From Leucosporidium creatinivorum (lineage: Eukaryota > Basidiomycota > Microbotryomycetes > Leucosporidiales > Leucosporidiaceae): 64,000 nucleotides of DNA. The position numbers and the translations under genes are program-made. Shown piece after piece: positions 1 to 64,000 of the stretch. The notes under the pieces were generated by a model that saw nothing but the letters and a program-made list of their open reading frames with translations, was not told the origin of the DNA and did not search any database. Numbering within the stretch: the first letter of the stretch is position 1; every line of letters begins with the position of its first letter. The stretch is taken from the NCBI GenBank assembly GCA_001600635.1, contig BCKL01000045.1, positions 16,384 to 80,383 on the forward strand. Reading direction: 5' to 3'.

Positions 1-12
1 GGATGGCCGCGT

Positions 13-521
13 ATAGAGCAGCGTCCCCGCCACTGTGCGGCGGCAAAGAGCTGCTCAGACTCCCCTTCCTCCGAGAAGCTCTCAGCTCCCCCGTGCTTCG
101 GCGAGCTCTGATGCTCCATCGCGCAGCCAGCGCCAGACTATCACAAAGAGTACCCACCTCCAACATGAAGAGGCCCGGTCCACACTACTCGGTAGTGCCG
201 ACCGAAGACCTCAGCCGAGAGCGAGCAACTCCTCGAAGCCCTCTGCTCCTTCGGAGAGCTGGCAGCTCGACTCTGCACAAGGTTCGGCGATGACCTCATC
301 AAGCAGCTCCCCACCGTCTCTCAACGATGAGCAGCCGCTTGACCTGTCCTGCCTTCCCTGGTGCCCTACTACTCCCTCAGTTCCAACTCAATTCCAGCTC
401 CAGCCCGACCATCCCAGCCCACCAGCACAAGAGAATGAATAGGATAGACACACCAATGTTGTACTCATCCCTGAACCTCTTGCAGAGCGCCAAAGTGAGG
501 GCCGTCTTGCCTGATCCGACG
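13..521. repeat. Segment duplicated at 38.1-38.6 kb (ureG exon 3 plus adjoining intron)
   Basis: This stretch aligns end to end with 38098-38600 in the same orientation, by eye at roughly three quarters identity with small gaps. It includes all of the ureG P-loop exon and the following noncoding sequence to the window edge. Landmarks in both copies are CTTCGGCGAGCTCTG, CTCCTCGAAGCCCTCTGCTC and GAGCGCCAAAGTGAGGGCCG. Confidence 0.8.
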
Positions 522-1111
522 GGTCTGGTCGTGGTGGAGCGAGTGAAGCGAGCATGTGTCGATCGGCGAGCGAGTGGGTGAGGTAGGGAGCAGTGAGGGG
601 GAGCAGGGAGCGAAGGAAGTGATGTAAGAGATTCAGATCAGCTAGCGCCCAAGCCCAGCTCAGAGAGAGCGCCAGAGGGAAAGGGAGACGCGAGAGAGAG
701 AGAGATGAGCTGGCAACGTACCCTCCAATACCGATAGTGAACCCCCTCTCCTGCCAATTCCTGCCCGTGAAATCAGGAAGATCCCGCTCGGCGAACTTGC
801 CTGTAGTTGCAGCAGCTCCGGTGGTCAGCTTGAGGTCGAGAGAGGTGCGACCCCCACTGTAGGCGAGACGAGAAGGCTACAGAGAGAAGAGAAAGGGACT
901 GACCGACGAATTCCATGCCACTATGATCATGACCATGTTCCTTGATCAAACGCTCCCTCTCTGTCAAGCCCTCCCCATCGTCTCCCTCCGCGGTTGAAGG
1001 AGCGTGTTGATGGTCGTGGGAATGGTGCGAGTGGTCGTGGTCGTGGTCGTGTTGATGAGGTACAGCAGAAGCAGAGGAGGAGAGTGAAGGTGGTGGAAGG
1101 AAGGTAACCAT
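454..1111 (-). CDS. ureG: Urease accessory GTPase UreG, 5' part only
   Basis: UreG is the GTPase that delivers nickel to urease in the cytosol. Three exons are seen: 1111-904, 800-722 and 524-454. The product begins with a His/Asp-rich tail (repeated HDHDHSHH), usual for fungal UreG and thought to bind nickel. It continues with a short linker (GKFAERDLPDF) and the P-loop GIGGPVGSGKTALTLALC, then KRFRDEYNIG, where the third exon meets a GTGTGT donor. The next expected block (VVTNDIFT, with the downstream G motifs) is not found before the left edge. Either intron 3 exceeds 450 bp or the gene is cut short. An in-frame ATG at 1228 would add 39 residues; 1111 is preferred because the His-rich tail then starts near the N-terminus. 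Family call is firm; completeness is unknown. Confidence 0.85.
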
Positions 1112-1946
1112 CGCGCTGGGTTGAGGTCGAGCCAAAGACGAGAAGAGATGAGGGAGAGAGGCCAAGGAGCGGAGGAGGCGGAGCTGGGTTGGAGCGGCTG
1201 GGAGAGGGGGCAGATGCATCATGGACAAGGAGTACCAGAGCTCGAACCATAGTACTCAGTCTACTACAGCCCAAGCTCACCCTGCTGATGAGCTGCACCT
1301 CATTCTCACCACGAGCTTATCTCGCGCCGAGCGAGCAGGCTAGCTGACGGCTGAGCTACAGACAAAGCTAGGACTCGTTCTGCAGCTTTACAAGAATGAT
1401 ATACCCTGCTTCAGTTGTATGCTATCAGCCCAGCCCTCCGCTCGCTCGCCGCGCAGGAGATCAGCGCCGAGCAGAGCGAATGAGAGGCAGGCTGCAGTAG
1501 AGCTGAAGCGGCGAAGGCAGACCTACCTTCACGCAGTAGACCGAGAGCGCTACCCGTGTGTATCGCAGAGCTGGACAGTAAGCTCGAGCGAAACAACTCG
1601 CTGCGAGCGAGACGGAGAGAGCAAGAGAGCTGCTCGGTGCCCTCCTCTCGCCTTGTCGCCTTCTCATCTCCCTCGCGCTCTCCTCTTCTCCGCCACTCTC
1701 GGATCACCGCGAGAGTAAGTAAGAAATCCAATACCGCGATCCATTCATCACAAGTTCATCATCGTCAATCCGAGTTTAACGTAAGGTCGTGTCCCCCTGC
1801 TCCGCTCCCCCTTCGCCTTCTCCCACCTGTTGCCTCCTCCCCTCCTCTACCGTCTCAGCAGCCCTCCGACTCCCTCCACCTGCCATCGCCGCTTCCTCGA
1901 TCCTCCACAACGCCAACCGAGTGAGTCAAGCCCCAAGTCGAGCTCG
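1112..1946. other. Intergenic
   Basis: This is the upstream region of ureG and the 3' side of the transporter gene. It is CT-rich on the plus strand at about 1640-1920. I see no spliceable coding chain, no conserved peptide and no RNA gene here. Confidence 0.5.
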
Positions 1947-4585
1947 TTACAGCCCGACCGAAGCCTTAAAGTGCGCGATATAGCCCGCCATGACCTCCTG
2001 GATGATCGTATCACCCCCCATATCGTCGCATTGGATGTTCGATGAGCGTTCGGCAGGGGGAAGGGAGGAGAGAGGGGAGGGGAGGGGAAAGAAGTGCGTC
2101 AGCGCCGAACACCGCTAGTCTGAAGAGCCAGGAAGCAGAGCAGGGGTAGAAAGAGGAGCGGGCGGGGAAGGTGGGAGAAAAAAGAAAACGTACAGGAGGC
2201 GTCTTGAACACGACCAAACCCGCGAGGGCGACCGAGTAGCCGAACATCTGCGATTTGGCGGGCGGGCGAGCGTAGCGAGCCAGGAGAGGGAGGAGCGAGG
2301 CGACGGCGGGGTGTAGGGGTGAGAGAGGAAGGAGGGAGTCAGTGCGATGAAAAGCAAGAGGAGATGGGGAGCAAGAGCTCGGCGCACCTGAGTGAAGGTG
2401 ACGGGCGAGCCAAAGAGGACGACCGAGCCGGCGACGAGGAGGATGTCCTTGAGGACGCCTGATTGATGGCAGTGAGCGATAGCGAGTGCAGTGATTGAGT
2501 GCAGGGGTTTTGGGGGGGTTAGCTCGGCTCGGTCTCAACTCGGAGAGCGCTCAATCTCACCTGACAGCGTCAAAACCAAACTACTCGCACACCCAATCAA
2601 AAAGACAACACTAACATTCAACAGCAGCGCGACGTTGCAGTTGATGAAGAGGGTGACTGGGCCTACTCGTTCGAGGACGAGGTGGAAGGGTGTCGAGCCT
2701 TCGAAGAGGGGGATTAGGAGGGCGTTGAGGGTGGCGCAGACCTATGAGCGTGGGAGGGAGGGTTCGAATGGTGGTTGGAGAGAGGAAGGAGCAGCGGTGG
2801 AGTGAAGAACGGAAGAGGCGAGTCAGCGTCGGGCCCCTTTGCGCCTTCCTCGTCCTGGCGATTCTTAACGACCCCGATAGCGCAAACTCACGGGAGCGTA
2901 GTAGTACAGCGACACGAGCGGGTCCATCCTCATCCCTTGGAGGAGCTTCTGGATGGCGCTGTGTGTGGTCGAGCGAGCGGTTCGGCATTGAGGGCAAGAG
3001 GATGATGAGAGGAGTGAGCAGGAGAACGAGGGAAGCAACAGGACAGGAATGAAACGTACACCAATCGAGTAGCCTCGAACATGATGCCCAAGCATTGGAA
3101 GACGAAGCCGCCGAAGACGCTGTTCGTCGGGAGTCGAGCGGGGATGGTCAGTATTCGGTTCAGTTCGGCTTCGCTGCCGGCCTTGCCCCTTTCTGTGGGT
3201 CATCCCTCCTCATGTCTCCTCTTCCTCGCTCAGCTCTCCTCCGTTTCTCCCTTCACCTCTCCCTCGACGCCCCCTGCCCTCTCACTCCCCTCACACCCCC
3301 TCCCTCTCTGCCCTTCCTACCCCTCTCCCACCCCCCGCCAACTCAAGCGAATCACACCACTCACAAGTTCAACTCCCCATAACTCGCCATCGCAACACCA
3401 AAGCTGATCGCCACGACGACCACGGCGGTGCGTTTGTTGAACTGGTCGAGGCCCATGAGGACTGACATGGTGAGGACGGCGACAGAACTATTGGAGAGCG
3501 AGGATTCGAGCGACGTAGTGGGAGAGGGGGATTTGAGCGGGTGAGGGAAAGAGGGAGGAAGGGGAGGCGGGAGGGATGGAGGGGAGCGCCGAAGCCAGGA
3601 CGGGGGAAGAAGAGGGACAGCAAGGTCAGCTCGCTCTCCTTTGGACGTTCCATAGACGTCTACAAAGTGCAACGCACGTGAAAGCTTTGAGCATCTGGAT
3701 GAAGGGCACCGAGAGGGTCAAGTAGGCGAGGTTGGAGAAAATGAGCGAGGCGGAGAAGAGGGCGCCGATGGGGACAATCTGTGGTACCAGAGCATATTGA
3801 TTAGCTTCACTGAGAAGGAGGAGCAGAGAGCGAGAGAGAAGAGACCCACGTTCTTCAACCACCTGCTCGGCGAGGATTCCAGATTGGTCGGTGGTCAGCT
3901 TCGGCGCTTCCACCGTCGGGGAGCATCCGCAGAGAGAGCAAGACAGTACAACCCACCGATCCCAGCTCATCTCGACATTGTTCAACCCGTCCAGCAAGTG
4001 CGTGAACCTCAACATCAACCGCGTGCCGATCGTCGCGTAAACTAAATGGACGGTCGTGAGGAAGATGGGGCTGTACTCCTAAAGGTTAGCTTGATCCTGC
4101 TGTACGATATAGTAAGAGACTCACTAGGGGAAGTTGAGATCGCCCGCATCGTCTCCCCTGCGCGTCGTTGTCGTGGTTAGCTGCGCACGAGCTGCCCGGG
4201 AGAGGCAAAGCCGTACAGGATCCAAGCGTTCATGAGGATAACAGAGGAGGAGAGGAAGATCCAAATGCAGATAATTGGCGCAGGGTGGATCTTCTTGACC
4301 TACAGGGCCAGCAAGCAGCGAGCAGCGCATTCCGTCCAGGGTCAGCTCTCTCGCTTCGAGCTGTAGGGGATCAGATCAGAGCTGCAGACTCACAGCACTA
4401 GTAGCCTGCACCGGTGGTGGTAGACTCTCACTCGCTTCCAGCTCTTCCAAATCATTCTTGAACTGCGCTTCGTCCGAGCTGTTGTGCTGTGCGCCAGAGC
4501 CAGAGCGCTCGTCCTCTTCGCGCAAGAGAGCGTCCGCTTCCGCTTCGGCGCTGAGGTCCTGTAGGGCAATCTTGTCCGGCGCCAT
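1947..4585 (-). CDS. Triose-phosphate-transporter-family (SLC35/TPT) membrane protein
   Basis: This is a multi-pass carrier of the TPT/nucleotide-sugar transporter family, likely in Golgi or ER membrane; the substrate cannot be told. An acidic cytosolic N-terminus (MAPDKIALQDLSAEAEADAL) is followed by the family signature KKIHPAPIICIWIFLSS. Further blocks are YSPIFLTTVHLVYATIGTR, PIGALFSASLIFSNLAYL, SVPFIQMLKAFT, LYYYAPVCATLNALLIPL and a final helix MFGYSVALAGLVVFKTPP, spread over about nine exons. The last exon (1997-1947) ends EVMAGYIAHFKASVGL-stop, in the correct phase after a GTACGT donor. Every exon joins in frame with canonical splice sites and CTGAC branch points. The opposite-strand reading frames are shadows. 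Confidence 0.85.
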
Positions 4586-5196
4586 TTCGAGTCGAGGTGA
4601 AGAGGCGGTGATTTGCGAGAGGGAGAGATGTGGAAGAGGCCCCGCGCGGCGTTCTGAAGGCTTGAGCTTAGACTACATCTCGCTCGACTTCTTTACTCCG
4701 CTCCAACTCGAAGAGTGCTTCTCTACTGGACTACAGCTCGCCCTACTCAGCCTGCACCCTTCTCGATGTTCTTACAACCGCTCGACGCGTCTCGAGCGGA
4801 GCTGGAATTGGAACGAGCCGACTTGAGCGCCTCGTAGGGAGTCTGAGCAAGGTGAGTAGCTCTCTTGATCTACTGAAGAGTATATCCTTCGCCCTGCTGG
4901 CTCGAAAGCGGTCTTGGAAGCTGATCTCGGCGTTCGTCGGGCTGCAGAGTAGTGAGGCTCTGTAGCCCGCCGAGAGGCTCTCACCGTTCTCGAATGGAGA
5001 CCCAATCAACTTTCCAAGGCTTCAGAAGCTCCCGCTGACCCACTCTCTCTTCCCCACTCTTGCAGTTTCTCTCAACTCGACGAACCGGACGTGGGAGGAG
5101 CGCCGAGCTGCTCTCCTTCGCAGGGAAGCTCGACTCGACCATCTTGACCAGCATCGAAGCCCTCGACTAGGATCATTGAATTCCCAACCTCCACCT
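4586..5196. other. Intergenic
   Basis: This lies between the start of the transporter gene and the end of paralogue A, both on the minus strand. It holds the transporter promoter. I see no coding exon chain and no repeat shared with other parts of the window. Confidence 0.5.
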
Positions 5197-6053
5197 CTAC
5201 TCGTCACCCCTTGCCCTCGGCCAAAAGACCCCTCCCGCCTGCTCAGCTCGGTCGAGCGCCAACTGCTGTCGCGAGCGGGCCGAGGTGTGATGAGCGCCGA
5301 GGCTGTGCGCCTGAAGAGGAGATCAAAGGTTCAGCTCGTCCTCGAGAGAAAGACTGAAGTGCAGAAGAGAATGCACCCCCTCATGGCCACTGCTTTCGGC
5401 CTGTCCTGCGACGTGAGCCGACTCAACCCGACGGCGAGTCATGCGCTTCCGAGCATATCCAGTAAGTTTGTTGATGGTGTTCAGGGCCTTCCAGTGGTGG
5501 TAAGGTCAAAGGTCAGCTTCTTCTTGCCTTGCTCTGGCTCCAGATAATGCTCGACTAGCCTCGGGCTCGTCGCGCAGAGCTTGAGTGAGCCTGCGAGTGA
5601 TCTCCATGGCTGACAACACCCCCGCTTCAGGGATAAAGCTGAAACGAATGGCGAGCTCATAGCGATTGGCGTCGTAGAGCTTCCTCGAGGCTCGTCAGCA
5701 TGCACGTCGAGCTCCGGGGCGATGGTCTAAGGACTCACATTGGCGAGGGCGCGACCCTTCATATGCACATTCTCATAGCGCTTCAACTCTTTCTTCACCT
5801 CAACTTGGTGCCCTGCGACCCACCCCGCATTGATGTTCGCCGAGTGAACGAGCAGCATGGCCAATACCTTCTCACTGATCTCGGCAGCCAGACTCTGCGA
5901 GTCCGTCTCTTTCTGGTGTTTGGCTTTTGGTATGATGAGGTTTTTCTCAATCTCGGGAGGGTTGGAGAGCCACAGGTCGTGGAGGATGTCGAGCACCGCG
6001 TCGAGGATGTTTCGGTGGTGCTCGAGCGAGGCGAGAGTAGGTGCGGGGGCCAT
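5197..6053 (-). pseudogene. Unknown four-exon family, paralogue A (splice donor lost)
   Basis: First of four related genes of unknown function (with 6438-7344, 19968-20855 and 21534-22408). Exons are 6053-5739, 5679-5566, 5487-5377 and 5310-5197; lengths match paralogues C and D almost exactly (315, 114, 111, 114 nt). Exon 1 has the family blocks ASLEHHRNILDAVLDILHDL and EVKKELKRYENVHMKGR. Exon 2 has LYDANRYELAIRF and AMEITRRLTQAL. Exon 3 is basic and polar, and exon 4 ends RQQLALDRAEQAGGVFWP. The expected donor after exon 2 is missing: the exon is followed by CCCGAGG where C has GTGAGTCGAGG, and reading through meets a TGA. It is therefore a recent pseudogene unless a weak downstream donor is used. 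No known domain, signal peptide or membrane helix is recognised. Confidence 0.6.
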
Positions 6054-6170
6054 CAAGAGGGAGGGTTGCAGAAAAAACAAAGAGCAAGAGAAGAAAGGGA
6101 AAGAGGAAAGGAGAGGGCGAGAGGAGTGACCAAGGAAAGCGAGGGTGGAGGCCCGTCGCCGAACCCCGGG

Positions 6171-6195
6171 GAAGCCAGACCGAGGCGATGAAACG
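6171..6195 (-). promoter_or_regulatory. Conserved upstream block of paralogue A
   Basis: Read on the minus strand it is CGTTTCATCGCCTCGGTCTG followed by GCTTC. It lies about 120-140 bp before the start codon. The same block stands at a similar distance before paralogues C and D, in different frames relative to the start, so it looks noncoding. Confidence 0.5.
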
Positions 6196-6437
6196 TGAGG
6201 CTCTGCTGCATGCGCCAAGGCACAGGCGCAGGGACGAGGGAAAGCAGGGAAAGTAAAGAACCAGAGGCAATGTCCATGTCGAGACGTGACCAGCAGAAAG
6301 CGTGAGATCGGCGCTCGGACTTGGCCCGATGAGCGCCGAGCCGTTCTCGCCCTCTCTTTGGTTAAGCAGCATATTTGTTAGTTCAACTGCAGCGGAACAC
6401 ATTCTGTCGCCTCCGCTTAGCATCCCAACCTCCACCT

Positions 6438-7344
6438 CTACGCATCACCCCTCGCCCTCGGCCAAAAGATCCCTCCCGCCCGCTCGGCTCGGTCGAGCGC
6501 AAGCTGCCTCCTCGTTTGCGTCGAGGTTTGATGAGCGCCGAGGCTGTGCTCTACCTAGCGTCACAGAGAAGTCAGATTAGCTAAGACCCTGCAAGACGAG
6601 CAGACTGAGAGGAAGAACTTGGCTCACCTGGCTGCCCGTCAAAGCATGATGCTGGGCGCCTCGAGCCGGAGACTGAGTCCTCTTCTTGAACTGCCTAGGC
6701 TCTCGTCCTGGCACAATACTAACGAGCCTCTGTAAGCGTGCAGATGCGGGATGCGAGAGTTCAGCGTCGCGAGCAGAGGGCGAGCGTTCGAACTCGACGC
6801 CGAACTCACCTCCTCGTACAGAGCCAGGTAGATGCGCCGAGTGACTTCTAGCTTCCCTAGAAGTCACTCGCAGGACGGGGAGGTCTTCGTCGACGGGGAT
6901 GTTGAACCTCGCTGTAAGCTGCTGGGCGTTGGCTCTGTAGAGCTGTGCGAAAGACAGGGTCAGCGCAGCGCTGCGCTGAACGCCGAGGTCAAGCCCGATA
7001 GCAAGAAGGAGGCAGCTCACCAACAGAAGCGGTCTCTCAGGTGCAAATACGTTGTTGTACGCTCGCAACGCCGCCGTCGCGTCCTTCTTCTGGCTGACAA
7101 TCCAACTCTCCGAAGCAGCCTGCCCGTCAGTGACTGTCTCCAAAAGCGCCTGCACGCTTTTGTAGAGTTTACGAGCAACAAGCTCCGAGGGAACGGAGGT
7201 CTTCTCCCGGTGTACTAGAGCTTCTGGGTCCATGTCTGGGTGAGGGTTGAGCCAGAGAAGATCGAGGATGCTGAGAACGCCGAGCAGGTGGCGCCGGCCT
7301 TGACGCAGGGTTGCGGAGGTGACTAGCACCGGTGTTGAGACCAT
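6438..7344 (-). CDS. Unknown four-exon family, paralogue B (hairpin insertion)
   Basis: Most divergent member of the family. Exons are 7344-7021, 6942-6810 (or 6820), 6729-6628 and 6554-6438. Exon 1 is 324 nt, as in paralogue C, and carries LSILDLLWLNPHPDMDPEAL and ATAALRAYNNV. Exon 2 begins LYRANAQQLTARFNIP. Exon 4 ends RRQLALDRAERAGGIFWPRA, close to the other members. Exon 2 is 133 nt instead of 114 because a perfect inverted repeat (6838-6870) adds about 22 nt. With the normal donor the frame then breaks in exon 3 (ARLVS becomes AR-stop). An upstream donor, GTACGAGG after 6820, would restore the frame with altered residues. It could be functional with a changed loop, or a pseudogene. Function unknown. 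Confidence 0.65.
6838..6870. repeat. Perfect 14-bp inverted repeat with 5-nt loop in paralogue B exon 2
   Basis: The arms are CGAGTGACTTCTAG (6838-6851) and its exact reverse complement (6857-6870), with loop CTTCC. The paralogues lack the extra bases, so one arm appears to be a templated snap-back copy of the other. Confidence 0.9.
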
Positions 7345-7974
7345 TGCGTGATGAGTAATGGAAGAAAGAGAGATCCAAGCAGGAAAATGGGCTGCAGAAG
7401 GAGCAGACAAGCTCAGGAGCGCCCCTCGGAAACGAACACTGAAGGATCGCCGAACTGCACTGCCGTGGCTCGGAGCTGCCGTAGGGCTGAGGAAACAAGA
7501 CTTGCAGCTATGCTGCAGCTCAAAGGTATAGAGGCTTCCAGATGTTGCTGAAGAGGAGAGGAGCTGCAGAAGTGACTGGGACAGGGCAAAGAGCGAGCGC
7601 CGAGCAAAGTCCACGCTTCGGCCTGCAGTCGGACTTTCGGTCAGCTGCGACGTCAGCTACGAATAGTCTCCCCTATGAATGTTTCTTCTGTGACGGCTGG
7701 TGCTCCGTCTATGTTTATGACATCTACTGAAGGAGGATAGGGAGGACGTTCACGCCCCGACATTTTGGCCCCGTGCAGACTTGGGGTACTAGTGGAGTCG
7801 GGACGAGGTCAAATCATGTCTGTGGTACTACTGCAAACTGTCCGCTCACTAGACTCTTGATAAGTAATATCGGCGACCGGCACTTCGGCGATCCGCTCGG
7901 CCGGCTCCTTCTCCACCTGCTCGACTTCCTCTCTCGCTCTCTCCCCAGAGCACTTCGTATCGTTTCCCGACAAC
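7345..7974. other. Intergenic, divergent promoter region
   Basis: This separates paralogue B (minus) from the hydroxyacyl-CoA dehydrogenase gene (plus), so it should hold both promoters. The conserved upstream block of the other paralogues is not found here. A CT-rich leader (7890-7945) precedes the dehydrogenase start. Confidence 0.5.
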
Positions 7975-9268
7975 ATGTCTACCGATAATTGGACTCGACC
8001 TATTAATCTCGCTAAGCGCCCAGTCGCCATCATCGGCGGCGGGTTTCAGGGGAGGCGAATTGCCTACATGTGGGCGACGCAAGGACGTCCTGTGATTGTG
8101 TTTGACACCGTTGAAGGGTCTTTGAAGCAGACAGCCGACTACTTGGCTGAATGCAGGGAGATGAACTCGGTGAGTCGAGCTTTGGCGAGAGAGCCGAAGC
8201 CGAGCTGAGAGCTTACCATCTCGCTTCTCTCTCTCAGAATCTGGGCCCCCTTACGACCACGTCTGATCTCGCCACCGCCGTCAAGGATGCTTGGCTTGTT
8301 CTGGAGGCGGTCTCCGAGGTGCTGAATCTCAAGGGCGAGGTTTTCAGCCGGCTAGAGCAGCTCACGAAGCCCGACGCCGTGCTCGCGACCAACTCGTCCT
8401 CGTACCGCTCCTCAGAGATCGCTGGGCACACCAAAGTGCTTCATCGAGGTGAGCTTTGTCTTGAGAGTGTGTCGAGATTCCCCTACTGACCGCATGCCCT
8501 CTTCTAGTCTGCAACATCCACTACTTTCGCCCGCCCGAGATGTAAGCGCTTCAGCGGAACCTCAAGCATGCAGCTCGAACTGATTCTGAGCTCATACCCA
8601 GCATCGCATGCGAGGTCATGACCTCGGGCAAGACAAGCGTGACGCTTCTCGATGTGGTTGTCGAGCAACTCGAGCTTCACGGTCACCAGCCTTTCCGGGT
8701 TCGAGCCGAGTCGACCGGTTTCATCCAGAATCGGATCTGGGCTGGTGAGTTATGTAGGGGGGTATGTCACGGTGTATCTTCTCGGGCGCTGGCTGCCTTG
8801 CTCTGCTGCAGCCATCAAGCGCGAAGCTCTCCAGGTCGTCGCCGAGGGAATTGCCGAGCCAATAGACGTGGAAGCCCTCTTCCGCGCTCGGTTCAAGACG
8901 CCCCAGGGACCCTTTGAGATTATGGATGGAGTCGGACTAGATGTTGTGGTACGTCTCTTTCTCCATGCTTAGCCGTTCAGACCAGCATTGACGCCTCTTC
9001 CCTCGCTTTCCCTTCAGCTCGACATCGGTAGGTCGCCTAGGGGTTTCACTTGATTCCGCACGCTGACCGGCCCTCCTCTCGACCAGAACACCACTACGCA
9101 AAGGAGCGAGTCGGCCTACCTCAATCGCCTCGAGACCTGCTGCAGCTGTACCGCGAGGCTGGTGAGCTCGGCACGAAGACTGGCTCGGGCTTCTATGATT
9201 GGACAACAGGCAAGCCTCAACCATTACCAGTCAAAAAGCTTGCAGTAATGCTTGACCCAGGTCTGTAA
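7975..9268 (+). CDS. 3-hydroxyacyl-CoA dehydrogenase family protein
   Basis: NAD-dependent oxidation of a 3-hydroxyacyl-CoA or related 3-hydroxy acid. The first exon (7975-8169) gives an N-terminal Rossmann fold: RPVAIIGGGFQGRRIAYMWA, with the glycine-rich loop and a later acidic residue in VIVFDT. Later exons carry the typical VLEAVSEVLNLKGEVFSRLE and LATNSSSYRSSEIA, then HYFRPPEIIACEVMTSGKT and STGFIQNRIWA. The C-terminal domain follows (EALFRARFKTPQGPFEIMDG), and the protein ends in TGSGFYDW and LDPGL-stop. About seven exons join in frame with CTGAC branch sites. The glycine loop GGGFQG differs slightly from the usual GxGxxG. The chain is about 310 residues, the usual size for a single-domain enzyme. 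The exact substrate is not known. No peroxisomal SKL end is seen. Confidence 0.85.
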
Positions 9269-9518
9269 TCGAGTACCGTCTTCCCAGCGATTCAGCCGAT
9301 AACCCTCGGCGAGAAATCATTCCTCCGTTCTGCCGACTTGGGTCTGCCGCTTCTCGAGCCTCGTCTTTTTTTGACCTTACGGCGGCGTCCACTGCCGCTT
9401 CGGGGACTTGTCGCCTTACGTAGAGAGAGGCTCGGGCACTTGTCGGCGATTTCTCCCCCACTCAAAAGAGGCGCCTCCCAGGCTTTCCATCCTTTCTCTT
9501 CCCTTCATCTCGCTTCAC

Positions 9519-11509
9519 ATGCTCTCCCAGCGCCTTCAAAACACCTCTTGCTCACTCTCCAAGTCCAACACACTACTTCGCTCCATCTCCACCTTTGCAC
9601 CCTCGCTCGCGCGCGCCATGCCGGAAAAGCAGAAGAAGGAGGGAACAATCGCCTCTGTATTCGCCTCTCTCTCGAACACTAGCGAGAGTGCTCTTCCCTC
9701 CCGCTTCCGCGACCTCAAGCGCGACATGGTCGGATCCGAGCTGCACGGCGACTCGATGCTCCGAGCCTGGCGTCAAGTGCTCAAGGACCTGCAGCCCGAA
9801 ATCAACAGCATCGTATCGAAGGGACCCGAGGTCATCCCGACTGTGCAGTACCCCGACGAGGCGACCGCGAGGAGGCCCCTCAGCGAGTGGATGAGCGCCG
9901 AAACCCTCGCCGAGATTCGTCGACGAGGAGTGGTGAGGATCAAGGGTGTCGTCTCCAAAGACCAAGCTCTCGAGTGGAAGGAAAGTGTCAAGAGCTACGT
10001 CAAGGCCAACCCCCAAGTTCGAGGTGAGTTCAGAGAACGCCGGAGCTCGAAGTTCGCAGGGTCGGCGCGAGCTGTCCTCGAGTCCTGGTCGGCGCCTGCT
10101 GCTCCGCTACACTGTGATCAGACGCTGATCGCGTACCTCAATAATCTACAGGCTTCCCGGAAGATGACAAGCAAGTGTTCGAGCTGTACTGGTCCAAAGC
10201 TCAAGTCGCCGCCCGAGGTAAGCTTTCGGCTCTCTGCCCTCCCTCTTCCCTACGCTGACCACCCCCTCCATTCACCCACAAAGCCCACCTCAATCTTCTA
10301 AATGTGCAACGTACCTTCCTCAACGGCCTCTTCCGAGCTCCCCACCTCGAGTCCATCGACCCCTCCTCGACCGAGCGCGCCATTTCCCTTTCCAACGTCG
10401 TCTCCTACGCCGATCGCCTTCGCATCCGTCATCCAGGAGACTCAAAGTTCGCTCTTGGACCCCACATTGACGGCGGAGGAGTGGAGCGCTGGTGAGTGGT
10501 CCGAGTCGCCGGTCTCGGAGATGGAAGCGCTAGCGGAGCTCGCTGACTCGGTTCCCTCCGTTCAACAGGGAGGATCCCGAGTTCCGCTCGTACTGGAGGT
10601 CAATCTTGGAGGGTACGTGCGACTGGCGAGAGCACGACGCTTGGTCATTCGGACGAGATGGACAGAAGCTCGTTGCCAAGGGCGACCTTTGCGAAGCGCC
10701 GGGAGGGGTGAGCCGACTTCGACATTGCTCCTCAACAGTCGAGCAGAAGCTGAACGAACCTGCTACAGTGCTCCGTATTCCGACCCTTCCAAGGATGGCT
10801 CTCGATGAGCGAGACGGGCCCGAACGAGGGCACTCTCCGAGTCCTCCCCCTCCTCAAGGAAGCGACCGCCTACATCGTTCTTCGCCCCTTCTTCCGTCCT
10901 CTTATCGCCGCCAGCCAACTCCCCGACGGCACCTACCCTCCCGAGTATCTCCACGCCGACAACTGGGTCGTAAGCCCTCTCTTTCCAATCGCCGCCCCAT
11001 CTTCGGCGCTCGCTGACCCTTCCGTCTAGCTCGACACCGACACCTCCTCCTTCCCCGGCTGTTCCCTTGGCCACTCGCTCGAGCTCTCCCCTCTCACCCA
11101 TCCCCATCTCTCCCTCCCCACGGCCATGACCTCCATCCCCCAAGTCTCGCCCGGCGACATGGTCCTTTGGCACGACTCGATCGTCCACGCCGTTGAAGCC
11201 CATCATCAGGGAAAGGGCGATAGCTCCGTCATGTACATCCCTGCCATCCCTTTGACGCAGAACAATTTCAACTATTTACTGCAGCAGAGGAAGGCTTTCC
11301 TCGCCGGCCGGGTGCCCTCGGACTTTCCTGGAGGCGAGGGGGAGGCGAGATTCGTAGGTCGGGCTACTGAGAAGGATGTGGGGAGTGTGGAGGCAAGGAG
11401 GGCGATGGGTTTGGAGGAGTTTGAGGTGAGGGAGGGGATGACGGAGGCGGAGAGAAAGTTGATTGAGGAGTGTAATGCGAGGTTGGCGGAGCTCGGGGCC
11501 GAGGCGTGA
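9519..11509 (+). CDS. DUF1479 (YbiU-like) protein, probable Fe(II)/2-oxoglutarate-type fold
   Basis: Six exons: 9519-10023, 10152-10217, 10284-10491, 10569-10707, 10769-10969 and 11030-11509. Key family blocks are SEWMSAETLAEIRRRGVVRI, HLNLLNVQRTFLNGLF, LGPHIDGGGVERW, CSVFRPFQGWLSMSETGPNE and SPGDMVLWHDSIVHAVEAHH. The His-x-Asp in GPHIDGG with the distal His near HAVEAHH resembles the metal triad of cupin-fold dioxygenases; that role is inference, as DUF1479 enzymes are poorly characterised. The first 34 residues (MLSQRLQNTSCSLSKSNTLL onward) are rich in Ser, Arg and Leu and lack acidic residues, like a mitochondrial presequence. If translation starts at the internal ATG at 9618 (MPEKQKKEG), the presequence is lost. 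The C-terminus is acidic and helical. It is head-to-tail with the dehydrogenase, 250 bp downstream. Confidence 0.85.
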
Positions 11510-11959
11510 GCTGGGCTTCGGCGCTGAAGCTTAGTAGATAGCATCTCGTTTGTACCTTATCTGTGTACCTTCTCAACTTTGTCATCTAGGTCAGTGGAAA
11601 ATGGAAGGCGAAGCTGCAGCGATCCAGCGCCGGCGAAATGGCTCAGGAGACAGCGCCGAACTCGCCCTCTCCTCGCTTCTTCCCTCCTCTCATCTCACCG
11701 CGGACTCCGAGAAGGATCAAAAAGAAAGCAAGATTGCACAGCGTAGCGTATCGAGAGAACTGAACTCAAAGGGGGAAGACGAGAGAAGCGAGTCGGGGGT
11801 GTAGAGGAGAACGAGAGGCGAGGGGCGGGTTTTAGGGGAGGGGAGGGGGAGGGGGAACGAGTCGAGGCAAGGGGAGACGAAACGAGGTCGATATAAACGG
11901 AGAGAAAGGAAGGGGAGTTACTGATGGGGTTATGAGAGCCGGAAGCGGAGGAAGGGATT
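11510..11959. other. Intergenic between convergent genes
   Basis: The 3' ends of the DUF1479 gene and the VAP gene face each other here. The sequence is purine-rich (GGGGA runs at 11790-11900). No gene is seen. Confidence 0.5.
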
Positions 11960-13643
11960 TTAGAAGAGGGCCCTGTTCGCGGTCGAGTGTGCGTCAGCTA
12001 TCGTAGCTCGCTAGCGCAGGAGAACGAGGGAGAAGAATAACCCACCAAGTCACCACAAACACGGCCACCGCGATTCCAACAACAATCTGTACCGGCACCC
12101 CATCGCTTCCCTTCTCCATAACCACCGCCTGCGCCGTCCCCGGCACCGCTCCTCCACTGCTAACCGGCGTCTTCTCACTCACACCACGACTCCTCAGTCC
12201 CGCGGCGGTCGATTCCGAGGCAGCGAGCTGCTTGCGAAGCGAGGCGATCTCCAACCGAGCGGCGGCGAGTTCGGTGCGGAGGGAAGAGTCGTCGGTGGGG
12301 AACTCCTTGCTGACCGCCGCGGAGGCGGAGGGAGGGACCTCAGCACCACTCTTCTCTGCCACTGCGCTGGCTACTCCAGTGAGCCCAACCGCCGCGGCAG
12401 CTCCAGCGATCGCTCCTCCCGCCGCGACGGCAGCTTGAGAAAGGCCGGATTGGGCTTGGTCGAGGAGAGGGGAGGTGGAGGAGTGGGCTGGGGAGGGGGA
12501 GTCGGGCGCTTTGTCTGCGCCGGCGGAGGGGGAAGAAGAGGAAGGAGGAGTGCCGAGGGTCGAAGCGAAGGATTGGTCGGCGAGGTTGGAGACGGAGTTA
12601 CCATTGGTGGGAGTGCCGGAGGAGGAGGTGGAACGGACGGTGTTGAAGTTGGAGGAGGGGGTGGACTGTAGTGTCGTAGAGCAGAGAGGAGAGTCAGCGA
12701 TCCCGCTCGACTAGCGAGCGAGGAGCTCCACACGGCGCGTCTCAGAGGCTTTAGCAGAGAGCAACAGGCAACTCACCTCCTCTTCGTGAATCGTTCCATT
12801 GGCTCCATTGGTTCCATCCTCGGCAGCAGGCAAGTACGCGCACCGGATCTTCTGCTCGTGAATCAACGACGGCTTGTCGGACGAGGCTTTATCCTCCTTC
12901 TCCACGGCGGCCCACTATTCGCGCGTCCACCATCATCAGCGTCTGCAGGTAGCGAGAGGAGGAAGGAATGAGACGAGAGACGAACCAGCTCGGCCAAGGA
13001 GGACGACTCGCGGTCCAGGGTCACGACGACGGATTGGACGAGGAACTTGTCGCGGCATTTAGCGCCGGGGGCGGGGTCCTCCTTCATCGGTTGGAGGAGC
13101 ACTGTAGTATGGTAGCATTGGCGGAAAGGTGGAGACGAGAGGGAGAGGGCCCGGGCGAGAGCGATATCGGTCAGCATTGGAAATGACGAAAGGTGCTTGG
13201 GTGGAGGAGGCTTCGGAGGGAGAACGGGACAGGGATCCGATGTGCTACATGCAGTAGAGCTAATCCAGCTTCCTCCCGTCACCTCTGTGCAGCTGTACAT
13301 GGCCCTCCGCTTCAAGAGCGCTGGCAGCGCGTCGCCTGTCCTCCCACTTGTTCTGTAAGTGAGCAAAGACTGACCCTGCACCTCGACCGTCTCTCCCGGT
13401 TCGATCCTCCCCGAATTAGGCCTGACGCAGTACTGTTTCGGCGCAGTTGTCTTGACCTTGTAGACGATGGGTTGCGAGTTGTGGTTGGAGACGCTCAGCG
13501 TTCGCTTGACCAGCTGGGTGAGAGGGCCTGTTCGAGATGTATAGAAAGGGGTTAGCTGGGCTACAAGGGTACAGAGTAAGAGAGAGAGCGGTGAACGTAC
13601 GCTGGAAGGCGAGCTGAGAGGAAGGGGAGAGGGTAACGCTCAT
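11960..13643 (-). CDS. SCS2: VAP / Scs2-type ER membrane contact protein (MSP domain)
   Basis: A tail-anchored ER protein that binds FFAT-motif partners at membrane contact sites and regulates lipid metabolism. The N-terminal MSP domain is spread over short exons: MSVTLSPSSQLAFQ, then PLTQLVKRTLSVSNHNSQ, YCVRPNSGRIEPGETVEVQ, VLLQPMKEDPAPGAKCRDKF and LVQSVVVTLD. The block KQYCVRPNSGRIEPGE is the family's FFAT-binding loop region. A Pro/Ser-rich linker follows, then a coiled coil (SSLRTELAAARLEIASLRKQ) and one C-terminal membrane helix (VQIVVGIAVAVFVVTW). A final GTGGGT...GCTGAC...AACAG intron leaves a 13-nt last exon (11972-11960), so the protein ends VVTWALF-stop. Without that splice it would end at 11994 with a longer hydrophilic tail. 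Upstream exons are well supported. Confidence 0.85.
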
Positions 13644-14291
13644 AGTGACTGAGCGAGGGCTGGCGCTGAGAGTGACGGCGGGGCTGAGTAGGGTACAGTG
13701 AGAGGAAGCTGTAGAACGGTAGGGCTAGCTGGCTGAGAGACGAGACGAGACGAGCGAGGATGAGGTAGGAGCGAAAGAGACTTGGGAAGCTCAGCCTCTC
13801 GACTTGGCCCCGTCAGAGCGAGAGCGAGACACCCGGCTTCCTGTAGGGGACCAGAGCGGTCTCTCGGAGTGCTACAAGACTGTAGCCGATCAAAGCTAGA
13901 TTACTACAGTCGATTCTAATTATCGCCGAGCCTCTTCTATCGAGCTACAGCTCGTTCTCAACTGATTTCTTGGCCGCTTCTGCAACACACTGAGGTCTCT
14001 TGAAGCTTCTACTCGCTTCGCTTCCAGCATGCTCAATCGACTGCTCTGCAACTTTGCTCACTTACGGCTAGCCCGCAGCTCTCGGACTGACCTGTTCTCG
14101 GCGCTCGGCGAAGGCTTGACCCCTTCTTTCTGCTTCTCTCTGGAGGCCGCGGCTCGCAGATTACGCCGTAGCAGGTTCTAAGTACTCTGCTACACCAATC
14201 ACTCCTCCCCCTCACTCATTCACCACTTCGGCCCACAGAGCGGTGCAGGGCCGCCCCTTGCTTTCCTGCTTCTTCGTCCTGCTCGCCTGTG
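13644..14291. other. Intergenic, divergent promoter region
   Basis: This separates the VAP gene (minus) from the zinc-cluster regulator (plus). Short purine and pyrimidine tracts are present. I see no gene or clear repeat. Confidence 0.5.
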
Positions 14292-16908
14292 ATGCCACCA
14301 GATCAACCTCCAAAGCACAAGAAGCTGCCCGCATGCGATAGATGCAAAGTAGGTCCTGCTGCTCTGCTCCCAGGCGATCCTGTAGCTGACGCGGCGATTC
14401 CTGTTGCTCGCCTATAGGCGAAACGCGTCGTTTGCTATCCTCAGCTGCTGGGAGGGAGCTGTCCGCGATGTGTGGAGGGTGGGATTGAGTGAGTCTCTGC
14501 TCTTGCTGCTGGTGCTGTAGGGCAAGCCCGAGCCGAGGCAATGAAAGGCGAGGGCGACGGGCGCTGGCGACTTATCGGACTCGCCGAGCTGTCATGAAGC
14601 AGACAAAAGCAATCGCTGACCAGCTCTCAAACATCTGCTGAACAGATGTACCACCACGCCCGTCACTCGACGACCGCGCGGCTCTGTCCCGCTCGAAGAG
14701 AAGCAACCTCGCCGACAGCAGAAACGCTCCCCTTCGGTTCACTTGCAGAACAACCCTTCAGGCAGCAATACACCACTAGGTTCATCTCCCTTGGATGTGG
14801 CCACCTCGGCTGCTGCACACGCTACTGCCGTAGCTCCAATGCAGGACCTCTCGCCCGACCTCGTTCAGCACCTCCTCGACGGTTCGTCCAGCTCTGCCGC
14901 TGGCTCGTTCGCTGAGAGCTAACAGCCTCAACACACAGTCTTCGACCACCTCCCCCTGCGAGCGCACCCCGGCCTGCCTCTCTCCTCCCTCCGCTCCTCG
15001 CTCCACTCCCTTAATTATCGGACCTCGCTCCTCCCTCTCCCCTCCCGAGCTTTCGCCTACGCAATATGCGCCTGCTCCGCTTTGATCGCTATGCATCCTT
15101 CGATCCTCGGACCGGGCTACCTCCCGAGTTGGGAGGAGCTAGACCGAGGCGTCGTCGATTGGAGAGAGTTCGGTCGACGGAGGGAAGGAGCTTGCAGGGC
15201 TTTGAGGGAGGAGGCGTTTAGGTTGGCGAGGGAGGCGGATGTAGTCGCCGAGTGGACGGATGCGACGAATGCGGCTTGCTGCTTTTTATTAGACTACCTC
15301 GATAACGGTGAGTCAATCCTCACCGCGCCGACAGTCATCGCCGAAGCTTACTCTCCCGCGTTACAGGTCGACCCTGCACCGGCAAGATCTCGAGACCTTA
15401 TGCTGTTGCACTTCTGGCTCATGCTCGAACGCTGGCAGAGGTGTCGGAAGAGCCCTCTTTCGCTCACGGCATGGGCTGGTCCGCTTTCTTGGTGAGTTCG
15501 GCTCGCGGCGTTCTCCAAACACACTCCAACTCCCCTCTGCCCACCCAAAAGGCTACACAAGCTCTCAACTCCATCTCCCTCGGCTTGCCTATCATCTTGT
15601 TCGTCCCGGCTCTCGTTCTCCTCCACCGCCGAGCTCAGGCTGACCTTCCTCGCTCGTTCAGCACCCCGGGCGACCAACGCACACTCTACGGCGCCAATCT
15701 CCTCACTCTCGACCAGATGACGATTAAGCTGAGGGATGCAAGCACGACACATGATCTGCAGGTCGTGCTGCAGTGTGTGAGGCCTTGTGAGTCGTTTCGT
15801 TGATCTCTCGGCGCTCGGCGCTTTGAATTGACATCGCCTCGTGAGGTCTCGCAGACACCTCGCAGGTCATCGACCTAGCACGCCAAATTGACGAGAACGT
15901 GACTGGTGGTGTGTTCTCTCTCTCTCTCTCTCCCTCTCGTGCGAGCCCCGAAAGGCTTCGGCTGACCCTCGTCCCACGAACAGCCTACCCTCGCCGTCGG
16001 CCCCTCTCCTCCCAACACCTCCTCAGCACCCTCACCTCCCTCAAATCCCTCGACGTAGTCCACTCCCTCCTCCTTGAACGGCTCTCCATCCTCCACCCTA
16101 CGCCTACCCCGTTCCTCTTTCCCTCCCCGTCTCGCCCATCAAGCCGAGGTCCAGGAGATCCCCTCTTCCTCCAATCCGTCATGCAGGCGGTCAAACTCGT
16201 CACCAGCACATGCTACACGACTCTCGTGCTCGCCCTATACCAAGAAGTGCAGCGGCGCGCTCTCGACGACGGAGAAGGAGTCGGGCTCGGGGCGGAGAAG
16301 GAGAGGCAAAGGCTGAGTGGGTTGAGGAGAGAGGTGCAGGCGTTGGCGAGGGACGCGGCGAGGGAGTTTGCAGAGGGGTGTGGGGATTGGCCCGGGTGGG
16401 GTTATGGGATGTACTTTTGTGATGGTGGGGGGAGTGGGAGGAGGTTGGAGGGGTGGGCGCGGGTTTTGCTGCTGGAGGGTGAGGAGGGCGAGGGGGAGGG
16501 AGGGGAGAAGGAGGGAGAGACGAGAAGGGCGCTGAGCACGTGAGTCGAGGTTGTGGCTCTGATTCGAGGGGGACGAGCGCTGGAACCGAGGAGCTGACGC
16601 CCAACCCGAGCAGCATCCTCAACGTGCTCAAGCTCTCGCAATTCTCCTGCAATGACCCTTCCATCGACTCCGCCATCGTATCCATTGGGTCTCATCTCCA
16701 AGACCTTCCAGCACCACACGGCCACCTCCTCAACGCCGGCGCGCCTGCACCTTATCTCGAACCCCCAGGCCACTCCCTCGGCCTCCACGATCCTCAACTG
16801 AATCTCATGCTGACAGAGGATATCAATCTTGGTGGATGGTCCCCCATGTCGTCTCTTGGCGGTGTGAGCTTGCCTACGGTGGAAGGAGGGCAGCCTTGGG
16901 GATATTAG
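14292..16908 (+). CDS. Zn2Cys6 (GAL4-type) transcription factor
   Basis: A nuclear DNA-binding regulator. The binuclear zinc cluster lies at the N-terminus and is split over the first three exons (14292-14348, 14418-14488, 14646-14881). The pieces are LPACDRCKAKRVVCYPQ, SCPRCVEGGIE and CTTTP, giving all six cysteines in the expected order. A basic linker follows (VTRRPRGSVPLEEKQPRRQQ). After a Ser-rich stretch the central region resembles the fungal regulator middle homology region: LPLRAHPGLPLSSLRSSLHS, FAYAICACSALIAMHPSILG and REEAFRLAREADV. About nine exons continue in frame to VEGGQPWGY-stop. The exon starting 15367 fits only in the frame GRPCTGKISRPY. The late region (EGEEGEGEGGEKEGE) is acidic and of low complexity. 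Target genes are unknown; neighbours give no clear hint. Confidence 0.8.
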
Positions 16909-17306
16909 AGCGGCTCGGCGATGGAGTGAGGGGTCCGGTCGAGAGGAGTCGGATTTTGCTCGGCTTTTGAAGCGTGGTAGATAAGCTCGCTATGTCTGTA
17001 TGAATGTACCATTGAGCATGCTTTCGACTGGATAGAAGTGAAAGGCCTGGGTCCCGCTGAGCAAACCCGGCTGTAAATGAGCTGGCTTCGAGGCCTTTTG
17101 TGTAAGGGAGGGTGAGGATGCGGCTCGCTGCTCTGCTTCTCCCAACACCTTGCTCCTCTTAATCGTTACCTCGCCTACCGACTTAATCGACTCGACTGTA
17201 CCTTGATAGTCCCCTCCAAGGACTCGTCTCGCTCTTCCTCTCAGCTCTCCCCGCCTCTCTCTCTCTCCCCTTCTCTTTCGCGCGCTCAGCTTGCTCGTTA
17301 GCAGCC
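16909..17306. other. Intergenic
   Basis: It holds the 3' end of the transcription-factor gene and the PP2C promoter. A CT-rich leader lies just before the PP2C start (17210-17280). Nothing else is recognised. Confidence 0.5.
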
Positions 17307-19394
17307 ATGGGACAAACCCTCTCGGAACCCGTCTGCGAGAAGCATACAGCTTTCGCAGAGGATGATCGGTAGGTCCTCCTCCTCTCTGCTAGGCTACAGC
17401 TCTTCAGCAGCAGCAGCGAGGCAGATTGCGCCCACCCGCAACGCACGAGACTGACCTTAGGCTTCTCCTCTTCTCTTCCGACGTATAGACTCGCATGGGG
17501 TGTATCAGAGATGCAAGGATGGCGTTTGAGTGAGTCTCTCCCCTTCTTCCTGCTGTCCTACAGCTCCTCCGTCTCCTCAAACGGCGGGGACAGCGACAGC
17601 ACCTGCCACCGCAAAGCTGACGCGTTATCGCCCTTTGCCTTGCCTTTGCAGCCATGGAGGATGCTCACGCTCATGAGCTCTCGTTGGGAGAGGAAATCAA
17701 CGGAAAGAAGACTTCCTTCTTTGCCGTCTACGATGGTCATGGAGGTAGGTCGGCTCAAGGCTTGAAAGGGAGGGAGGAGCAGTCGGGCTTCATGCTGGGC
17801 CTGCTCCGCTTTCCGTACATCTCGCTCAGCATGCTCACAACCCTCCCTCTACGCGTATAGGATCCACCGTCGCCCGCTTCGCAGGAGATACCGTCCACTC
17901 GCGACTCGCCGCCAACGACGCTTTCAAGAGGCGTGATTTCGAGGCGGCGCTCAAGCGCGCCTTCTTGGAGACGGATGAGGATCTTCGTGCCAGTGCGTTT
18001 CAGGTTCTACTGCTGCGTGGATCGGGTCCGGCGGAGGCGCGGGCAGGGAGGAGGATGAGCAAGCGAGGAGGGATCGCCGATGCGTTGCTGAAGGGAGGGA
18101 GCAGAGCAGGGAGCAGAGGGAGGGAGATGACACAGCAGGAAGAGTAGGACTGACTCTGTTCGACTTCACGCAGACCCCGACTTCCGTGGCGACCCTTCGG
18201 GATGTACCGCCGTCTCGGCCATCTTCACCGAAGACCTCAAGATCATCTGCGTGCGTTCGACGCTCTCCCTGTACTGCCTGCGGCTTCACACACGCTGATC
18301 CCGCTCGTCCGTCTCATACAGGCCAACGCTGGAGATTCTCGAGCCGTCATGTCCCTCGGAGGAGAGGCCAAGCCACTGTCGTTCGACCACAAGCCTACCA
18401 ATAAGAGCGAGACGAGCCGCATCGTCGCCGCTGGTGGATTCGTCGAGTTTGGTCGTGTCAACGGTGGGTCTCCCATCGCCTTCTCGACTTTTCGCCGAAT
18501 CGACTTCGGTCGAGGGTCGAGCGAGACCGAGCTCTTCGCTGACCTCCTGCGCTTGCACACAGGCAACCTCGCACTATCGCGCGCCCTCGGAGACTTTGAG
18601 TTCAAGCAGAGCACAACCCTCGAGCCCGAGCACCAGATCGTCACCGCCGACCCCGACATCACCATCCACGAGCACACGAGCGAGGATGAGTTCCTTGTCA
18701 TCGCTTGCGATGGTGCGTTGCGATTTCGCTGGCTACTGAGATGTATAGAGTAGGATTGCAGCTGACTCTCGTTCTACTCGCTACCCCTCGCCGCTTTCGC
18801 CACCATTCAGGAATCTGGGACGTCCTCACCTCGCAACAAGTCATCGACTTCGTGCGCCGCTCCATCGCCCTCGGCAAGCCCCTGCACACCATCTCGGAAG
18901 ACCTGATGGACCGCTGCCTCGCTCCCGATTCCGATTGGGGAGGAGTAGGATGCGACAACATGACGGCCATGATTATCGCCATCAAGGATCAGAGGACCAC
19001 CGCAGAGTGGTACGAGTGGGTCAAGGGGCGTGTAGAGGGTGGTGTGGGGTACAACACCCCGACGGAGATGGTCGACCCGTTTAGCCAGGGACAGGGACCT
19101 AGGGGCGCGCTCTCGGCGCCGGGTGGAGGAAGGGGCGCGGGAGGACCACCAGGGAGCCTTTCGATGGCGCTCGGTGGTGGAGGGGAGGAAGAGGAGGATG
19201 ACCAGGATGATGATGGCGAGGAGTTGGACCTGCCGGCGATTCAGAAGGCGTTGCAGGCGAGGATGGCCGAGCTGGCCAGGGAGGAGGGGATCGAGGAGGG
19301 TAGTGCGGTCGGCGTCTTGGCTGAGGGGAGTAAAGAGGGTGCGGAGGAGGCGGGCAAGCTGAAGACGAGTATGAGCCCGCCGACGACTATCTAG
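17307..19394 (+). CDS. PP2C-type protein phosphatase (Ptc2/Ptc3-like)
   Basis: An Mg/Mn-dependent Ser/Thr phosphatase. The start [13 protein letters not shown] is characteristic of the fungal Ptc2/Ptc3 group and carries Gly2 for possible N-myristoylation. Ordered PP2C motifs are [31 protein letters not shown] (metal-binding Asp and Gly), [67 protein letters not shown] and [12 protein letters not shown]. All key metal ligands are present. About nine exons join in frame. The C-terminal extension is Gly-rich, then acidic ([15 protein letters not shown]), and ends [10 protein letters not shown]-stop. Family members act on stress MAP kinase and DNA-damage signalling; the role here is inferred only from family. 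Confidence 0.92.
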
Positions 19395-19967
19395 TCGGTT
19401 CGGTCGCTCGGTCTTCTCGGTTCCCTCTCCGTTCTCGCTTCCCTTCTGTGTACCCCCTCCTCGTCCCTCCCGTTCTGTTTGACGATACCCCCCTTCAACT
19501 ACCCTTCCTGCCTCTCCCATCCCTCGACCTCTCATCCACGCCCCCTTTCATCCTCCGAGCCATCCCTCGCCCGACTTCATCCCTCCTACTACCCCTCAAC
19601 TACGTCGAGCCAGAGCAGAATGTACAACACACTTATGGTGAACATTTGCGCGCTTGAGAACGGAGAGACAGCGAAGAAGAGGACGCGAGCTGACTTCTTG
19701 GGCTTGGCTCGGCGATGACTGCTCGGCCTTCTTCTCGTCGTCTTCTCGCGACGCAATAACGAAAGGGATGCTACCCTGCTTCTTATCAAATAACTCTTCC
19801 CTCTGACTAATGCAGAAGAAGGGGCGAGCATCGCGGTTCATCGCCTCGTCCTGGTACGCTGGGAGTTCGGCGACGGGAGTCAAGACTCGCCCTCCTCGGA
19901 CTTTGTGCAGCGAACTGATTTCTGGACTCTGCTCTTTCACTCCGCTTCCCTGGCGACTCTCTCCTCG
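19395..19967. other. Intergenic / promoter of paralogue C
   Basis: It contains the 3' end of PP2C, a pyrimidine-rich stretch (19420-19610) and the conserved upstream block of paralogue C. No other gene is seen. Confidence 0.5.
19836..19856 (+). promoter_or_regulatory. Conserved upstream block of paralogue C
   Basis: CGGTTCATCGCCTCGTCCTG lies about 112-132 bp before the start. It matches the blocks before paralogues A and D at the core TTCATCGCCTCG. Confidence 0.5.
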
Positions 19968-20855
19968 ATGGCTCCCTCGCCGTCTCTGGCAAACCTCGAG
20001 AACAACCGAAAGATTCTCAAGGCCGTGCTGACCATCCTCGACGACCTGTGGCTCTCCAATCCTCCCGATATCGAGAATATCGTCGTCCCCGCTAGTAAAC
20101 CACCCAGCAGATGCTACAGGGAGACGGACTCCCACGCCCTGGCTGCTGGGATTAAGGAGAGCATTCTCGCCTTGCTGAGTGCTCACCCGGCCGAAGTCGG
20201 TGCAGAGTGGGTTGCACAGCATCCGGATGAGGTCAAGAAGGAGTTGAAGCGCTACGAAAATGTGCACTTGAAGGGGTGCCCACTCTCTCGAGTGAGTCCT
20301 TGGCGCGAGGGATGAGGAGTCGGCCGAAGCTCGGCGCTGACAAGACTCTACACAGCTCTACGACGCCAACCGCTTCGAGCTCGCGGCACGCTTCACGAAC
20401 ATACCCAAAGGTCAGGTGCTCTCAGCGCTGGAGATCACGCGTACGATCTATCGAGCCTTGCACGGCGATGTGAGTCGAGGCTGAGTCGAGCTTCCCCGTA
20501 GAGGCTGAAGCAAGAGATTGGCGACACCTCAGACCCTGACCTTTGACATTACCACCACTACAAGATACTTCACGCTCGGACTCCAAACGGACATGCTAGG
20601 AAGCGCACTCACCGTGTGGCTCCTCTTGAGCCAGCGCACGCGGGACAGGCCGAAGGGACTCGCTCGAGTCATGAGCAGGTTTGGTTGCTCCTAGGTTGTT
20701 CAGTACGCCGATAAGAGCTAAAGCTTTGATCTCCTCTGCAGACGCACAGCCTCGGCACTCGTCACACCTCAGCCCGCTCGCAACAGCAGTTGGCGCTCGA
20801 CCGAGCCGAGCAGGCGGGAGGGGTCTTTTGGCCGAGGGCGAAGGGTGACGAGTAG
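19968..20855 (+). CDS. Unknown four-exon family, paralogue C
   Basis: Probably an intact member of the family, about 221 residues. Exons are 19968-20291, 20356-20469, 20565-20678 and 20742-20855; all junctions are phase 0. Exon 1 is helical and amphipathic (NLENNRKILKAVLTILDDLW, then EVKKELKRYENVHLKG). Exon 2 is LYDANRFELAARFTNIP followed by LSALEITRTIYRALHGD. Exon 3 is basic (GHARKRTHRVAPLEP). Exon 4 ends QQQLALDRAEQAGGVFWP with a charged tail, KGDE-stop. No signal peptide, membrane segment or known domain is recognised. The highly conserved C-terminal exon suggests a binding motif. It is in tandem with D, 678 bp downstream. Function unknown. Confidence 0.75.
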
Positions 20856-21533
20856 ACGTTGAGGTTGGGCTTGCAGCCGTGCTAGGTGGTGTTTTGCCAT
20901 GCAAGCCACATGCCTTTAAGCCAACCTTGCCGGCTAGGAAGAGAGTGAGAACAGCTCAGCACTCTTTCCGCCGACTCGCCGAGTCCAAGCGCCGAGCGCC
21001 GATCTCGCACTGCCCGCTGCTTGAGCTACAAGGATAGGCTTTCTCATAAGAGTGCTTTACCGGTTTCTTGTCCTCCCATCCAATGTTGAGGCCAAGAAAT
21101 CGAGGCTGAGAGAGGCGAAGAGCGAGCTCGATCTCGGTCGTGTCGTTAGGGCAAAGGGGTTTGCTGTGAAGAGAAGTGAAGGGGGTCATTTCACAGCATC
21201 TATGTGTAAAGATGAAATGAAGAGCCTACGCTGTCCCGCTGAACACCCAAGGTGCGGAAGTAGCCGCTCAAGAGCGTTCGCCGAGCACCGCTGATATCTT
21301 GCTTTCGCACCTTGCGGCCTGCGGCCGCCGGTGCTCACGATGACACTCTGGTTTGCTCTCTTTCTCCACACTTTCAGTTCTTCTCTCTCTGTGCGAGACA
21401 GCAGAGCACCGCGTTTCATCGCCTCGGTCTGGCTTCCTCGGAGTTGGGCGATCGAAATCCAAACCCCTCTCCTCGCCCCCTTTCCTGCGCCGTCTTCCCT
21501 TGCTCTCTCCGTCTCTTGCGACCCTCTCTCGCG
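20856..21533. other. Intergenic / promoter of paralogue D
   Basis: This lies between paralogues C and D. The conserved upstream block of D sits at 21412-21437. No further gene is supported. Confidence 0.5.
21412..21437 (+). promoter_or_regulatory. Conserved upstream block of paralogue D
   Basis: CGTTTCATCGCCTCGGTCTG plus GCTTCC is identical to the block before paralogue A over about 25 bp. It lies about 97-122 bp before the D start codon. Confidence 0.55.
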
Positions 21534-22408
21534 ATGGCTCCCGCAAGGACTTTGGCCTCCCTCGAGCACCAGCGCAAGATCCTCGAAGCGGTACGAGACA
21601 TTCTTGACGATCTGTGGCTTACAAAACCACGCGAAATCAAGGACAACATCATAATACCAGCCACCCGACGTCACCGCACGATGGACTCGCGGGGCTTGGC
21701 GTCTGAAGTCAAGGAGGAGATTACCAACTTGCTGAGCGTTCACTCGGACGACATCAACCCGGGCTGGGTTGCAGCTAACCCGGAGGAGGTTGGGAAGGAG
21801 CTGAAGCGCTATGAGAATGTGCACCTCAAGGGTCGCACCCTTGCCAGTGTGAGTCTTTGGTGACTCGACCAAAGGCTCGGCGCACGTGGCACGCGGCGCT
21901 GACGACTCTTGACACCACTTACTTAGCTCTATGCGGCCAACCGCTATGAGCTCTCCATCCGTTTTTCCAGTATCCCCAAGGACGAGCCGTTCTCGGCTCT
22001 GGAGATCACGCGCCGTATCAATGAAGCGCTGCACGGCGAGGTAAGTCGGCGAGTTCGGCTCGGCATGCGCCTTGCAGCAAGCAGGAGCCACTAAAGGGAG
22101 CTGACCTCTGATGTGAAAAGGCCTTGGAAGCCTTGAATGGACGTACTAGGAGGCGTCAAACTCGCCTGCTTCCTCCTAAGCCCGCTCACGAAGAAGAGGC
22201 CGATGGCAGCGATCACGAAAAGGTGCAGTTGCTCCTACCCAACATTCTTTCTGTCTCGGTATTGTATTGAGCTGATGTCTATCTGCAGCATGTTGTGCAG
22301 AGTCTCGGCATTTGTCAGACCTCGGCTCACTCGCGCAGGCAGTTGGCGCTCGACCGAGCCGAGCAGGCGGGAGGGGTCTTCTGGCCGAGGGCGAGGGGTG
22401 ATGAGTAG
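21534..22408 (+). CDS. Unknown four-exon family, paralogue D
   Basis: Apparently an intact member of the family, about 216 residues. Exons are 21534-21848, 21927-22040, 22121-22222 and 22289-22408, all phase 0 with good donors. Exon 1 carries LASLEHQRKILEAVRDILDD and EVGKELKRYENVHLKGR. Exon 2 is LYAANRYELSIRF then FSALEITRRINEALHGE. Exon 3 is basic then acidic (GRTRRRQTRLLPPKPAHEEE). Exon 4 ends RRQLALDRAEQAGGVFWP and RGDE-stop. It is closest to paralogue A in exon lengths and in its upstream block, suggesting A and D derive from the same recent ancestor. It converges on the RPAP3 gene, whose end is 294 bp away. Function unknown. Confidence 0.75.
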
Positions 22409-22702
22409 ACTTTAAGATTAGGATCGCAGCTGTGATCAATGATGTCTGGGTGCCAGTCAAGACGGTCGAATCCGAACCGGGCAGCTCCTTGTAACCTCTG
22501 CTCTCGACTCGGCGTTCGCTTCTGCCTCTCAGCTGGCTCGTGGTCTCGTTATCCAACAGCGAAGGGCGCTCGTAAGCGCCTTCGATGGATGTATTCCTTG
22601 TCGCTCGGTTGTACTCCAGTCTTTCCTGTATTCCCTTCGCCCAGCTTCTTCCCATGCTCGACCTTCTCGACTCGCCAGTCTCGGCCCAACCGCAAGTCTC
22701 GC

Positions 22703-24640
22703 TCAGACGTCCCACTCCTTCGCCATACCATCCAGCGCCTCCCTTCCCCGTTGCAGGAGATGTCGAATACCTGTCGTGCGTGATGCATGTCGGAAAGAGA
22801 GGATCAGTCCTCGGACCGACCGAACAAAGCTCGCTGCCGAGTTTCGGCGGAAGAATGGCGAGAAAAGAGAAACGTACCGTCCCTCTCCTCCTCCTCCAAG
22901 AACATGCGACACATATCGAACCTCTGCACTCCTGTTAACGCGCGGAGGAAGGGGAGTGTGAAATCGAGGAGGACTAGCTCCTCCTCCTTCGGGGCAGGCG
23001 AGGACGATGCGGGAGAGTGGTAGGAGAGGAGGACGGAGAGGATTAGGGAGAGTAAGTCGGGAGTGAGGGATGCGGCGAAGAAGGTGGGGAGGGTCCGAAG
23101 GGGGAGGCTCTAGATATTGAGGAGGAGGAGGAGCGGTTAGCGCCTAGAAGAGCAAGGGAAGGGCGAGACTGAGTTGACGCATGACTGACCTGGAGGAGAG
23201 CCATTTTCTCGATCTGGGTGGTAGAGGAAGAGGCGGAGAGGAGCAGCTCGAGGGAGGTTACTGTGGTGGCTGTTGTCGGTGGAGGAGGGGTTGGCGAGGG
23301 AGCGGCGAGAGGAGCGGCGGGTGTTGGTGCCGCGGGTGCGGGAGACGAGGAAGTGGGCGAAGGAGGCTGCTCCTTCATCTGCAAGACCTTGGTTTCCTGT
23401 GTGTTCTCCTCTGCTGCTGCTACAGCTTTCTCTCCCCCTGCCTCAGCCTTCTCCTCCTTATCCTCCCGCTTGCCCGGCGCCGCGAAGCCCACCCTCTTCT
23501 TCTCCTCCCTCTCCCTCTTCAACTTCTCGAAGGCGTTCTCCTTCTTCTCTGCTCCTCCGTCGAGAGTAGGAGAAGATGAGTAAGAGGGGGAGGGCTTGGT
23601 AAGTCGCCGAGTAGAGACCGCTTGCATCAGGTCGCCGCTTGCTCCTCCTGCTGGCTTTGACGTTGGGGCGGTAGAAGGGGGCGTTGATATTGTTGCTGAA
23701 GTCGGCTTAGAGGGCGCTGCTTTTGATGTTGGTGCAGCGAGTGAGGTAGGAGTGAGAGCCGAGAGAAGGCGGGAGCGATCAGTCTTGGGTTTCGGTTCGG
23801 GCTGTGAGGGGGATGATGGAGTGGGTGCTGGAGGGGCGGAGGGCTTGGTGATGGAGGGTGGAGGAGACAGTTTCGATGTTGGTGTTGTGGATGAAGGGGG
23901 AGCAGGGGAGGGCTGTAGAGCGGGAGAAGGGGGGTTCAGTAAGTTCGGCGGAGCCAAGGAGGGTAGAAGCGGGGAACGAGGGGGATGGGTGATAGGGGGA
24001 GGTTGTCGCGGAAAAAAGAAACAATGGGGGTGAATGTCAGAAGATGTAAAGACTCACCTTAACTCCCTCCTTCTCCTTCTTCCCATCGCCGAGCCCCAAC
24101 TCTTTCAGCTCCTTGTCCACCTCGTCGCCCGCGCCATACTTCTTCGCTTCTTCAAAGTCTGTATAAGAGCATTCTGATTATTCTCTTCCCTCCAGCACAT
24201 CAAGTAAGATCAACGCGAACTCACCCTCCTTCGCGCCCTTGAGCTCCCCTCTACCCTTCCTCGCCAATCCTCGGCGAAAGAGCGCCTTGGGATGATTCGG
24301 CATGAGCTTGAGCGTGGTGGTAGCGTCCTTCTCTGCTTCTTTCCATCTGTATCTCATCAAAGCTTGATCAGCCTACGCTCGGAGGAAGGAGCGCGAAAGG
24401 AGAGCTTGAAGGACTCACTGCTCCAGCTTGAGATAGACTAAAGCACGGTTGAGAGCGTAGGTGAACTCGGAGGGATCTTGCTGGAGGGCGGTGGTGTAGT
24501 GTGCTAGGGCGAGAGGGTAGTTGGCCGCTTTGAAGGCGGCATTGCCCTGCGCGTGAGATTCAAGCTGTGTGAGCGAGCGAGAGATGTAGGAGAGCAGAAG
24601 AGGGACGTACGGCTGCTTTAGAGGCGGAGGCGGAGGACAT
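22703..24640 (-). CDS. RPAP3: RPAP3/Spag1-like TPR cochaperone
   Basis: This is a TPR protein that links Hsp90 to the R2TP complex for assembly of RNA polymerase II and other large complexes. The N-terminus has TPR repeats: ESHAQGNAAFKAANYPLALA, YALNRALVYLKLEQ, WKEAEKDATTTLKLMPNHP and KALFRRGLARKGRGELKGAK. A long Pro/Ser/Thr linker follows, then a charged segment (FEKLKREREEKKRVGFA). The C-terminal RPAP3_C helical domain is SLPLRTLPTFFAASLTPDLL, LLSYHSP and FLRALTGVQRFDMCRMFLEE. The last exon (22770-22703) joins as IRHLLQRGREALDGMAKEWD, ending V-stop, which fits the domain's usual end. The start MSSASASKAA is a short first exon. It is transcribed divergently from Cet1. Confidence 0.85.
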
Positions 24641-24789
24641 TGGTACAGGATCGGAGCAGAGCAGAGAGCAGCAAGCAGGCAGGAGACGGTCGGGCGGAAG
24701 CTAAGAGAGGGCGCGCCCAAGTTGGCTGCTTCTCCTCCTACCGCTCTCGTCGCTCGGATTCTACCAGGCTACAGACGACTCGTACAGCT
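24641..24789. promoter_or_regulatory. Divergent promoter shared by RPAP3 and CET1 genes
   Basis: Only 149 bp separate the two start codons, so both genes must draw their core promoters from this interval. Both products serve RNA polymerase II output (assembly and mRNA capping), so co-regulation is plausible. No TATA box is obvious. Confidence 0.5.
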
Positions 24790-27700
24790 ATGGCGCACCC
24801 CTCGGACTCGCCTTCGCTGTCTCCCCCTGCAGGATCGCGCCCTTTACCTTCCCCTTCCCTCTCCCCTTCCATTACTTCGCTGTTAAACCCCCTCTCAGCG
24901 CCAGATTTGTACCACGATTACTTTGGAGCACCGACAGCTTATGGAGGAGATCAGAAGGTTACAGAAGAGGAATATTTCGCCCCTCCCGCTCCAAACAACT
25001 CAGCCGCGTCCAAGAAGCGACAGCGCTCCTCCTCTCGCTCCCCGCCGCCTTCGATGCCCCCACCAGCAGCGCGGAGGACTTCCTCTTCTTCTTCCTCCGC
25101 AGCCTCCCGCCCAACTTCCTCCTCCGGCCCACTCCCGCCTCCGACAGCTCCAGCGGCTCCGACACCCCAGCAGCCGACTTCAAGGCTCGAACCCTCAATC
25201 TTCAACGTAGAGCCCATCGATGAGTTTACTAGAGAAGTCGCAGATTGGTTGTGGGGGTTTAGTAAAGGGCTGGGGTGGGAGGAGGGGTATGTCGAGGTGA
25301 GTGCGAGGAGGAGCGGAGCTACTTTGGCCGGTGAGGGGAGGGGAGGGAGAGCTGCATTGCTGCAGAGGGATAGTTGAAGAGTTAGGAGAAGGATGCAGGA
25401 TGCAGGACGACGAGCGAGGTAGCTCGAGGCCGGGATGAGCAGCTCGGACTCGGCGCTCGGCGAACGAACGAGGGACTGACTCCCCTCTTCTTCTCTTTGC
25501 CCGCTCCTTCCTGTACGCCTCGTCGCCTCTCCCTTTCCTTAACCTCTTCCTCCTCACCACAAACGCATCACAGATCGAAGCCAAGATTGGCGTGCTCATG
25601 GACACGCGCGCCCGAGGAGGGAATCAGCGCTATAGCCTGCCGATTCCTTGTGAAAGTAGTGAGTTGATGTTTGAGTCTCTTTTCTGGGTGTGGAGGACGT
25701 AGTGAAGGGGGAGAGTGGTGGCCTGGGGAAGGCGGACGGGAGGAGCCAGTGAGAAGGAGGGAGGGAGGGAGCGCCGAGCTGTGGTTTGCAGAGGGTGAGG
25801 AAGGGTCGAGGTTAGCGAAGGAGGTTGAGGAGGATTGCAGAGTAGAGCGTGAACAGGGGCTAAGGCTTGAGACGCACGAGAAGCACAGCAGCGACTCGAC
25901 GACGACGACGGGACTCGGCGCTGACCCCCTGTCCTCCCAACAGTCATCACCGACGATTCGGGCTTCCGGTTCCAGAGCAATATGACGATCGTTTGTCCTC
26001 TTTTCTTTTTTACCTCTCTCGCTGGTCTGCCGCCGACTTTTCTGCTCGCTCCCCCTCCTTCAACCTCGCTCGGCCACTCCCCATCTCCGCCGTCGCCCTG
26101 CTCTCTACTCTCACTTTCTTTTCTCCTCGCGCCCTCACCCTCTTCTCGTCTCTCCTCACCCCTCCACCCTCGCCCCTTCCACTCGCTCGCCTCGCCTCGC
26201 CTCGCCCTCTCCCTTGCCTCCCGCCCTCGCTCCTCCTCCTCCCTCGCCGCTCTCCTCTCTCCGCCCTCGACTCACTCCTCCAACTCGACTCTTCACGTCG
26301 GTCGCCCAACTCCTCTCTTTCGACGCCTCACATCCCCCCTCGCCCGAGCAGAACCAGCACAAATCCTTCAACCTCCTCCTCAACTCGCGCGTCGAAGAGG
26401 CCGCGCACCCCGAGTATAGGGATGCAGTCGTTAGGTATATGCATACGAGGGAGGTGGATAGGTGCGTTTCTGGCTTTGCACTTCGCTAGGGGTGGTGTGG
26501 TGTGCTGTGCTGGGATGGGGTGGTGAGGGCGAGGCAGAAGGGGCAGGGAGGGGGGAGGGCAGGATGAGGAGCAAGAGGCCTCGCTGGCAGGTCGACTGCC
26601 AGCGAGGCTGTTGCTGATCCTTCTTGGCCATCTCTCTGCTACCTTGGGCGCCGAGCAGGAGGCGGGGGTGTCGCTCGCTCGCTCGCTCGCCTCGCAGGTT
26701 AACCGGATGAGGTGTCCGCTTGGCTTCGGAGCTAATACCGAGCGAAGGCGTCCTCTCACTGGCGTCGCTGTGCTCTCGAGCTCTCGACCTTCTGTTCCAA
26801 GTCGGGCAGCTCAGCGCTCGTTGGCGTTGATCTCGACGGAGACGCGAGGAGGAGGAGGCGTGCAGGTTGCCGGCGGGAGTCTGCTGGCGGCTCGCTCGCT
26901 CTTGACCACCTTATACAACTTCCGCTGCCGCCTATCGGTTTCGCCCTGAGGGCAAGCTGGGAGGCCGTGGCCGCTCCCTTGCTTCGCCGGTCGACTGGAT
27001 CGGGAATCTGGTCGTCTTGGGAGCTATTCGCGGTAGCAGATGGCTTCTCCTGCTGCGCTCTGGATCGCGGGCTTCGTGCCCAGGCGAGCCGATTGACGCT
27101 CGGCGCTGATCGAATCGGCCTCGATGGAGTCGTGAGGAAGCGGAGCGTGCAGGTCATCAGCGGGAGTCTGACGGCTTGCTCGCTCGTTCTTCATCGCCTT
27201 CGACTCCGCTGCCTGCTCCCTCTCGAGATGCGCTGTGAGGAGGTCGTCGCTCGCTCGCTTGCTTCGCAGGTCGACTGGACGGGGCGTCTGGTCGGCCTCG
27301 TAGCTTGATTAAGGAGGAAGCTCTGCTCTCACTCTCACAGCTATGCTCTTGGGCTCTCGACACAGCGTTGAGAATGAGGCGTAGCTCGGCGCCCCTTCGA
27401 CTCGGCGCTCGTCAAGTTGCCTCGACGGAGGCCGAAGCAGAGCGGAGCGTGCAGCTTGTTAGCGGGAGTCTGCTGGCGGCTTGTTCGCTGGCCCTCGTCT
27501 TTCTCGCGTCTTCCGCTGCCTGTTGCACCTCCAGCTGGGCTCTGAGGGCAAGTTGGGAGGCCGCCGCCGCTCGCTCGCTTCGCGGGTTGATCAGCTGGAG
27601 CATCTGGTCGACTTCGGAGCTGATACGGAGCCAAGCATTGCTCTCACTCTCGCTGCTGTGCTTTCGCGTTCCGACACAGCGTGGAGAAGGAGGCGTAGGC

Positions 27701-29457
27701 TAGGCTTAGCGCTCTTCGACTCGGCGCTCGTCAGTTTGAAGACGAGGGGAGAAGGCAACGAGGCAGCTCGGTAGCAGGAGACTGCTGCTGGGCTGCTCGC
27801 TGGGGTCCCCCTTCCTTGTCTTCTCCGTACAGTGCAGGTTAGCCGGGAAGGCTGAGGCGAGGGCGGGACGAGGTGCTTTGCCGTGCTTCCCGGGCTGGCG
27901 AGGTCTAGTCGGAGTAGACGGCTTAATCAGCTCGACTAGCTACCGCTCTCAACTCTGTGCACATGAGCACGCGACTCGAGCGCTCCCCGTCAGGCTTCGC
28001 GATCGTTGACCCGGGGCTGTCGTCGTGGGCATACGATGGCATTGCGGTGGTACCAGGCTGTATGGAGGCTCTGCTCGCAGTAGCTGCAGCTCACTAGGGT
28101 CGCACAAGATTGATGTACCTTCTCTGCGGTCAGAGCATCCGAGTCGGGAACTCCCTTCGCTGTTCCTCTTCTCTGTGTCCCTCCGGTCGGAGGTCTGCAG
28201 TGAGCGAGTGTGCAGGGAAGTCGTCAGTCTCGTTCGTCTCGTACCGCGAGGTTAGCGGTGAACGCCCTGATGAGCGCAGAGGCGGCTTGCTCACTCGGTC
28301 GCCGGCTTCGCTTTGGTTTCATCGCGCTCGGAAGGTGCGGTTGTCACAAGCCTGGCGTTCGGGATTGATGATGCGAGCCGCACGGAGCATAGGCCTTGCA
28401 AGAGCGCACTCTCACCGAGGGAGGACTGGAAGAGCACCAATGCAGTCTTGGCGGTCGCTGCTGCTGCTGGTGACGGTCGACTGTGTTGCAGGCGCTCCAT
28501 CCGAGCGTCCTCAGTGCTTCACATGCCTCCAGCACGCCTCTCTCTCTCTGCAATCGATTAGTATGCTGACCTCACACTACCTTCCTCTCTCCCAAACACC
28601 TCTCTCCTTGGGCCTTCCCTCCCCTCCTCTCGGCGCCATTCCCATCCTTCTCCTCCAACCTCAACAACAGCTTCCACGACGTACCCTCGCCCACCGGCTC
28701 TGGTCCCAAGCGCAAGGTCCGCGTCACTCGCGACCAAAAGGATCCGAACAAGGTGCTCCGCGTCGTCGAGAAGACGAGGATCGCAGACATGAACATCTTC
28801 AGCCCCAAGCGGCTGTTTGATTGGCGGATTAGCGTTAGTGTGGAAATGCCTGGTGAGTTCGGGCTGCAGATGAGGGGAAGGAGGCCACCGAGCTGACTTT
28901 CGGACTTCGCCTTTCCTCCTCACTCTCCTCGTCCATCAACCTTTCTCCCTCTCTTCCGCTCCCTTCTCACATCCTCCGCCCCTCGCCACGACTCGTCCTC
29001 TCTCGCAGAACCCTCTCTCCCATCAACCCCCTCCACCCTCACTCGCTCCAAAGACCGCATCTCCTACTCCCACCAACTCCTCACCGTCGACCTCACGCAA
29101 GTTTCCCAACCCGCTACCGCCGACCAGCAGGGCAAGCCCACGCTGCATGAGTTGGAGATCGAGTTCAAGGATGCGAGGGTCTTGTTCGCCGAGGCGGCAA
29201 AGGAGGAGCGAGGGGAGGAGAATCAGTACCTCGAGATGGTGCAGGTGTTTTTGAACAATGTTCGTGAGTCGGGGTGTCCTTGTTGCTGTCTCTCTCATCG
29301 GGTTCGACGAACGAAGATGAGCGGCTGCTGACCGTCCTCCCTTCCATCCCTCCCTCTTCTTCACCGACCCGCTCCCCTACCTCCTGCCACCCTCTTCGCC
29401 TCGACCTTGATCTCTCTCGCTACAGGCATGCTCATCCGGAACGCCAGCGATCCGTGA
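24790..29457 (+). CDS. CET1: mRNA 5'-triphosphatase (capping enzyme beta subunit)
   Basis: This enzyme removes the gamma phosphate from nascent mRNA before capping. Seven exons are seen: 24790-25296, 25574-25658, 25944-25990, 26352-26461, 28671-28852, 29009-29263 and 29426-29457. After a Ser/Pro-rich N-terminus the tunnel-fold blocks are FTREVADWLWGFSKGLGWEE, IEAKIGVLMD (metal-binding Glu), ITDDSGFRFQSNMT, NQHKSFNLLLNSRVEEA, VVRYMHTREVDSFHDVP, KVRVTRDQK, EKTRIADMNIFSPKRLFDWR and ISVSVEMPEP. The end is HELEIEFKDARVLFAEAA, then FLNNVRMLIRNASDP-stop; the metal-binding ELEIEF strand is present. Intron 3 is a 361-nt CT tract with an atypical GTTTGT donor. Intron 4 is 2209 nt, far longer than its neighbours, and holds a tandem repeat and a hairpin. 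Exons on both sides fit the family in phase, so the gene looks intact. Confidence 0.85.
26578..26608. repeat. Perfect 13-bp inverted repeat with 5-nt loop in CET1 intron 4
   Basis: The arms are GCCTCGCTGGCAG (26578-26590) and its exact reverse complement (26596-26608), with loop GTCGA. It stands just before the tandem-repeat array. Confidence 0.9.
26630..27770. repeat. Decayed tandem array, about 280-320 bp unit, inside CET1 intron 4
   Basis: A block like CTTCGCAGGTCGACTGG...TCTGGTCG recurs near 26674, 26971, 27253 and 27573. A second block (GCGTGCAGG...GCGGGAGTCTG) recurs near 26859, 27146 and 27448. Spacings are 282-320 bp, giving nearly four diverged units. On the minus strand parts read as Ala/Gln-rich peptide (for example ASQLALRAQLEVQQAAEDAR), which hints at an old coiled-coil coding repeat, but the frames are broken. 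Confidence 0.7.
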
Positions 29458-29912
29458 TGTGCGAGGCGACCAGTCGACTGTCGAGAGTCGAAGGAGAGAG
29501 AGGGGGACGAGGCAGGCAGGGATTTATAGCGGCGGGGAGCTCGGAGATGTAGCTTAGCTACATATTTGCCTAACCTCCGAAACGGTATGGTGCGACTTAA
29601 GAGAGCTACAGACGCTGTGAAGCAGAGGGGAGCTGTCGAGACGAGAGACCGAGTTAGGCAAAGCCGAGCTGCCGATTGCGAGACGAGTGCAAGGCTCGCT
29701 CTGAGCGAAGGAAGCTGAGAAAGTCTGAGTGAGCTACAGCGGGCAAGAGCTTCCGCGCGCGTTCCAAATTTCGCTTGACTTGGAGCGATGCAGCGCATCG
29801 TCAACCGTCCGCCTTCTCGCTTTCTCTCCCGCCCTCGCCTCGTTCTATCGTCTCGGCGCTCGCATCGGCCACAGCAGCTTTTCCGACTTGCCACAGTCAC
29901 TCCGTGGGTAGC
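29458..29912. other. Intergenic
   Basis: It contains the CET1 3' end and the promoter of the next gene. A short palindrome, ATGTAGCTTAGCTACAT, lies near 29547. No gene is seen. Confidence 0.5.
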
Positions 29913-32900
29913 ATGGGCTACCGGAGACAGATGTACAGCGTCTTTCGCCGTCCCCCGTCGCCCTCAGCTCGCGCACCACCACCTGCTCCAGCCAACCACC
30001 ACTCCCTCCCACCAGTTCAGCTCCTCGATCATCTCACTTCACTCTCAAAACTTCCACAACACCTCTCTTCGCCCCCTTCCCCTCATCTGGTGGACGAGCT
30101 CAAGCGGCAGAAGCCCTTCCGATTCCTTCTTGCTCCTCTTACGGTCAAATACGAGAGCGTGAACCCTGTAGGAGGATGGAGGTATGCTTGTGATTGGGAG
30201 CGATTCAGTAAGGGGCTGGTGAGGGAGTGGGAAGCTACAGAGGATCGAGATTTAGGGGAAATAATCAGGTGAGTCCGGCTGTGAGCTGAGGCGAGGAAGC
30301 TGGAGCAGATCTGAGAGTTCGGGGCTACTCCCTACAGCTGCCTACACGCCATTAGAGACGCTCAGCTACAAGAAGCTCTCACCTCCCCACGCAACATCCC
30401 TCTCGCCGCTGCCGACACCTCCCTCCCAGTTCTGCGCCGCCTCCTCACCACCGCGACATTCTCCTACCCACAAAGAATGAGTTGGTTTGTGCAAAGTTTC
30501 TTTGATAGGTTGTTGGAGCCGTTTGGAGTTAGCTTGCTGCAGGGGGGGTGAGTAAAGAGCCCATCGTCTCGCCTCGGCATTCGGGAGAGGATCGAGAGCT
30601 GACTTCGAGCTTCGATGCATGGCATACGACAGAATTGATCGAGATCGTCTAGTGGAGTGGCGTCTTGTTGGGTACCTGCATGGTCCCTCGCTCGCTATCG
30701 AAGTCTTTAACCTGGTTCGTCGTTGCGCCGTCGCGCTGGCGACGAAAGCTGATGTACTCCGCTGCAGATCCTCCGCTACACTTTGAACCAAATCCCACTC
30801 GGTCGGCTGGACACCCTTGGTATCCCAGTTCACCTCTCCCTCCCGCGCCGCCTCCATCTCGGCCTCACCCTCGCCGTCGAAATCGCCCACCTTGCCTCCC
30901 AAGACCTCACCTGCCAGCCTACACCCGCTCATTTCAGTACCAGCCCTCCACTCCAAACTCTCGTCCAATCTCACCTCCAAACCAACCCCAGGTTCGAACT
31001 CGTTGTCGGCGATGGAGACCGAGCTCGGGGGAGCTTTTATTGGGCGGATAGAAAGTCTATGATGCTGCAGGCTCTGAGAGGGTCGGTTGAAGGGGGGGAG
31101 ATGGGGATCCCGAATGGGGAGTATCCTTCATCCCAGTATGTTCCCGATAATGCGACTTCCTCGCCCCAATCTCTTCCCTCTTTCCTCGACAACCTCTCCT
31201 CTCTCCTCACTCGCATCGCCAAGATTCGCGTCTCCGCTACCACACTCGCTCGACGCTACTCCTACACGAAAGTCGACGCCGCTCGCCGCGAGTTCGTCAC
31301 TCAAAAGGCCGCTCCCAACCGCTCCTCTTCCTCCTCACCTCCGAAGCCGTCGCCTCTCCGCTTCCAATTCGCCTCCTCCTCCACCTCCCACCATATCCAG
31401 TTCGAGGGACATACTCCCGACGTAGTCCATCAGCCTCGACCTCTCCCTATCGACCCGCTCAGCTTAAGGCGCCGACGAAGGATGAAGGAGTGGAATTGGG
31501 AGAATGCGGAGCTATCGGAGGATGAGGAGGGTCTGGAGGCGGTGTTGGTTCGCAAGGCGGTAGTAGAGCAGGGTACCAAGAGACGGAAGACTGCGGCTTA
31601 TGGTCCTCGTAAGCCTGATCCCCCCTTCTCGAAGGTCTCGGCGAAGAAGGAGCTTGCGCTGATTCGCGTTTCTCCGCTTGTACGCTACAGCTACCGCCTC
31701 CAAGTCCTCCCACACCCCCCTTACCAACTCTCCGACTCCCCCCGCATCACTTCCTCCCTCCTCAGCTCCACCCTTTCTTCCCGCACCCTGCGTCGCTTCC
31801 GCCGAACCATCAGCAGACGACATCCGACCATCTCGCAACACGGCGAGCGAGGATGCGTTGAAGTTTGTTGAGGGGGAGCGGATGAGCGAGTGTGCGTTGG
31901 ACGTCACGTCGAAGCTGGAGCACCGCCCGGTCGGCGTGACTGCCTCGGTCGCGGCGCGGCTCCCTTCCCTCTTCCTTCCCATCACTTCCGGCGGTCAGGC
32001 GGCCCTCTCTCCACACCCTCTCGACCCTCAAACTCTCTACGATCAAGTCGTCTCCCCCTCCTACGTCTTCAGCGACCCTCTCCTCAATCGCAATCCGGAA
32101 GCAAGGCGCCGCTACCTCGCTCTTCGCAAGTCGATGCATAAAGGCGGCGCGGTGACGGATCAGAGTCACTTGGACGAGATGTTGAGGGCGCTGGAGAGTC
32201 GTCGCAGCGATCTACCACCAGAGTATCGCTCGTCGGTCGGTCACCCCGACGTCGATTACTGCTTCGGCTCGCTCGACGCCGAGACGACTCGCTCGCTCGC
32301 GCTCGGTTTGAAGCAGCTCGTCTTCTTCGGTTACACCTTCCCCGTCTCTACCAATGGGCATATGTTTGGGCGTCGATTATACATCGCTATAGCTAGGAAG
32401 GCAGTAGCGGCGATTGCGGAGAGGAGGAGATGGAGCGAGGGGGAGAGAGAGATTGAGGGGGAGGCAGATAAGGCGGGGGCGGAGGGGATTGAGAGTATGA
32501 GTGTGGATGAGGATATGGAAAAGGCTACGGGGGTTGGTGATGTTGAGATGGAGAATGTTAGTGGGGTGGGATCCGAGGCTGAAGATACGCAGTCGGCGCC
32601 GAGTGAGTTGGCTGCTCTTACTTCTCAACCATATCGCCTTCTTGCTGCGATACTGACTAACCTAGTCACACACAACTCGACATTCACCACCGCTCTCAAC
32701 CTGACCCTCCCGCCCAACTCCTTTGTTCGAACCCTCGGCGCAGCCACCTTCCCACTCCCCTCTCCCTTATGCCACACCGGCCTCGTACAGCAGCGGCGCG
32801 AGTCGCCGCTCCCCTCCTCCATCAAAGAAGCCATCTTCCGCTGCGATACCTGTCCCCAGAGTCGCCCCGCCAGCGACCGGACTCGCCGAGACTCGATCTC

Positions 32901-34365
32901 GCAACACACCCAATTCCAACTCTCTCATCGAGTACTCATGGCGTCGGCGGCTCCCCTCATCGTACTCTCACAAGCAACCAACCGGGATTGGATGATTGAG
33001 AGTATGGGTCCGTCGATGATTAGGGAGAGCGAGGATGGGAGGAAGGAGTTCAGGTGGGATAGCGAGGAGAAGGAGGGGTGTGTCGTGAGGGCGATTACGG
33101 AGGAGGAGGGTGAGGAGTGGTGGAACGGGCACGTTTTCGAGCTGAGGAAGGATGGGTTAGGGGGGTTGCTGTTGGTGTTTGTGCTGGATTTTTTGGGGAG
33201 GGAGGGACTCGACCGCTTCGTCGGTTTCGAGGGACACCCATGCGGAGTCGACCACTTCCGCCGATCCCCCAAAGAGTACATCTCCAACGTGCGCAACCAG
33301 GAGGCGACGATGGTCACCATCACCATCCTCGGCCCTCCCTCCCCCGAATCGTCCTCCTTCCTCGCCGATTACCACACCGCTCGCTCCAACAATGCGACCA
33401 CCTACCTCGAGCAACTCTCCAACCCCTCTTACATGTCATCCGACACCTCCCTCCTCTACCTCGATCCTGCAGCGCCCTGGAAATCCATCCGCGCTCACCG
33501 CTCGACCGAGATCACGACCAAGCAGCCCTACAACCTCCTCCACCGCGCCTCCCCTCTCCTTCGCTCCCTCCTCGACACCCTCCTCCTACACCCTCTCGAC
33601 GAGCCGCCTCGCAGAGACACCCATCTCGCCGATCTGCTGAGCATTCGCAGCAAGCAGCGGCTCGTCTGCCTCGCCGCGACCGAACGAGCCCTCGAGCGTG
33701 GGGAGGTCGTCGATGAGGACGATGTCGCGCTGCTGTTGAGAGCAAAAGATTCGGAGACGTTCAGGGATAAGATGACGGAAGCCGGAGTGAGCAGGAGAGA
33801 TCTCGAGCATCCCATGGCCTTCAACCAAGCGGTTCAACTCGCCGTCTCCGCTCGCCGTCGGGACAAGGCTCACCGGCATCGCGCCATGGAGCTCTCCATG
33901 GACCAGTCGACAAGGATCGCCGGCACCAACTCCATCCACGTCTCGACCCCCCACTTCGCCGCCTCCGCCGACCAAACCGCGACCTACGTCAATCTCCGAG
34001 CCTGCACAGGCTGTTGGATCACACCGGACAGCTCTGGAACGTTCCAAGTCGAGCTCAATGGGTTCAGGAGGGTCGGGGAGCGACAGCAGGTCCGGCTCAA
34101 GCTGGGAGAGAGGGCGCCGGGCTGCACCTTCGGGTGTCGCGCCGAGGACGGCGGATGCCTTCGGAAGTGGGCGGTCGACCTCCCTCGGTTGATAGAGCTG
34201 TATGGAGAGGATGAGATGGGGTGGATCGCGAGTGGGTGGGCTAGTCGGGGGAGGACGAAGAGGGGGACGTTGGAGGCGGGGTCGGCGGAGGACGAGAAGT
34301 GGAAGGACGTCGTTGCGGCGTACGAGAAGAAGGCGCAGGCGTTAGAGGGGGGAGAAGCGGTGTAG
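29913..34365 (+). CDS. Large protein of unknown function (1387 residues)
   Basis: Five exons (29913-30268, 30338-30547, 30633-30714, 30768-31608, 31691-34365) splice in frame to a 1387-residue protein. I recognise no domain. The N-terminal third is helical and globular: ELKRQKPFRFLLAPLTVKYE, WRYACDWERFSKGLVREWE, SYPQRMSWFVQSFFDRLLEP, DRDRLVEWRLVGYLHGPSLA and LILRYTLNQIPLG. A Ser-rich and basic linker (near LRRRRRMKEW) is followed by a second conserved-looking half: SYVFSDPLLNRNPEARRRYL, LDAETTRSLALGLKQLVFFG and QPYRLLAAILTNLVTHNSTF. The C-terminal part has several Cys (NLRACTGCW, PGCTFGCRAEDGGC), possibly a metal site. An earlier in-frame ATG at 29775 would add 46 residues. Size and layout would suit a transcription or chromatin scaffold, but that is only a guess. 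Confidence 0.75.
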
Positions 34366-35056
34366 GGCTTTGGTGAAAGATGTGGCTAGGTCCAGCATTG
34401 CCCCCATCAACGTTCGAGCGAGGATTGGAAACGTCGGCGATCGAGGCCACTATACTTCACCGCCCTACTCCACCGCTGCGGCCATCCTCGAAGTCGCTTT
34501 CAGCACGAGATGCACACTCTAGCAAGTCGGCTCGGCGCTGAGCCGTCTACCAGTCATCTGAAGTGTAGCAGAGCCGCTCCTTGGGGCACGTCCGAGCCCT
34601 CGACGTCGCTCGCCTCTCCCCCGGCGGCGTGCTCTCGAGCGAACCGACGACCGATGACGGGTAACGTATGGGAACTGTTGCAGGAAAGGGCTACTCCATC
34701 GTCCAGCTCTTTTCGGGCGACAGCGAGACATTGGTAAGAGGGGAAGGTGAAGTGAAGGGAAGACAGGTTCGGAGAAGGCGAGAGCGGTCAGCTCGGGTAA
34801 TCGCACGACGAGCCGGAGAGTAGAAGAAGGACAGGCAAGCTCACATGTGTGTTATCGTCCAAGATCTGAGCTCTGCGAAAGAGCAAGCCAGTCTGCCGGG
34901 CTCGTTGGAAAGCCATTACGAGCCGAGCGTTGCCCGTCCGCTAAAGGAAAACAACGAGTCAGCTGCTGCTCGTCGGCATCAGTCCGGAGGAGACGAAGAA
35001 GCAGCTCGACGGCTCACACTACTAGTGCATACTTAACAAGCACGCTGGTGACTCCC
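34366..35056. other. Intergenic
   Basis: It lies between the ends of two convergent genes. I see no convincing exon chain. Several GTCAGC words on the plus strand suggest reversed intron branch sites of an unrecognised minus-strand transcript. Confidence 0.4.
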
Positions 35057-36250
35057 TCAGAGCAGCAGAAACTGACACGGCGCTGCCGACGAGTCGAATA
35101 GAACACCGAGGTTGACGGCGTTGGATCCACCTTCCGCTTGTTCTCGTGATCGTACACGCCACAGTAGCTCCTTCTTTGGTGGTGAAGAACCAGGTTAGCC
35201 CCCATCGCTCGACCGACTCGCTCGCTCTCGGGTCTTAGCTCACCTTGCTCACTCCGCTGCAGCTGCCACCCTCGAGAACGGGTGTGAGCTCTCCAAGCAA
35301 ATAGACGGTGAAGTTGTTGGCGTCCATGCTGTCAGTGTAAAACAGCAAGTCAGCGCCGAGGTAGTCGGCGAGGAAAGGCGCGCAGAGCTCACTCCTGGCA
35401 GAACTGTGGGGCGAGAAGCTCGGTCAGTGTCCTGTGCGCCGAGATCTAGCCTGAGTATGCACGCACGTAGCGGGCTCGGCGAACGAGAGCAGCGGCGTCG
35501 TTCACGATAGCGCCTGCGAGTGCGGGGGGGGAGGGTCAGCCTCAGCGTCACTGCTCGGTCGGGTCGACGTACGGAAGACGGTGTAGCTAGATTCGAGTCC
35601 CCTTGCAGACGTGCTAGGGTTCGCCTCATCGGCGAGCAGACCCGGGAAGACTGAGTTGCGAGGAAGGGAGGTCAGCGAACGCCGGCGCCGAGCATCGAGG
35701 GCGACTCACGCGCCAGCTTTTTGATGTGAGATTAGGCCTGCTGGCGATGCCGTCAATCTCGGGATCCAAGTCCCACTCGAGCGAGCTGATGGGGATGAGA
35801 CGAGCAGAAGGGAGCCGCGGAGAGAGCACCAAGGAGGGGGAAGGGGGGACGGAAGCGAGTCAGCGAGAGCTGCACGACTCGATCGCGGGGGAGGACGCCT
35901 CACTCTTGAGCTCGGTGAACTGCTTGAGGCCGAGAGAAACTTGCGGAGCTGGTTGAGGGAGCAGGCGTCCTAAGTTGAGCGAGCGGCGGTGATGTCGATG
36001 ATGCGCACGGCCGAGGGAGAGCCTGTAGCGAGTACAGATTATGAGTCAGCAGGTTCGAGCGGCGCCAAATAGTGTAGAGCAACTTACCACCAGCGCCGAG
36101 AGCCGGTTCAGCGGCCAGCGACAGCAGCGGAGGAGGGAAGACCTGAGGCGAGCGCAGAGCATCAGCGAGCTGTAGCCTAATAGAGCAGAGCTCTGTAGGC
36201 CGAGCTCACCTGGGCTGGCTGCTCCAGTGCTAAGGCTGGGAGTGACTGCC
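35057..36250 (-). CDS. Unresolved minus-strand gene made of small exons
   Basis: A chain of short segments is flanked by good donors, CTGAC branch sites and CAG acceptors. The best-supported part, in consistent phase, reads FPGLLADEANPSTSARGLES, SYTVFRAIVNDAAALVRRAR, YFCQDMDANNFTVYLLGELT, PVLEGGSCSGVSK and KELLWRVRSREQAEGGSNAV, ending in a stop at 35057. Upstream, possible exons include GSPSAVRIIDITAARS and SLEWDLDPEIDGIASRP. The exon near 35715-35790 does not join the next in the same phase. Either a splice site is misjudged, a frameshift exists, or the gene is decaying. I do not recognise the protein. The start is unknown and the right boundary is approximate. Confidence 0.35.
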
Positions 36251-36901
36251 CGGGTCTCCGCCGCTAGGATGAGCTGCTACGATGGTCTTGTTGACAGCGG
36301 ACCGCCCTTCAGTGAGGGAGCGCGTTGTGTGTAGCCATACAAGTCGGAGTCGATCGGAGAGTCTTGTAGCTGATCCGGCAGCTCCAAGGCGAAGCGCGAA
36401 GCGAGACGAACAGCGGTAAAAGAGCAACCTTCGACTTTGCGGCGAGCAAGGATGTCCACTTGTATTGGAGTACAGCTCAAATTCCCAACCCCGAGATTTT
36501 CCCTGCTCTACTGTACAGCAGAATACAAGCGAACGTCGCAGCTGTACCGTACCAGGCCAGTCGCCCGGGACCTCGGCGCTTTCGAACTGACCCCTCTCCC
36601 AGCCCCCGACCACTCTGCGCTGCTCTGCGCTGCTTGCCCTCCTCCAACTCAGTCGACGTCGCTTCTTCCCTCCTCCGCCCGCTGTACTTCGTTACATCTC
36701 AGCGGACCGCGCTATACTTCTTCCTCGCTTCACCTCAGCCCAGCAGCTCATCCTCTCCCCCGAGTAAAGGAAACTCACGACTTCCCGTTGAAAGTAGCCC
36801 GCGGAGCTGGTGCGGACATCGAGGGCAAAAGGAAAGATCGCTGCAGCATGCTACCAGCCGATACGCAGTTCAATGGGCGAGAGTGTGAGCCGAGGCCCAC
36901 C
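36251..36901. other. Intergenic
   Basis: Open frames exist on both strands, but none shows family blocks or a plausible splice chain. A pyrimidine-rich tract runs from 36590 to 36770 on the plus strand. Confidence 0.4.
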
Positions 36902-36907
36902 AAAAAA
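36902..36907 (-). terminator. RNA polymerase III terminator of tRNA-Cys
   Basis: A run of six T on the minus strand starts three bases beyond the tRNA 3' end, as expected for Pol III termination. Confidence 0.75.
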
Positions 36908-36909
36908 GA

Positions 36910-36993
36910 GTGCCGATCCGGGTTTGAACCGGAGACCTGACGATGTACAGGAAAGAACTGCAGTCGACCGCTCTACCACTGAGCTATCGGCAC
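36910..36993 (-). tRNA. tRNA-Cys (GCA) with 13-nt intron
   Basis: On the minus strand the acceptor stem GTGCCGA pairs perfectly with TCGGCAC. The D arm is GCTC-AGTGGTA-GAGC, and the T arm is TCCGG-TTTGAAC-CCGGA. The anticodon loop reads CT-GCA-G, so the anticodon is GCA (Cys). A 13-nt intron (TTCTTTCCTGTAC) follows the base after the anticodon, the normal eukaryotic position. The anticodon stem GTCGA/TCGTC has one T-T mismatch. The mature RNA would be 71 nt plus CCA. Confidence 0.88.
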
Positions 36994-38097
36994 AAGTTCC
37001 TTTTTTTTTCTGCTTCGTGAATTTGGATTATATGAAAACCCAAATCTGACAAGCCGAGTTCGGCAGAAAGCAGCGGCGGAGAGGCGACCGCAGCTCGTCC
37101 TGAACAAGATACCACGGATGGGCTGCAGCAGAAACCTGTCCAGGAGACAGACTCCGATGACAGAGAGAACGGAGCACAGACCTGCGAAGCCTCCGCCTCG
37201 CGACCAGCTGCTGCTGCTGTTCGGCTCAGCGAGTCCGACCACCGTCTCCGAAACTCGGCTCGGATCAAGCACGACTCCGCCGCTCAATTAGCCCACAGAA
37301 TGTCCCTAGCCAAGCGGCGACAAGGAGTAGGGTCAGGCAATACCCAACCCACCCACGAGGTCGTCTCATGCCCGCACAACGAGCACAAGACCGCCTCCGA
37401 GAGCGAGGGAAGTGCCTCTCCTCGTCCGATACTGCTCCGCTGAGCCTCGAGGTCTCAGACTGGACAAGTCACATCCTTCAGAAGAGCATCCACATTGTAA
37501 GCTCCTCCACGAAGCCAGTGCCAGCTCCCTCCTGGAAAGCCAGCGCAGAAGCGTCGAGCGAGACAGCCGAGGCAAATACTCTCGAAGCTGCTCGTCAGTC
37601 CCCCAGCAAAGCGACGTGGCAAAGATCACTTAGAGGGCAGCCTTTCAAAAGCACCGACTCCAGACGCCCAGCCTACGACCCTTAAGGCCTAAAACGTGAC
37701 CTCAGCAGAGCGCGAGCAGCCGCCCTCCGAGTCCGCTGTCTGACTCTCGTGTGCACAGCAGCTTGACCGTGGAGTTGAGAGCCGCTAGAGTGGCTGACCC
37801 CCGCCTCTTTGACAGCGAATAGCTGCTCAGCCCGGCTTGCCCACTCCCCACCGGCGGATTGCTCACGTTGTGGTAGATCCTCCACCGCTAGCTCGGCGAG
37901 GCGACAGAGTCCGCAAGGAGAACAAAAGAAAGAGCGGGTCGGTTTTACCCTAGAGGCTCAACTCGTACTGCCCGGCAGCGCGAACCGAAGCCTCAGCCAG
38001 CCGAGCGCCATCAGCTCCCTCCCTCCTTGCCCGGCAGCTCCGAGCGAATCGCGCGGAGCTGCACGAAGAGCAGTAGAACATCTACACGGAGGGTCGG
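36994..38097. other. Intergenic
   Basis: More than 1 kb without a supported gene. Reading frames are short and show no conserved blocks or regular splice chain. It may hold relics of older genes. Confidence 0.4.
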
Positions 38098-38600
38098 GTA
38101 GAGCAGCGTCCCGACCACCCTGCGATGGCGCAGTGCTGCTAAGACTGCCCTTCCTCCGAGACGCTCTCGTGTCCCCCCTGCTTCGGCGAGCTCTGTTCCT
38201 ACCCGCGCGGAGTGCGAGACGTCCCACGAGTGTACACCCTCTACATCACTAAGAGCCCCGGCTCGCATCACTCCGTAGCGTTGAGCAAAGACCTTAGTTG
38301 AGGATGAGTAGCTCCTCGAAGCCCTCTGCTCCTCCCGAGAGCCAGCAGCTCGACGGAGCAGCGAGGAGCATGCGGAAGAGCTTGAGAGCAGCTCCCCATC
38401 GCCTTGGAGACGACGGGCAGCTATCAGCCCATCCTCGCGCCTCCCTGCCGTTCCCCCTCCCTCCCGGCTCCGACTCAATCCAGCTCCAGCCCAACCATCC
38501 CAGCCCACCAGCACAACGGAATGAGAAGGATAGACGCACCAATGTTCCCTGAACCGCTTGCAGAGCGCCAAAGTGAGGGCCGTCTTGCCTGATCCGACCC
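38098..38600 (-). pseudogene. Decayed copy of ureG exon 3 with adjoining intron
   Basis: The minus strand begins with GSGKTALTLALCKRFR, the ureG P-loop peptide, then loses eight bases relative to the first copy, so the frame breaks just before NIG. The following noncoding sequence matches the first copy (13-454) throughout. The exons that precede the P-loop in ureG are absent beyond 38600. It is therefore a partial duplication, not a second working gene. Confidence 0.8.
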
Positions 38601-39069
38601 TTGCGCCGAGCCAAGAGTCAAAGGGGGGAGGAGATCATGGCGAGAGTCGAATGGGAGAGGCAGAGAGGAGAGTGTGAGGTGATAAGAAAAGACCGAGCGA
38701 GTCTGTAGTGTAGCAGGGACGTACGTCAGCTCTCAGCGTCCAACAACGTTCAGCTCAGGCTCGGCGAGCGCACCCTTCAACGAGAAGTCCTGTATCGTAG
38801 TCTAGGCTAGCAGTCTTGCACAGCGATCAGGTCGATATATCTATAGTCGAGCAGCCCCACTCAGTCAGCTCTGGCCTTTGATCTCGCTCGAAGGAGCCCC
38901 GCTCAATTCGAGAGGCTGGAGAGCTGTAGACTTACAGAGAGCACAGCAGACAGGGAGCAAGCACAGAAGCTGTAGTTGAGTAGAAACCAGACGAGACCAA
39001 ACAGCAAGAAACAGCAGGAGCGAGAGAAGCGATTGAAGCTGCTCGGCGAGGTTGAGCTCTTCCCGCATC
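38601..39069. other. Intergenic
   Basis: Upstream region of the histidine-phosphatase gene. No exon chain is seen. The ureG-related similarity stops at about 38600. Confidence 0.5.
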
Positions 39070-40124
39070 ATGGTCAAGACTATCTATTTCACACGACACG
39101 CTCAGGCGACCCACAAGTGAGCTACAGAGCCACACAGTCTATTCCTAAGCTGACCCTGCTCTTCAGCGTCGACCCTGTATTCGAATCGGCCTCCCAGAGT
39201 GAGTCAATCAGCCCTCACAGAGGAGCAGAAAGCTGACCTAGCCTACAGGACGAGATGCACCTCTCACGGACGTAGGACGGGAACAAGCAGCTGCTCTGCA
39301 TCAGGACACCAAGGCGTCGCCGGTCCAGCTCGAAGCGGAGCTGCTTGTAGCGAGTCCTGTGCGTGATCGCACACGTCGACCCGTCACCGAGCAGCACAGA
39401 GCTGACCTGCACCTTACTACAGCTCCGTCGACCTCTTCAAACGATGCTCATCGGGTGCGCAAGGCCTCACCCCTTCTCGCCAGCCCACCCTGCTCGCTGA
39501 CCCCCTCCGCTCTTCACACAGCTACCCCGACCTCGTCAAGCGCCTAGGCAGCGAAATCCTCCTCCTCCCCGAACTACAAGAGATCACCAACCTCCCCTGC
39601 GATACCGGCCTCGAGCGGCACGAGCTGGAAGCCGATCCCGAGCTCGCTGGATTGGACTTCTCGGTCTTGGATCAGACGGTGGAGCGGCATGGAGTATCGT
39701 GGACGAGTAAGAAGGGGTTCTTTGACGCGGCAAATGTGGAGAAGAGGGCGGTGTGGGTCAAGAAGTGGCTGAGGGCCAGGCCGGAGGAGGTCATCGTCGG
39801 TGAGCTCGCTTGGAGACGAAGGCTGCAGTCGTACAGAGCTGACGAAGCTACCCCTCGCACAGTCGTTGCACATGGAGATATCCTTCGGATCATGGCCGGC
39901 GACCATGGACAAGCAGTGAGTCCTTCAAGTCGTCTGCCTCAACTCGGCGCTGACTGACCTGTCCACCACCTCACTTTCTCCTCATTGAACAGCACTGGGC
40001 CAATGCCGAAGTACGAGCCTACACCTTCGTATCAGAGGACGACGAGCTCGCCGCCATGAAGCCGATCCGGTCGTCAGCGATAGTGACCGAGGGCGACGAC
40101 GAGCCGACTACCAGCGAGAAGTAG
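39070..40124 (+). CDS. Histidine phosphatase (phosphoglycerate-mutase-like) protein
   Basis: A member of the histidine phosphatase superfamily. The first exon gives MVKTIYFTRHAQATHN with the catalytic RH motif. Spliced exons continue with DPVFESASQRDAPLTDVGRE, YPDLVKRLGSEILLLPELQE, ITNLPCDTGLERHELEAD and KRAVWVKKWLRARPEEVIV. The second catalytic His is in VVAHGDILRIMAG. The protein ends HWANAEVRAYTF...TTSEK-stop. The layout matches the fungal two-exon-His PGM-like group rather than glycolytic phosphoglycerate mutase, and the substrate is unknown. About six short exons were joined by eye. The segment between ELLVASP and YPDLVKR is the least certain junction. Confidence 0.8.
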
Positions 40125-40468
40125 ACAACAAGCAGGTACAGCTGCATGTAACGCATCATAACTTATCTCTCGATTGCGCTGTCCCTCGACCGAGCAAGGC
40201 AGAGCAATCCTGGATGATGTTACAACAACGCTGCTTCAAGTCGTCCTGCCTGCAGGACTTCAAACCGCGCCCACCACCTTTCGTATATACAAGGCAGAAG
40301 CTTCAACCCCACCCTCCACCGACTCGGCTTACTTCTTCCTCCTCTTCCCACTCTGCTCCTTCCCTATCCGCCTTGCCTTCTCGGCTCCCCTCCCCTTCGC
40401 CATCAACTCCCTCGTGTCCAGCGGCACGGCCTCCATCCTCAGCAGCTTGAGCGTGCTCAGACAGTCGC
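40125..40468. other. Intergenic between convergent genes
   Basis: The 3' ends of the histidine phosphatase gene and the small serine-rich gene meet here. No additional feature is seen. Confidence 0.5.
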
Positions 40469-40823
40469 TCATCGCTTCTGAGCATGCGGATTCGGTGCGG
40501 TGGAAGAGGAGGAGGAGCGCCGTTCGGCGAGGGAGAGGGAGGGGGATTGAACGGGTGGGAGGGGAGGGAGGGGACGGTTGCGGGAGGTCTTGGAGGGTGG
40601 GGAGGTGGAGGTGGACTCCTTTGTACCTGTGTTATGAGAAGAAGAGGTGAATAAGGCTCACGCCGAAGTGACAAGAGGAAGACAGCTCACGAGATCGCGA
40701 AGGCGACGGAGCGGCCTGTACGAGCTCAAAGACGACGGGCGGGCAGCACTTGCTCAGCCTACGAAGGCGGGATGTAGAGTTCAAGACAAGCTGCTGCGGC
40801 TGTGACTCGGAAGAGGACGACAT
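40469..40823 (-). CDS. Small Ser/Pro-rich hypothetical protein
   Basis: Two exons with one canonical intron (GTGAGC...AACACAG) give about 95 residues. The N-terminal half is SESQPQQLVLNSTSRLRRLS then KCCPPVVFELVQAAPSP. The C-terminal half is Ser/Pro-rich (SPPSKTSRNRPLPPLPPVQ) and ends APNPHAQKR-stop. The PVVFEhVQ word recurs in the gene at 42042-42792. No domain is recognised. The alternative frame of exon 2 is less likely because the phase from exon 1 favours the one given. Confidence 0.45.
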
Positions 40824-42041
40824 GGGTGAACGCGAATGAGGTAGCGTCTGCGAAAGGAAACGCCGAGATGAGCTCGAGATGTCAAGAATTCAGGGTGAAG
40901 AGCAGCAACTGACTGTAGATGTGTTGAAGCCGAGCGTTTAGATATTGGAGAGGCGAATGAACGCGATTCAAGCCAGAGGAGCGCGTCGAGAGAGCTGCTT
41001 GCCGAGAGAAGTGTCAGCGCCGAACGCCGAGCCTGCTCGAGCTGCTGAGGCGCGACTCACTGAGAGGGAGGAGGAAGAAGGAAGTGGAAGAGCAAAGAGA
41101 GAAGAGCACGCACTTTGAGAAGGGACAAAGCAGCCCTCAGGCATGATTGCTCGACTTAACCTTTTGTGCGGAGCTGAGCGAGCAGGCGAAGGAGGAAGCT
41201 CGGACCTGAGGCTCCAGAAACCGCGCTGGGGTCGGTCGCCCACCGGGATGACCCTCGCGTCGGGTCGCTACATCGCCAAGAGCTTTTAACTCGATCTCGA
41301 CGAAGCAGCAGCAGAGCGGTGGTGATGAGGAGGAATGAGAGAGCGAAGAGGGGGAACAGATCTGCTCGGCGGCGCACGCTGCTCGCAGAAAGTCGAAAGG
41401 CAGATCTGTTCATCAGCACCATAGATGGCTTAGTCTGTTATCTCCCCGGATCTGCTCGCAACACGCGGAGAGCGTGGCATCGCCCTGGAGCGGCCGGTCG
41501 GTCTTGGTCGCTTCGAGCCCTGCGCCGAGCGTAGGGCAGCTGGCTTCACGAGGGAGGAAGCTTTCGACATGGAAGCGCACACGGGAGAGGCTCCGGGTTC
41601 GAGAAGAGCAACGTGCAGAACCCTTCGTGACTCCGTCGTACGATGGTCGGGAGCTGGGCGGGCTCGAGATTGTGAGCTTGAGGCAGTCGAGCTGCTTCTC
41701 ACTCGGACTTACAGTCGCCGAGGCAGATCAGCAGCACCATGTAGCGGCTCAGTGAAGGCCCTAGCTGTTCAGGATATCGCAGGTTTGGCGTCAGGCAGCG
41801 AAGAGAGGGAGGAGCCAGGCTAGCAAGTCTTCGCCGAGCAGCGCCGAGCTCACACTTTCGCTCGAACGCGGCGTCTCACCGGGTCAGAGTTCGTTTGTGA
41901 TACTACTTGTGACATACTATATGTACTGAACATGGTATGTGACTACATAAATGGCTACAGGCCTTGACGAGACGTCTCAAACGTTCGGCGCCGAGGTTGA
42001 CGAGGGGATTGCTGATGCTGTAAGAGACGAGTTGCGTGGTG
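40824..42041. other. Intergenic
   Basis: No supported gene. A locally AT-rich stretch with short inverted words (41890-41955, GACATAC...GTATGTGAC) stands out from the GC-rich background. Its role is unknown. Confidence 0.4.
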
Positions 42042-42792
42042 CTACACTAAAGCAAAGAAAGGGTGAGCCACAGTGGTATTCTGCTGGCGAGACCGTGAAC
42101 TCACCAAGATTAGACGCTCCCTTCCCCCGCCGACTCACTCCACTGTCGGCGCTCGACTCAGACTCGGTCCCTATCCTACTCGTCCGCGACTGCCCGCTGA
42201 ACCAGATCTTTCCACCTCCTCTTGACACTCTTCCACCCTCGTACTTCCCTGCAGCAATCTCCGATATGCCCAGCTCCCCCGTCGGTTCAGCGACATGCGA
42301 AGGCCATGGGTCGAGGTTGGAAAAGGGAGCAGGCTCGGTGAGCTCCCTCCTCGATGGGAAAGCAGCACCGACGGGTACAGTGCTATCTCCGCCTTCCGAG
42401 ATGAAGTCAAGGAGGTAGAGGCACTCGCGCCGACTGTCGCTGGAGGTGCAGGTCGGGGTTGAGGACCGGCGACGACTGACCGAGCCGGAGCATGAGGAGG
42501 AAGAGGTTGTTGGTGAGGAGGTGGACGGGAAGGGTGGCGCGAAGGGTCGAGAAAAGCCGACGAGGGGGTCGCGAGGTGCTGTAGCATCACCGGAAAGTGT
42601 CAGCAACGGCGAGGGAGGGAGGGGAGGCTGGAGCAGCGCACCTCGGTAGACTGGCTGCACCACCTCGAACACGACGGGCTCTTGTTGTGCTTTGTTGGAC
42701 TTGCGAAAGCGTGAGAAGAAGCCCGACGAGCTTGGGCTGGACCCCGAGGAGGTCATGATGCTGCTCGACGAGCGCGAGGAGCTCGAGGGCAT
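42042..42792 (-). CDS. Ser-rich hypothetical protein with PVVFEVVQ motif
   Basis: The start MPSSSSRSSSSIMTSSG is followed by FFSRFRKSNKAQQEPVVFEV then VQPVYR. A 63-nt intron (GTGCGC...TTGCTGAC...CTACAG) joins to APRDPLVGFSRPFAPPF. A long Ser/Thr/Pro-rich region follows. A second intron near the end (GTGAGT...GCTTTAG) gives a stop at 42042; unspliced it would run to 41977. An earlier ATG at 42858 would add 22 residues. No domain is recognised. The shared PVVFE word and serine-rich start suggest a distant relation to the gene at 40469-40823. Confidence 0.5.
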
Positions 42793-44931
42793 GGTCTGCG
42801 AAGGATGGAAGGGGATCAGCTTCAAGTACACGCAATCTGAGGCCTCAAGTACACGCACAGAAAGTCTTGAATGCTTATACTTCGCGCAAGAGCTTTAAAG
42901 TGGCACGAGAGGCGCTACAAAGGCGCTGCGAAGCAAAGGATGAGATCCGAGACGAGCAGCGCCGAACTGAGGCGCTCGGCGGTCGAGTGGTCGTCGAGTC
43001 TTGTAGGAGAAGGCGAGGAGATGAGTGGGAAGAGGAAGAAGGGAGAAGCGGTGGATCCCAACACTGTCATCACTGCCTAGAGGAGGGCTGAATGGTCCCT
43101 TCCTCGCTGAAAGAGTGAAGCTTCGGGAGCGTGGCAAGGCGGGAGCAAATGCGAGTTAGGCACGACTGGTCTCGACAGGCTGCATGGAGGTGGTCGAATG
43201 CAGCCCTGATGCCGGATGACAGCCTGCAGACGAGGCAGCCCCGCACTCGTCAGCAACGATTGGAGATCCGAACTCTGTTGGTGTGCAGCTGCTCGGCCGA
43301 GGGCGAAGGAGCCTGCTCCCGTCGCCGCGACCCTCCTCACGAAGGGCTGGACAGAGCAAGCTTGTGCTCTGGCACGGGAGATGATACAACACAGCTCCAC
43401 CACCAGCTGGACGGGAGAGGCAGCTGCCCTTCCGCGACAAGAGGCCGTCTCCTTCGCACTCGACCGCCATCGCCGAAGCTCGCTCAACCGACTTGCGAAA
43501 GCCACTAGCGACATGCATCGACGAGAGGAAATGTATCGACATAGTAGAGAGGGCTGCTACGCTTCACCTAGTCGACAGTCAACACTACCGCCCCTTCAAA
43601 AGCTGAAACAGCGAGAGGAGAGGGCTCGGCGAAGGCTGAGCTGTAGCTTGTGAGCTCAAGGTCGAGCAGAGAGGCTTGAGACCCATTGAACACAGGCTTG
43701 CTAGCTGTCTGAGCCCCTAACGAGCCCCTGTACTACTCTGCAGCTCTCCGTGAACGTCGGAGAACGTCGAGAGGAAAAGCTGCCTTGGCGAAAGGATTTC
43801 TTGGAGTGGACAGATGATGTTGGGCGGTCAGGAAAAGCTGTAGCAAAGTACAAAGAAGCGATTCGCCCGCTTGCTACCCCCCTACAGCCAGCAGACGACT
43901 CAACCACAGCTCTGGAAGCCAGCGAGCAGACGGTGGCCGTCGTCCACTTCGCACGGCCCCGAAGCCGAATTGCTACTTGACGAGCGAGCGGCGCTTCNGC
44001 TCTTTTCTTCAGACCAACTCGTGCGTTTGACCTCAGGGTTACTATTCGACTATACCTTTCGACTACAGGCAGCTGACTCTACTCTCCTACTTTCCTCCTC
44101 CTCACTCTACCCTCACCCTCTCCTCACCTCGGCGCTCGACCCTCTCCCCTTCGTTCCCACCGCCCACAGAGTCAGGATCTGTTTACAGTTCCTTTCCGTT
44201 TTGTCTTGCTGACTCGAAAGAGCCACAACGTTTGCGGGTCATGATGTACAGACGGTCGTAGCCCCTTCGAGCGAGAAGCTTTTTTTCGTCGTCTTTCTTC
44301 CGTCCTCGCAAGGGGATGGGGAGGCGACGCTCGATGACCTCGGCGTGCTCGCGCCTGCCCTCCGTCTGGAGTGGCTGTCGGGCTTCTCGAGCTGCTGTTC
44401 TGCAGTATGCCTTCGAGAAGCTGTGCGGCGCGCCTGGTGGCTGCGAGCCTTTCTGAACTCGTCCCATTAGCATTCGTTGTTTGTTGTAGCTTGATTAGAC
44501 GATGCAACTTCTTCACTCCCACATCATCTCATTGCTGCCTTGCGAATTCGAGAGCCTTGGGCAAACCACCCTTCGCCGAAGAGAAGCACTGTAGCGAAGC
44601 AGCTCAGCCTTGCTTGCTCGCCAACAAGCCGTCGAGTTGACAGCCTACAGCAGCAGCGGCTTCCAGCGGTAACTGAGAATCGACTGCTTCAAGCCCGACC
44701 TGCTCTGGTGCAGAAGTCGCCGTCCCCGGAAGGCCTCGACCCAAAGCTGCTCCCGTCGCGAAGGGGCGAGCGCGAGGGTTGCCTTCTTGCAACTCGCTCC
44801 TTTTTCGTTCGCTTCTCGCTTGACTCTGCTACAGCGCTACAGGACGCGCTTTCTCACCCGCCCCGGCTGCTGCAAGCGCCTACTCACCATCATCAAGGTC
44901 GCCGCGCCCTTCGTCGGACCCCAGAGCCCGC
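42793..44931. other. Long unassigned region
   Basis: About 2.1 kb without a gene I can defend. The most gene-like stretch is on the plus strand at 43750-43980 (NVGERREEKLPWRKDFLEW, DDVGRSGKAVAKYKEAIRP), but no splice partners were found. One undetermined base (n) stands at 43998. The exact repeat at 44417-44511 lies inside this region. Confidence 0.4.
44417..44511 (+). repeat. 95-bp segment identical (inverted) to 63906-64000
   Basis: Every base matches the reverse complement of the last 95 bases of the window. The match then continues more weakly into 44512-44700. On the minus strand both copies can read HRLIKLQQTTNANGTSSER then LAATRRAAQL. Confidence 0.95.
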
Positions 44932-47900
44932 ATGGCTCGCTTCCATCGCCTCTCGCTCTTCTCGCTCGCCGCTGTCCTTCTCCTCGTCGACGGAGTGCAC
45001 TCTCAAGCACTGCCAAAGCGCGAGCGTGCTCGCCAGGACCACCAATTCGACCTCAGCGCTGGCCAGGCCGGTGAGGCAGCACAACAAAGCTCGCTCGGCG
45101 CGATCTGGGCGGCAGAAGGGTTCGAGCTCGAGGCGGGTCAGCCTGGGGGGCTGAGCGGAATTGCTGGATGGACCGGGGAGGATGTTGACGACGAGGAGGA
45201 GGGAGTAGCTGCTAGGCCAACTTCGCTCAGGCTGGAGAGGAGGATCAATTCGAAACGAGGTGAGAGCCGAATCGGGACTGGTCTCTGCCCGCGAGCTGAC
45301 GCGTTGCCAAGTCCTAGCTACTACTACCATCAGAAGGGCCACTTCTAGTGAGCAGTCATCGTCCTCTGCAACCTCTCTCGGCCACTCGCATGCTGATTTC
45401 GGCTGCGCATGCCTCTCCCTCCTTCGCAGCAAGCACGAGGCGGTCGACTACAACGACCAAAAGGAGCAGTGCGTACTGTGAACGATGTTGATTTGTGTGA
45501 GAGGCTGACCGATCTCGATACGCCTGCAGCTTCAGCACCACGGAGCGAGTCTTGACCCGCTCGCCCTCCGCTCGGCGATTCGACTGACCCATCGACTCTT
45601 CAGCGTTACCAGCCACGACCACGTCGAGGAGGGGTGAGTGTTGAATTTCGTCGCCCTGACTAGCCCAGCTGAACTTGACTTGCCTTATCAGCGACCACGA
45701 CAACGAAAACGAGTGAGTCGTGAGCTCGGCGCTCGTCTCGAACTATCGCTAATCCTCGCCCTGAGCAGCGACCTCCGTCAAGACTACGTCGAAAACGACC
45801 ACCAAGGCCAGCACTACTTCTGCTAAGGGTGAGCAGGTCACCTTGCTCGACTTCGACTACTCGCCGCTGACCGCTTCGCTCTTCCCCCGTCTCGTCGCCC
45901 TCTTCCACAGGTACAACAACGTCTTCCAAGTCCACCGCCGCGGCCGCCGCATCAACAACAAGATCTACCACGCCGGTTGCGCAGACTTGTACGTCTGGGG
46001 TTGGCGAGCTGCCGTGCGCTAGCAAGATCTCGGCGCTGATCCTGCTGGTTCCCTTATTTTCTCCCTCGAAGCTTCCACCGCCATCAAGAGTGAGGCGATC
46101 TCTCTTATCGTCGTCTCGCGGTACTTATCGCGCTGCTATACGCCCGCTGACTCTCCCTTCGCCCTTTCCCACTCCTTTCGGTCTCTCGGCGCGCGCAGTC
46201 GGGACTCCTCGCACAACTCCCGCCGCCTCGACGACATCCAAGACGTCGACCACAACATCGACTACCTCCAGCAGTATCGCAACCACCATAACAACACCCG
46301 CAAGCCCCACCACGACCTCCCAATCAGTCGTTTCGTCGAGTTCGAACTCGAGCTCGACGAGCACGACGTCCTCGGCAAGCACGTCAAGTGGCATTTGCGC
46401 GCCAGTATACACCGCCAGTCAGATGATCACGGGTACTGGGACTCTCCCTAAGCCGACTTCTTTCGTCAAGCGAGCCACAACGGGTCAAGGGCTCGCGCTC
46501 GATGGCTCGGCGTTCAGGGTCGTCGGCGCCAGTGAGTCAAATCCCGCCGATGCTTGACTTCGCTTGCTGACCTTCTCTAATTTCTCGACAGATATATACT
46601 GTGAGCTTCGCTCGCTTACATAGGCTTCTCGCCCTCTTCGGCGATTCGAGCTACTCGCTGACCTCCGCTGCTTCGCTCGCAGGGATCTGCAACAACGAGG
46701 ACACCGTTCCCAAAGGACAGTACACCGACAAGGGAAGGGTTCGCGAGGCGCTCGCCATCGCCGTTGCCATGGGAGGTAACACTGTGCGTTTCGATCTCTC
46801 CCCGCCTTCGCTTCCGCCGAGCTGACCTTTCGCTCGCATCGCAGGTCCGCCTCACTTCCTGCGGCGTCAGCGTCGGATCACAGTACTCGACCGAGACTGC
46901 CCTCGGAGTCTTCGCCACTGGAGCACATGTGAGGAGCCCTCGTCGACGGTCGACTTGCTGCTTCAGCCGAGTGAGAGCTCGGGCTGACCTCTCTCGTGTG
47001 CAGTGGGACATCTACGACTACGTGATCTACGCCGCTGGACAGTATGGACTCAGGGTCATCCTCCCGCTCACAGATGACTACGACTTGTGAGTTCGACTCG
47101 CCTTCGACCGGCGGCGACGAGTCTGAATCCCGCCCTTCACAGCTACCACGGCGGCAAGTACACCTTCCTGCGTTGGCTCGGACCCAACACGGGCAACTGG
47201 GGATCCCTCTTCTACAGCAACGCTCAAGCTGTCTCAGCCTACAAGGTGAGGCTTGCTTTCTCAACTCTGTTCGGCTCATCGACATCGCCGAGCATCGTTC
47301 TGACACCTTCTCGCTTCCACAGCAATACATCTACGTCTGTACGCTACTCTGCCTCGCCGACTCCCCCTCGATGCTCGTCACCTCCTCCACCGTCGACTGA
47401 CCTCCCGCCCCGTCTCGCCTTTACAGACCTCAAGCATCAAAACGCCTACAACGGGCTCACCTACGCTCAAGACCCCACCATAATGATGTGGGAGACTGGA
47501 AACGAACTCGGAGCGTACATTGGGAAGGAGGGGTACGTTCTCGCTGATCTGCCTACAACTCCAGCTTCCGCCGAGCTGACCTCGGCCTATCTCTCATCTC
47601 GCAGCTACCCTCCGGCCACCTGGACCAACACCATCGCCAGCTACATCAAGTCCATTGCTCCTAACCAGCTCATCATGGATGGCTCGGACGGCTTCTACAA
47701 CTACACCAGTCGAGTCGATGACGCTCTCGAGTCGAACGACCCCGAACTGACCTTGTGCTCGCCGCTCTCACAACAGCCAAAGCCACCGCTCCTGGTCTCA
47801 ACGTCAGCGCCATCGACGTCATGACGGATCATGGGTGGGTCGAGCTACTGGTGTCCTGCTGTCTCTGCACGCTTGCTGACCTCGGCTCTCGGCCTTCAGC

Positions 47901-48699
47901 TATCCTCGCAACGTCGCGCTCCTCAACGCTCAAATCCCGCTCGCTACTGCTGCGAAGAAGGGCTTCATTCTTGGAGGTAGGTCCTCAGCCGCTGCCCTCG
48001 CTTGCCCGACCTTCCTTTTGCCCTCGCCCTCGACTCGTGTTGCCTTCGCCGAACCGAACGCGCTCGCCCCCGACACGCTCATGCAACCTCTTCAGTCTCC
48101 GGTCGTTTCGGTCTGCAAGCTGACTCTTTATACCTCGCCTGCTCCCCTCTTTCACGCAGAATACGACTGGACGACGGCACACGGCGGAGACTCGCTCACC
48201 TCCTACCTCGCCGCCATCGAGGCCACGAGCTACATTGGCAGTCTAATCTGGGACATCCAAGGTCACGACGCGCAGTGTTGTGCATTCGTGCAGCATGTGA
48301 GTCTTTAGTCTTCTCTCCGACGCCTCGGTCAAAGCAGTTCGCTCGGACTTGTCGAAAATAGCAAGCTGATCCTCTCTTCCGACATTATAGAACGACGGCT
48401 ACAGCCTCTACTATCCGAACGGCAACTTGGCTGCTGATCAAGCCAACATTCTCACTGTGGTCCAATCCGTGAGTCCATTGCAACTGCTCGGCGCTCATTT
48501 CTCACGCTGACCTTCTCCCTCGCTCGCCTCGCAGAACTATAGGTGAGCACTCCTTCTTTCTTCTATATCCCCTCTCCCTGCCTCTCCCTCGGTGCTTGCT
48601 CTCCTCGCTGACCTCCGCGCCCTTCGCGCCCACAGAATGACCGGTAGAGCAGTGCCTACGAGCCTGCCCGGCATATCATGCCCTCAACCTGCCTTCTAG
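44932..48699 (+). CDS. Secreted GH5 beta-mannanase-like glycoside hydrolase
   Basis: A secreted enzyme of glycoside hydrolase family 5, closest in motif to endo-beta-1,4-mannanases. The first exon encodes a signal peptide (FHRLSLFSLAAVLLLVDG, cleavage near VHS-QA). Several tiny exons (45400-46030), then a longer one, encode a Ser/Thr-rich linker (for example TSKTTTKASTTSA), expected to be O-glycosylated. The catalytic domain begins GQGLALDGSAFRVVGANIYW, in which NIYW comes from a 9-nt micro-exon (46592-46600). Further blocks are WDIYDYVIYAAGQYGLRVIL, GGKYTFLRWLG and PTIMMWETGNELGAY (acid/base Glu). IDVMTDHGYP and GFILGEYDWTT (nucleophile Glu) follow. Near the end an 8-nt micro-exon (48535-48542) encodes most of NYR before MTGRAVPTSLPG and PQPAF-stop. 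All catalytic residues are present. The frame in the earliest linker exons is uncertain. Confidence 0.85.
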
Positions 48700-49833
48700 A
48701 CGTACTCACCATATCATACACGCACTATCCCTACACATCAACATGCTGTGCTAATATCAGGGCCTTCACCGCTGCTTCAGCGTTCAGCGAGACTTGCGAG
48801 ACCGGAGCTCGGGCGAGCCGAGAGGAGAAGCGCGATGGAGCATCGCTAGGCCTTTCGCCGGTGACGATGATGGTGAGGCTCGACTACTCGGCGGTACCCT
48901 TTATACACCTTGCGATCACGGCGCACCTCTCTCAACACGCATCCTCGGAAGCTCGCGTTCCACCTCCGCCGAGCATCGGGGCCCAAGTGAGGCTCTCGAC
49001 CTCATCGCGCGATGCAGCTCAGCGATTGGTGTATCGGCGGATATCGTGAGGTCTGGAAGACGTGGGGAAAGGGTTAGCGAACAGCGGAGGAGGCGGAGAT
49101 GAGCAAAAACGGTCACGCAGAAGGGAGCTGCGAGTTCGCCGAAGGGGGGATCTGCAGCCAACACTCGCTGCTGTTGCTCGCTGCCGGTGCTGTAGCTCAG
49201 TGGAGCTGCTCTCTGCTGACCTGGACCTAGTGAGAAGCCACCTCGGCGACCCGCTGTAGCCTGGTCGTCGCTCAAAGAAAGCGCCTCGGCGAGGGAGACA
49301 CAGTAGCTGGGAGCCCGTGGAGCGGCCGAGTTGACGATATGTACACCCTTCTGGAACACTGCTGCTGTTTCTACTTGCAGACAGGCGGCGAAGGCGGAGG
49401 GGCGACTTGTCGAACGACCAAGTCGAGACCGGCCCTGAGCAATCGCTAGGTGTCAATCTGAGCTTGTACAGCTCGCTTGCAGGCTGGCTGAGGGCGGCAG
49501 GAGCAAGAGAGTAGACTGATCTACATCTCGAAAGCCTTCGATAGAGTCGTGTGCACCGGAATCCTTCCTTAGCGCCAGGGAACCCCTCGAAAGCTACCCC
49601 GCTCTCTCCACGTCTCAGAGATACCGACGCCCAGATTGCGGGCGGGTGAGCCGTTCGCCTTCCCTTCTAGGAAAGTGCGGGAGGGAGCGAGGGCAAGAAT
49701 CGAGATAAGAGCGCGAGCAGCATGTGGAGCGAAAGAAGGCGGCTCGCTGCTTTCCCTCCTCTCCCTCACTTCCTCTCTATCGCTCTTTCCCCTCCATCTC
49801 CTGGGCTTTGGCGCCTCCCGCCTATCGCACACC
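48700..49833. other. Intergenic
   Basis: More than 1.1 kb upstream of the NCS1 permease gene with no supported exon chain. A CT-rich leader (49750-49800) precedes the permease start. Confidence 0.45.
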
Positions 49834-52306
49834 ATGGTTCAGACATCTAGCTACACCTTCAAGGAGAAGGCCACCTCGTTCAAGGCGTGGCAACTCGACA
49901 AGGCGCCGTCAGCTTTCGCCCCCGAGGACATCTACGTGAGTAGACGTCTCCTACTCGATCCCGAGATCCAAGGCTGATGTTTCTCTTGCAGAGCAACACC
50001 GATATGGAGCCCGTCAAGCCCGAGGAGCGCACATGGACGACTTCGACCTTCGCCGCATACTGGTGCGTACTTCTCGGCACTAGAGAGCCCGTGGATACTC
50101 ACAGTTGATCCCCACAGGTTCTCCGACCTCGTCAACGCCGGTCAGTGGTCGGGAGTCGCTTCCTTCGTCGCCCTCGGCCTCACTTGGTGTGTTACCGCTC
50201 TCGGCCGAGAGCGCTGAGCTTCTTCCTGACCGTTGTCCTCCTCCTCAGGTGGGAGTCGATGCTTGCCATCTTCACCGGAGCCGTTCTACTCTCCACCGTC
50301 ATCGTGCTCAACGGAATAATTGGTGCACGCTGCCACTCACCTTTCGCCGTCACGGCCAGGGCTGCCTACGGCTACAACCTCGCTCGCTTTGCTGTCGTAT
50401 CGTGAGTTTCTCTCCTCCCCTGCGCCTAGACGAGCCAAACAGCCGGAGGCTCAGGCGGGACCACCCTGAGCTTTTCGACTTCGGCGTTGGTCTCTCGGCT
50501 TCGGCTTCAGCTTTACCCTCCCGGCTACAGCGCTGATGAACGGCACTGACTGAGATCTCTTCTCACAGCCGCATGGTCATCGCCTGGTTCTGGTTCTCCA
50601 TCAACACCTACCAGGGAGGAACCGGTGTCAAGCTCATGCTCATCGCCATCTGGCCCAGCTTCCGCACCTTCCCCAACCACCTCCCTGCCTCGGCCGGCAC
50701 CGACTCGAGCTCTATGCTCTGCTTCTTCTTGTTCTGGCTGTATGCTTTCCCGATCCATTGCTCACTCTGGCCGGAAGCTGACTTGAAGCCCTTCCTCTTC
50801 TTCACCACTCAGCATGCAACTACCCTTCGTCTTCGTCCACCCTTCGAAGCTCCGCCCCATCTTCCTTGCCAAGGGAATCCTCCTTCCCCTCGTCGCCATC
50901 GGAACCATGGCTTGGTCGATTCATGAGGCCGGCGACCGCGCCTCGTCGGTCCTTCGCGCATCATCTACGCTCTCCGGCCTCCCCTTCTTCTACGCCTTCT
51001 TTACCGCAGTGACCGCGTCGATGGGCACTTGGTCTACAATGGCGTGTAACATTGGAGACTTCTCACGGTACTCCAAGAAAGAGACCTCCGTAAGCTCGTG
51101 CTCCTCAGCACGCGAGGCTCACCTCGGGATCTCTCACTCTGCTACGCGGCTCACCTCTCGCTCTGCCTACAGGCGTACCTCCAAATGCTCTTTGTACCCG
51201 CCCTGTGGTGTATTACGTCCCTCTTTGGTGCCATCTCAAGCAACATGACGCTCGCGGTGTACGGCGAGGTACTTTGGCAACCTTTCGACGTTATCGACAA
51301 GTGGGAGGGATCCCACGGTGGCCGTCTCGCCGCTTTCGTCTGCGCTGCTGGTGAGGCTCGAGTCTTTGACTCCTGTTGATGAGGAGAGAGGCCTCTGTGG
51401 GCCCAATGACGAGGAGAGATGCCGTCGCCGAGCGCGCAAGTCTTCGCCGAGCCCGGATCAAATCGCTAACCTGCTCGCAATTGGCAGCCTGGGCTCTCGG
51501 AAACGTCGGAACCAATATTACTGCCAACTCCATCTCCTCCGCCAACGATCTCACCACCCTCTTCCCCCGCTGGATCAACATTCTTCGTGGTCAGATCTTC
51601 GCCGTCTTCGTCGGAGTCTGGGCGTTTGCTCCTTGGAAGGTCCTTGCCACGGCCGGTTCCTTCATCAGCTTCATGGGAGCCTACTCCATCGTGCTCGCCC
51701 CCATCGGAGCCATCCTCGCCGCCGACTTTTTCGTCGTCAAGGGCCAAAAGTACAACGTCCCAGAGCTGTACGATCCTCGCGGCATCTACCGCTACAGCTA
51801 CGGAGTGAACTGGCGCGCTGCTGTTGCACTTGTCGTATCAATTGCTCCTAACGTTCCCGGCATGATCGTGAGTCCCATCTCTTCGCCGCTCGACGTTTGC
51901 TCGGCGCCGAGTCGTCGCCGCAGTGTGACCAAAGCTGACTCTACTTCACCCTGTAGCACGCTCTCAACTCGTCCATCGATATTGGAAACGCCAAGTACAT
52001 CTACTGTGTTGCTGACAGTGCGTTACATCCTCTCCTCTCCTGCTCTTCGAAACCTCGGCGCTGACTCTTCTCCTCGCTCGCCCAGTCTTCGGCATGACCG
52101 TGGCCGCCAGCATCCACATCGGGCTCAGCAAGTTCTTCCCCGACCACAATTCCCTCATCGCCGACGCCGTTCTTGCCGACGACGTCCTCGCTGGCCGCGT
52201 GCCCGGCTACGAGCACCTCGCCGAGCGTCGTCGCGAGCACCACTCGACCGATTCCGAGGACGACAAGCTCGACTCGTTCGAGCCCAAGGTTCAGGAGGTT
52301 GTTTAG
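49834..52306 (+). CDS. NCS1-family nucleobase/allantoin permease
   Basis: A proton-coupled plasma-membrane importer of the nucleobase-cation-symport-1 family (uracil, allantoin, uridine or related substrates). The N-terminus is cytosolic (FKEKATSFKAWQLDKAP, then SNTDMEPVKPEERTWTTSTF). Family blocks follow in order: WSDLVNAG-type helix FSDLVNAGQWSGVASFVALG, NGIIGARCHSPFAVTARAAY, GYNLARFAVV, RMVIAWFWFSINTYQGG, FFLFWL, AFFTAVTASMGTWSTMACNI, GDFSRYSKKE, ALGNVGTNITANSISSANDL, FFVVKGQKYNVPELYDP and YRYSYGVNWRAAVALVVSIA. About a dozen hydrophobic helices are encoded over about ten exons. The C-terminal tail is charged (ERRREHHSTDSEDDKLDSFE) and may carry regulatory lysine or phosphorylation sites. 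The specific substrate cannot be told. Confidence 0.88.
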
Positions 52307-52662
52307 ATTGGAGTTTCAGTACATCATTGCGGGGATTAGGGCTAGGACGGGGTCGTTTCAGTGTATCAATGGAGGGGCTGTCGTTTCAATCTGTTGGCGT
52401 TGCTCGTAGAGGCTGTTTGGACCCGCATGGTGGGAAATCATAGACTTATTTGTTTTCTTCTTTCAGCGAGAGTGGGCTTGGAGAGTCGCCAGAGAGCTCT
52501 CACTCGAGCGGGCCATCGGAATCTCGGCGCCGAGCAGGACTTAGCCGGCTCGCTTGGGCTCGGGTGCAGTGAGATAATGTCTGTGAGATAGCTGATAGCA
52601 ATACGATGTCTATTCTGTGGTATATACGTCTAAGATACTGCTCGTCGTCTCGCTCTCGCCGC
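52307..52662. other. Intergenic between convergent genes
   Basis: The 3' ends of the NCS1 permease and the MFS transporter converge here. No other feature is seen. Confidence 0.5.
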
Positions 52663-55551
52663 TCAAACCTGCTCCTTCCCTTGCCCCTTCTCCTCGGCCA
52701 TCTCACGCTCCACTCGCTCCCGCATAGCAATGTCGAGGCAGGGAGCAAACTTGGAGCTACCTCGGATCTGAGCACCGTACTTGTAGAAGATGAAGGGCGA
52801 GGGGGCGATGAGGAGAGCGATGCAGCCGATGAGGGTGCAAGCCCAGTTGACTCCGAGACGAGCAAACATCTGCGAGGTGAACTGCGGTAAAGAACAACGT
52901 CAGCAAGGGTGTACAGCTGAGTGGTGCTGAGCTAGACGTACGAGAGGGAAAGCTGCGCCGACGGCCGAGCGGAGAATGGTGTTGGCAGCGAGAGCCGAGG
53001 CCGAGTACATGAGGTAGACCTCAATGAGGTAGGAGAGGAAGGAGATGAAAACGAGCGTGAACGACATGCCGATGAAGATGGTCGAGACGGCGGGAACCGC
53101 CCAATGGACGGAGGGGTAGCTATGGAAGGCGAGAGTCAGCGAAAGCCCTTCTCGGCGATGGCCTCCTGAGCTCACTTTCCAGTCCAGCCGAGCCAGAAGA
53201 TGCCGATGATGAGGAATGGTCCAGCGAGCATGGCTCCGTACAAACGCTCCTCAGGAGGAGGGTGTCCATGCCATCGGGGCACGAGGACTCGGTAATGGCG
53301 TTGAACGATGATGTTGAGAATGGCGCCGAGAGTCGTTCCGATGCCGACGCCGATGAAGATGAGGCCGCTCTCGCCGGCGTTGAAGCCTCGGAGCTGCTCC
53401 CAGATGATGGGGAAGACGGAGAACTGGGAGCGAGGGGAAGGTCAGCGAGAGCTCAGCGCTGAGTGCCGAGGTGAGAGAACGAACGAGGGCGTAGAGTAGT
53501 CCGTAGCTGTAGGTAGATGTCGTGATTTGAGGTAGATGGTGAGAGGTGGTGTGGGTGGGAGTGAGGCATGAAGGAGTGCGAGAAATTGAGCGCCGAGGTC
53601 AGCTCTTCATCTCCGAAGCGACCTTGCCTCTTGACTACTCACATGATGGACAGATAAATGGTAACGAGCATCAAGATGGGCTCGGTGGCCAACATGATGA
53701 AGGGACGAGCCAGGGTGCGAGAGACGAGAGACTTGAAGGAGAAGTCGGCCCGCTCGAGGTCGGCGTAGAGCTCCTTGTTGGCCTCGGGGTTCTCCTTGCG
53801 CAGCTTCTTGGCACGTGTGGCGAGTACTGTAGGTGTTGGTGAGGTCAGGGAGCGCTCAGGTCGGAGGTGTTCAGAGGAGGAGCAAAAAGAGCGAGCGCTT
53901 ACGCTTCGGATGGTACGTTTCCGGCAAAAAAATCACTACGAGTATGGTGCAAAGAAGCGCCCAGCCTCCCATGACCCAGAAAATGTCTCTCCACGACGCG
54001 GTGAGTGTCAAGAAGCCTCCGATGATGGGTCTGTTGGTAGATTAATCGAAAACCGAGGTCAGCGGCTGCTCGGCTCGGACGAGCTCCGAGGTTGAGGCGG
54101 GAGGGGCATGTAGACAAACCCCAGGACTGGACCAACGAAGACTGATGCAGAGAATACAGACATGGCCTTGCCTCGACCGACAGCGTCCCATGTATCTGCG
54201 GAAGGAGAGCGAGGGGAAGAAGCGAAGGTCAGCTTCGGCGCTCGCTGTTCTGCCAATGCGAAGGGCCTACCTGCGATTACACCTCCACAGTTCGTCAAGG
54301 GAGATGCAGCGAACGTTCCTGCGAGTAGCCGCATGATGACGATCGTCTCGATGTTCTTGCCGAGAGCGTCGCCTGAGAGGGGGAGGGCGGAGAGCGAAGG
54401 TCAGCGTCCAGGCGGAGACGAGGTGGGGCGCGACAAGCTGAACGATAGAGAGACTAGAAGAGTGAGAGAGAGGCTAGCACCACTCACCGATCTCGCAAAG
54501 AGCGAAGCAGAACAGAGTGCCGATAAAGACTGGGCGACGACCAACGATTTCCGAGATTGGCGCCCACAGGATGGGCCCCAATATGTACCCCGCCAGAAAC
54601 ATTGAGGTAGTGAGGATGGCGACCTGCAGTAAAGTCAGCTCGGAGCTACAGCATGAGCCTAGACGCGAGAAATGCCCACCTCGGTGCTGGTTCCAAACTC
54701 GGCGGCGATCAATCTTGTCGCAGACGACGGTGCGGAGGAGGCGAAGGTGACCGAGATGGTGAGGAAGGAACAAAGAGCTGTGATCCACCACTTGTAGGCC
54801 ACCGACCAGTTCTGAGGGTTCTCGGGATCGTTCTCGAGCCAGTTGACCTTGTTCGGATCGACCTGAGAAGCGGCGAGAGGACGATGGTGAAGGGAGAAGT
54901 GAGGATAAGTGTGGAGGAGAGTCAGCTCTAGCCTCTGCTGGTGAAGAGCGAGAGCGGAGGCGTACAGCTGGTGGCGTGGGCGCCTCTTCTGCCAAGGGTA
55001 AGGAGTAGATTAGCGAACAGCTCCGCCTGAAGGGAAAGTGGAGGCTGCTCGACGGCAGTGGAAGCAAAATGCGAACCCTTGCGAACCTAGCAACGGCGCC
55101 GAGCGCGAGTGAAGGGGAGCGCGAGTGAAGGGAGGGAAAGGCGAAACTCACCACCTCGATCCTCAGCCTCCTGCTTCGAGATCCGGCTCATTACTCGGTG
55201 GCTCTCGCTGTAGGCCGTGTCGACGAGGTGCAGACCCGGCAAGCTATCGCTCCTGCTCCTGACTCGCGAGCCACCAGTATTCCTCCTCGTTCGAGTCCTG
55301 CGAGGCATCGCTTGCTGGTCGGGAACGTCTCCGCCGAAGCTGGCAAACTCGCGCTCGGCCTCTTCATCGGCTGTGAATGCAACGCCATGTGCATCAACGT
55401 TGGGCGTGTTGAAGGTGCGAGGCGGCTCTGGCTTGAGGACGCCGCCATTCGAGCTGGCGCTGGCCATCGTCGCCGGTTCGTGCTGATGGGCGAGGGTAGC
55501 GGAAGAACCGGTTGAAGCGGTACTTGGTGCTGTAGGTGTTGTGAGTGACAT
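52663..55551 (-). CDS. MFS transporter, DHA1/polyamine-type
   Basis: A 12-helix drug:H+ antiporter of the major facilitator superfamily, close in layout to fungal polyamine/multidrug exporters. A long cytosolic N-terminus (Ser/Thr- and Arg-rich, PRRTRTRRNTGGSRVRSRSD) precedes DPNKVNWLENDPENPQNWS, a signature of this group. The membrane part follows: WWITALCSFLTISVTFASSA, VAILTTSMFLAGYILGPILW and EIVGRRPVFIGT (motif A). Next come MRLLAGTFAASPLTNCGGVI, GRGKAMSVFSASVFVGPVLG, FIGVGIGTTLGAILNIIVQR and STIFIGMSFTLVFISFLSYL. The end is cytosolic (RERVEREMAEEKGQGKEQV-stop). About ten exons join in phase. The ATG at 55551 is the first in frame. It is convergent with the NCS1 permease; the PSD gene ends 256 bp upstream on the same strand. 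Confidence 0.87.
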
Positions 55552-55807
55552 CGAGCGATGCACCTGTAGAGCGAGAAGAGCGACGAGAGGGAGGGGGAGA
55601 GGCGCAGCGCCAGCAAAAGTCTCGAAGGGTTGTATTTGGCGCTGAGGTAAGATTCGGGACCCGCTCGGCCGAGGGACCGATTCCTGATGACCTCATCTCC
55701 AGAAGTCCTCCTCCTTCTCTGCTGCAAAGCATGAGACAACACACCTGGAATACACCTCACCAATTCTACGCCACTCCTGGTCCCCTTCGCCTCGACGCCC
55801 TCCTCCC

Positions 55808-57753
55808 TCATCGCCAAACGCCAATCCTTTCGCCGACCTGCGAGCGGCGAATATACGAATTCTATTAGCAGACAGCTCGGCTTGAGCTCGGTCGCTCAGG
55901 GAAAAGCAACGCACCTTGACTAATGTCTCGACCGGCACCTTGGAATTGGCTGCGAGGTCGTGATCCCACCGAACCGAGCGCCGAGGGAAGACGGCGACGA
56001 TGGTGGAGCCTCCGTAAGCTGTCAGATGGGCACAGGAGTGAGCTCGGTGTTCTGGATCGAAGCAGCAGTCAGCTCGATTTCGACTCACCAAAGTAGCCCA
56101 GTTCGTCCCCTCTACGAACGTGAGCGCCTTGCCGAGCGCTTTGGCGTATGCTACCGACCAGCATGGCGCCGATCTGTACGAAGGCGACGATGGGCGGCGG
56201 TTCGTTGGGTGTTGCATTCTCTGAGACGTGTAAGTAGGTGACTGTGGAGAGAGGGAATGAGCCATCCAGTCGCCGAGCCGAAGGAAGCAGGGGAAGCCTC
56301 ACCATCTCGCTTATTCGTTGTGAAGACGTCGAGCGAGCTGTTGCTGACCACGATGGGATTGACAGTCTGTCGCAAGAAGAGGGTCAGCGCCGATATGAGC
56401 GACCGAGTGGAGAGGATAGCCCACGAGGTACTGGCCGTGGATGTGTTTCGTTCGGCCGACGACGGCGTCTACCGGCGAGTGATACCGGTGGTAGTCCTTT
56501 GGAGCAAGCCTGAAGCACGCTAGCTCTCCTCCTTCGAAGTAGGCCGCCATGTCATCGTCTTCCAGTAAGTCGACGAGGGAGAAGTTTCGGCCCTGCCAGC
56601 GCCGAGGGTTGAGAAGTGGTCAGTAGGCAACCTAGCAAGTCGAGATATGAAGGAAGCGCACCTTGATCCAGAACTCTTGAGCCGACTCGATATCCGAGTA
56701 GACGGCGAGTCGACAGTCGGCCGAGGAGGTGATGATGGTCGGGTCGGAGGGGGAGTCGATGGGTCGAGCAGATGGCCGAAGCTTTCTTTAGTGGTCGGCA
56801 TGAGCTCGGGGTAGTCTAGAGCGTTGGTAGATATGCTCACCGAAAGAAGAACTCGTTCAGTGTCCGGTACATGGCGAGATTCGGCTCGAGCAGCTCGGAG
56901 CAATCGACTGCGAGGGCAGGTGGTCAGCTCGCGGAATCGTCTCTGCAACACTACATCTTGCTGACCATGATATGCTTTGACAAAGTGCTCTATTCGCCGA
57001 AGAGCATGTCGAGTCGAATCAAACTTGACGCCTGCAGCAGAGTGAGACGGGTCAGCGATCGCCGAGCTGCTGAACAAGGCGCTGCGAGTCCACCTTCGAG
57101 TATTGACCGTTTCCGGAAGATCTGTGGGCGAAGTATGAGCTTCTATGTACTTCTACTCTTCTCGACCAGGCCCACCAGCTCGACTCACCTCCTCAATCCC
57201 CTTACTCCGAACCAAGCGAGTACGCCGCTCGGTCGTCCCCGAAAACAGCAACCGAATACCAAGCCGAACGTACAGCGGCATAGCCTATTGAGACTAGAGT
57301 TCAGCTCTGAACCCAGCAACTCGCGAGCTGCCTTCGGACTCACCTCCAGTGTGAGCTCGGGATCTTTCCCTCGATCCACAGCGACGAGAACACCAGATCT
57401 CGTCCCCACCGCTGTCTGTAGACCAGCAGAGATCAACTCCCCACTCAACTCTCCTCAGCCGAGCACCTTACCTCCACCAACAAGTGATGCCTCGTCTGCA
57501 CCTCACTCCTCAGCTTCCCCTTCAGAGCCTGTGAATCAAGGTGCGGCGCAGCTTCATACCCGCCCGTGAAAGAAGGCAGCACGTCTGGATCCTCCTCCTC
57601 CTCCTGCTGCTCCTCGTCCGAGAGATTATTGTTCTCTCTCGAGCCCGAGGCGACGGGCGGACGTCCTTCAAAGTCGAAGAAGGAAGGGAAACCGGGCGGG
57701 CGACAGGCGATCAAGGCGGCGTTGAGTGCTGTTGGAGTGTCTGGCGGTTCCAT
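55808..57753 (-). CDS. Phosphatidylserine decarboxylase
   Basis: Converts phosphatidylserine to phosphatidylethanolamine. The proenzyme self-cleaves at the Ser of a (L/G)GST motif to make its pyruvoyl group; here the exon junction yields GYFAYGGSTIVAVFP, so the processing site is GGST. Other family blocks are LAMYRTLNEFFFRKLRPSAR, SSADCRLAVYSDIESAQEFW, IKGRNFSLVDLLED, CFRLAPKDYHRYHSPVDAVV, HGQYL, TVNPIVVSNSSLDVFTTNKR and VAFVQIGAMLVGSI. The last exon is recovered as KVGERIGVWR-stop, the usual PSD end. The N-terminus (MEPPDTPTALNAALIACRPP) has an acidic stretch (EEQQEEEEDPDVL) and no clear mitochondrial presequence or C2 domain. It looks like a compact non-mitochondrial form, but location is uncertain. 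About nine exons. Confidence 0.88.
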
Positions 57754-59703
57754 TCGGCTGTGATGTGGCGCAGCGACGGCGACGAGGAGGAGGGAGGAGG
57801 AAGAGAAGCGACAGAGGACGCTCCGCGGCGACGAGTCGAAAGCCGGGGGAGATAGGGGACATAATCCACGAGATCAGAGCAAGAGATGTAGAAGAGTAGA
57901 GATCAAGGTGTAAGACAGGTAGTCGAGTCGGCGAGGAAGCAGCCGAAGAGACGAGGGAAAAAGAGCGAGCCGAGCCGAGCAGTTTCATCTCTTCGCCCTC
58001 TCGCCTCTCTTCTGCTCGACCTGGTACGGCTCTTGAAGACTTGGTAGGGTCCATTGAAGCTGTACACTTACCTCAGCTGCCTACGAGCTCCACAGCGCTG
58101 TCAAACTCGCTGCAGATGGAACCGCTCGATCGGGCGATTCGTCTTATCCTGCCTTCGCCACCCAGCTACAGGGTGTGGGAAGATCTGAACGGCTCCCTCG
58201 TGCTAACACATACTCTCGGCCGTCTCACGGAGGCCCAGGATTCCCTCACATGCTGTCAGGGAGCGTGAGTCGACCTCGACGGCCCAGCGCCTTCTTGGGC
58301 AGGCTGGCTCAGGCTGCAACCGCTGGGAAGATTCCTGCACTGCACCTGAAAGCCTTACAGCTATGGCTGTACTTCGACTACAAAGCCGACTCTTCTCGAG
58401 CTTAGCTTGGACATCAGCTCCCCTGCCGCCCTTCGCCGCCGAGCCGAGAGTGGACGTCTGAGATGCTCATCCACGCGCTTGTCCCGAGTCGGAGCTGGCA
58501 ACGACCCATCGCCGCATTCAAAGGGGTGAAGCTGCTGTAGGAGGCCGGCTCAGGCGTGTGTTCCAGTGGTGGAGATGCCGGCCGCCTCGGTCGGGGGTTC
58601 GCCGAAACGGGGTTTCGTCGCGAGGCTGGTATGAGCTATTCTTTGAGATTAAGTGAGGGGCGTCAGAAGACGCAGATGCTCAAGAGCGAGTTCCCCACGG
58701 TCAGCTCGGAGCTTGACCGCAGAGCAAAGTCGACTTTTCGCGCAGCTGCTTCGCCCTCCGCAAAGCCATCCTTCGGCACCCGTAACGACATTTCTCGATG
58801 CCCTGCGATTCAGCACCCATTCAGCAGCGGATTCCTTTAAGAGATTGTGTCCTCTTTGACAGCCTACACTGCGAGCAGCGCCAGTAGACTGTCGGCTCGG
58901 CGATGGCCTTTCATTCGCTTTCACGGGACTCGGCGGGTCAAGGCGCGGCCTCGTCTACTCTTGTATAGGATATCTTGCACTTCCGCGAAGTCTGGTGTTG
59001 TAGGATGTAAAACGCCGGCGCTCCCGATGGGACGGTTTCCCTTCGCCCTGGCTCGGCTCGGCGCAAATCTGCCTAAGGGACTATCGAGAGCCGTCGGTAC
59101 TATAGCGCTAGAGCCAGCTTGTGGGGGATCAAGCTACGCCGGGATCTACCTGTGAATCGGGTCGACGGATCTGCAGTCGCGGTGAGAGAGAGAAGGAAAG
59201 GAGGGAGCTGGAAACATCGCCGAAGGGAGGCAGTCACGAAAGGGCTGCAAGGGAGGGGGTCGAGGCCTGCAGATTCGTGGATAAGGGTGCGGAGACCTTG
59301 CCGATTGTGTGGTGATGTCTGACGAGTTTTCCTGTCTCGAAATCGGGAGGATGAAGGTTAAAAGCTGAGTGAAGCTGGGGAAGCTCGCCGGGAAGAAGCG
59401 CCGAGCTGGCTCTGTAGAGCTGCAAAGGTGCAGGGTGGACGATCAGATGGGACAAGTGTTATCAGTGTACTCGCCTGAAGCTATACAAAGCTACAACTCC
59501 GGCAAAACTCGACCCAAGGAGGCGCAAAAAGGTCGAGCGCCGAGCTGGAGAAGGCACGAGCGATGGGAGCAGGATCGAGACTGCTGAATTTCGCGGGTTC
59601 CCTTCTCTCCCTGCTTCACACCTCTTCGTTCTTCAGCTTTTGCACCTCCCGACACCTACAAGGCTACAGCTTTTCTGCAGCCGACCAGCCCAGCTCTCGT
59701 CGC
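57754..59703. other. Long intergenic region
   Basis: Nearly 2 kb between the PSD start and the kinase start, so it holds both promoters. A short plus-strand frame at 58115-58270 (MEPLDRAIRLILPSPPSY) has a possible donor after it but no recognised continuation. No repeat shared with the rest of the window was noticed. Confidence 0.4.
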
Positions 59704-62700
59704 ATGGACAGCGCCGACCAGCAGCAGGCAGCAGGAGCAGCACCACCTCCGCTGACGTCTCTGGCTCAGCCAACGGCGCGTCCTTGCCCCGCCGCGAGGG
59801 CGTCCTATCGAGCTACAGCCAAGCCCTCCGTCTCCCTCACACCTCTCACCACCCGGTCCTCCTCTTCCACCCGACTAAGCCTCTTGGATCCGACGCAACT
59901 GCTCCCGTTGGAGCGACCCTCGTCGAGTGAGGCTTATCGCGCCTGGCGCCGCGAGTCCAAGGACCGCATGGCCTTCTCCCAGGCTCGCAAGCAACGAGGA
60001 GGATCTATCACCCCTCCTACAGCTCCAACAGCCAGCAAGAAGAAGTCGAAAGCCGTCGCCTTCGTCATCGGCGCTCCTTCCTCGGGCAGCGGAGAGGATG
60101 CTGATGGCGAGCACGACCCGTTGGAGCGCGACGAGCACGACGATGAGGACACCAGGATCTTCATTCGGACAGCCCTCAGCGCACGAGAGCCTTCGGTGGA
60201 CGACTTGATCCGCGCACAGGTGAGTCTTCAACGTGCAATTTGCGACGTTTCGCGGGGCGTGGGGGAGGCCGATAAGCCTCGGGAGGGAGGTAGGGAGCTG
60301 TAGGGGAGTATTAGAGGGTGTCTATGTACCGCTTGGTATGATTTGCGCTCGAGGAGACGGGGCCGGAGGCGCGGGCGTTGCCTCGCAAGGGCGCGTCAGG
60401 TTCGGAGGCGAGTTGCAGCGTTTCCATTAGAGCTGTAGACGTGCAGGGATGGCAGGACATAGTGCACATTCACCCGAAGATCTACAGCAATGGGCCGCTG
60501 CTCACTGGGCTCGGAGGAGCCTTCACAACAGTCTCGGCGCCAGACCCAAGCACGCTCGCTAACGGTTCTGCCTCTCGTCCAACAGATCCGACAACCCGAG
60601 TACACTCTCGACCCGCTTAATCTCGATCCTCTGTTACCATTAGGCGTCGCCGACTACACCTTCGTGCTCGACTCCCCTACTTCTTCTGCCTCCGCCGATG
60701 CTTCGCCTGCTCCCGAATCCCCCAGCACCACTCCACCACCACCGCATCCGCGTCGAGTGAGCTTGGGAAAGGGCAAGTTCAGCGAAGTGCTCCTTGTCCG
60801 CAAGGGCAGCGTCGAGGTGAGTTTCGGCTCTGGAATCTCGGAGCTCGGCTGCTGCGTCGGTGAGATGCGGGACGAGTAGCGCTGACTCTCTTGCCTTTGT
60901 TCCTGTTCTCCAGTACGCCCTCAAGCACACTCCACTACATCCTCATCACCCTCTCATCGCTACTCGACTTCTGCGAGAGCCTACCATCCTCGCTCAGCTC
61001 CTTCCTCATCCGAATCTCGTCAAGGTTCGTCGCTTCGTCGCTTCGTCGTACGAGCTCAGTGCACTCGCCGACTCCTTCTCTCGCTCATTACAGGTCTTCG
61101 AGACGATCCGGACGCCGGGTCACTTCTACCTCGTCGAGGAAAGCCTCCGCTCTTCGGTCACGCTCGAGCACCTCGTAGCAAGCTCTCCAGGCGGCGTCCT
61201 GCCGCTTAACCTCGCCTGGAGCGTGTTGGAGCAGCTGGCAAGCGTCGTACGGAGTCTACATCAGCCTCTGAGGGTCTGTCATCGCGACATCAAGGTGAGT
61301 CTCGCCGGGCTTGAGCTTGAGCCTTTGCCGCTTCTCGGCCTGCCACTTACCTCGCTCCCCTTCTCGCAGCCCGAGAACATTCTCGTTCGCGTCACACCTC
61401 CTTCCGACCCCAACGGCGAGCCTACCCTTCTTCTCAAGCTCCTCGATTTTGGACTCGCAACCCACTTCTCCTCGAGCGAGGCCAAGCTCACGACGTGCTG
61501 CGGTAGTCCCGCCTACCACTCGCCCGAGCTCTGGCGTGGATTGAGGGAGCCCAGTGGAACTGTCAAGTACTGGGTGCGTTTTTATACGACGCTCGCCGAA
61601 GCGCCCGAACTGACTTCGTCTCTCGCAGGGACCCGAGGTCGACATCTGGTGCACCGGACTCTCTATCCTGCGCTGCCTCTCGCCCAACAAGTACCCGCTC
61701 GGCATCTCCCACTCGTCCATCAACGCCCTCTCCGACAAGGTGGTGGACGCTCTCCTCGCCATCGAGGACGAGAGCATGCGCCGAGTGCTCGCTGGCTTGC
61801 TGCAGATGGATGGACCGAAGCGGATGAGGTCGTTCGAGGACTACTGCAAGCGGGAGGAGGTCGTTCGTCGAGGGAAGGAGGACCGCGAGTCCGAGTCGCC
61901 CCCAGCGGAGGGATCGCCCAAGCCAGCGGCACCTTCGCCGCCGAAGGAGTTCAAGTCGACCGACTTTATCCCCACCTCGCCTCTCTTCTCCCTCGACCTC
62001 CCACTCCTTTCCTCCACCGACCTCCCCGACGGCCCCAAGCCCCTCGAAGTCACCGTCAACTCGAGCGACGAGGCCGCCATGGTGGTCCGCTCGCGCTCGC
62101 CTTCGCGCAGTCGCCCTCGCCATCGCCAGCAGTCTTCCACTTCATCCAACAACAACGGCAACGACTCTCCCATCAGCGACGTTCCCGCTCTCCGCACTCC
62201 TGGCCCTTCCTCCTCTCCCGATCTCACGCCCGACCCCTACTCGCCTCGGGCCCTCGACTCCTCCCTTCCCACTACGCCCGTCACGCCCAACTTCAACCCT
62301 TTCTCCACCCTCGCATCGTCGCATCACTCGTCGCACCCTCCTCCCATCGAGCTCACCCTCCTCAACCCTACGAACGAGCCCATCCGCCGAGCGACCTCGT
62401 ACATCAAGTACGCCCTTCGCTGCGCTGGAATCCTCTACCACGTCCGCGACGACGAGGCGACGGGCATTCCCTTCTCCGCCCTCGGTCAGCCATCACCTCA
62501 CATCTCCGCCCACGACCTCCCTTCCTCGCCTCACCCCTTCGAGCAGAATGGTGCCGACGATTCGAGCTTCGTCACCTACCTCCACTGCGTCCTCCGCCTT
62601 CCCCTCCACCCCGACCCTCACACCTCGAAGGCTTCCTCCGCTCTCATCGCCGCCCTCCGCCCTCCCATGCTTCGCGCTCAGACGATGGGCAACCCCATCC

Positions 62701-63377
62701 GAAGCAGCTCGACACCTCCCGTCGGCACAGGCAACAAGGGCGGCAAGGCCAAGAAGGAGGAAGACGTCAAGTGCACGACCTTCTTCATCTCCATTAGGAA
62801 AGGGGAGGCCTTTCCTTCCTCGACCTCGGAGAGGAGGAGCGACAGCGGCGCGCGCAAGAGGAGGAATAGGCGCAAGAGCGGCGGCGAGGAGCGCATCGTC
62901 CTCACCCTCTCGGACGAGCGGGCGCTCAAGGTCGTTCGCGACGCTCTCAGGATCGACCCTGCTGGACCGACCGTCTCTGTCGGCGACGTGGGCGCCGTCC
63001 TGCCCGAGCAACGAGGACGAGCAGGCCGAGGCGAGAAGAAGGAGATGCGCTCGCCGAACGCTGGATCCGGCTCGCGCGACGCTCGGATGCGCAGGTCGGC
63101 TTCCACCTTCGTCGGCGCGGCAGGTGTCGACAAGCCTTTCGACCCCAGTCTGCCGACGAAAGGTCTCGCCATGTCGATGGGACCGCCGGGTGGAGGAATC
63201 GAGACGCCGACGGTGGAGCGTAGGGGCTTCTTCGACTATGTCGGTGGATTGGGGGAGAGGTTGGGTGGCTTCATGACGCCCGGAGGGAGCAGGAATCCCA
63301 GTACGATTGAGGAGAGTGGGCAGAGGAGGGAGGAGCGCCGCGAGGGAGGAGCAGTGCCGATTGTCGCTTTCGTTTGA
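59704..63377 (+). CDS. Serine/threonine protein kinase, about 1003 residues
   Basis: Exons are 59704-60219, 60586-60816, 60914-61024, 61094-61294, 61370-61573 and 61629-63377. A low-complexity N-terminus is followed by the kinase domain at about residues 225-460. Its motifs are VSLGKGKFSEVLLV (glycine loop), YALKH (catalytic Lys), RVCHRDIKPENILV (catalytic loop), LKLLDFGLATHF (DFG) and CCGSPAYHSPELW (activation segment), then GPEVDIWCTGLSILRCLSP. All catalytic residues are present. The long C-terminus is Ser/Pro-rich with many SP sites (RSRSPSRSRPRHRQQ). It also has a more ordered part (RATSYIKYALRCAGILYHVR, then SFVTYLHCVLRLPLH and KCTTFFISIRKG), which may be a second small domain. The substrate and pathway are unknown; the layout suits a fungal CAMK- or Kin-like regulatory kinase. 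Intron 1 (366 nt) is long for this genome. Confidence 0.88.
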
Positions 63378-63905
63378 GGCGCGTTTTGTTTTCAGTCCAT
63401 AGCATTATACGGTCTGTTGTGCTTAGAGGGCGTTTTTCTCATGCCCTGTACTCTGCCAGTCATTTACGTTCACCCAGTATCTCGAGCGCCGACCGAAGCG
63501 AGCCTGCGAAGCGCCGAGCTCGGCGAACTTGTACATCAAGGTCGAATCCGACAGCGATGCGCGAGCAGGGGAGGGTCAAGAAGCTCATACACAGCCGTGA
63601 CGCCTGGTCCGGGTATCTGCAGGTCGACTACATGCAGCAAGGTAGCGAATTTCCCTTCGCGAGCCAAGCGCCCTCCTGGCCAAGGCGCTGCCAGCGACCA
63701 GTCGTGTATCAGAGTGCTTCAGGCGTGGAAGGAGTCGGCTATGTTCCTACGCTGAAGGCTGATGCTGCTGTAGCGAGACAGTTCTGCACCTCGTTGGCGA
63801 GCACGGAAGGCTGCTGCTGCTGCTTCGCGGCCGAGCCCTCTCCGGCGAGCCTCGCTGTAGCCTGTTCTCGGGTTCGCAAAGGCAGCAGTAAGATGATGTA
63901 GGAGT
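63378..63905. other. Intergenic, flank of an inverted repeat
   Basis: Downstream of the kinase gene. The part from about 63500 onward shows patchy similarity, in inverted orientation, to 44512-44740. No gene is supported. Confidence 0.4.
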
Positions 63906-64000
63906 GAAGTTGCATCGTCTAATCAAGCTACAACAAACAACGAATGCTAATGGGACGAGTTCAGAAAGGCTCGCAGCCACCAGGCGCGCCGCACAGCTTC
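63906..64000 (-). repeat. 95-bp segment identical (inverted) to 44417-44511
   Basis: The match runs to the last base of the window, so the full length is not known. On the plus strand it can read HRLIKLQQTTNANGTSSER then LAATRRAAQL. Confidence 0.95.

What the first reader, a model, noticed from the sequence alone, without database searches (positions are those of the whole stretch)
5197..22408. Unrecognised four-member gene family with a conserved four-exon layout
Four genes (5197-6053, 6438-7344, 19968-20855, 21534-22408) share exon lengths of about 315-324, 114, 102-114 and 114-120 nt, all phase-0 junctions, and clear peptide blocks: KELKRYENVH in exon 1, LYxANRYEL and EITRRI in exon 2, and QLALDRAEQAGGVFWP in exon 4. 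I recognise no known domain. The last exon is the most conserved, suggesting a short C-terminal interaction motif. Copy number and recent damage in A and B suggest a fast-evolving, possibly lineage-specific family.
Basis: partly seen in the sequence, partly recalled or inferred. Interest (0 to 1): 0.75.

Follow-up and report, generated by a model that had tools for sequence, protein, structure and literature searches.

The report
Undescribed fungal gene family, eleven copies
A fungus-like genome carries a family of at least eleven related genes, matching no protein family or structure in the libraries searched, whose proteins pair a diversifying helical front part with a conserved short tail; the four in this window are a small part of it, and two of those look broken.

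Summary
The four genes are real. C (19968-20855) and D (21534-22408) are intact four-exon, all-phase-0 genes. A has lost the GT donor of intron 2. B carries about 22 extra nt in exon 2, with a perfect 14-nt inverted repeat, that shift its frame. Exons 1-2 are under purifying selection (dN/dS 0.19-0.42 among A, C, D). No Pfam, PDB-sequence or fold match was found. "Four-member" is too small: iterated searches of the same genome uncovered seven further relatives on two other contigs (E-H on C9, I-K on C2). A profile built only from those relatives finds these four genes, and no others, in the window. E and F carry the N-terminal unit twice. However, inside each cluster the last exon is also unusually alike at silent sites, which points to local gene conversion and exaggerates the motif. 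Outside this genome only two environmental relatives were found. Best reading: an undescribed, apparently lineage-restricted, birth-and-death family of intracellular proteins with variable helical head, charged linker and constant tail, probably adaptors. The function is untested.

The parts
5739..6053 (-). Gene A exon 1 (315 nt), intact start, donor GTGAGT
   Evidence: found by HMM of outside relatives
5566..5679 (-). Gene A exon 2 (114 nt); followed by CCCGAG, no GT donor, so intron 2 looks unspliceable
5377..5487 (-). Gene A exon 3 (111 nt), basic linker GYARKRMTRRR
5197..5310 (-). Gene A exon 4 (114 nt with stop), C-terminal tail
7021..7344 (-). Gene B exon 1 (324 nt)
6810..6942 (-). Gene B exon 2 (133 nt): frame shifted by about 22 extra nt
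6838..6870 (.). Perfect 14-nt inverted repeat (5-nt spacer) at the extra sequence in B exon 2
6628..6729 (-). Gene B exon 3 (102 nt)
6438..6554 (-). Gene B exon 4 (117 nt with stop)
19968..20291 (+). Gene C exon 1 (324 nt), helical unit
20356..20469 (+). Gene C exon 2 (114 nt)
20565..20678 (+). Gene C exon 3 (114 nt), basic then acidic linker
20742..20855 (+). Gene C exon 4 (114 nt with stop), tail RAEQAGGVFWPRAKGDE
21534..21848 (+). Gene D exon 1 (315 nt)
21927..22040 (+). Gene D exon 2 (114 nt)
22121..22222 (+). Gene D exon 3 (102 nt), basic then acidic linker
22289..22408 (+). Gene D exon 4 (120 nt with stop), tail RAEQAGGVFWPRARGDE

Best explanation
Shown: an undescribed protein family of at least 11 loci in three clusters of one fungus-like genome. 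Each protein has a predicted helical unit (exons 1-2, present twice in E and F), a poorly conserved, mostly charged linker (exon 3) and a conserved C-terminal tail (exon 4). Paralogs group mainly by contig, copies are damaged by mutation, and the last exon is kept alike within clusters. Inferred: these are intracellular, possibly nuclear, adaptor proteins. The diversifying helical head would bind changing partners or form specific dimers, and the constant tail, carried on a flexible charged linker, would dock on one conserved host-cell partner. Gene conversion at the last exon plus birth-and-death would let heads diversify while the tail stays common. The adaptor step is a hypothesis from anatomy only.
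For: Family and layout; cross-check by HMM built from the outside paralogs alone (domain E 8e-13 to 5e-8 for exon 1, 2e-7 to 7e-5 for exon 4 of all four window genes; reversed window no unit hit at E <= 1, best tail hit 0.21). Direct link between clusters: I as query matches B exon 1 at E 7.9e-6. Coding constraint: pN < pS in exons 1+2 for A-C, A-D, C-D (Fisher on rounded counts, p 6e-8, 2e-6, 2e-11). Helical unit: AlphaFold2 pLDDT 71.8, pTM 0.65 and 70.3/0.57 for exon 1 alone. Linker: first half net +4 or +5 in A, B, C, D, I, J, K (7 of 12 exon-3 pieces; the other five -2, 1, -1, 0, 0; G's exon 3 was not delimited and is left out). Tail: exon 4 pN lower than exon 1 pN in 8 of 9 within-cluster pairs on C9/C2. 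Conversion: exon 4 silent change lower than in exons 1-3 in 6 of 6 window pairs, 5 with p < 0.001 and A-D p 0.059, but pS 0.55-0.71 in 5 of 5 between-cluster pairs computed. Tree: A, C, D one clade 100/100, C2 copies 97/95, first units of E and F 98/94. No long hydrophobic segment in C or D by crude hydropathy.
Against: No expression data, partner or localisation; the adaptor role is anatomy only. Structure models rest on 9 and 6 sequences and are middling. The tail is not invariant: F reads VYEPVAR and I reads VYEPMPRR. The linker before the tail is not basic in E and F (net -1 and 0). Pair I-J has higher exon 4 pN than exon 1 (0.42 against 0.38) and F-H higher pS (0.68 against 0.66). The window genes do not form one clade (B lies outside P0001+P0002+A+C+D; C45 needs 2 changes), and the C9 group has weak support (57/53). 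The outside relatives were themselves found by similarity to P0001 and their successors, so the HMM cross-check is not fully independent; exon 2 of A (0.008) and B (0.5) matched weakly in it. Two of four window copies look broken, which also fits drift without function.
Confidence: 0.4

Rival explanations
1. A decaying, dispensable orphan family: copies arise by local duplication and rot, and none has an important role today.
For: A lacks a splice donor and B is frameshifted; a further tail-like fragment without a recognised gene lies beside H; exon 3 shows little constraint (A-D dN 0.77, dS 0.88).
Against: Exons 1-2 are clearly constrained among A, C, D; the same layout and tail persist over the 11 loci, and exons 1-2 in two environmental relatives.
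Confidence: 0.25
2. A nucleic-acid-binding or dimerising regulator: the exon 2 segment (L..RF.I....L.IT..IY..L) is a helix-turn-helix, with exon 3 the basic contact, as in a very diverged homeodomain-type protein.
For: The model places two short helices, a loop and a long helix there; basic cluster of 4 K/R in 6 residues in A-D and K.
Against: No Pfam homeobox or other DNA-binding family for C and D at E <= 1 or for the 12 units of alignment A5 at E <= 5, where only five single chance-level matches appear (best 0.074; one of them to an Ada2b C-terminal tri-helical domain, E 0.12); no fold match at E <= 0.001; no conserved recognition-helix residues by eye.
Confidence: 0.15
3. An ORF derived from a mobile element or virus, now domesticated or still moving.
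For: Copies on three contigs; local clusters in both orientations; repeats of other kinds near contig ends.
Against: Self-comparison of the window shows round the genes only the gene copies with short flanks; multi-intron genes with shared junctions; no near-identical copies other than the C46 duplicate; no viral relative.
Confidence: 0.05
4. A known fungal family that has diverged past the sensitivity of the searches used here.
For: The protein collection returned only two unnamed environmental proteins, so annotated fungal proteomes may be missing from it; the protein searches need shared 5-residue words.
Against: Pfam scans of 12 diverse units and PDB profile searches find nothing better than E 0.066.
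Confidence: 0.15

Closest known systems
P0001 and P0002 (unnamed environmental proteins, source 'lgn')
   Same: 45% and 42% identical to D over exons 1+2; an extra stretch of about 20 residues beginning VS sits exactly at the exon 1/2 junction, as expected of a read-through phase-0 intron (their DNA was not seen)
   Different: The frames end in or soon after the intron 2 place, so exons 3-4 are not seen; organism and function unknown; P0002 was not returned by the wider profile
Paralogs E and F on contig C9 (same genome)
   Same: Helical unit, linker, C-terminal tail
   Different: The helical unit is present twice; two further introns per unit; the linker before the tail is not basic
Clustered birth-and-death orphan families of fungi (known kind, recalled)
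   Same: Local clusters, copy loss, patchy conversion, few relatives outside the lineage
   Different: Unit and tail match no family in Pfam

Membership tests
Lineage-restricted birth-and-death multigene family | Several diverged copies in local clusters | tested here: met
   11 loci on C45, C9 and C2
Lineage-restricted birth-and-death multigene family | Copies group by cluster rather than scattering in the tree | tested here: inconclusive
   C2 97/95, A+C+D 100/100, but C9 only 57/53 and B outside P0001+P0002+A+C+D
Lineage-restricted birth-and-death multigene family | Broken copies beside intact ones | tested here: met
   A donor loss, B frameshift, C and D intact; assembly error not excluded, no reads
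Lineage-restricted birth-and-death multigene family | Absence outside the lineage | tested here: inconclusive
   Only 2 relatives in three protein searches, 0 in viral contigs; fungal coverage of the collection not known
Homeodomain or other Pfam DNA-binding family | Profile match | tested here: not met
   none for spliced C and D, no significant match for the 12 units
Secreted fungal effector | N-terminal signal peptide | tested here: inconclusive
   Crude hydropathy only: first residues of C and D not hydrophobic (-0.05, -0.36); no signal-peptide program at hand
Transposable element ORF | Terminal repeats or dispersed near-identical copies | tested here: inconclusive
   None seen by window self-comparison and genome searches, but the flanks of the seven outside loci were not examined
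Known fold in PDB | Fold match above background | tested here: inconclusive

The most novel reading that the evidence does not exclude
A variable-head, constant-tail recognition family: local gene conversion keeps the last exon common to all copies in a cluster while the helical heads diversify, giving a fungus a renewable set of specific binders that feed into one shared partner (for example for self/non-self recognition or genome conflict).
Probability: 0.1. Interest if true: 0.75.

Novelty: new member of a known kind. Interest (0 to 1): 0.45.

Why it matters
It adds a protein family with no match in Pfam or PDB sequences, an internally duplicated form and a clear two-part anatomy, and it shows one window's 'four genes' to be part of a larger family on three contigs. 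If the head diversifies while the tail is kept common by conversion, it would be a tractable eukaryotic case of modular recognition in evolution. If not, it is still a documented orphan family with visible birth and death.
Full report
WHAT IS THERE. The window is C45:16384-80383 of a 27.7-Mb assembly in 63 contigs. Short introns and the genes nearby (Gig2-like, PP2C, MSP domain, purine permease) mark it as eukaryotic; that it is a basidiomycete yeast is my impression and was not tested. Genes A and B lie on the minus strand, C and D on the plus strand, about 12.6 kb from B to C. C and D are intact: exons 324/114/114/114 and 315/114/102/120 nt, GT-AG introns of 63-95 nt, all phase 0. A has 315/114/111/114, but exon 2 is followed by CCCGAG, so intron 2 has no GT donor; read on, the frame meets a stop soon after. 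B has 324/133/102/117. Its exon 2 holds about 22 extra nt (alignment) with a perfect 14-nt inverted repeat and 5-nt spacer, which shifts the frame; a template-switch event is a natural guess. Reads are not available, and contig C46 is an exact inverted copy of C45 where compared (18,265 of 60,264 bases), so it is no independent witness.

CODING EVIDENCE. Among A, C and D, exons 1 and 2 have dN/dS of about 0.26-0.33 and 0.19-0.42; exon 3 has 0.44-0.88. For exons 1+2, pN is below pS in 3 of 3 pairs (p 6e-8, 2e-6, 2e-11; Fisher on rounded counts, pairs not independent). Two environmental proteins (P0001, 187 aa; P0002, 227 aa) match exons 1+2 at 45% and 42% identity to D. Both carry an extra stretch beginning VS exactly at the exon 1/2 junction, as expected of a read-through phase-0 intron starting GTGAGT-like; their DNA was not seen. 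These are the only relatives in three protein searches (1, 2 and 1 proteins; the last scored only the 7,996 candidates sharing most words and did not return P0002).

THE FAMILY IS LARGER. Searching the genome with P0001 gave C9:448762 at E 3e-4 and C9:308678 at 0.003. Reading those places and iterating gave: F (C9 about 307,691-309,623 +), E (about 447,777-449,728 +), G (about 451,897-452,900 +; 4e-4 and 1e-6), H (about 316,472-315,493 -; 6e-8), I (C2 about 290,497-289,402 -; first seen at 0.002), J (about 312,620-311,626 -; 2e-6) and K (about 281,806-282,882 +; only 0.05 and 0.12, then 9e-15 for its tail, whose query was mostly J with some K). I as query also matches B exon 1 at 7.9e-6. Splice sites of these seven were called by eye and are provisional; G's exon 2 donor and exon 3 are unclear. 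E and F carry the exon 1-2-3 unit twice and the tail once. In the tree the first units of E and F are sisters (98/94) and so are the second units (91/70), so the doubling probably predates their split. The C9 genes have two more introns per unit than window genes; the C2 genes join exon 1 to the next exon in another phase. The junctions before exons 3 and 4 are the ones shared most widely.

CROSS-CHECK. An HMM from 9 units of E-K, with no window gene in it, finds in the six-frame window exon 1 of B, D, A, C at domain E 8e-13, 8e-10, 2e-9, 5e-8 and exon 2 of C, D, A at 4e-7, 1e-5, 0.008 (B 0.5). An HMM from the seven outside tails finds exon 4 of A, B, C, D at 2e-7, 2e-5, 4e-5, 7e-5; the next window hit is 0.22 (sequence E). 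The reversed window gives no unit hit at E <= 1 and a best tail hit of 0.21. So the window holds these four members and no other at this sensitivity. The outside relatives were found by similarity in the first place, so this is a consistency check, not an independent discovery.

THE LAST EXON. In the window exon 4 is 80-93% identical in DNA while exons 1-3 are 32-72%. Its silent divergence is low as well: dS 0.12-0.37 against 0.67-2.84 (one value undefined, B-C exon 3); lower pS in 6 of 6 pairs, p < 0.001 in 5, 0.059 for A-D. On C9/C2 exon 4 pS is lower than that of the exon 1 piece in 8 of 9 pairs (F-H is the exception) and pN lower in 8 of 9 (I-J is the exception). Between clusters exon 4 pS is 0.55-0.71 in the 5 pairs computed. 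The simplest reading is two forces: protein-level constraint on the tail, and local homogenisation of the last exon inside each cluster. Conservation within the window alone therefore overstates the motif. The tail shared by A-K is RAxx[AV][GY]G, a short variable gap, [VI][FY]xP and basic residues near the end; the x before P is W in A-E and G, F in H, E in F, I and K, A in J.

STRUCTURE AND ANATOMY. AlphaFold2 with P0001 and eight rows: pLDDT 71.8, pTM 0.65, mostly helices, low confidence in part of the presumed intron stretch; exon 1 alone 70.3/0.57 with nearly the same helices. No fold match. Exon 3 pieces are 77-90% disorder-promoting residues; 7 of 12 start with net +4 or +5, and 6 of those 7 (all but B) turn negative in the second half; H has four psi-K-x-E sites, a SUMO-like pattern (recalled), and the other 11 have none (G not included). 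C and D show no membrane-like segment by crude hydropathy.

MECHANISM. Shown: a family with diversifying predicted-helical units, a poorly conserved linker, a constant tail, mostly cluster-wise relatedness and loss. Inferred: intracellular adaptor with a variable head and a tail for one shared partner. Confidence 0.4, because no expression, partner or phenotype is known and decay without function remains possible.

NOVELTY. The kind (clustered orphan family with birth and death) is known; the family and its unit match nothing in the libraries searched here. Lineage restriction is likely but untested, because fungal coverage of the protein collection is unknown.

Noticed in passing
whole contig C45 against C46: C46 (60,264 bases) is the exact reverse complement of C45:1-60264 in all 18,265 bases compared; probably assembly redundancy, but an inverted duplication is not excluded.
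   Followed up: partly
window about 43451-43881: C46 ends here, and the first 433 bases of contig C28 are 75% like this stretch; a shared repeat edge at contig ends.
   Followed up: no
window 44417-44668 and 63750-64000: Inverted repeat of about 255 bases, 80% identical, one copy at the contig end.
   Followed up: no
window 14-520 and 38099-38598: Direct repeat of about 500 bases, 75% identical.
   Followed up: no
L030 1-104 (C45 start): tRNA-like sequence by eye, perhaps with an intron; copies elsewhere at 83-84%. ARAGORN, in the mode used, reported none.
   Followed up: partly
L064, reverse strand about 1681-1790: A degenerate tail-like fragment (RQSNAEARLGRAERM...) without a recognised gene, upstream of H on the same strand.
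   Followed up: no
upstream of A, C, D: about 6057-6208, 19826-19968, 21399-21534: The duplicated segment includes about 150 bases before the ATG, with a shared CATCGCCTCG block; possibly promoter.
   Followed up: no
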